From a virus: DNA of 28,946 bases. The notes beneath the pieces were generated by a model that saw nothing but the letters and a program-made list of their open reading frames with translations, did not search any database and was not told the DNA's origin. Positions 1-28,946 of this stretch are shown in pieces. Positions within the stretch are counted from its first letter, which is position 1, and each line of letters begins with the position of its first letter. The DNA is taken from positions 1 through 28,946 of the IMG/VR virus record IMGVR_UViG_3300009537_000128; one strand, written 5' to 3'. Made by a program: the position numbers and the translations under genes.

Positions 1-767
1 CCGCCGGCATCGACACGCGCCTGCTGTCTCGCGATCGCTTCGTCGAGCGCCGCTAGCCTGTTCCGAAGTGCGAGGCCACCACCCGGTGCAGCAATTGGGC
101 TGCTTTCTTGGACAGCGAGTTGTCTTGCAATGACACCGCGCTGGGCTTCGAGACGGAACAATTCCTGTAACGCCAACGCGGTGTTGACGGCCGTCTGGCC
201 CCCAACCGGGAGTCCTTGGGCTTCTAAGAGTTTATCTAGCTCGTCGTTGACTTCCCTCATCCGCTCGCGGGCTTCCCTCGACTCACGACCGATAAGACGG
301 ATCGCGCCCGCAATCGCCGCCATGCCCGCGAGCACCCCAACGGTCGCGACCGTGCCGACCGCGAACGTGCTTACCGTGTTGGCGAGTTGACCGACCGCCG
401 GGTGCACGCCCGCAGCCTGACGCGCGAGCGAGGCCAGTGTGAGGTTGAGGCGGCCGAGGCCGGCAACGGAGCGGCCGGCGGCTGCCGTTACCGCGTTCTC
501 CTTCTCCCAAATCCCATCCATCGCCAGCGCGACTGCGTGCTGCGAGTCGATCACGTCCTGGTTCACCCTCACCCGCTCGCGCTGGGCAGCTATGTAAGGA
601 CTAGCGGCCAAAGCGTCGAACTCGGCCAGCGACATCATGTGACGTCGCCCTGACGCGGACAGCCGTTCCGTCTGCTGGATCGAGCGCTCGGCGGCCTGGT
701 CGTAGCGTCGGAAACCTTCCTCAGCTGGCCGCGGGTCTACGCCAAGACGTAGGATTTCGTCGGACAT
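1..767 (-). CDS. Tail tape measure protein, N-terminal part (runs off the window)
   Basis: This reading frame opens with ATG at 767 and stays open for 255 codons to the window edge, so the C-terminus is missing. The ATG overlaps the TGA of the frameshifted chaperone product by one base (TGATG). The start reads MSDEILRLGVDPRPAEEGFR, followed by charged helical sequence. Residues about 130-159 form a long hydrophobic, Ala/Gly/Val-rich segment (TVSTFAVGTVATVGVLAGMA, then AIAGAIRLI), and Arg/Glu-rich, coiled-coil-like sequence follows. Tape measure proteins set tail length and commonly combine coiled coils with hydrophobic segments, and they lie directly after the tail-assembly chaperones, as here. 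The identification rests on position and composition; no catalytic domain is visible in the part present. Confidence 0.82.
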   Translation of the reverse strand, partial: MSDEILRLGVDPRPAEEGFRRYDQAAERSIQQTERLSASGRRHMMSLAEFDALAASPYIAAQRERVRVNQDVIDSQHAVALAMDGIWEKENAVTAAAGRSVAGLGRLNLTLASLARQAAGVHPAVGQLANTVSTFAVGTVATVGVLAGMAAIAGAIRLIGRESREARERMREVNDELDKLLEAQGLPVGGQTAVNTALALQELFRLEAQRGVIARQLAVQESSPIAAPGGGLALRNRLAALDEAIARQQARVDAG

Positions 768-1542
768 CAGCCTGTATCGCCTTGCGACTCGTTCAAGTCC
801 TCACGAAGCACGTCGTCCATGCGCCGGACCAAGAACAAGAACCGCTCCCGCGAGATCACGTCCTGTGCGCGGGCATAATCGTTGACCGCCGTCCACGGGA
901 TCGGGCCCATGCTCATCCCGACCGTTCTGCACGTGGAAAGCTCCCAGAACGCCGCATAGATCCACGCGAGCCGCGCCGGCACGCGGGGGCGTGTGTCCCA
1001 GGGCTTGAACGGGCGGCCAGAGCGTACATAGGCGGCTAGCTTGGGGTCTTCTCGGATGTGCCGGCCCCAGCCTCGCTCCCACCGGAGCCGGTCAGTGAGT
1101 TTTTTGCGTCAGCTTCCAACCCATCCTCGTAGTAGCGGCCGTAAAGATGCGCCTGGTTCACGATCCAGGCGAGCACGTCGGCGTTGTGCGGGTCGGCAAG
1201 CACGTTCAGGCCGATGTCGTGCGTGTAGGGTCGCTCCTCGCCCGTGGGCCCGTAGATGCCGCGCATCGAGAGTACCAGTGCGTCAAGGACGAATGCGGGG
1301 TCGTCGTAACGATCCCTGAACTCGTCTTCTGCGGCATCGGTGTCAGGACGGCCGTTGCGCTCGCTTATCCGCTCGACACGCTGTTGTAGCGCACGTTTGA
1401 ATCGCGGATTCCAAGTACCAGCCGGTAGCACGGTCACGTAGAATTCCGGCCGGAGCGGGCACTCGTGTTCCACGCCCTGCTCGACGGCCAAGATATCGAG
1501 CCGGCGCGGCGATGAACCGAGCCTCATGATGTTGTCGCTCAT
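767..1542 (-). CDS. Tail assembly chaperone, -1 frameshift fusion product (gpGT-like)
   Basis: This is the predicted minor product of the chaperone gene. Ribosomes read from ATG 1542 to the slippery heptamer at 1105-1099, slip back one base, and continue from CTC at 1099 to the TGA at 769-767. That adds 110 residues to the first 148, giving about 258 aa. The extension has no stop codon and begins LTDRLRWERGWGRHIREDPK. It then continues through a Trp-rich region (PARLAWIYAAFWEL), with amino-acid composition like a real protein. In lambda and many other siphoviruses a gpG/gpGT pair is made this way, and the extended form links the tape measure to the tail tube. The order tube, chaperone, tape measure is the expected one. 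Confidence 0.82.
1036..1542 (-). CDS. Tail assembly chaperone, unshifted product (gpG-like)
   Basis: This 168-aa protein is the zero-frame product of the tail assembly chaperone gene. It lies between the tail tube and tape measure genes, where siphophages carry gpG-type chaperones that coat the tape measure during tail assembly. The start (MSDNIMRLGSS) follows an AGGAGC element with a rather long 10-11 base spacer. The body is mixed helical, and the last 20 residues, after the slippery site, are low-complexity (SLTGSGGSEAGAGTSEKTPS). Such a tail is typical of a short sequence read only when no frameshift occurs. There is no enzymatic motif. The assignment comes from gene order plus the frameshift architecture. 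Confidence 0.8.
   Translation of the reverse strand: MSDNIMRLGSSPRRLDILAVEQGVEHECPLRPEFYVTVLPAGTWNPRFKRALQQRVERISERNGRPDTDAAEDEFRDRYDDPAFVLDALVLSMRGIYGPTGEERPYTHDIGLNVLADPHNADVLAWIVNQAHLYGRYYEDGLEADAKNSLTGSGGSEAGAGTSEKTPS
1081..1105 (-). promoter_or_regulatory. Programmed -1 ribosomal frameshift site (A AAA AAC) with downstream hairpin
   Basis: On the minus strand the codons read gac gcA AAA AAC tca, so the heptamer at 1105-1099 is in the exact phase needed for tandem -1 slippage (AAA/AAC to AAA/AAA). Six bases downstream, 1092-1081 can fold as ACCG-GCTC-CGGT, a short stimulatory-type hairpin. The -1 frame beyond it is open for 110 codons. A AAA AAC is among the most efficient bacterial slippery sequences known. 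Confidence 0.85.
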
Positions 1543-1584
1543 GGTACCACGTGCTCCTGTTGGGTTTAGCGGATGGGGTCCTCA

Positions 1585-2505
1585 CTACGCGGGGGTACGC
1601 GTGAACCGGATTAGGGCCGCGTCGTCCTCGTCGGCAAACGCCTCGAAATTCACGCGCAGAATCCGGTCGGAATCTGGGCCAGGGTTGGTGATATCGGCGT
1701 CGCCCACATACTTGATGCGAGGGATGGCAACGAACAGGTCGTTGCCCGCCGTGTCGGTCAACTGGATCTCCATGCTCCGCTCGTCGAACGCGAACCAGGC
1801 GTCCATGAGCGTGTCAGTCTCGAAATACTGCTGGATAGTGCCGCTCACCATCAGCCGCCCGACGCCGATATCGAACGGGTTGAGCGAGCCCAGCTCCCGC
1901 TTCGCGCGCAACGAGCGGTCGAGCCGGAGCTCGACGCCGATGACCTTAGAGAGCGCCGCCGAGTCTTCGCGGAGCACACTGACCATATCGACGCAGTTGA
2001 ATGACTCGGTCGTGGTCGGCGCGGTGTTGGCCGTGCCGACACTCGCCTGCGCGATCGAAGGCGTGGCCGACATGATGCTAAATGAGCCGGTCACGACGTC
2101 GTCAAGCGCAAGGCTCATCGAGAGGGACGCGATACGCGAGCCCTTGTAGATGAGGTACTGGTCCGGGCTGATGTCGGGATCGACGAACTGCTCTTCGAAC
2201 GTGTAGCTCTTCTTCGTCGTACCGTCCGATAGCACATTGGTCGCCCACGTCCCGAGCAACATGCCCTCTAACAGATCGTCGAGCGTGCCGTAGCTCCATT
2301 CGACGTTGACCTGGCCGCCGCCCATCTGTGAGGTACGGATCGGTGGCCCAGCCCGTAGGTCGGATCGAATCTCATTGGAGCGCGTCTGTCCTTGGGTCGG
2401 CCGTAATGATCCGCCGGTCCGACGAAGTTGCTGCAACGCAGCGGTCGGGGTGGTGCCGAACGTGGTCTCTTCGACGTAGGCTAGGTCGGTGAGGTTGCTG
2501 TCCAT
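1585..2505 (-). CDS. Major tail tube protein
   Basis: This 306-aa protein has the features of the lambda-like tail tube family seen in many siphoviruses. The N-terminus YVEETTFGTTPT leads to LRRTGGSLRPTQGQ and then SNEIRSDLR, which resembles the start of that family (a TTFGTTP turn, then an EIRSDR-like stretch). The middle contains the pattern SASL.MSLALDDVVTGSFSIM, a strand-rich core, and the C-terminal half is again beta-rich. Subunits stack as hexameric rings to form the tail tube through which DNA passes. It lies downstream of the tail terminator and upstream of the chaperone, as expected. The ATG at 2505 follows an AGGAGACACTTAG element. No sheath gene is seen next to it, which supports a non-contractile tail. 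Confidence 0.85.
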   Translation of the reverse strand: MDSNLTDLAYVEETTFGTTPTAALQQLRRTGGSLRPTQGQTRSNEIRSDLRAGPPIRTSQMGGGQVNVEWSYGTLDDLLEGMLLGTWATNVLSDGTTKKSYTFEEQFVDPDISPDQYLIYKGSRIASLSMSLALDDVVTGSFSIMSATPSIAQASVGTANTAPTTTESFNCVDMVSVLREDSAALSKVIGVELRLDRSLRAKRELGSLNPFDIGVGRLMVSGTIQQYFETDTLMDAWFAFDERSMEIQLTDTAGNDLFVAIPRIKYVGDADITNPGPDSDRILRVNFEAFADEDDAALIRFTRTPA

Positions 2506-2517
2506 CTAAGTGTCTCC

Positions 2518-2913
2518 TCAGTGGCTTGTATCGCGGTAAAACGGGCACACGACCTCGACGACGTACCAACTGTCCTTGTCGGGACCGAGCGGGCGCACGG
2601 TTGGCGCGCGGAACTTCACCCGCGGATCTATGCTGACGTTACGGAACAAAGCAGCGAGCGAGTCGGCATAGGTGAGCGCAGTGCCGACGCCGGTATTCTT
2701 CGGGACCTTGACGGTGAGCACGAGCAGCCCAGGATAGCGCACGTCCTGCGCTGGCACAGAAACGTTGAACGCGCCTTGATGGCGGATAACGGCCTCGACG
2801 TACGGGCTCTCTGCCGCCACATATGTAGTGTTCGGATACGCGATATCGGTCGTCGCCCAGTTGTCGCCTAACCGGTCGAAGATCGCGAGATCGGCGGCCT
2901 TGTACGTGCTCAT
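2518..2913 (-). CDS. Tail terminator protein (DUF4128/gpU-like)
   Basis: This 131-aa protein starts MSTYKAADLAIFDRL. The pattern of a helical N-terminus, SPYVEAVIRHQGAFNVSV, a LLVLTVKVPKNTGVGTAL strand-turn, and a C-terminal WYVVEVVCPFYRDT strand matches tail terminator proteins of siphoviruses. These form a ring that ends tail-tube polymerisation and docks to the head connector. The ATG at 2913 overlaps the TGA of the upstream tail-completion gene by four bases (ATGA). The tail tube gene follows after 12 bases. The family label is from pattern recognition rather than alignment, but size and order agree. Confidence 0.75.
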   Translation of the reverse strand: MSTYKAADLAIFDRLGDNWATTDIAYPNTTYVAAESPYVEAVIRHQGAFNVSVPAQDVRYPGLLVLTVKVPKNTGVGTALTYADSLAALFRNVSIDPRVKFRAPTVRPLGPDKDSWYVVEVVCPFYRDTSH

Positions 2914-3317
2914 CGCGGCGCGCCGTTACTGCGTAGCCATGTCTTGAGCGCCTCGACGGCACCGACGAGCATGTGATCGAGCCCTTCGAGGATCGAGATG
3001 TACGGCAACCCGTTATGGATCCAGATGATGTCGGCGCCGCTAGCTGCTCCGATCGCTGCGCTTTCTTCGGCGAACGTGTCGCGGTTGCCCTCGCGACCGG
3101 CCATGTCCTTGCGTTCCCAGTCGTAGCCCATCGCGGGATCGCCTTCGGTGACTTGCCAGTTGCCACGCGCTCGGCCGGTATCGACGCGTGTACCGAACAC
3201 GAGATTCTGGAGCCCGTACAATACCGCAGCACGGACACGTTGACGGTGGCGCTCCCGCGATTCGTCGATCCGGCGCGTAACGCCGATCTTGAACTCTTGC
3301 AGGTTCGTGACGGCCAC
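2910..3317 (-). CDS. Tail completion / HK97 gp10-like head-tail joining protein
   Basis: This 135-aa protein contains the hallmark VDTGRARGNWQV (residues about 45-56) and NGLPYISILEGL near the C-terminus, followed by the helix VGAVEALKTWL. That pair of patterns (P-V-D-T-G-x-x-x-x-x-W, then N-x-x-x-Y-x-x-x-L-E) is characteristic of HK97 gp10 and related tail completion proteins. These help join the tail to the head. The GTG start at 3317 has a strong GGAGG Shine-Dalgarno with a 5-base spacer, which fixes the start. It sits between the head closure and tail terminator genes, in the canonical order. Confidence 0.82.
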   Translation of the reverse strand: MAVTNLQEFKIGVTRRIDESRERHRQRVRAAVLYGLQNLVFGTRVDTGRARGNWQVTEGDPAMGYDWERKDMAGREGNRDTFAEESAAIGAASGADIIWIHNGLPYISILEGLDHMLVGAVEALKTWLRSNGAPR

Positions 3318-3319
3318 AG

Positions 3320-3688
3320 TTACCTCCGCACCTGCAATTCATACGCCGCTTCCTGGGCGCCCGAACTGTAGCCCTTCACGTTCACGATCCGCCATGTCCG
3401 GCCACCCTCGACAAGTGTATCTCGGTCCGGTACAGGCTCCACACCGAGCCGGAGCCGACTGACGATGGCCTTGCGGTCGCCGCGCTTGACGAGCGTGCCA
3501 TCGAATTGGCGTTCGTGGTACTCGCTGAATACGACTTCGCACGCGTAGTCGGCGCTCGACATCGTCACGTCGCCCGTCGTGGTACTGAACGCCGCGCTAC
3601 CGCCATGCTTGAGCGTCGCGCTGCGGCCGAACGTTTTGGTCAATGTCCGGGCTACACTGCCCAGCGCAACGTCGAGAACGCCGGTCAT
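3320..3688 (-). CDS. Head closure protein (Hc1-like)
   Basis: This is a 122-aa protein. The frame extends upstream to 3709, but I choose ATG 3688 because it gives a four-base ATGA overlap with the stop of the connector gene, the dominant junction type in this operon. The sequence is MTGVLDVALGSVARTL followed by beta-rich sequence. It includes YACEVVFSEYHERQFDGTLV and a C-terminal GGRTWRIVNVKGYSSGAQ segment typical of small head closure and stopper proteins, which sit below the connector and retain DNA. Position between the connector and gp10-like genes supports this. There is no enzymatic motif. Confidence 0.7.
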   Translation of the reverse strand: MTGVLDVALGSVARTLTKTFGRSATLKHGGSAAFSTTTGDVTMSSADYACEVVFSEYHERQFDGTLVKRGDRKAIVSRLRLGVEPVPDRDTLVEGGRTWRIVNVKGYSSGAQEAAYELQVRR

Positions 3689-4194
3689 GAGCGCACCAGC
3701 TCCAGCCACGGCCCGCGCATCGTGACATGCGCCAACTCGGCGAGGATGTAGGTTGGAATCTCGCCAGCTACACGAGAATGGTTCGGCTCGACTTCGAGCG
3801 GGCCGACCTTCGCGCGGTCGAACCGTTCGAGCCCGTCCGTCGCGTGCGGGTCCGTCGATTCGGCGTTCTTGTTCAGGTAATGGAGCGCCAACTCAAGCGT
3901 GGCTTCGACCAGAAACGTCGGGATCGCGGCGCTCGCGTATTCCTCGCCGTCTTTGTCATAGACATCGCTGCGTGGCCATTCGAGCGCTTGGTCGGTAGAG
4001 CTTTTGTAGCCCACGTACGTGAGTTGGTCGAGCCTACGTGTCGCCATGATCAGGGCCCGCGCTTTCACGTCCGGGTCCGAATCGCCCGTCCAATTCGTTG
4101 CCTGCAAGCGCTCGTCAAAATAGGTCGTGCCTTGCGCGAGCGTGGCAAACGAATTCGCGGTCGGCGAGCTCGGGGTCGCGTTGATTGTGGGCAT
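3685..4194 (-). CDS. Head-tail connector / adaptor protein (DnaT-like family)
   Basis: This 169-aa protein begins MPTINATPSSPTANSFATLA and continues TTYFDERLQATNWTG and ALIMATRRLDQLTYVGYK. It then reads ALEWPRSDVYDKDGEEYAS and IPTFLVEATLELALHYL. This order of motifs (an A-N-S-Y/F segment, a YFDERL helix, a T-R-x-L-D helix, a W-P-R turn and a helix rich in A-x-x-E-L-A) matches the phage adaptor family often labelled as a DnaT-like domain. These form the connector ring under the portal. A 91-base gap with a strong hairpin precedes it, and no clear Shine-Dalgarno is seen before ATG 4194. Its head-closure neighbour overlaps its stop by four bases. Confidence 0.78.
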   Translation of the reverse strand: MPTINATPSSPTANSFATLAQGTTYFDERLQATNWTGDSDPDVKARALIMATRRLDQLTYVGYKSSTDQALEWPRSDVYDKDGEEYASAAIPTFLVEATLELALHYLNKNAESTDPHATDGLERFDRAKVGPLEVEPNHSRVAGEIPTYILAELAHVTMRGPWLELVRS

Positions 4195-4210
4195 CAGACT
4201 AGGTCAAGCC

Positions 4211-4254
4211 GGCCCGTAGGCGTCCGCGCGCCGCACAGGGAGACGCCTGGGGCC
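4211..4254 (-). other. Long inverted repeat between the 66-aa gene and the connector gene
   Basis: The two arms are GGCCC-gt-AGGCGTC (4211-4224) and GACGCCT-g-GGGCC (4242-4254), which pair over 12 bp with a small internal loop and a 17-base apical loop. It lies in the 91-bp gap 4195-4285. On the transcribed strand no T-run follows, so it is not a classic intrinsic terminator. It may be a transcript-stability or processing element. Confidence 0.6.
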
Positions 4255-4285
4255 TTTCGGGACACACCCACGCCATAGGCCGGAC

Positions 4286-4486
4286 TCATTCGGGATCGCC
4301 GTCTGGGAACTCGTCCCATTCGTCCTCTTCGTCGCCCTGGAAAAACGTGACGTCATCGTAGTCGGGCGGCTCGGCAGGCGGATCCGCTTCCAGCCAAAGC
4401 ACATGCACGGCCGGATCGTAGACGGCTGAGTCGATGACAGTCGGCCGGTTCGGATCCGTCGCATGGACGACGGCCACGCGGCTCAT
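4286..4486 (-). CDS. Small acidic hypothetical protein
   Basis: This 66-aa protein is not recognised. It opens with a short strand-rich part (MSRVAVVHATDPNRPTVIDS, then HVLWLEADPP) and ends in a very acidic tail (FFQGDEEDEWDEFPDGDPE). The ATG at 4486 overlaps the TGA of the preceding gene by four bases (ATGA), which makes expression as part of the head operon likely. It lies between the capsid and connector genes, where phages often carry small head proteins of unknown role. The acidic tail suggests interaction with a basic partner, but this is only an inference. Confidence 0.6.
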   Translation of the reverse strand: MSRVAVVHATDPNRPTVIDSAVYDPAVHVLWLEADPPAEPPDYDDVTFFQGDEEDEWDEFPDGDPE

Positions 4487-4935
4487 ACCGCCTCGTCACG
4501 TAGCAACGCCCACGCGTGCTCAGGCGAGCGTTTCGCCTTGCCGACCTTCTCGCCGTCACGCATGGCGACAAACCAACGACCTCGTTGGATCACCTCCTCG
4601 GTCGGCCTCGGGCCCGTAGGTATGGGTGCGGGCTCGGGCTCAGGAGCGGGTGGCGCGAGATCGGCTGGCGCATCCATAACGGCATCGCCAGCGAATTGCC
4701 GGACCTCGACACCCTCGCGTTCGTTCGCCCAGACCAGATCGCGGCGCGTACCGTCATGATAGACATGTGCGCCGCGGTGTACTTCGCCCGCGTAGTAGCG
4801 GACGTTGCAAGGCGTCACGAGCGCGTACTCGCGCGATTGCCTCAGTTGCTCGACAAACGTCTCGCCGAGCGTCCTGTGGGTTCGGCCGTAATAGACCCAA
4901 GCGTTCGGCGTTGCGACCTGTTGTGCGGTGTTCAT
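4483..4935 (-). CDS. Hypothetical head-region protein with Pro-rich linker
   Basis: The predicted protein is 150 aa from ATG 4935 (MNTAQQVATPNAWVYYGRTH). An in-frame ATG at 4962 would add nine residues, but it lies only 10 bases from a large hairpin and has no Shine-Dalgarno. GAGGAG and GAGC elements precede 4935. The N-terminal half (residues about 10-85) is a small folded-looking domain. A Pro/Ala/Glu linker (LAPPAPEPEPAPIPTGPRP) follows, then a short C-terminal domain (IQRGRWFVAMRDGEKVGKAK). The gene follows the major capsid protein directly. I do not recognise the family; a capsid-associated or decoration role is possible from position alone. Confidence 0.6.
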   Translation of the reverse strand: MNTAQQVATPNAWVYYGRTHRTLGETFVEQLRQSREYALVTPCNVRYYAGEVHRGAHVYHDGTRRDLVWANEREGVEVRQFAGDAVMDAPADLAPPAPEPEPAPIPTGPRPTEEVIQRGRWFVAMRDGEKVGKAKRSPEHAWALLRDEAV

Positions 4936-4971
4936 GTCGAAGCTCGACTCCTCGTTGCCCATGTGCGGAGC

Positions 4972-4997
4972 GGGGCGGGACCCGAAGGCCCCACCCC
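4972..4997 (-). terminator. Strong UUCG-tetraloop hairpin downstream of the major capsid gene
   Basis: On the minus strand GGGGTGGGGCC (4997-4987) pairs with GGTCCCGCCCC (4982-4972) over 11 bp with two G-U pairs. They are closed by a cUUCGg tetraloop (4986-4983). It begins 18 bases after the capsid stop codon. There is no T-run after it, so it may act as a partial terminator or as an RNA 3'-end stabiliser for the capsid message. Confidence 0.7.
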
Positions 4998-5001
4998 GTC
5001 A

Positions 5002-5014
5002 CAGGTTAGACCTG
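5002..5014 (-). repeat. Small inverted repeat touching the capsid stop codon
   Basis: CAGGT (5002-5006) and ACCTG (5010-5014) are perfect inverted repeats around a 3-base loop. They start directly after the capsid gene stop (5017-5015) and lie 4 bases before the larger UUCG hairpin, so the capsid message ends in two tandem hairpins. Confidence 0.5.
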
Positions 5015-6010
5015 CTACTGACTGCGGATAATGACGCCCGGCAGCAGCTTGTTGTCGGCGACTTTCGTCGACCAACTACCCGACGTTGCGACCGTCGCAT
5101 CGGTCGGGTTGGAACCCGATCCAGTCGCGTAGGCGCAGCCTCGGAGCCCGAGGTTGTAGCCATACTCGGCCTGGTAGGTGATGTACAGGTTCTGCGCGCC
5201 GGTACGTGGCCCCTCGGCCACAGCGAACGGAAGCTCTGTCATCTGGAGCGTGGCCGCGCCGCGCACGAGTCCCAACGTCGAGTAGACCGGCGAACCGGTC
5301 GAGACGTCGGAATAGCTGATGAGACTCGCCGAATCCGTCACGAGCACGCGACGGCCTAGCGTGGCCGGCATGCCGTTGTAGATCACGTTGCCGAAGATGT
5401 CGGACGCGAATACCGACGCCTGCGAGCTGACCTGCCCACTGAGCAGATCGTAGAACGGCTTCGAGTGCATCACGAAAAGCGAGATGTTGCCACCCTTGTC
5501 GCCGAACTTCTGCACGCCACTCACCAGATCGGTAAGCGCCAGGTTGCCGTCGGTCGCATCGTGTTCGAGCGCCGCGACACTGTCCAGCTTCGCCTCGAGC
5601 GCCGAGAGCGCGATGTTGAGCTGCTCGGTCGGCACCGCGACAGCAGCCTGTGTGCCTACTGTCAGGCTGAAGCGTGCCGGATCGAAGCCGGCGAGCCACG
5701 CGGCGGACACGTTCCACTCGTATGGTCCGTTCACGCGGTGGAGCTTCACGCTGACGAAATCGTCCTGCGTGAGCTTCGTGGGGACGAGCGACGAGCTCGA
5801 GTCGGTGCTCGGATCGCGCCGACTGATCGCCGACACCTCGTCCATGAAGGCTTCGTGATGATACTGGCCTTTCTCGCGGCCAGTTCGCATAACGATAGCG
5901 CCACCTGACGCCTCGTTGAATGCATTTACATGCTGTTGGAGCGTCTCGATGAACGCGCCCTGAAATTGGGGCTGATAGATCTTGACGTCGCCACTGGCGG
6001 TTGTCGCCAT
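5015..6010 (-). CDS. Major capsid protein
   Basis: This 331-aa protein is placed directly downstream of the scaffold, at the position of the major head subunit. The ATG at 6010 has a strong AAGGAAG Shine-Dalgarno six bases upstream, fitting high expression. The N-terminus (ASGDVKIYQPQFQGAFIETL) leads into helical sequence, then ISRRDPSTDSSSSLVPTKLT. A segment with FGDKGGNISLFVMHSKPFYD and GNVIYNGMPATLGRRVLVTD matches the loop and axial-domain pattern of HK97-fold capsid proteins of this phage group. The C-terminal half includes YITYQAEYGYNLGLRG, also typical. Two hairpins follow the gene. The family identification is by pattern and gene order, not by alignment. Confidence 0.85.
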   Translation of the reverse strand: MATTASGDVKIYQPQFQGAFIETLQQHVNAFNEASGGAIVMRTGREKGQYHHEAFMDEVSAISRRDPSTDSSSSLVPTKLTQDDFVSVKLHRVNGPYEWNVSAAWLAGFDPARFSLTVGTQAAVAVPTEQLNIALSALEAKLDSVAALEHDATDGNLALTDLVSGVQKFGDKGGNISLFVMHSKPFYDLLSGQVSSQASVFASDIFGNVIYNGMPATLGRRVLVTDSASLISYSDVSTGSPVYSTLGLVRGAATLQMTELPFAVAEGPRTGAQNLYITYQAEYGYNLGLRGCAYATGSGSNPTDATVATSGSWSTKVADNKLLPGVIIRSQ

Positions 6011-6159
6011 GGAACACTTCCTTGGTCACTGGTTGCGTGATTGTCGGATGTGCCCTTGGCACAACCCGCGCTAGCCATTGGCTGGCGGGAATGCTTGAGC
6101 TTATCGTCGGCGCATCGTGCCGACGCCCGCGTCAGCGACGCGGCCCGCTGGTGGGAACG
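6011..6159 (-). other. Intergenic region before the capsid gene with two hairpins
   Basis: The 149-bp gap between scaffold and capsid has no open frame I can support. A hairpin at 6105-6125 (CGTCGGC, 7-base loop, GCCGACG) and an imperfect one at 6069-6087 (stem of 8 with one mismatch on the transcribed strand, 3-base loop) lie upstream of the capsid Shine-Dalgarno. The region could serve as a 5' leader or attenuator for the capsid message. No convincing promoter was seen. Confidence 0.45.
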
Positions 6160-6897
6160 CTACGCGGCGGCGCCCCCATACTGTGCATCGGTATAGGCAA
6201 CCTGCTCGTCCGGCGTCATCTCGCTGAACTTCTTACCTTCCCACGACTTGCCGCGCGAACTGACGTCGCCGTGTCCGCCACCACCTCCACCGGTCTCAGG
6301 CGGTAGGTACTTGGCGGCATCGTCTGTGCCGGCCCACGACTTGACGTATTCAGCGACCGTTTTGTCGCCATGCACATCATCAGGGAACACGCCGACGGCT
6401 CGACCGTCTACAACCTTCACGTTCGGGCCTAGGTCGCTGAGTTCGAGATACGCGGCCCGCTGGTATTCTGGCAGAATGCCGGCCTCGGCGATCGCAGCAC
6501 GTAGCTGGCTTTCGATAGCGAGATCGCGGATCATACGGTCACGGTCGGCGATCTCTTGTTCCTTGAGCGCGATCTGGTCGGCGGTCTCTTTCTTCCATTG
6601 CGCACGAATCTCGTCGAGCTTGCCCTCCGATTCCTGCTTACGCTCGCTCGCCTGACGCTTCTCTTCACGTAACGTTTCGAGCTCGGCGATGTCGTCGTCG
6701 CTCACGCGCTCGGCGAGCGCCTTGAGTTCCGAGACCTTGACTTTCATGCGTTCGTAGGCGCGCTCAAGGCTCGCGACATCGTCGACCGCCTTGACGCCCG
6801 TTACGGGCAGCTTGAATACGTCACCGTCCTGCACGTACAGATCACGTGCCGCTTCGGGCACGTCGTCGAGTGCGTCGACCTTGAATGGCAGCTCCAT
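6160..6897 (-). CDS. Capsid scaffolding protein
   Basis: This is a 245-aa protein from ATG 6897; the frame is open to 6972, but the typical family start is MELPFKVDALDDVPEAARDL. The early segment YVQDGDVFKLPVTGV is characteristic of phage scaffold proteins of the gp20 type. Residues about 40-125 form a highly charged coiled coil (ERAYERMKVKVSELKALAER and onwards). Residues 124-150 contain the conserved-looking RDLAIESQLRAAIAEAGILP. A glycine run (about residues 203-208) precedes a short C-terminal segment with EMTPDEQVAYTDAQ. Scaffolds guide procapsid assembly and are removed before packaging. The gene lies immediately upstream of the major capsid gene, as usual. GGGGAG lies 12 bases before the start. 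Confidence 0.82.
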   Translation of the reverse strand: MELPFKVDALDDVPEAARDLYVQDGDVFKLPVTGVKAVDDVASLERAYERMKVKVSELKALAERVSDDDIAELETLREEKRQASERKQESEGKLDEIRAQWKKETADQIALKEQEIADRDRMIRDLAIESQLRAAIAEAGILPEYQRAAYLELSDLGPNVKVVDGRAVGVFPDDVHGDKTVAEYVKSWAGTDDAAKYLPPETGGGGGGHGDVSSRGKSWEGKKFSEMTPDEQVAYTDAQYGGAAA

Positions 6898-6963
6898 CCT
6901 GTAGTCCGTCTCCCCTGTAAACAACTTTTGCGTAGGACCTGCGTGGGACCTTATGGCCCCCAT

Positions 6964-6993
6964 AACGTACACACCCTACGGGTTGTGGGTCAA
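6964..6993 (-). promoter_or_regulatory. Candidate internal promoter before the scaffold-capsid genes
   Basis: TTGACC at 6993-6988 is followed after 18 bases by TACGTT at 6969-6964. The spacer contains the inverted repeat ACCC-GTA-GGGT. The same TTGACC with 18-base spacing is seen in the leader of the terminase genes. The -10 match is weak, and the -35 lies inside the end of the upstream coding sequence, so this is tentative. Confidence 0.3.
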
Positions 6994-7530
6994 GGAAGTC
7001 AGCCAACCCGTATCCGGTATGTCGAGCTGGTCGGCGGTCCAACCGCTGAACGAACGCACGCGGTCTGCCATCTCGATCATATGTCGACGCCAGCCGACAC
7101 GGTAACCGTTGGCAGCCGTGAAGGCGCCTTCGCGGTTGAAATGCGCGCGCTCGTCCATCGGCATACCACAAAGCATGATCCGGTCGCATCCGAGCCGCTC
7201 GATCGCTATGCCAACAGCTAGCAACCCGGACGAACCGTACCAACCGCCGAATAACTCGTCCGCGAACGCCTCGCGATACATCAGACCGCACGGATAGGGT
7301 CGCGTCCACCGGGTGTAACCGTCAGGATAGCCACGCTCGGCTCGGATACGTTCCCGCTCTGGAAACTCCTCAGCGTGCATGCTCACCCAATGGTCGAGAC
7401 GGTTCGGCCACCAGAACCCGGCATCGTTGACAGCGAGCACAACGCAAGCGGCTGGATCTATAAGCGCACGTGCCTGCGTGATATCGGCTTCCAGGCATGA
7501 CGCGCCACCGAGCACGAGCGCGGGCTTCAT
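6976..7530 (-). CDS. Maf/GT42-like glycan enzyme candidate, paralogue 2
   Basis: This 184-aa protein is clearly related to its upstream neighbour. Shared landmarks are AVNDAG (33-38), LDHWVSMH (45-52), GSSGLLAVGIAI (99-110), IMLCGMPMD (118-126), a YR.GW..H segment and RVRSFSGWT near the end. The N-terminal LVLGGASCLEAD resembles the GNGPSL-type loop of GT42 sialyltransferases and of MptE/Maf (DUF115) proteins. Those families also place a G/TSG...A...A..LG...I.L.G pattern in the second half. I infer a nucleotide-binding glycan enzyme with that fold; substrate and reaction are unknown. The ATG at 7530 overlaps the stop of its paralogue by four bases. It is the last gene of the carbohydrate island, just before the scaffold. 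Confidence 0.6.
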   Translation of the reverse strand: MKPALVLGGASCLEADITQARALIDPAACVVLAVNDAGFWWPNRLDHWVSMHAEEFPERERIRAERGYPDGYTRWTRPYPCGLMYREAFADELFGGWYGSSGLLAVGIAIERLGCDRIMLCGMPMDERAHFNREGAFTAANGYRVGWRRHMIEMADRVRSFSGWTADQLDIPDTGWLTSLTHNP

Positions 7531-8084
7531 CCGTAAAGCTCACGCAGCCATTTCACTGTCGGCGCACCGAGATGTTGGCGGGTCCACCCGGCATAGCTGC
7601 GCACGCGGTGCCGGAACGCCGGCAGATGTTTTTGGAAGCCGCGACGGTATCGCTTATGGTGGCCCCACGGCCTGCCTCGAAACACGTTCAGCGAGTCATC
7701 CATAGGGATGCCGCATAGGATCGCAGCGGGTAGCGCGAGCTGGTTGAGCGCCACGTCGATAGCCGTCAAACCAGACGAACCGTCACGCCATAGTCGCGCG
7801 CAGCCGTCGACGCCGGGCTTATGTGACTGGCTCCACACCTTGTATGTGGTTTGGAGCCCGTTCGCTTCACGTGCGCCCGCCCAGTTAGGTGCATCGACTC
7901 GCAATTTGTCGGGATGCAACGTGATCCAATGATCGAGCGGGTCGGGATGCACGGTGCCGGCGTCGTTGATCGCGAGCGACACGACCGTGAGCCCTAGCGA
8001 ACGCACGAGTCCCACTGCACGGGCGCGTTCCTCCCATACGCCTTCGGCGCCGCCGCAGATCACCGCTATCTGACGGCTTGCCAT
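7527..8084 (-). CDS. Maf/GT42-like glycan enzyme candidate, paralogue 1
   Basis: This 185-aa protein is paralogous to the next gene. Common features are AINDAGTVHPDPLDHW (38-53), ITLHPDKL, DGSSGLTAIDVAL (101-113), AILCGIPMD (121-129), a YRRGFQKHLPAF segment and RVRSYAGWT near the end. The two appear to be an old tandem duplication. The N-terminus (AVICGGAEGVWEE) fits a Rossmann-like loop. I place both near the MptE/Maf/GT42 fold group by motif order only, so a transferase acting on activated sugars is an inference. The ATG at 8084 overlaps the end of the GmhA-like gene by 19 bases, and that adjacency suggests a job in the same heptose-linked pathway. Confidence 0.6.
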   Translation of the reverse strand: MASRQIAVICGGAEGVWEERARAVGLVRSLGLTVVSLAINDAGTVHPDPLDHWITLHPDKLRVDAPNWAGAREANGLQTTYKVWSQSHKPGVDGCARLWRDGSSGLTAIDVALNQLALPAAILCGIPMDDSLNVFRGRPWGHHKRYRRGFQKHLPAFRHRVRSYAGWTRQHLGAPTVKWLRELYG

Positions 8085-8545
8085 ACCTGATGTCCGATCC
8101 GTATGTGCTCTTCCTGCGCGGCCTGAGCGTCAGTAGTCGGCACGATAACAGCGAGGTCAACGATCTGAGCGAGCGCACCGCCATCGCGTGCGAGCACGCC
8201 AACCGTCTTGATGCCTATACGTTCGGCGGTCTCGGTCGCAACAATCAGGTTTGCCGAGTCGCCCGAGGTCGAGTGCATGACCAACAGATCGCCACGTGAG
8301 CCGAGCGCTTGGACCTGTCGCGCGAAGACCTGCTCATACCCGAAATCGTTAGCGAGTGCGGTCAAGACCGCCGTGTCCGCGGCCAGCGAGAGCGCCGCCA
8401 TACCGGATCCGATATACTCGGCCGCCAGATGGGACGCGTCGGCCGCCGAGCCGCCGTTACCGCAAAACATCAGCTTGCCACCACCAGCGAATGTATCACG
8501 CACGAGTCTGACCAGTCGCACGATCTGCCGGTCTAGTGATGCCAT
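8066..8545 (-). CDS. gmhA: Sedoheptulose-7-phosphate isomerase (GmhA-like)
   Basis: This is a 159-aa SIS-domain protein. It carries GGKLMFCGNGGSAADASHLA (22-41), LTALANDFGYEQVF, STSGDSANL (92-100), and QEEHIRIGH near the C-terminus. GmhA converts sedoheptulose 7-phosphate from the pentose phosphate pathway to D-glycero-D-manno-heptose 7-phosphate, the first step to activated heptose. The two residues known to be essential in E. coli GmhA, Glu65 and His180, appear to be present as E43 and H147. It is shorter than the E. coli enzyme (192 aa) at the N-terminus. I choose ATG 8545 (preceded by GAGG, closely spaced); ATG 8563 is an alternative adding six residues. It overlaps the sulfotransferase-like gene upstream. 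Confidence 0.85.
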   Translation of the reverse strand: MASLDRQIVRLVRLVRDTFAGGGKLMFCGNGGSAADASHLAAEYIGSGMAALSLAADTAVLTALANDFGYEQVFARQVQALGSRGDLLVMHSTSGDSANLIVATETAERIGIKTVGVLARDGGALAQIVDLAVIVPTTDAQAAQEEHIRIGHQVWQAVR

Positions 8546-9105
8546 AACCTCGGGTCGATCCATGCTCGCGCGACGGGCGTATGGAACGCGAGACCGAGCG
8601 CGTCGAACGCCGGCTCGATCGTATCGTACATGCCCGCCACGAGATCGGGCGTGTAGATGCTCCACACACAAGCGCCGTCGTCGCGAGCCTCAGAATAGAT
8701 CGCGTCCATCAGATGATGCCGCTCGATAATAGTCTCATGGCTGCGCTTCCAACCGACGGCACGGCTGGATGCGAGCACCGCGTCGGCGTCGCGGTAGCAG
8801 CGTACGATAACTGTCGGTGCCATCGGGCGCACGTGCGGCCACCATTTCGGCATGAGCTTCGCGCCCCACGTTGTATGGCCGTCCCAACCTTCGGCAAGCA
8901 GACGGTCGAACCACGGGTCGGGCCAGTCTTCGCCCTGGCTCGCTGCATGCATGGTGCGTTTGAGCCAACGATTCTCGAAGAAGCCCTTGGCGTTGATACG
9001 TGACGGGCCCGCACATTCGCCGAAGAACACGCCATGCTCGGCGAACAGCCCAGCGACCATCGACGTGCCCGACCGGACGTGGCCGGTCACGAATAGCCCG
9101 CTCAT
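8533..9105 (-). CDS. P-loop sulfotransferase-like protein (190 aa)
   Basis: The N-terminal VTGHVRSGTSMVAGL (6-20) is a 5'-phosphosulfate-binding-type P-loop. GFFEN (41-45) follows at a typical distance, and VIVRCYRDADAVLASS (99-114) fits the 3'-phosphate-binding strand and helix of PAPS-dependent sulfotransferases. This would place a sulfate on a glycan, although related P-loop proteins of unknown reaction exist. The ATG at 9105 overlaps the previous stop by four bases. Sulfotransferase-like genes occur three times in this island, each with a different sequence. No PAPS-synthesis gene is visible in this window, so sulfate donor supply would be host-derived. Confidence 0.68.
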   Translation of the reverse strand: MSGLFVTGHVRSGTSMVAGLFAEHGVFFGECAGPSRINAKGFFENRWLKRTMHAASQGEDWPDPWFDRLLAEGWDGHTTWGAKLMPKWWPHVRPMAPTVIVRCYRDADAVLASSRAVGWKRSHETIIERHHLMDAIYSEARDDGACVWSIYTPDLVAGMYDTIEPAFDALGLAFHTPVARAWIDPRLWHH

Positions 9106-9542
9106 GGGAACAAGCCGGCGGCGGTCGCGCGGGTCGTGAAACCCTCACACAGCGCGTCATGCGCGTCACAGATGCGCTCTTCGATGTCCATATCACGCAC
9201 GAGCGGGTGCAACCGGCTCAGGTCGAGTCGCACCCGCCGCGCCCATGCGAACGTCGCGTGCAGTAGCTCGTGCGCGACCGTGGCGATTGTACAATACCGG
9301 CGCGCGAGGTTGACCTCGGCCACGCACGGATCACGACGTGCCTGCGGTCCGTCGATATTCCAGACAACCCATTCATTCGCGAACCCGTAGCAGCGGCGAC
9401 CCACGAAATCGGCCGAGATACCGTGTGCCATGAGGTCTTGACTGCGTGCGCGCATCGCGCTCAGTGTGTCGTGGACGACCACCCGCACATAGAGCGTGCG
9501 GCCCTTCTCGGGATAGAGCCGGAACACGAGCGGCTTGCTCAC
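9102..9542 (-). CDS. Small zincin-like protein (HExxH)
   Basis: This 146-aa protein starts at GTG 9542, chosen because it overlaps the methyltransferase stop by four bases (GTGA). The central segment TIATVAHELLHATFAW contains the zinc-site motif HELLH at residues 91-95, preceded by a hydrophobic helix, as in small gluzincin-type metallopeptidases. An acidic stretch DMDIEERICDAHD (118-129) could supply the third ligand (E121 or E122). There is no signal peptide or membrane segment. The rest is not recognised. A protease in a sugar-enzyme operon is odd; it could process a virion protein or act on a host target. Function is unknown beyond the predicted fold. Confidence 0.6.
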   Translation of the reverse strand: MSKPLVFRLYPEKGRTLYVRVVVHDTLSAMRARSQDLMAHGISADFVGRRCYGFANEWVVWNIDGPQARRDPCVAEVNLARRYCTIATVAHELLHATFAWARRVRLDLSRLHPLVRDMDIEERICDAHDALCEGFTTRATAAGLFP

Positions 9543-10060
9543 GGCGCTTTCGTGAACACGCCTAACCAGTGCAGCTCGTCTAGCGCTGCGACGGACGAGA
9601 TCGCCCATGTCCGATCTAGTATGGGACCGGGCCCGCGTGGCGACATGTGCTCGGCTGGATTGGTCATGGCGATATGATCGACCACGAACAACTTACCGCC
9701 ACACGCGAGCGCGTCGACCAAGTTGCGCATAGCCGGATAGTAGTCGGTATCGCGTGTAATATGCTGTAGCACGTAGATCGCCGCGATGAAATCGAACGGA
9801 CCAGACAGTAACGCCCAGTCGTCGGATAACTCGTCGATGATGTCGAGTCCGACATACTCGTTCTGTGCTTCCATGAACGGCCTGAACCGACCCGGCCCGC
9901 AACCGTAATCGAGCACCCGACCACCTGCCGGGAGATGCGTGACCAGGTGCGGCGCGATAAGCTCTATCTGTGGCTGCACGTTCTCCGCTCGGCCGCCAGC
10001 TGCGACGTAGCGGTCGCCTTGCGCCCGGTAGCGTTCCAGCCAATACGCTCGGGGTTTCAC
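9539..10060 (-). CDS. SAM-dependent methyltransferase (173 aa)
   Basis: This is a compact class I methyltransferase. Motif I is VLDYGCGPGRFRPF (49-62). The acidic end of strand 2 is YVGLDII (69-75), and FDFIAAIYVLQHI (89-101) matches the motif-IV region. Then ALACGGKLFVVDH matches the post-motif strand. The N-terminus MKPRAYWLERYRAQGDRYVA resembles methyltransferases found in polysaccharide gene clusters. The GTG at 10060 overlaps the GT-D-like gene by four bases. The likely substrate is a sugar or glycan intermediate, given the neighbours; a protein or small molecule cannot be excluded. Confidence 0.8.
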   Translation of the reverse strand: MKPRAYWLERYRAQGDRYVAAGGRAENVQPQIELIAPHLVTHLPAGGRVLDYGCGPGRFRPFMEAQNEYVGLDIIDELSDDWALLSGPFDFIAAIYVLQHITRDTDYYPAMRNLVDALACGGKLFVVDHIAMTNPAEHMSPRGPGPILDRTWAISSVAALDELHWLGVFTKAP

Positions 10061-10824
10061 GCGAGCGCTGCCAGGTTAGCACGCATCGCGTCACGCCATT
10101 CGGGCTTGCGATATCCGTGCCGGTGATGCACGCCACAGTACGCGTCCCAGCATGCGCCTACATCGAGCTGTGTGAGTGCCGGATAGTCGGGCGTGATCCG
10201 CCACTGCAAGACCTTCGTCAGATAGCCGAGCGACCATGTCACGGTCGTATCGGCTGGTAGAGAGGAAAGATCCGTACGGATGCGAGCTTCGATCTCGTCC
10301 AGCCGTGCCCAGCCGACGTCGGGCGCGAGCAGATACGAGCCGACCGCTCCGAGCTTGGTTACGAACTCGGCGGTGATATCGGTCGAGCCGATGATGTAGA
10401 GCGGCCTCGCTTGCAGCGCTTTCAGGAACGGACCGAGCCGGCCACGCACGTTCGACGAGCTGATGATCTCTTTGTGCACCCACCTGACGTTGACGCGCGA
10501 ATGGCCATACTCGGGATCTTCGAGCGTGCTCGCGGTCTTGATGGGCACGTTCACGCCATGCTCGCGCAGCCACATGACCGCGTTCGCTAGCTTGTCGCTG
10601 CCCTCTTTGCCCGGATTGTAGCCATGATAGGTCGCACGCGGCTCGAGGATCACCGTGGCGAGCGCCGCGGCTTTCTCGGGCGTGCTCTTGCGGCCATCGG
10701 AATTGACGCCACCCCAGCCGGTGATCGTCAACAGTTCGCCGTCACCGCCGACGTTTGTGTGAGTGAACGGCTCGCCGCTTTCGAGTAACGTCACGTAGTC
10801 GGCTATCGTGGCAGGTATCAGCAT
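10057..10824 (-). CDS. GT-D-fold-like glycosyltransferase candidate
   Basis: This is a 255-aa protein from ATG 10824. The frame is open further upstream, but 10824 has a GGA element before it and overlaps the preceding stop by only 7 bases. NVGGDGELLTITGWGG (24-39) resembles the conserved R.GDGE segment of GT-D-fold glycosyltransferases. The C-terminal half has YIIGSTDITAEF, WSLGYLTKVLQWRI, and TQLDVGACWDAYCG (218-231), like the family's final helix and DIGH-type end. The match is by eye and partial: the expected Arg before GDGE is replaced by GG. It lies between two methyltransferase genes. It most likely transfers a sugar to a glycan acceptor, but it could be a related enzyme. Confidence 0.55.
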   Translation of the reverse strand: MLIPATIADYVTLLESGEPFTHTNVGGDGELLTITGWGGVNSDGRKSTPEKAAALATVILEPRATYHGYNPGKEGSDKLANAVMWLREHGVNVPIKTASTLEDPEYGHSRVNVRWVHKEIISSSNVRGRLGPFLKALQARPLYIIGSTDITAEFVTKLGAVGSYLLAPDVGWARLDEIEARIRTDLSSLPADTTVTWSLGYLTKVLQWRITPDYPALTQLDVGACWDAYCGVHHRHGYRKPEWRDAMRANLAALA

Positions 10825-11561
10825 GGCTTTTCCAACGTGAAGATGCACGATGTCATGTCGAACTCGCCGCTCTTGTGACGCGACAGGTCGGCGCCGTGCC
10901 ACCCGAAATCGTGCGGACCGACAAGCGCGCAGCCGGTCGGTTCGATCAGTCTAGCGAACAGCGCGGGCTCGTCGTAGTAATGACCGCCGCGTACCCGGTA
11001 CGCATCGCTCATGTCGGTGCTGATAACGATGCGACCACCTGGCGCACACACGCGTGCCATCTCGCGAGCGGCCTGCGTGTCACCGTCACCGTGGATATGC
11101 TCGATCGCCGAAAAGCTGACGACAAGATCGAAGCTAGCGTCCTCATACGGCAGCGCTCGCATGTCAGCGCGCTCACAGACGAGCCGCGCCGCGTCACCGG
11201 CCGCCGCTCGCCACTGTCGCGTCCACCATGCGAGCGAGCCCTGACCAGCGAACGAGGAGTCATCGAACAGGTCACTCACGTGTACCACCGCCGCCGTATG
11301 CGTCACCAGCGCGCCGTAGAACGACACGCGCGCGCCCAGCTCGGCGATGCGTTTGCCATGGACCGGGTTCTCTAGCGCGATCGCCCAATCGTATATCCTG
11401 CCCTTACACAACCGTGTCGGATCGTAGGGGTTAGGGCACCGCACCTCGTCAAGCATCCAGGTGGTGAGCCGGCGTTCGACGGCCTCGATCTCCGGCCATT
11501 CCTCGTAGGTCGCCAGCCTGCGATACGACTGGTTAAGCGGCGGTATTAGGGTTGAAGACAT
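10818..11561 (-). CDS. SAM-dependent methyltransferase (247 aa)
   Basis: This is a class I methyltransferase with an unusual motif I, KRIAELGARVSFYGAL (70-85). ADMRALPYEDASFDLVVSFS (132-151) and AIEHI (152-156) follow, matching Methyltransf_11-type proteins. CAPGGRIVISTDMSDA (172-187) is the next strand. About 70 N-terminal residues before the domain (LIPPLNQSYRRLATYEEWPE and onwards) are not recognised and may bind the acceptor. A segment YDPTRLCKGRIYDWAIALEN lies just before motif I. The ATG at 11561 overlaps the sulfotransferase gene upstream by 16 bases. A sugar O-methyltransferase role fits the neighbourhood, but the acceptor is unknown. Confidence 0.78.
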   Translation of the reverse strand: MSSTLIPPLNQSYRRLATYEEWPEIEAVERRLTTWMLDEVRCPNPYDPTRLCKGRIYDWAIALENPVHGKRIAELGARVSFYGALVTHTAAVVHVSDLFDDSSFAGQGSLAWWTRQWRAAAGDAARLVCERADMRALPYEDASFDLVVSFSAIEHIHGDGDTQAAREMARVCAPGGRIVISTDMSDAYRVRGGHYYDEPALFARLIEPTGCALVGPHDFGWHGADLSRHKSGEFDMTSCIFTLEKPC

Positions 11562-12160
11562 CGCAGGTGCTCGGTAAAGTAGGTGCGCTCCCGCTGCGTC
11601 ATGACCTCGCTGATGATGCCTTCCCTAAGTTTACCGCCGATCACTGGCTCGCGGCCGTATTGCGCGAGCGCCGCGAGCAGACGCGCGCAGTTCAGTGGCG
11701 GATCCGGTAGCGTGGCCACGAGCTCATCGACGAACTGCGCGCGCGCTTCCTCATCGGCCAAATCCTCGTAACGGACCTCGACGAACGATCGCGTGCCCCA
11801 GCCACGACGTGCAACCAGCAGCTGCGGGATCTGTAGCGGCACGTTCCGGCGTTCGTTGACGATCCACTCGACAATGCGTGCGTTGCTGTCACGCGCCCTG
11901 GCCGCGCGCGGAGCGATCTGGCGCAGCGCGAGAAATGAATCGACCACCGCCATCGGATCACGCACGATTCGCACGAACACGACGTGATGGTTGAACAGCA
12001 GGCCACTTACAGCGATGAGCCCTTGCGCGGACTTACTAGGATGCAACTGCGAGCCGTCCGGGATACGTAGCACGGCCACGTCATGTAGCGCGTTCAGACA
12101 GCGATCCAGGAATGTCGTACCCGAACGTGGACAGCCGAAACTCACGACGGCCGTTCTCAT
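11546..12160 (-). CDS. Sulfotransferase-like protein (204 aa)
   Basis: This 204-aa protein opens with MRTAVVSFGCPRSGTTFLDR. The PRSGTTF P-loop (11-17) is the classic 5'-phosphosulfate-binding motif of PAPS sulfotransferases, and VRIVRDPMAVVDSFLALR (63-80) is the matching 3'-phosphate-binding motif. A third conserved-type stretch is SFVEVRYEDLADEEAR. I choose ATG 12160, which overlaps the FkbM-like stop by four bases (ATGA), over the longer frame start at 12184. The predicted reaction is sulfate transfer to a hydroxyl of a glycan. This is the best of the three sulfotransferase candidates in the island. It lacks a signal peptide, unlike membrane-bound carbohydrate sulfotransferases of eukaryotes. 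Confidence 0.8.
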   Translation of the reverse strand: MRTAVVSFGCPRSGTTFLDRCLNALHDVAVLRIPDGSQLHPSKSAQGLIAVSGLLFNHHVVFVRIVRDPMAVVDSFLALRQIAPRAARARDSNARIVEWIVNERRNVPLQIPQLLVARRGWGTRSFVEVRYEDLADEEARAQFVDELVATLPDPPLNCARLLAALAQYGREPVIGGKLREGIISEVMTQRERTYFTEHLRCLQP

Positions 12161-12645
12161 CGCTCTGCCTGCCAGACCTTGCACAGCTTACCGCTCCGGT
12201 TCGGTGTGTCGCCCCAGTCGCATACCATCGTGATCCGGTAACCGAGCCGCTTGAACAACGCCGTCAGATCCTCGTACAACTGCCAACTATGCGTTTCCAG
12301 TACCCACGCACGTGGCCCCCTCAGCAGCTCGTCTGGCAACGTGAGCAACACCGCCTCGCAGCCTTCGCAATCGACCTTGACGATGTCGGGCTGATAGAAC
12401 TCGAACAGATCCGGCGCGATATCGGCATCGAACGCGCCGTATGCCGCCATCGGGCGACCCTCAGCTAGCGCCCGTAACCTGTTGAATTGCTGAGGGTTAC
12501 GCTCGCATGCGGCCACAAACCGAGCGCCGCGCGCTAGGAAATATTCGGCCGTCGTGCCGTGGTCGGCGCCGATATCGAGTACCGTCGCGTCTGTATAGTC
12601 GAGCGCGCCGTACATCTTCGTGTAGTTGCCGAATTCGGTTTTCAT
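12157..12645 (-). CDS. FkbM-type methyltransferase
   Basis: This 162-aa protein has motif I ATVLDIGADHGTTAEYFLAR (20-39), the strand AACERNPQQF (46-55), and DIVKVDCEGCEAVLL (87-101). The last is the hallmark of FkbM family methyltransferases (D-x-x-K-x-D-x-E-G-x-E). WVLETHSW then follows, with a C-terminal LFKRLGYRIT helix-strand. FkbM proteins O-methylate sugars and related hydroxyls and are common in capsule and LPS clusters. It is shorter than many FkbM proteins, lacking an N-terminal extension, but the core is complete. The ATG at 12645 overlaps the HldD-like stop by four bases. Confidence 0.83.
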   Translation of the reverse strand: MKTEFGNYTKMYGALDYTDATVLDIGADHGTTAEYFLARGARFVAACERNPQQFNRLRALAEGRPMAAYGAFDADIAPDLFEFYQPDIVKVDCEGCEAVLLTLPDELLRGPRAWVLETHSWQLYEDLTALFKRLGYRITMVCDWGDTPNRSGKLCKVWQAER

Positions 12646-13490
12646 ACGATGTCAGCCATCAATTCGACGCCCTCGGCGAGCGTCAGAAAGTCACCATCGT
12701 AGCCGGCCGCACGCAATCGCGTTAGGTCGGCTTCGGTATGGTTCTGGAACCGGCGCGTCAGATGGTTCGGCATCGTCACCCATTCGACGGGCAGCCATGG
12801 CCGCACCCGCTGGACCGCGCCCAACATGCTCGCGAACGATGCCGCATGGCCGGTACCTACATTGTAGAGCCCGTGCACGTCCGCGTCGAGCGCCCAGAGA
12901 ATGACACGGACCACGTCGTCGACGTACACGAAGTCTCTGCGCTGACCGCCCCATTTGAACAGGTTCAGCGGATCGTGACGCTCGGCCGCGTAGAACGCCT
13001 GCGACACCATCGACGCCATCCGGCCCTTATGCTGTTCGCCTGGCCCGTAGACGTTGAAAAAGCGCAAACCCGCCCACGTCGGTGGCGTGGCACGTGACCA
13101 CGTCGCCAGCCGGTCGAACGTCGCCTTCGAATGCGCATACGGGTTCAGTGGATCGAGCGGCGCACATTCGTGGAACCCACGTAGCCCGCGCCCGTACACC
13201 GCGGCGGACGACGCGTAGACGAGTGGCTTACCGTGTTCGGTGCACCAGTCCCATAGCCGCTGCGGTAGATCGACGTTCGTCGCGTATAGCGCCTCGGAAT
13301 CCTCGACGGTCGTGTCGGTGATCGCGCCGAGATGCACGACAGCCGCCGGCTCGAAGCTGTCGAGCGGCAGATACGGCCAGGTGTCCGAATCACGCGGATC
13401 GACCGGGCAGACGCTATGGCCTGCCGCTTGCAACGCACGCACGACATGCGATCCGATGAACCCGGCCGAGCCAGTTACAAGGATCGTCAT
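12642..13490 (-). CDS. hldD: ADP-L-glycero-D-manno-heptose 6-epimerase-like protein (HldD-like)
   Basis: This is a 282-aa extended SDR protein. The NAD(P)-binding loop is VTGSAGFIGSH (5-15). VVHLGAITDTT and ASSAAVYG (93-100) follow, then the catalytic Y118-x-x-x-K122 in NPYAHSK. RFFNVYGPGEQHKGRMAS (143-160) contains K155 at the place of E. coli HldD Lys178. LFKWGGQRRDFVYVDDVV (177-194) and VGTGHAASF come next. The end resembles HldD strongly: ADLTRLRAAGYDGDFLTLAE, where E. coli has [20 protein letters not shown]. HldD converts ADP-D-glycero-D-manno-heptose to the L-glycero form. It is somewhat shorter than E. coli HldD (310 aa). A related epimerase on a different nucleotide sugar remains possible. 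Confidence 0.8.
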   Translation of the reverse strand: MTILVTGSAGFIGSHVVRALQAAGHSVCPVDPRDSDTWPYLPLDSFEPAAVVHLGAITDTTVEDSEALYATNVDLPQRLWDWCTEHGKPLVYASSAAVYGRGLRGFHECAPLDPLNPYAHSKATFDRLATWSRATPPTWAGLRFFNVYGPGEQHKGRMASMVSQAFYAAERHDPLNLFKWGGQRRDFVYVDDVVRVILWALDADVHGLYNVGTGHAASFASMLGAVQRVRPWLPVEWVTMPNHLTRRFQNHTEADLTRLRAAGYDGDFLTLAEGVELMADIV

Positions 13491-14197
13491 ACCATTACCA
13501 GCTCGCGCAATTCTTCGATACGCTCGGTGCGCGCTCTGTTTGTGCGGCCCTTGCTAGAGCCCCGGTTCTCGCGGCTCGCGATGGTATGCTCTATGATGCA
13601 TGGCTCATCTTTCGGGTAGCCTTTCGCTTTGTCGAACACGTAGGTATAGCGACCCGGCAAGCGTTGGACCTTCAGGTCGTCCATGCAGGTCGTCAGGAAC
13701 CATAGGTTTTTCTGACCGCCGCCGGTTGTGAGGCCAGCCGATTGTAGTACGTCGTTCATCGCTGCCCACGTGCGCACGAGCCGCTGACATGGTTCGGTGT
13801 CGTTGAGAAACAACGTACCCGATAGCATCCAATGATCGCGGGTGCATGGCTCGCCACGCAGGCACCGGCATGATCGCCGAAAATCGTGACCCTTGCGTGG
13901 ACCAGCGAAGAAATGGGCACCGAAATCGTAGCCACGCAACGCAAGCTTCTGGAAGTAGAGCGTACAGTTCTCGTGCACGAACGCGTCGACATCCAGGTAG
14001 AGCAACGGTCCGCGCATGCTCGCACGCATGTCAGCGATGAACTGGGCCTTGTACGATGTATTGCGATACCAGTCGCCGCGATCGTCGAAGCCGATGATGT
14101 AATGCGCGCGCATGCCAGCCCGGTCAAGCGACGCACGTAGGATCTGCGCTTCGCGCTCGTAGGACGTGCCGCGCGAGTAGCAGGCTATGATCTTCAT
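13487..14197 (-). CDS. GT-A-fold glycosyltransferase with cysteine cluster
   Basis: This 236-aa protein starts MKIIACYSRGTSYEREAQIL. LLYLDVDAFVHENCTLYF contains the DxD motif at residues 69-71, which in GT-A enzymes binds a metal and the nucleotide sugar. A cluster with Cys110, Cys112 and Cys118 (RRSCRCLRGEPC) sits in the acceptor half, an unusual insertion for this class that could bind zinc. HWMLSGTLFLNDTEP and a Gly-rich TTGGGQKNLWF segment follow. The final 25 residues are basic and charged (ENRGSSKGRTNRARTERIEE). The ATG at 14197 overlaps the upstream stop by four bases. Donor and acceptor are unknown. Confidence 0.75.
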   Translation of the reverse strand: MKIIACYSRGTSYEREAQILRASLDRAGMRAHYIIGFDDRGDWYRNTSYKAQFIADMRASMRGPLLYLDVDAFVHENCTLYFQKLALRGYDFGAHFFAGPRKGHDFRRSCRCLRGEPCTRDHWMLSGTLFLNDTEPCQRLVRTWAAMNDVLQSAGLTTGGGQKNLWFLTTCMDDLKVQRLPGRYTYVFDKAKGYPKDEPCIIEHTIASRENRGSSKGRTNRARTERIEELRELVMV

Positions 14198-14985
14198 ACC
14201 GCAGCGCGCATATATTGGACCACCTCATCGGCTAGGCCTAGTACCTGGTCCCAGTGCGGCCATATCACGAGCGGCGAGCGCTGGTGGTTCGCCGCGTCAT
14301 AGTATTCGCCACGCTTGACGGGCCAGTAAGCTGGCCGGAACACGTGGCCATGCTCATCCGTGACAGGCCCCGGCGCCACCAACCCGTTGCATGTGATAAG
14401 CAACAGTGGTCGTCCACACAACACCGCGAGATGCGCGAGCCCGGCGTCGGTAGCGATCACGAGCCGAGCGCGTAGCATCGCCTCGATCGACGCGTCCAGG
14501 AAGCGGCTATAGGTCCAGGCGCAGCGGCTATCGACGCGTTGGGACGAATCGGGCGCGCCGGCCGCGAAGACGCTGAAACCCTTACCACCGAGCCACTCCA
14601 CGAGCTCGTCCCAATGTGGCCAATTCTTCGATGCGCCGTACCGTCGACCGCGTGGACATACGACGATATCGACGTCGCCGACGGCTTGCCGCACGAACGG
14701 CTGCGGGACGAACCGACGTTCGGTGTCGCCTTTTTTGGGCGCGACGCACTCGCCCCATTCCGCTCGCATCGCTGCGAGAAACGTGCCGTCTGTACGGTAC
14801 GGGTCACCAGCACGTGCGTCGTCGTGACGGCGCGGTACCTCGATGTGTTCCGCAGCGCCCGGATACAGCGCTTCCATGCCAGGTTCGATAAGTACACGAT
14901 AGGGCCCGTCGAGCGCGTAGGTCGTGGGCACATGGTAGCGGATACCGAGGCCGAACTCGCCACGCCACGGTAGCACGGTCCTCAT
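14194..14985 (-). CDS. GT9-like (heptosyltransferase-type) glycosyltransferase
   Basis: This is a 263-aa GT-B-type protein. The C-terminal half has IVVCPRGRRYGASKNWPHWD (107-126), then LVEWLGGKGFSVFAAGAPD, and VIATDAGLAHLAVLCGRPLL (176-195). The pattern D-x-G-x-x-H-x-A...G.P...L is the signature of family 9 glycosyltransferases, which include the ADP-heptose:LPS heptosyltransferases. The N-terminal half is less conserved and short. With the HldD-like and GmhA-like genes in the same operon, an ADP-heptose donor is plausible, but the family also uses other donors. ATG 14985 overlaps the small sulfotransferase gene by four bases. Confidence 0.78.
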   Translation of the reverse strand: MRTVLPWRGEFGLGIRYHVPTTYALDGPYRVLIEPGMEALYPGAAEHIEVPRRHDDARAGDPYRTDGTFLAAMRAEWGECVAPKKGDTERRFVPQPFVRQAVGDVDIVVCPRGRRYGASKNWPHWDELVEWLGGKGFSVFAAGAPDSSQRVDSRCAWTYSRFLDASIEAMLRARLVIATDAGLAHLAVLCGRPLLLITCNGLVAPGPVTDEHGHVFRPAYWPVKRGEYYDAANHQRSPLVIWPHWDQVLGLADEVVQYMRAAV

Positions 14986-15416
14986 CGCTCGTAACCGTGC
15001 CGACGCATCTGGTCACCGCAGATCGCCCAAAACGTGGCCGCTTGCTCGTCGGTCCACTCGCGCCAATGCGGGAGCGCATAGCGTGGCGTCCGATCGACGG
15101 CACGTAACAGGTCCTTAAGCTGGACCGTAGGCAGCCCCTCGCACATATCGACGCCATCAGCCCAGACACGGCACGCGTCCTCGAACGTCCATTCTGGGTG
15201 CCTACCAACCGCTGATCGCACGACGTCGCGGCCGTCACGTACAAGGTGCGTCAATTCATGAGCGTCGCGTAACGCCGGCACATGGACCCTGAGCCGGCTG
15301 TCGACGACGATGTCACCGCCTAGCGTGTCGGGTTCGTGGCGTGCGTCGAAGAACCGGCCGAGCACGCCGGCCAGCCATTGGCTGCCAGACCGCCCGACAC
15401 CGGTTACGATCTTCAT
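14982..15416 (-). CDS. Minimal sulfotransferase-like protein (144 aa)
   Basis: This protein of only 144 aa keeps both cofactor sites of sulfotransferases. MKIVTGVGRSGSQWLAGVLG holds the P-loop (6-15), and ELTHLVRDGRDVVRSAVG (54-71) holds the 3'-phosphate-binding strand and helix. A charged C-terminal helix (WREWTDEQAATFWAICGDQM) ends it. Most such enzymes exceed 200 residues, so this looks like a trimmed core rather than a truncation: it starts and stops in clean ATGA-type overlaps with its neighbours. Whether it is catalytically active is uncertain. Sulfation or another phospho-transfer on a glycan is inferred. Confidence 0.65.
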   Translation of the reverse strand: MKIVTGVGRSGSQWLAGVLGRFFDARHEPDTLGGDIVVDSRLRVHVPALRDAHELTHLVRDGRDVVRSAVGRHPEWTFEDACRVWADGVDMCEGLPTVQLKDLLRAVDRTPRYALPHWREWTDEQAATFWAICGDQMRRHGYER

Positions 15417-16063
15417 GCGACCCGCTCGCGCCAGACTTGATGCGCCCAGCCAGCTGTCGGCTTATCGAGATGTGGTTTGCCGTGCCCACAGACAAGTGCA
15501 GCACCGTCCGGTGCTGGACGCTGCCCGCTACGGCAGTGCACCTTGAGACTCACGATCTTCCCAGGGTAGAGCTCCTGTAACCGGTCAGGTAGGATGTGCC
15601 GCGCGTACCAGTAATCGGAGCGACGCCCACTTGTGATCGCTTTCGCGGGATCTTCGCTCACGATCCGGTACAACCGCTCGGCCAAATGGCCGGCCCGAAA
15701 GAGGAGCACACCCGACGCTGGGATCTCGGGCTGGTAGAAGTCCGACAGCATCGCGAACCCGCCCTGATAGCTGGCGAACGGCTCGAGCGCGCCCATCACG
15801 ACGGTATCGAGGTCCAAGTAGAGCACAAGTTGCTCGTCGGTCGTGACCACGAAACGTCGGAACAGTTCCAGTTTCGCCCACCAGCCCGGCCAATCATGCG
15901 CCAACGGGACAACTTTCACGCCCGGCACATCGACGTCCATATCGGTCAGGCAGACAACCGCCTTAGCGAGCGCTGGCGAATGCTCACGTATCCCAGCCAC
16001 CAGCGCGGCCACCCACTCAGGTGTGTAGATGCCACCGGAGCGGAGCACGCACGCGATTCGCAT
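15413..16063 (-). CDS. GT-A-fold glycosyltransferase (GT8-like)
   Basis: This 216-aa protein begins MRIACVLRSGGIYTPEWVAA. DWPGWWAKLELFRRF (58-72) precedes the metal-binding DxD in LYLDLDTVVMGALEPF (81-96, DLD at 84-86). FAMLSDFYQPEIPASGVLLF matches the acceptor side, and CGHGKPH near the C-terminus could supply the metal-binding histidine seen in GT8-type enzymes. No membrane anchor is visible. The ATG at 16063 overlaps the stop of the upstream 63-aa gene (TAATG). The sugar used is unknown. Confidence 0.78.
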   Translation of the reverse strand: MRIACVLRSGGIYTPEWVAALVAGIREHSPALAKAVVCLTDMDVDVPGVKVVPLAHDWPGWWAKLELFRRFVVTTDEQLVLYLDLDTVVMGALEPFASYQGGFAMLSDFYQPEIPASGVLLFRAGHLAERLYRIVSEDPAKAITSGRRSDYWYARHILPDRLQELYPGKIVSLKVHCRSGQRPAPDGAALVCGHGKPHLDKPTAGWAHQVWRERVA

Positions 16064-16254
16064 TAGACCGAATCAGGTGGCAGGTAATCGCTTTCGTCGC
16101 TGAGTTGCGACCGACGCACGGTCTTGCCTACCGCGAACTCGCGGAACCGTGAGCGGTTGACGTACTCGGCGTCTGTGGCCTGTTTGCGCTTGCGTTGGCG
16201 ACGCTCATAGGCGCGCCGTTCTTTGGCGAGCTGCTTCGATGTCAGCGCGCGCAC
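16063..16254 (-). CDS. Small basic hypothetical protein (63 aa)
   Basis: This is a short frame from GTG 16254, preceded by GGGG 8-9 bases upstream. It is placed three bases after the stop of the KdsD-like gene and ends in a TAATG overlap with the glycosyltransferase gene, which supports it being real. The first half is a very basic helix (LTSKQLAKERRAYERRQRKR, then KQATDAEY). The second half is mixed, with a short acidic end (SDESDYLPPDSV). The basic helix could bind nucleic acid or an acidic protein. I do not recognise a family. Confidence 0.6.
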   Translation of the reverse strand: MRALTSKQLAKERRAYERRQRKRKQATDAEYVNRSRFREFAVGKTVRRSQLSDESDYLPPDSV

Positions 16255-16256
16255 GG

Positions 16257-16817
16257 CTATAACCCCAACACGCCAGCAGGATGTACGGCCCTGAACCCGT
16301 CCGTTGTGACTTCCATACGGCCCGCGACAGCGACAGCCAACGCGTCGCCCATCGCTAACGCTACGGCGGTCGAACATGTAGGCGCGAGCCCGAGCGGGCA
16401 TGCCTCGCGTTCGACCGAACAATCGAGCACGACATCACAATAGCGGGCGACCGCCGAGCCGGGCGTGGTGAGCCCGAGCATACGTGAGCAGGGCCCATGA
16501 TGGCTGAGTTGGCCGGCGAGCACGATCATTTCCAGGCATTGCCCGGACCGTGAGATCAGCACAACACCATCACGTTCGTCGATAGCGCCCAGGTCGCCGT
16601 GCATCGCGTTCACGGGATCAAGGAAATACGCTTGCTTGCCGTAGGACGCGAGATGGCCGGCGATCTTGCGAGCGATGCAGCCGGACTTGCCGATACCAGC
16701 GACGTGCACGCGCTGCGATGCGTCGAGAAAGTCGACCGCGTCGGCGAACGTGCGTTCGTCGAGCATGTCGGCTGCGCGCCTGATCGCGTCGGCTTCAGCG
16801 TACAACACGTCCTTCAC
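16257..16817 (-). CDS. kdsD: Arabinose-5-phosphate isomerase, SIS domain only (KdsD/KpsF-like)
   Basis: This 186-aa protein matches the SIS half of KdsD/KpsF. The phosphosugar loop is VAGIGKSGCIARKIAGHLAS (39-58), and MHGDLGAID (72-80) and ISRSGQCLEM (88-97, usually SNSGE) follow. The signature is EACPLGLAPTCSTAVALAMG (138-157) with GDALAVA, and it ends in HPAGVLG (179-185). KdsD converts ribulose 5-phosphate to arabinose 5-phosphate, the precursor of Kdo. The tandem CBS domains of the usual full-length enzyme (about 328 aa) are absent, as in the known SIS-only forms. The GTG at 16817 overlaps the 69-aa gene. It is near the start of the carbohydrate island. Confidence 0.83.
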   Translation of the reverse strand: MKDVLYAEADAIRRAADMLDERTFADAVDFLDASQRVHVAGIGKSGCIARKIAGHLASYGKQAYFLDPVNAMHGDLGAIDERDGVVLISRSGQCLEMIVLAGQLSHHGPCSRMLGLTTPGSAVARYCDVVLDCSVEREACPLGLAPTCSTAVALAMGDALAVAVAGRMEVTTDGFRAVHPAGVLGL

Positions 16818-17023
16818 TGGATACGGCCTCCGGTATATGGATCTATCAGCGGGATCACGTCCTTAGCTGCCTCGCGCTGGTCGCTCGCGATCTGATCGCC
16901 GATGATGCGCATGGCGTCGCCTAACATCTTGACGACAATACCAGGATGGTTCATCGGCGCCATACACGTCACTTCCTGTGTCATGAGATCGACCTCTATC
17001 AGTACTTGTAGCTTGCGTGGCAC
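16814..17023 (-). CDS. Small hypothetical protein (69 aa)
   Basis: This 69-aa protein is not recognised. The GTG at 17023 has a strong GGAGG element 4-5 bases upstream, which makes it a likely real gene, and its stop overlaps the KdsD-like GTG. The sequence starts PRKLQVLIEVDLMTQEVTCM with a short beta-hairpin pattern. A helix (VVKMLGDAMRIIGDQIASDQ) follows, and the end is PLIDPYTGGRIQ. It lies directly after the minor head protein. It could belong to either the head module or the sugar island. Confidence 0.6.
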   Translation of the reverse strand: MPRKLQVLIEVDLMTQEVTCMAPMNHPGIVVKMLGDAMRIIGDQIASDQREAAKDVIPLIDPYTGGRIQ

Positions 17024-17033
17024 GGCGCCTCCC

Positions 17034-18143
17034 CTAGTTGCGGAGCGCGTCGAGCGAGACGCTGCGCATGTCGCGAGTGATAAGGTCTTTCAGTGTGATC
17101 TCGCCGCGACGGAACAAGTCGGCACGACCTTTGCCGACCATATGATTCTGAACAGCCGGTCGCTGCCGGCGGAACCATTCCGAGGCGACCTGACCGGACG
17201 GGACGCGCGTGACCTTACCGAGCGAGCCCGACCGACGACGTGCGCTGATGCGACGCTCGAGGTCGGCGTCGCTCACGGTCGATAGGTCGCGGGCCATCCG
17301 GTCCGGTATAGGCGGTTCTGGTAGCCCGAGTCGTTGCCAAGCGATGATCGGCGTGAGCACCGAGCGACAACCGTAGTGTGTGTCCCTACCGGGCACGACG
17401 ATTGCGGGATCGTCCAAGTCCCATTCCTCACCGTCCAGTGACAAGCAGATATCGGTCGTACGATCGTCGAGCGTGGCGAGATAGCGCACACCATCCAGTA
17501 TATCAGCGTTCGCGTGAAACGTGTCAAGTTGCCCGCGATTCGAGGCATAGCCGACCGCTGTCCGTACGAGCGCCTGCGCGTCGCGCGTCGTCGTTTGCAT
17601 CACGCCACCCCGGTAACCGTTACCGGCTTTGGTACCACGTATGCGGCGCACGATGTCGTCGATCGACTCCTCGCGGACCATGCCGAGCCGGACTTGTACA
17701 CTGACGCGGTCGACGATGTTGGTGCCGAGCCGTTTGCCGTGATCGGCGAGCACCCGACCCTGGAACGGTTCGGTGTTCAGGATAGCGCGCATCCTGGACT
17801 CCGTGATCGGCGTGTAGCGCACGTCCAGCGCGTCGTCGACCGTACCGAGCGTCGCGACGAGCGTGTCATAGGCTCGCAACCCTTCCAGTCTGCCGAGCGT
17901 GGCCAGGCGGTCTTTGATGTTGCTTGTAAAACGTGGTAGCCAGTTACGTATCCGCAACCGTAGCCGCGCCATGAACTGATCCCTACGCCCTAGGCGATAG
18001 CGTCTGGTCACGATCGTCGGGTCACGAGCACGGAGATCGGCCTCTATCCGGCTGAACAGCGACGATACCAGCACACGCACGTCGAGATCGAGCGCGTTCC
18101 CGTACTGTTGCAGGAAGAGCAGCCGCTCAATCAGCGCTTGCAC
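17034..18143 (-). CDS. Minor head protein (SPP1 gp7 / MuF-like)
   Basis: This 369-aa protein carries the SPP1 gp7 (phage Mu protein F) domain. Residues 221-240 read YLATLDDRTTDICLSLDGEE, followed by PGRDTHYGCRSVLTPIIAW (251-269). This is the family's conserved Cys-containing stretch, with Cys233 and Cys259. It continues with a C-terminal VPSGQVASEWFRRQRPAVQN and LFRRGEITLKDLI, which match its usual end. Gp7-type proteins bind the portal and are packaged in the head, often entering with the DNA. The GTG at 18143 has a GGAG seven bases upstream and overlaps the preceding gene by 17 bases. Usually this gene follows the portal directly; here about 7 kb of fibre-type genes separate them. Confidence 0.85.
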   Translation of the reverse strand: MQALIERLLFLQQYGNALDLDVRVLVSSLFSRIEADLRARDPTIVTRRYRLGRRDQFMARLRLRIRNWLPRFTSNIKDRLATLGRLEGLRAYDTLVATLGTVDDALDVRYTPITESRMRAILNTEPFQGRVLADHGKRLGTNIVDRVSVQVRLGMVREESIDDIVRRIRGTKAGNGYRGGVMQTTTRDAQALVRTAVGYASNRGQLDTFHANADILDGVRYLATLDDRTTDICLSLDGEEWDLDDPAIVVPGRDTHYGCRSVLTPIIAWQRLGLPEPPIPDRMARDLSTVSDADLERRISARRRSGSLGKVTRVPSGQVASEWFRRQRPAVQNHMVGKGRADLFRRGEITLKDLITRDMRSVSLDALRN

Positions 18144-18744
18144 CGAACACTCCTAGCATCAGCAAGAACATTTCCTCGTCGCTCGGGTTTTGGACGCCAC
18201 GCGCGAGCGCACGATTGACATGCAACCGGAATCTAAGTGGATCGGTCCTAGCGAGTGCAGCGGCTTCCTGGCCGCTAAGTCCGAGCGTCCATGCCAGATC
18301 ATGCGCCAGCGCCTCGACGTGCGCGCCACCAGCTGCTTGGGCACGTTCGAGCGCGAGCGCCACCCTGATCTCGCGTGCCGCCGCTCTGCCGGTCGCGACC
18401 ACACGCACGGGTCCGACATCGAAGCCGAGCGCGAGCGCCGCAGGTTCGGCAAGCGCGCCGCGGATAGGTGACGGCGTCGGCTGCCAGACGAGCCCGTCGA
18501 GCGCGGGCACGATGACAGCTGCCGGGGGGACGACGCCACCAGTTGCGTGCGCCCGACCGACAGCGAGCCGTAGCACCAGCCCGTGCGGCGTTGCAACCGC
18601 ACCGACGATCTGTTTGCGGACGCTGTAGTCGGGCTCGAAATAGGCCGCGCCACCGCCTGTCGGTTGCGGCGTCGGTTCGGCTGTTTCTACGCCACCCATC
18701 CAGCCAGCATCCCAACCCACCATCCAGCCGGCCCCCCAACTCAT
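18127..18744 (-). CDS. Hypothetical protein with Gly/Trp-rich N-terminus
   Basis: This 205-aa protein starts MSWGAGWMVGWDAGWMGG, a run of W-G and G-W steps. A short Thr/Pro-rich stretch follows (AEPTPQPTGGGAAYFEPDYS). The next region is strand-rich (VRKQIVGAVATPHGLVLRLA), and a long Ala-rich helical region fills residues about 90-170. The last third (RTDPLRFRLHVNRALARGVQ and SDEEMFLLMLGVFG) is helical. The coding DNA of the first 18 codons contains a near-repeat of CCATCCAGCC, so the Trp repeats may have arisen by slippage. No known domain is recognised. Position after the fibre gene and before the MuF gene suggests a virion protein. Confidence 0.6.
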   Translation of the reverse strand: MSWGAGWMVGWDAGWMGGVETAEPTPQPTGGGAAYFEPDYSVRKQIVGAVATPHGLVLRLAVGRAHATGGVVPPAAVIVPALDGLVWQPTPSPIRGALAEPAALALGFDVGPVRVVATGRAAAREIRVALALERAQAAGGAHVEALAHDLAWTLGLSGQEAAALARTDPLRFRLHVNRALARGVQNPSDEEMFLLMLGVFGASAD

Positions 18745-20306
18745 GGGTCAAGATCGACTAACGTCACAGTGCGGTTGCCTTGTGCGTCGACCGTACCGGT
18801 CACGCGCACACGGTCGGGATCGACAGGCGAGCGATACGAATATGTGTCGCCTGAGCGGACCAGGTTACCGGCCCACACGGACGCGAACACACGCAACGCT
18901 TCCGATAGATCGAAGCCATCGCTAACGGACTTGGCGAACGTGGCGTCAGCGATCTGCTCCGCGTTCGTGATCTCGTTTACGACATCGACCGTGCCGTTCC
19001 ATGTGCCGGTCGATATGGCAACACCGTTCTCGTCGACCAGCTTGCCGACACCTCTAACTATGATCGTGCCCGTGCCCGCGAATGTCGCCGAGTCCAGGAT
19101 GACCTGACCCGAATTCAGGTCGACGCTCACCGCGTCCGAGCCGTTCTTGTTCGTGAGCTTGATGCCGCCGTTGTAGTTCCGCAGGGCCAGCGCCTGGCCT
19201 GACCCGCCCATGTCGATTGTTGGCGTGCCCGCGCCCGGTACGCCGCTCCAGCAGTCGAGGAAATGGGCTTCTTCGCTGCCCCCGAGCGTGATTGTCCCCT
19301 CTAATACGCATTGTTCGACGAAGCCGTTGATGAAGTTGAGTGTCTGGATGACGCAGTCCAGCAGTTTCGCTTCACCGTCGAGTGTGCCCGTGACGGTAGC
19401 GTCAACGAATTCGCTGCGGGTCACGTTCGCCGCGGCGTCAACCGTGAGCACGCTCTTGGTTTTCGACTCGCCGATGAACACCATGCCGGTGAAATCGAGG
19501 CCGGTGTCGATTGTCGCGTCGCCGACTATGAAGAGCGTACCGAAACCACGTGCGTTCGCGATGGTGATTGCGTCAGTGAAATTGTCCACCGGCTGACGTG
19601 GCGTGCCCGTAGGATAAGTCGTGCCAGCGGTTCCGTTCACGAGATCGACCGTCACGCCACCGTTGAAGGAAGCGTACTGGAGGTCCGCCAACTCCGCGAG
19701 GGTCGCAGACGACGAAGCCGTCCTAACGACCTGCGCCATCGCGGACGGCAAGATCGCAGCGAGCGGGTCGCCGTTCTCGTCTACCGCCGTGAGGTTACCA
19801 CCGCTGACAGAGCATTGCTCGTTGTTGTACGTCCACACCTCGTCGCCGACCTGCCAGTCGTTGCGACTGCCGCCCGTCAATACCAAGTGCGTGAGCTGTT
19901 CCTCGCCGTCCACGACCAAGATCGTCGCCAACGCGCCCGTCGTGGCGTTGAACACCATATCTCCGCGCACCAGCCCATCGGCTTCGAACGTGCTGCCGAC
20001 GCTGTACAGCACCATCCCGGTCGGGTCGCCGGTCGTACATGTTTGCGTGTTGTCGAGCGGCGTCGAGCGCGACGGGAAATAGACCTGCGCGTTGTTGAGC
20101 TCGGCCGTCAAGCCGACAGTCACGCTACCACCTAGTGGCTGCTTGCCGTCAGTCGATATCAGGTGGTCCCATTGCTGGTTGTCTGTCTCGTCTTCCCATG
20201 CCCGACAAGCATCGTGTAGGTCCTGGATGGTCACTTCCGTCTGCGGATAATCCACCTCGATGATGCGTGGACTATACAGCGGATGCACCGTGATGTTGAC
20301 GGCCAC
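18741..20306 (-). CDS. Fibre-like structural protein (521 aa)
   Basis: This protein is beta-rich and Gly/Thr-rich. The N-terminal 60 residues (VTIQDLHDACRAWEDETDNQ, 25-44) are similar in pattern to the 846-aa protein's start. Residues 112-161 form the shared beta module LVRGDMVFNATTGALATILV...NDWQVGDEVWTYN. A segment YPTGTPRQPVDNFTDAITIA and strands with FNGGVTVDLVNGTAG lead into a probable beta-helix up to about residue 440. The C-terminal domain (LSEALRVFASVWAGNLVRSG, then VRVTGTVDAQGNRTVTLVDL) closes it. Such proteins usually form head or tail fibres. Its GTG start has GGAG seven bases upstream. A receptor-binding or decoration role is an inference. Confidence 0.75.
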   Translation of the reverse strand: MAVNITVHPLYSPRIIEVDYPQTEVTIQDLHDACRAWEDETDNQQWDHLISTDGKQPLGGSVTVGLTAELNNAQVYFPSRSTPLDNTQTCTTGDPTGMVLYSVGSTFEADGLVRGDMVFNATTGALATILVVDGEEQLTHLVLTGGSRNDWQVGDEVWTYNNEQCSVSGGNLTAVDENGDPLAAILPSAMAQVVRTASSSATLAELADLQYASFNGGVTVDLVNGTAGTTYPTGTPRQPVDNFTDAITIANARGFGTLFIVGDATIDTGLDFTGMVFIGESKTKSVLTVDAAANVTRSEFVDATVTGTLDGEAKLLDCVIQTLNFINGFVEQCVLEGTITLGGSEEAHFLDCWSGVPGAGTPTIDMGGSGQALALRNYNGGIKLTNKNGSDAVSVDLNSGQVILDSATFAGTGTIIVRGVGKLVDENGVAISTGTWNGTVDVVNEITNAEQIADATFAKSVSDGFDLSEALRVFASVWAGNLVRSGDTYSYRSPVDPDRVRVTGTVDAQGNRTVTLVDLDP

Positions 20307-20310
20307 CGGG

Positions 20311-20496
20311 TCACTCCGTGACTATGTGGATCCTGCTGGCCGCAGCCTCGAGCGCATCGTTCTTCTCCCTGAGATGCTCGATCATCACCTTATACTCTTC
20401 GATCTTCGCGCGCTCCTCGTTAGCCGCTTTCTCGAACAGCGTGATGTTCTGGTGACACTTCTCGATCTCGCGGCTCAAGCCGTCAGTAGTGAACAC
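20311..20496 (-). CDS. Small coiled-coil protein (61 aa)
   Basis: This 61-aa protein is almost entirely helical and charged (REIEKCHQNITLFEKAANEE, then RAKIEEYKVMIEHLREKNDA), with heptad spacing, so it likely forms a coiled coil. The GTG at 20496 follows an AAGG element. It lies between two fibre-like genes. Similar small helical proteins are common in phage structural operons, but a role is not known. It could help fibre trimers fold or act as a chaperone, which is only a suggestion. Confidence 0.62.
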   Translation of the reverse strand: MFTTDGLSREIEKCHQNITLFEKAANEERAKIEEYKVMIEHLREKNDALEAAASRIHIVTE

Positions 20497-20510
20497 CCTA
20501 TGCCTTGGGT

Positions 20511-23051
20511 TTAGGTAATGATCCCGTCTTCCGTCCTCGTGACCTGAACCGAAGCGTTCGCGCTGGTCGTGTTACCGGTAGTGCTAAACGGCTTGATCTT
20601 GGTCGTGGTGTTGCGGGTGTTACGGACGGTGACGCGATAGAAAATCTGCGTCGTCGGATCAATAAAGCTCGTCGCTTCGCTGGCGCTTTCCGCGATCTTG
20701 TGGATGTATGGCACGTAGACATCATCGCCCGTATCCAGGTTCGCCGGCACGCAATTGATCTCGATGGTGTCGGTATCGGTCTGGCCTGGGATGCCAGCAC
20801 CTTGCAGCGTCAGTTGCGTGTCTGAATCGACGGTGGCGACGTAGCCGACCGCGCCAACGCTGGAATTGTAAACCAAATCACCTCGCTTGACCGCCGCATT
20901 GAAGCCGCCAGTCGCGTAGGTGACTTGCGTTGCGGTCGTGGTCGCGGTTGCGGTAAACGCCGCGAAGTTAGCGAGCGTGAACGTCGTGCCGGTCCAGCTC
21001 GTGTAACGGATCGGATACTCGATCGCCGTCGCAGAGCCAGGGTTCTGAACGATTACGACAGTCCCGGCGTCTGGCACATATTCAATCGTGCTCGCCACGT
21101 CGAAGGTCGCGTCACCGGCAGACGGGGTGCCAGCGACCCCACTGAACATGTCCTTGTCGATACCACCGCCTGAGCCGGTCAGTTGGAACCACGAGACCTT
21201 ATCGTCCTCGTCCGACGTGAGCGCGGACGAACCCTGGAGGTTGGTGACGGTGAACGTCAGAGAGGTCGGCCGTGTGTAGGTACCGCCGTTGACAGACGTC
21301 AACGTAAACGCGTTTGTGTCGTCCGCATGATAGTCGATGACGAGGACGCCACGCGCGCCGAAGAAATTGCCACCCGAGAACGTACCGAACGGTGACGCGG
21401 TCTTGGCGGCGAAATTCGATGCCGTCACGCCCGTGAACGTCGAGGAATCGTCGTCGGCGTCGATCGTCGTGTTGTTGAACGTGCCGCGCGCCGACCGCAG
21501 CAGTACGACCATATTGGTGGAGTCGTGTGACAGGACCACACCCGTCGCGCCGGTCGCGGGCTGCGTGACAGACTCGCCCTCGACGATGTTGGCGGGAGTC
21601 GTACCGCCCGTGTAGGTGAAGCTAGCGGTAGCGCCGTTGTACTCTTCACCGTTGACGCCAGTCTCGGCGGTCTCGACTACACCGCCCGCGCCCTGGCCAT
21701 AGCCGACGATATACTGCGCCCACTGGATGACTTCACTGAGTCGGTTCTGGTTGCAGTCGATGACGATACCGTAGTATTCGTCGGTCGTGTCGTTGTCGAT
21801 ATCGGCCGTCGTCGCGGTGAACGACAACGTGGGTTCGCCCGAGCCGCTGAACCACGCGGCATCCGCGGGCCCGTCGTCGGCTGGCGAGCCGTCTGTGGTA
21901 ACACTCGCGTTCGACGTATCGCCTTGGACCGTGTTGCCAGAGCCCATCGCGGTGATCGTACCACCGACCGCGTCGTCCGCGATCGGGAAATAGACGAGCT
22001 CGCCGCCACTCGTGACAGTCGAGTTGCCAAGATCGAGGCGACCCCTTCCGCCTGTCGTCTGGTCCACGATGATCTCGCCGTCCGTAAACGGTCCACCAGA
22101 CACCGCACCCGAAAACGATATTTTCTGGGTGCCATGCTCTTGCGCCGAATCGACCTCGGTCTGAAGCGGCACCGGATTACGACCACCGGACGTCGTGGAA
22201 TTCGCGACCTCGAACGAGGCACGTAGGTCGCCGCCCTTACGTGCGTAGACTCGGAGATAACCGTCGTCCACCGTCGCCCATGTCGCCGCCGTAATGTCCC
22301 TGAGCGCTGCGCACACGTCGATGTGGCCGTTACCCCACCAATCGACCGTGTTGTCGTTCCACGAATACAGACGGTCGCGTGAGTCGGTCGTCAGCGCCGT
22401 GCCCTGATAGATGTACATGTGCACGTCGTCTTCGACCGTGCCGATGGTATAGATGTTCGCCCACACCATCTCGCCGGTCGTGGCGACACCGTCCGTTTCC
22501 AGCACGTCGGCCGTGTGGCCGTTACAGGTCAATGTGTCGGACGTGGCAGCGTCGAACGAGTCGCCGCTCGCGTTGCTGTCTGGCCGGATAATGCAGTAGT
22601 CGACCGCGCCACCCGTGTCGATGAATTCGAGCAACGTGCCCGCGTCACCATCCGAGTGCGTGATGTCGAGCCCTTCGTCGGCCTTGACGATCGTGCCGCC
22701 AGAATCGACCTGCACGCAGATGATGCCGGTATTCGTGCCCTCGACGCGCGCCCAGCCGGTCGTATACAGCGAGCCGCCCTGGAGGTGTTCCAGCAACTCG
22801 AACGTCGTGTACCACGGATCCGGGTCGCCCTGATCGATCTTACCGATCTTGTACTCGGTCGGCGTATCCGCGAAAAACGCGGTGCCATCATCGATCGTGT
22901 CCGTCTCGTCCTGCAACGTCTGCATGGCCGAGTACAACTGGTTCATCGTGTAGAAGTTGTTCGTTCCACCGATCCACTCTAACCGCTTTTGTCGATTGTT
23001 GTCGAACCAGGTGACCCCAACGTCGCCATTGAGGATGGTCGTGTCAGCCAT
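20511..23051 (-). CDS. Large fibre-like structural protein (846 aa)
   Basis: This is the longest gene in the window and is beta-rich throughout. The N-terminal LEWIGGTNNFYTMNQLYSAM and QTLQDETDTIDDG resemble the start of the 521-aa protein. The middle carries several modules of the form D/E-G-x-x-x...T-x-G-x-x-G, such as DGEIIVDQTTGGRGRLDLGN, and EGESVTQPATGATGVVLS. Residues 723-765 hold the shared module RGDLVYNSSVGAVGYVATVD...TDTIEI. A segment GVLVIDYHADDTNAFTLTSV and a C-terminal IFYRVTVRNTRNTTTKIKPF are beta strands. The start follows AGGACATC. It probably forms a trimeric fibre or a large decoration protein; the receptor or ligand is unknown. Confidence 0.72.
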   Translation of the reverse strand: MADTTILNGDVGVTWFDNNRQKRLEWIGGTNNFYTMNQLYSAMQTLQDETDTIDDGTAFFADTPTEYKIGKIDQGDPDPWYTTFELLEHLQGGSLYTTGWARVEGTNTGIICVQVDSGGTIVKADEGLDITHSDGDAGTLLEFIDTGGAVDYCIIRPDSNASGDSFDAATSDTLTCNGHTADVLETDGVATTGEMVWANIYTIGTVEDDVHMYIYQGTALTTDSRDRLYSWNDNTVDWWGNGHIDVCAALRDITAATWATVDDGYLRVYARKGGDLRASFEVANSTTSGGRNPVPLQTEVDSAQEHGTQKISFSGAVSGGPFTDGEIIVDQTTGGRGRLDLGNSTVTSGGELVYFPIADDAVGGTITAMGSGNTVQGDTSNASVTTDGSPADDGPADAAWFSGSGEPTLSFTATTADIDNDTTDEYYGIVIDCNQNRLSEVIQWAQYIVGYGQGAGGVVETAETGVNGEEYNGATASFTYTGGTTPANIVEGESVTQPATGATGVVLSHDSTNMVVLLRSARGTFNNTTIDADDDSSTFTGVTASNFAAKTASPFGTFSGGNFFGARGVLVIDYHADDTNAFTLTSVNGGTYTRPTSLTFTVTNLQGSSALTSDEDDKVSWFQLTGSGGGIDKDMFSGVAGTPSAGDATFDVASTIEYVPDAGTVVIVQNPGSATAIEYPIRYTSWTGTTFTLANFAAFTATATTTATQVTYATGGFNAAVKRGDLVYNSSVGAVGYVATVDSDTQLTLQGAGIPGQTDTDTIEINCVPANLDTGDDVYVPYIHKIAESASEATSFIDPTTQIFYRVTVRNTRNTTTKIKPFSTTGNTTSANASVQVTRTEDGIIT

Positions 23052-23065
23052 GATGTCCTAGTCCC

Positions 23066-24856
23066 TTATGAGGTAGCGTTGTTGTTGGGGTCCTGTGCTA
23101 GCGTCACGATCAGCGTGAGGCCGGAAGAGCCAATCTCCTGCACGGAAGAATAATTCCTGTATCGCGTGTCGCCACTACTCGCTTTGCGGACCCACACCTT
23201 CGCGTCGGCTGGCGTCGAGCCAGTGAATGAGCCTGTTATCTCACCGCTACCGTTCGTGTCGCCGTTGATGATCTCGGAATCGTCCGACACCAGGAACACG
23301 CCGGTATGTGCGGTCGCGATCGGATCGCCAGCAACGTCTTTGACGGTAATCGTGAGCGGGACCGAGCCGATAAACTCGACGTTGCCGGTCGCGGTCGATG
23401 GGTTCGACGTCCCGCTTTTCGAGACGAACAGCCCGTCGGAGCCGGTCGCGGTGTTGTTTACATGTGTGCCAGCGCCCGTGAACGTCAGGTCAGTGTACGT
23501 CTGGGCCGGCGAGATCGAGTACGCGTCGCCGTTCGCCCAGTCGTTCGCGGTCCCGCCTTGCAGCGCTTCATGTGTCAGCGTGTTCGCGTCGTCGATAGAC
23601 ACGATCTTAGCGTAGCAAGCGTCGGCCTCGTTGTAGATGTACTCACCTACGTTGACGGCGCCGCCCGTGAACGTCGCGCCCGCATCGAAAAGCACCGTCG
23701 TGCTGCTGCCCGGATCGTCGGCTGTGCCAGTGTAGACGCTCTCGATTGTATCGTGCTCGATGCCGTGGCCACCGCTCGCGACATCGAACGCCGAGTCCTG
23801 AACGTCAGACTGGCCATTGACCCACAGGTAGGAGCCCGCGGTATCAGATGAGTTACGGAACACGCAGTCGCGGAGGACCGCGCCCGTATCGGTGACCTGT
23901 GCACAAGCCGTGAACACGCAGCCCGTGTAGTCGTTGCCCGACCCGCCGAGCGCCATCACGGTGCCGTTGAAGCCCCGGAACCGCGAGTTGACGGCGGCGA
24001 TGTCGGTCGCGGATGCTAGGTCGAGCCGCTTGTCGGCGTGCGTGCCGGTGATGTCTGCGTTGTTCGCGCAGATCGCGGCCAGCCGCGTAAACGTGATCGT
24101 GTCGGAATCGGCAGACGACATACCTTGAAGTGTCAGGGCCGAGTCGATGTTGGCGCTCGCGTCGACATAGACCGGCTCCTCGAACACGATGATCTCGTCG
24201 GTACTCGCGTGGTCGGACGCGTCAGGCGACAGAATGAGCGCCGCTTTCGAGAACACGACGCCCGCGCGACGCGTGGCCACCCCGTACAGCGACGTCTCGT
24301 CCCAGGTCGCTAACTCCGACACGAGGTTCGTCGTGTTACCGGCGAGCGTGAGCCCGGTGTTCGGCATCGTCAGGACTTCGTCCACATAGACGTTCGGGTC
24401 ACCACCCGACGAGGCGGCAGCGTTAAGGTAGATGCCGACATACCGGACGGCCGACAGGCTGGCGGCGGTACCACCGGTCGTGGACGGTGCGTTGGCCGTG
24501 TCGATTACGGCCTCGAACCAGCCGCCTTTGTAAGTATCGGAGCCCGCGACGTACCACCTGCTCGTGTTGCCTGAGGTGTCCTGGACGCGGATGCCGGCAC
24601 CGCCCGCAGCCATCGTATCGCCGAGCCCACCGTTCACGAGGAAGCGCACGAGGATGATCGAGTTCTCGACCGACTCACCGCTCGCGTTGATCTCGAAGCC
24701 CATGCCCTTGTAGCCGGTAAACTTCCGACCGCGCGATGATGCGCCCGACAGGAACGTGGCCGTCGTGGAGGCTGACCCCGGACCAGACACCCAATCGAGC
24801 CACGTGCCGCTACCCTCTTGGGTGTGGACATCTAGGCCAGATACGCTGATCGCCAT
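23066..24856 (-). CDS. Fibre-like structural protein with beta-helix and Ig-like end (596 aa)
   Basis: Residues 1-165 look like a jelly-roll domain (GKGMGFEINASGES-like strands, then VRYVGIYLNAAASSGGDPNV). Residues about 240-375 have the short repeating strands of a right-handed beta-helix (ITFTRLAAICANNADITGTH, then DYTGCVFTACAQVTDTGAVL). Residues 401-449 hold the module VNVGEYIYNEADACYAKIVS...NDWANGDAYSIS shared with the other two fibre-like proteins. Residues 493-588 form a carboxypeptidase-regulatory or Ig-like beta-sandwich (VPLTITVKDVAGDPIATAHT). These are common parts of phage fibres and spikes. ATG 24856 has a GGAGGAGG-type element about 11 bases upstream. Enzymatic depolymerase activity is possible for the helix but no active site was recognised. 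Confidence 0.73.
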   Translation of the reverse strand: MAISVSGLDVHTQEGSGTWLDWVSGPGSASTTATFLSGASSRGRKFTGYKGMGFEINASGESVENSIILVRFLVNGGLGDTMAAGGAGIRVQDTSGNTSRWYVAGSDTYKGGWFEAVIDTANAPSTTGGTAASLSAVRYVGIYLNAAASSGGDPNVYVDEVLTMPNTGLTLAGNTTNLVSELATWDETSLYGVATRRAGVVFSKAALILSPDASDHASTDEIIVFEEPVYVDASANIDSALTLQGMSSADSDTITFTRLAAICANNADITGTHADKRLDLASATDIAAVNSRFRGFNGTVMALGGSGNDYTGCVFTACAQVTDTGAVLRDCVFRNSSDTAGSYLWVNGQSDVQDSAFDVASGGHGIEHDTIESVYTGTADDPGSSTTVLFDAGATFTGGAVNVGEYIYNEADACYAKIVSIDDANTLTHEALQGGTANDWANGDAYSISPAQTYTDLTFTGAGTHVNNTATGSDGLFVSKSGTSNPSTATGNVEFIGSVPLTITVKDVAGDPIATAHTGVFLVSDDSEIINGDTNGSGEITGSFTGSTPADAKVWVRKASSGDTRYRNYSSVQEIGSSGLTLIVTLAQDPNNNATS

Positions 24857-24861
24857 TTAGC

Positions 24862-25290
24862 TCAGGCCCCCTCCTCCTCTTGTTCTAGCCGGGCCGTGAT
24901 GAGCCGCTCCGGCAACGAGACGGTGAACGGGCCATTGGTGCTTGTGACTGTCTCGCCGAAATCGAGGATAGCGAGCGCTGGCTGGCCGGCGACCGATGCA
25001 TTGTAGATCATCGCACCGCGTGCGCTGATCGTTGCGGTCGGCCACGTCGGGTTGCCGAACGCCACGAACGCGTTGCCGTCGTCCATGAGTTCGGCCACAC
25101 GATCTGTTAGCGCCTGGCCGCCAGCATCGTAACCGAGCCCGCCGACCTCGCCATCGGCTGTATAGCCGGGTGTGCCTTCACCGAGCGCGGCGTCAGGCCC
25201 ATAGAGCGCGAGCCGATACTCGTGTGTAGGCTGGTGTACGCCGTTGAAGAAATCGAGCCGCGCCTGGGCGGGTACGGTATGCCGGATCAT
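24862..25290 (-). CDS. Probable virion protein (142 aa)
   Basis: This 142-aa protein lies between the portal and fibre genes; its ATG at 25290 overlaps the portal stop by four bases. The central ATISARGAMIYNASVAGQPA, followed by ALAILDFGETVTSTNGPFTV, is a pattern I recognise from small proteins beside DUF4055-type portals and fibre genes in uncultured phages, whose function is not settled. The N-terminus (QARLDFFNGVHQPTHEYRLA) and the end (SLPERLITARLEQEEEGA) suggest a small beta-rich domain with a charged tail. It may be a fibre adaptor or a minor decoration protein. Confidence 0.7.
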   Translation of the reverse strand: MIRHTVPAQARLDFFNGVHQPTHEYRLALYGPDAALGEGTPGYTADGEVGGLGYDAGGQALTDRVAELMDDGNAFVAFGNPTWPTATISARGAMIYNASVAGQPALAILDFGETVTSTNGPFTVSLPERLITARLEQEEEGA

Positions 25291-26879
25291 CCGGTACGTG
25301 CTCCGATCATGGAGCCGTTCTCGTCGCGCTCGATCACGAAGCGTTGCGTCGGCTCGCGATCCATCATGCGCTCGGTCTCGGCGAGCCTGTCGGCGACCTC
25401 GGCGGCGATGCGGTCACGCTCTTCGGTCGGCTCGAAATCTTCCGGCAACACCTCGCCCTCGATCAATAGCGACCATAGCGTTTCTAGGCTGAGCTGGTCG
25501 GACGCGACCATCTCCAACAGATGCTTGAGCAGCGCCGGGTCGATGAGTTGCGCGTGGAAATCGCGGTTGATCGTGATGGTGCCAGGCTTAGGCGCTGCGC
25601 TGCTATAGGACGCCATGACTTCGAGCGCTTCGTTAGCGGCCGCTTCGAGCGCGTTAGCGAACAACACAAGCGACGCGTCGGACTCGGACTTGCGCATGAT
25701 GTCCGATGTCGCGGTCGTGCGGCTATTATCAGATACACCGGGCCCGCCACGACGCACAAGCATCTGTAGGCCGAGCGCTGCCATGCGCGCTTCGATCTCG
25801 TTGAGCTCTTCCTTCGTCGCCGTCAGGCCGTTACCGTCCGCTTCCATGAACCCGGCTTTCGCGTCCGGGTCGTTGAGCCCGAGCATGTTGTCTGGGCCCC
25901 AACGCACTTGCACGTTGCCGTCGTGATCGACCACGCCCTCACCGAACAGGTACGGCACGGCGATGGACGAGAACGTCATCGACATCTGCCGCTCGGAACG
26001 CACACGATAGTGTTCGACCTGCTCGTAGGCGAGGTCACGTAGCGGTGGATCCGTCTCGAACGACGTGCTCGGCTCGGCCGGCACGAACACGACCGGCACA
26101 CGCGAGGCGGCGATAGGATAATCCTCGATCTTGACCCAGCGCTTACCGTCATCGCCGTCATCGAACTGCCAGAGCTCGCCACGTACCGTGCCAGGTGAGA
26201 TCTCACGTAGCACCCGGATACGACGTAACGTTCGTTGACCGAACAGCCCATCGGGTTCTGTGCCGCCTTCGTGGTACACGAACAACGTGAGCATCGGCTG
26301 GCCGTCACGTAACGACACACGCCAATTGATCGCTTGCGCTTTGTTCACGTGGACCCAGTACGGGCGCACGTTTTTGCGTTTCGCTTCGGCTTTCGTGCGT
26401 GCTTCGCCGCTTTTCGGGGCCTCGATATGGACCCACGTATGTCCATCACGGAGCGCTGACTCGGCGACATGCCGCCAGAAGACAGCCAGATCGTGCCCGC
26501 GCTGGTCGATGTTGTCCGTCGCCTCAGCGATCGCGGTGTCCATGTCATCTGACAGCACGGGGCTGCGCCTGAAGATCATGCCGGTCAGGCCGCGGATCGT
26601 GCGACCGAGCGCGTTGAACGCGACAGCGATGCCTAGCCGTTTGTCGTAACGGATCTCTTGCTCCATCGGATGCTTCGGCAAGAACGTTTCTTTTTCGAGC
26701 CGCATCGTCTTGGTGCCACCCGCTACGGCAACCATTAGATCGACGTCATCACGTTGCCGTAGATAGCTCGGGCATTCATATGCCGGCGAGTCAACGTCTT
26801 TCTGGTCCGCCGCGCCATAGATCACGCGATTCTCTTGCCGTCTAGCCGCGTCTTTGATGCCCGCCGAATATTCTGCCAT
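25287..26879 (-). CDS. Portal protein (DUF4055 type)
   Basis: This 530-aa protein has the DUF4055 portal pattern. YDKRLGIAVAFNALGRTIRG (78-97) is followed by LTGMIFRRSPVL (98-109), then DNIDQRGHDLAVFWRHVAES and a TWVHIEAP strand. The middle region (FVPAEPSTSFETDPPLRDLA, then YEQVEHYRVRSERQMSMTFS) and WGPDNMLGLNDPDAKAGFME also fit. The portal ring is the entry gate for DNA and the head vertex to which the tail is joined. The ATG directly follows the large terminase stop (TAAATG), with no gap. The C-terminus ends in a charged region (ERDRIAAEVADRLAETERMM). The size agrees with the family. Confidence 0.87.
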   Translation of the reverse strand: MAEYSAGIKDAARRQENRVIYGAADQKDVDSPAYECPSYLRQRDDVDLMVAVAGGTKTMRLEKETFLPKHPMEQEIRYDKRLGIAVAFNALGRTIRGLTGMIFRRSPVLSDDMDTAIAEATDNIDQRGHDLAVFWRHVAESALRDGHTWVHIEAPKSGEARTKAEAKRKNVRPYWVHVNKAQAINWRVSLRDGQPMLTLFVYHEGGTEPDGLFGQRTLRRIRVLREISPGTVRGELWQFDDGDDGKRWVKIEDYPIAASRVPVVFVPAEPSTSFETDPPLRDLAYEQVEHYRVRSERQMSMTFSSIAVPYLFGEGVVDHDGNVQVRWGPDNMLGLNDPDAKAGFMEADGNGLTATKEELNEIEARMAALGLQMLVRRGGPGVSDNSRTTATSDIMRKSESDASLVLFANALEAAANEALEVMASYSSAAPKPGTITINRDFHAQLIDPALLKHLLEMVASDQLSLETLWSLLIEGEVLPEDFEPTEERDRIAAEVADRLAETERMMDREPTQRFVIERDENGSMIGARTG

Positions 26880-28355
26880 TTACGCGCCCCACGGTGATGG
26901 GATACGCACGAACTGCGTAGCCGGTATCGACAATTTCGCGTCCATACCGACCGCTGCGTCGACCTGATCGTCATGCGCGCCGGTAGGGAACTGTGCGGCC
27001 TCGAGCCGGAATGGATCACGCCATACGCCAGGACAGAGCGTGACGTTGCCGGCCTCGGCTTTCGATGCGAGCGGCTCCGCGCGGATCTCCTTCGAGCCGG
27101 TCGGTCGTTCGGAATAGCATGCGAGCCCGACGTTCTGCACTTGCCGCATGATGTTCTCGGTACGTTCCTTGCCAGCGATACCGGCCTCGGCCTCGAACCA
27201 CCACTTAACACGGCCACCGTAGCGTGCGCGATCATCACGTGCGGTCTCGACGATCTTCGCGTCCCGTGCGGCAACCGAAAGACGGAACCGTGCGATGTCG
27301 ACGATCGCGGTGCGGCCATCGTCTAGCCGACAGCCGAGCGAGCCGACCGTATAGTCCGGGTCGTTGGCGCCGGTCGTGTCGGTGCCTGCCATGTCCCAGT
27401 AGCGTATCATCTGGCCCGTAGACGGTACAGCGTCCATGAGCTGCCACCAGTCCCATTGGAACATGCCACCGCCGCGTGGCGAGGGCCTACCCTGTAGTAG
27501 CGACGCGAATCCATAGGAACCGAGCTCGGCGAGTTTCGCCGACAGCCATTCGTCATTGCGCTCCGCGTCCCATAGCGGCGCACCGACCGCGCGCCCGAGC
27601 GGGTCGTTTTCCTCGGCACGTGCCGGTAACGCGATCAGTTGCCACTCGCCACCCGCTCGACCGTCGAGGATGCGCCCGACCGGATCGTCCATATGCCAAC
27701 GGCTCATCGTGAGCAGTACAGCGGTACCGGGCTCGGCCCGTGCGAGCACGTCATCGGTCAGCGCGTCCCAGATCGCGCCACGTGTCGCCTCGCTTTCGGC
27801 GTCAGCGCGCTTGCCGATCGGATCGTCGATCGTGATAACATCGGCGTTGAGTGATGCTGTACCCGACCCGATCCCGAGCGCGGTCACGCCGCCACCTTCG
27901 AGTGTCTCCCATTCGCTGGCAGTGTTGCGGTCCGGCGACATGCGGACGTCACGCGAGATCGCAAGCCGACGGATCGCGCGACTGAATTTCAGCGCGAGTT
28001 GCTGGTTATGCGAGATCACAAGCAAGCGCGTCGTCGGGTCGAGTTCGAGCCGATACGCGTTGTAGCTGATCGTGTTGTGCTCTGTCTTGGCGTGCCGGAT
28101 CGGTACCTGGAAGATCACACGCAACGCTTCGCCGCTCGTGACCGCGTTGAGCGCGCGTTGCATGACCCGGAAATGCGGCGCGTTCCATTTCAGATCCGGA
28201 CGTGCACGCTCGAGCCAGCCCCCGAAATCCGGCGGTATCAGCCCACGCCGTTCCCGCTCCCAGGTGATCGCCTCTAGTTGTGCTAGATCGGCGGCGGCGG
28301 CAGCGACAAGCGAAGATGGCGCGGCCATCGTCATGGCAAGCAGGATGGCGAGCAC
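26880..28355 (-). CDS. terL: Terminase large subunit
   Basis: This 491-aa packaging motor has all core motifs. The Walker A-like loop is QVPIRHAKTEH (83-93), the Walker B is DVITIDDP (172-179), and the coupling motif is LLTMSRWH (214-221). The C-terminal nuclease of the RNase H fold has YWDMAGTD (319-326, catalytic D321), WWFEAEAG (385-392) and GAHDDQVDAA (459-468). It would pump DNA into the prohead and cut it. The start is GTG 28355, which has GGAAG about 10 bases before it; an ATG at 28334 lacks such an element. The small terminase ends five bases upstream. It is a Terminase_6-like protein; the headful or cohesive-end mode cannot be read from this window. Confidence 0.93.
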   Translation of the reverse strand: MLAILLAMTMAAPSSLVAAAAADLAQLEAITWERERRGLIPPDFGGWLERARPDLKWNAPHFRVMQRALNAVTSGEALRVIFQVPIRHAKTEHNTISYNAYRLELDPTTRLLVISHNQQLALKFSRAIRRLAISRDVRMSPDRNTASEWETLEGGGVTALGIGSGTASLNADVITIDDPIGKRADAESEATRGAIWDALTDDVLARAEPGTAVLLTMSRWHMDDPVGRILDGRAGGEWQLIALPARAEENDPLGRAVGAPLWDAERNDEWLSAKLAELGSYGFASLLQGRPSPRGGGMFQWDWWQLMDAVPSTGQMIRYWDMAGTDTTGANDPDYTVGSLGCRLDDGRTAIVDIARFRLSVAARDAKIVETARDDRARYGGRVKWWFEAEAGIAGKERTENIMRQVQNVGLACYSERPTGSKEIRAEPLASKAEAGNVTLCPGVWRDPFRLEAAQFPTGAHDDQVDAAVGMDAKLSIPATQFVRIPSPWGA

Positions 28356-28359
28356 AGAG

Positions 28360-28776
28360 CTAATTCTTCCCGACCAACGCCGCGAGACGGTTCGTGATTT
28401 GCTTTGTGCGTTCCCGCAATTCCTCGTCCGATAGCTCGCGCATGTCGATCGGTCCGCCGTCTTTGCCCGTATGTTCGAGCGACTGCTTGTCGTGCCAATC
28501 GTCGCGGAACCGGTTCATGACCTGGAGCCGGTAGGCGGCTGCATTGAAGTCGCGCGACCATATGCCTTTCCGGCCCTGAGCTTCCCACCAACCCTGCGCT
28601 AACTGTCTCGCGCGTGTAGTGGCCTGTAGAAACTCTGGATACGCTGCTTCCCAGTTGTACAACGTCTTGAAACAGATATCGAGTTCCGCGGCGATCTCGG
28701 CGCGACCCAACCCGTCGCGTCCCATCTCGACTACCCGCGCGCAACAAGCGGGGTCGTATTTCGTGGGACGACCCAT
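28360..28776 (-). CDS. terS: Terminase small subunit
   Basis: This 138-aa protein starts MGRPTKYDPACCARVVEMGR. A helix-turn-helix (LGRAEIAAELDICFKTLYNW, 23-42) and YPEFLQATTRARQLAQGWWE follow. That combination is typical of small terminase or packaging DNA-binding subunits, which recognise the packaging site and form a ring. The C-terminal third (SDEELRERTKQITNRLAALV) is a helix likely to bind the large subunit. The gene is directly upstream of the large terminase. No strong Shine-Dalgarno precedes the ATG. Apart from the 170-bp leader, it is the first gene of the visible operon. Confidence 0.87.
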   Translation of the reverse strand: MGRPTKYDPACCARVVEMGRDGLGRAEIAAELDICFKTLYNWEAAYPEFLQATTRARQLAQGWWEAQGRKGIWSRDFNAAAYRLQVMNRFRDDWHDKQSLEHTGKDGGPIDMRELSDEELRERTKQITNRLAALVGKN

Positions 28777-28849
28777 TACAACGATGCCGGCGCCACGAGC
28801 AGTACCTCAGTCACGGACAATCCCTCTGGGCTATGCAAATAGGCCCCGA

Positions 28850-28879
28850 ACGATACGTCCCCTAGCTAGGTTAGGTCAA
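28850..28879 (-). promoter_or_regulatory. Candidate late promoter (TTGACC-N18-TATCGT)
   Basis: On the minus strand TTGACC (28879-28874) is followed after 18 bases by TATCGT (28855-28850), giving 5 of 6 and 4 of 6 matches to the sigma-70 boxes. It lies 74 bases upstream of the small terminase ATG. The spacer carries the palindrome CCTAGCTAGG (28861-28870), so a repressor bound there would sit between the boxes. Confidence 0.4.
28861..28870. repeat. 10-bp palindrome CCTAGCTAGG in the promoter spacer
   Basis: CCTAGCTAGG is a perfect palindrome lying within the 18-base spacer of the candidate promoter. It could be an operator half of a two-site regulatory region together with the 16-bp palindrome upstream. 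Confidence 0.4.
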
Positions 28880-28886
28880 GGCTAGT

Positions 28887-28902
28887 CCACTACCGGTAGT
28901 GG
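28887..28902. repeat. 16-bp perfect palindrome just upstream of the -35 box
   Basis: CCACTACCGGTAGTGG is a perfect 16-bp palindrome ending 7 bases before the -35 box of the candidate promoter. A dimeric regulator would bind such a site. The chance of a perfect 16-mer palindrome at any one position is low, which favours a functional site. Confidence 0.5.
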
Positions 28903-28946
28903 TACAGTTTGAATCCGGGTACCCTGCGTCGTGTGTGTAGGTCCAG

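Follow-up and report, generated by a model that had tools for sequence, protein, structure and literature searches.

The window analysed here, a 28,946-nucleotide stretch of viral DNA, probably encodes at positions 18741-24856 a head-appendage module like the horn of cyanophage Syn5, in which the gp55 part and a beta-helix are fused into one protein. The three fibre-like genes of this region are, judged from sequence, distant relatives of the trio that includes the Syn5 horn genes, and genes of these three types recur together as a block in many phages that are not related to one another.

Results

Gene layout and family searches

Open reading frames of 596, 846 and 521 aa (p596, p846 and p521) are found, as an earlier sequence-only reading had reported, between the portal and the minor head gene, all three on the minus strand. 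The region reads, in the direction of transcription:

25287..26879, minus strand, portal (phrog_145, E 7e-96; DUF4055)
24862..25290, minus strand, p142, 142 aa, phrog_644, first gene after the portal
23066..24856, minus strand, p596, 596 aa, counterpart of Syn5 gp54
20511..23051, minus strand, p846, 846 aa, counterpart of Syn5 gp53
20311..20496, minus strand, p61, 61 aa, small coiled-coil-like ORF separating p846 and p521
18741..20306, minus strand, p521, 521 aa, with a gp55-like N-terminal domain, the shared module, a predicted right-handed beta-helix and a small C-terminal domain
18127..18744, minus strand, p205, 205 aa, Gly/Trp-rich N-terminus, last ORF ahead of the minor head gene
17034..18143, minus strand, minor head / head morphogenesis protein, Mu F-like (phrog_241, E 5e-66; Phage_Mu_F)

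The profile match of p142 to phrog_644 (E 3.4e-10) covers most of its length, residues 5-130 of 142, while p205 has no PHROG or Pfam family at E<=0.1. None of p596, p846 and p521 matched a PHROG at E<=0.1 (the best were phrog_28135 at 0.19 and phrog_9237 at 0.26). For p596 there was also no Pfam match at E<=1, and the only Pfam match for the three proteins was PF22639 Gp18_dom_I, to part of p521 with an E of 0.0021, below its cut-off. Syn5 gp52-55 and gp58 similarly have no PHROG family at 0.01. A tblastn search of the three proteins against 50,697 phage records (E<=0.01) returned a single match, between p596 and Rctr197k (E 2e-3), and the p521 protein of another locus, L088, found no match among phages by the same method. 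Searches of PDB sequences with the p596, p846 and p521 family profiles and of PDB structures with p846 (Foldseek) gave nothing credible, and against BFVD p846 gave only unusable matches, with a TM of about 0.1.

The three proteins have counterparts in Syn5

Profile comparison paired each protein with one Syn5 protein, over the following regions:

21690..22949, minus strand, gp53-like region of p846 (residues ~35-454)
23072..23422, minus strand, gp54-like C-terminal region of p596 (residues 479-595; hhalign with the gp54 profile)
20082..20306, minus strand, gp55-like N-terminal domain of p521 (residues 1-75)

The p846 HMM found Syn5 gp53 in three colinear segments with an E of 6.8e-13 (29 sequences searched). 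With single Syn5 sequences, hhalign gave 95.5 for gp53 and p846, 62 for gp54 and p596 and 74 for gp55 and p521, against off-diagonal values of at most 1.7 (at most 1.1 in the p596-gp54 comparison). Off-diagonal values rose to 2.8 at most with larger sequence sets, and reversed alignments, used as a control, stayed at or below 0.3. The match of gp54 alone to the p596 profile covers residues 448-595. With four other phage-record sequences added, gp54 and p596 reach 79 in the C-terminal region, and with Rctr197k_179, a protein that links p596 and gp54, as first row they reach 99.6, matching over the whole length only in this last case; L086_548 was kept out of shared use in both profiles for these figures. 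p596 consists of an N-terminal p596-family region, an inserted module and the gp54-like C-terminal region. For gp55 and the p521 profile the value is 87 with three phage-record sequences, and 96.2 domain against domain. Furthermore, a protein of 526 aa that takes the place of p846 in another locus (L012) aligns from end to end with Syn5 gp53 (32%, E 5e-57). The p846 profile also matches 14 gp53-sized ORFs of the gp53 loci at E<=1e-4; that it reaches no more than 14 counts against the reading. Collectively, these comparisons identify p846 as the sequence counterpart of gp53, p596 as that of gp54 and the N-terminal domain of p521 as that of gp55.

In Syn5 as in the window, all three counterparts sit in a single operon, and the partners and the order variants are shared. 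The block lies between terS and terL in Syn5, whereas it lies between the portal and the minor head gene in the window; p846 is almost twice the length of gp53, gp55 is fused to a beta-helix, and the window has in addition the module and the coiled-coil gene. Moreover, Syn5 is a T7-like podovirus, whereas connector genes and a tail tube (Phage_tube_2) indicate a long tail for the window phage. Genes 178-180 of Rctr197k, a 197-kb partial genome from a metagenome record, encode gp53-like, p596-like and gp55-like proteins side by side, as in the window, but there the gp55-like protein is a separate protein of 133 aa that lacks the helix.

A shared module is an optional insert

The beta module that the sequence-only reading had described in all three proteins is real and longer than the roughly 45 residues first given, at about 75-85 residues:

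23492..23746, minus strand, module of p596 (residues ~371-455)
20742..20984, minus strand, module of p846 (residues ~690-770), predicted small beta-barrel
19812..20051, minus strand, module of p521 (residues ~86-165)

The p521 module aligns with those of p596 (BLASTP E 2.1e-9) and p846 (E 1.2e-4), and none of 2000 shuffles reached either score. The p596-p846 pair is unconvincing on its own (12 of 2000 shuffles reach its score), and its likeness is seen only through profiles; with family profiles the hhalign probabilities are 97.6 for p596-p521, 97.0 for p596-p846 and 82 for p846-p521. The NDW..GD motif, noticed earlier in two of the modules, is present in those of p596 and p521 and absent from that of p846.

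Among aligned family rows, 48 of 52 for p846 contain the module, as do 18 of 34 for p521 and 3 of 44 for p596. Of the 75 loci with a module match, just 4, one of them the window, have it in all three types. With 41 of 44 aligned relatives of p596 and 16 of 34 of p521 lacking it, the module is not what makes the three genes a set. The AlphaFold2 model of p846 (pLDDT 86.5, pTM 0.72) shows a string of beta domains, the module being close to the C-terminal end, and model segments covering roughly this part resemble (VIA-align) the RcGTA chain 6tba_7A (residues 692-766, Z 8.4), the phage Mystique tail tube 9n71_A (residues 632-785, Z 9.0) and SelB 4acb_A (residues 694-767, Z 6.1). The module is an insert that may be present or absent, and its predicted fold is a small beta-barrel.

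The block recurs, in some loci beside head and packaging genes

We collected 128 non-redundant loci with p521 or p846 as bait and 71 non-redundant gp53 loci; the minor head protein, used as bait in IMG/VR, gave no match. Locus labels are best-E assignments, because the iterated profiles cross-match (106 ORFs for p596/p846, 74 for p521/p596 and 70 for p521/p846). The order p596-p846-(coiled coil)-p521 occurs in 60 of the 128 loci and p846-p596-p521 in 20, and the same swap is seen in the gp53 loci, with gp53-gp54-gp55 in 30 of 71 and gp54-gp53-gp55 in 19. All three types are present in 53 of the 71 gp53 loci, and the two collections of loci are linked by 8 of the 71 in which gp53 occurs alongside genes of the p596 or p521 type. 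The genes are co-oriented in 128/128 and 71/71 loci, loci with one labelled gene counting trivially, and the p61 profile is matched by 46 ORFs in the fetched loci.

In two further loci, L024 and L127, the block lies between the portal and the minor head gene as in the window (the 125-aa gene of L024 at the place of p142 shows no relationship to p142), and in others it adjoins terL, portal, capsid or connector genes. This recurrence contradicts the suggestion of a rearranged module; although siphophages with related portals differ in this respect (in M6, for example, a single small ORF separates the portal from the head morphogenesis gene), it is highly improbable that a tail-fibre module was moved into the head operon of this phage alone, the block being a unit in dozens of unrelated contigs.

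A recognised neighbour was found in 30 of the 128 loci, using a panel of head, packaging, connector and tail-tube genes that is blind to baseplate genes. In many of these 30 the nearest was portal, minor head, Ad1, Hc1 or tail terminator, as would be expected if the proteins were neck or collar fibres at the portal or connector. However, the block lies directly before terL in six loci (L159, L150, L148, L146, L167 and L137) with no connector recognised beside it, and no known collar or neck appendage emerged from the family and PDB sequence searches, so that we regard this reading as improbable.

Tail or baseplate fibres as the main alternative

The strongest competing explanation, which we consider unlikely, is that the genes encode receptor-binding fibres of the tail or baseplate and merely lie in the packaging and head region. 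The precedent is the long tail fibre of Agrobacterium phage 7-7-1 (7-7-1_000102, PDB 9rkv), which is encoded between terS and terL and which cryo-EM locates at the baseplate (PMC12796354). Like that fibre, p521 has a beta-helix, here a predicted one, and is encoded among packaging and head genes, although the neighbours of the two genes differ. In the AlphaFold2 model of p521 (pLDDT 85.1, pTM 0.52) the helix is predicted as follows:

18966..19676, minus strand, predicted beta-helix of p521 (residues ~211-447)

Its best fold match is indeed this fibre (model residues 198-447 against 9rkv_N, VIA Z 13.5, rmsd 4.1, 217 aligned), while p521 and its profile have no sequence match to the 9rkv chains at E<=10 and E<=1. 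However, beta-helices are common, with Z >= 8 against the p521 helix for 183 of the top 999 Foldseek chains, and the fold therefore says little about the place of p521 in the virion.

Three more observations favour tail fibres. Chains from tail tips, tail tubes and tailspikes are also among the fold matches of the module; relatives of p142 directly precede an annotated tail-fibre or tail-repeat gene in 3 of the 5 phage records examined; and when PHROG families are ranked by frequency among the upstream neighbours, the first 25 comprise 12 head or packaging families and 10 tail or tail-fibre families, the latter in 2-3 of 88 proteins each. All ten tail-type families, however, trace to one collagen-like protein (L064:3820-4887) between portal and block, so they leave the odds of the readings unchanged. 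In one locus (L016) the gene adjoining p521 best matches phrog_772, a 'tail fiber protein' family.

Against tail fibres stand the N-terminal domain of p521 and its partner genes, which are those of the Syn5 set. The Syn5 tail fibre gp46 matches none of p596, p846 and p521, and with gp58, gp52 and S-TIP28_50 it gave hhalign values of at most 1.0 against the three profiles. The earlier proposal of head fibres is supported, by homology to Syn5 genes 53-55; the gene position on which it had been based does not decide the matter, as the 7-7-1 fibre illustrates.

Discussion

Work by Raytcheva et al. in 2014 reportedly identified gp53 and gp54 as the Syn5 horn proteins. The horn stands at the vertex opposite the tail (PMC10575957). 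In a head appendage of this type, p846 and p596 would form the shaft on the capsid, like gp53 and gp54 in the Syn5 horn, and the gp55-like domain would dock p521 to it. The head would in this way present the beta-helix, which would most likely touch host or environmental glycans. The modules might lengthen or space the arms, and p61 may help the assembly of p846 and p521. Such a role, extra contacts made by the head, would be that of known head fibres (phi29, the phiCbK filament, T4 Hoc), of which the phi29 fibre is an alpha-helical coiled coil (PMC7602432).

The place of gp55 itself is disputed and its part in the horn unproven: it was once assigned to a capsid-surface density, and in a reanalysis none of its models fits (PMC9207676). 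Maribacter phage Panino counts against the horn reading, because it carries the gp53-55 set and yet the available parts of its description report only a short-tailed particle whose capsid measures about 60 nm, with no mention of a horn (PMC11590407). Among the open-licence PMC titles listed by our searches, none was recognised as describing horn genes outside Syn5, which is weak evidence of absence.

More tentatively, and with slightly less than an even chance of being right, we hypothesize that the horn exemplifies a widespread head-appendage module that is movable and passes between phages with short, long flexible and contractile tails. Under this hypothesis gp55 would be a docking part and not a protein of the capsid lattice; its p521 lineage would bear a beta-helix that serves as the glycan-binding or glycan-cutting arm of the head.

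Taken together, these results give a probable identity to proteins that have no PHROGs or Pfam family, bear on the disputed place of gp55 in Syn5, and show how misleading a guide gene position is to the location of a fibre on the virion. What has been a structure of a single phage would thereby become a widespread and testable class.

Gene content of the window

All likely genes of the 28,946-base window lie on the minus strand, in the following order:

Minus strand, first part: terS, terL, DUF4055 portal, p142 (phrog_644), p596, p846, p61, p521, p205, Mu F-like minor head protein
Minus strand, after the minor head protein: a run of ORFs including matches to sugar-isomerase and other enzyme families, then scaffold and major capsid protein
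Minus strand, last part: Ad1, Hc1, Neck1, tail terminator, Phage_tube_2 tail tube

We confirmed the three fibre-like proteins (p596, p846 and p521) and their location between the portal and minor head genes, as described in the sequence-only reading. The protein encoded beside the portal, p142 (window 24862-25290), is perhaps a fibre partner protein; it has matches in 76 records, and neighbourhoods were viewed in five (L017-L021). Its phrog_644 relatives are found directly ahead of an annotated tail fibre/tail repeat gene in CRP-902, MW202675 and MJing1, and ahead of hypothetical genes in HTVC027P and DSL-LC04.

Conservation of the gene block

Relatives of p521 were found in 9 loci with the protein alone as query and in 70 with a profile, while p846 retrieved 171, from which we retained the best 80 (77 loci); MAG contigs contribute 3 loci. 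Removal of near-identical sequence reduced 159 loci to 128, window counted in. We found that the p846 and p521 types co-occur in 94 of the 128 loci and that all three types are present in 80 (p596-p846-p521 in 60, p846-p596-p521 in 20), these counts being non-independent samples because p521 or p846 was the query that retrieved the loci. No extra ORF separates the block genes in 50 of the 80 complete loci, and the labelled genes share one strand in 128/128, single-gene loci counted trivially. A p596-p846-p61-p521 block, p61 being a small coiled-coil-like protein, with 56% identity to p521 is also found on L168 (QMZJ01000091.1, 5,383 bases), a short contig assigned to a Candidatus Altiarchaeales MAG; this contig either comes from an archaeal virus or was misbinned.

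The beta module proposed earlier to be common to the three proteins is real: p596 371-455 and p521 86-165 match with an E-value of 2e-9, a score reached by 0 of 2000 shuffles, and p846 690-770 matches p521 at 1e-4, but p596 and p846 are joined through profiles only. Across 2,401 ORFs of the 128 loci, the module profile identifies 68 domains in p846-type proteins, 42 in those of p521 type, 10 in those of p596 type and 3 elsewhere. Since only some p521-type and few p596-type proteins carry it, the module is a movable insert and not what makes the three genes a set.

Homology to Syn5 genes 53-55

A 526-aa protein occupying the place of p846 in locus L012 matches gp53 of cyanophage Syn5 over its whole length, as well as five more records (a second Syn5 record, S-TIP28, Panino, MW202577 and Rctr197k). 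In Syn5, gp54 and gp55 adjoin gp53. The p846 profile matches gp53 (E 7e-13) and the N-terminal part of the L012 p521 matches gp55 (E 4e-11), with E-values computed for 29 to 67 sequences; p596 is connected to gp54 via Rctr197k_179. The hhalign comparison gives a clean diagonal, also with single Syn5 sequences (gp53-p846 95.5, gp54-p596 62, gp55-p521 74), off-diagonal pairs reaching at most 1.7, or 2.8 in larger sets, and reversed controls at most 0.3. The Syn5 tail fibre gp46, gp58, gp52 and S-TIP28_50 showed no match to the three families (hhalign ≤1.0). We regard the homology of the block to Syn5 genes 53-55 as firm, with very little doubt. A weak hint (probability 60) is that gp53 and gp55 may be related to each other through their N-terminal domains.

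A gp53 profile found 293 relatives in IMG/VR, of which 80 were kept, giving 71 non-redundant loci with Syn5 included. We found the order gp53-gp54-gp55 in 30 loci and gp54-gp53-gp55 in 19; another 4 have a split variant and 18 hold incomplete sets. A gp54/p596-type gene is present in 64 of the 71, and gp53 occurs together with p596- or p521-type genes in 8, for example L207 and L240, which hold gp53, p596 and p521.

Neighbours of the block

A panel of ten profiles built from the window (terL, portal, minor head, MCP, scaffold, Ad1, Hc1, Neck1, tail terminator and tail tube), blind to baseplate genes, recognised a neighbour in 30 of the 128 loci, window included. We also scanned neighbouring proteins of 210-900 aa against PHROG, considering the top 25 families. 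Upstream (88 proteins, 59 loci), head/packaging accounts for 12 families (terL, portal, protease, capsid), tail or tail fibre for 10 and other functions for 3; downstream (at least 110 proteins, 66 loci), 13 are head/packaging and 0 tail. Each upstream tail-type family accounts for 2-3 of the 88 proteins, and a single collagen-like protein (L064:3820-4887), with a phrog_213 portal on one side and the block on the other, matches all ten. In L059, a major head protein is immediately ahead of the block.

Gene order around the block
L008: terL, portal, block
L011: protease/MCP, decoration, block, Hc1, tail terminator, tape measure
L016: p521, a gene with a tail-fibre family as best and a head-tail adaptor family as second match, tail sheath
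L024 (same place as window): terL, phrog_145 portal, block, minor head (local profile)
L127 (same place as window): phrog_113 portal, block, phrog_3517 head morphogenesis

The tail sheath gene after the block in L016 indicates that carriers include contractile tails.

The closest upstream gene in 17 loci belongs to a family of 117-164 aa (L031:5275-5709, L107:5675-6136, L141:7387-7818 and 14 more loci) that looks like a small SPOUT methyltransferase; Pfam SpoU_methylase matched 1 of 4 tested members only, below cut-off. Proteins of ~95-125 aa after the block form two groups of 12 and 4 members (for example L023:12704-13012 and L163:14130-14459) that may resemble BppU N-terminal domains.

Location of the block proteins

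In the predicted p521 structure (pLDDT 85, pTM 0.52), a beta-strand/helix domain at the N-terminus is followed by the module, a beta-helix and, last, a small C-terminal part. The beta-helix resembles many lyases and tailspikes, with the best match to the long tail fibre of Agrobacterium phage 7-7-1 (9rkv_N, Z 13.5; runner-up 12.7), identified as 7-7-1_000102. This fibre is encoded between terS and terL; the protein is on the baseplate (PMC12796354). The p846 model (pLDDT 86, pTM 0.72) is a series of beta domains with no whole-length structural match; its module forms a small beta-barrel resembling segments of elongation factors and of chains from tail tips, tail tubes and tailspikes.

The Syn5 relatives point to the head. 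Immunogold labelling by Raytcheva et al. 2014 reportedly identified gp53 and gp54 as the horn proteins of Syn5, and antibodies to them are said not to block infection. The horn-like structure is described on the vertex opposite the tail (PMC10575957). The earlier assignment of gp55 and gp58 to surface densities drew solely on size and secondary structure, and no gp55 model fits those densities (PMC9207676). Because gp55 is linked with gp53 and gp54 in 53 of 71 gp53 loci, we infer that a role as horn part fits better.

By analogy with this one phage, the proteins of the block are likely located on the head, and we consider it reasonably probable that they form a head appendage. Between the minor head and scaffold genes of the window (6976-16817), 7 of 10 tested ORFs have family matches: SIS (two), GT9, epimerase, FkbM methyltransferase, sulfotransferase and methyltransferase. 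A later test of five ORFs, including some tested for the second time, gave no match. Relatives of two ORFs of this run adjoin the block in L015. The ORFs of the run might decorate the appendage.
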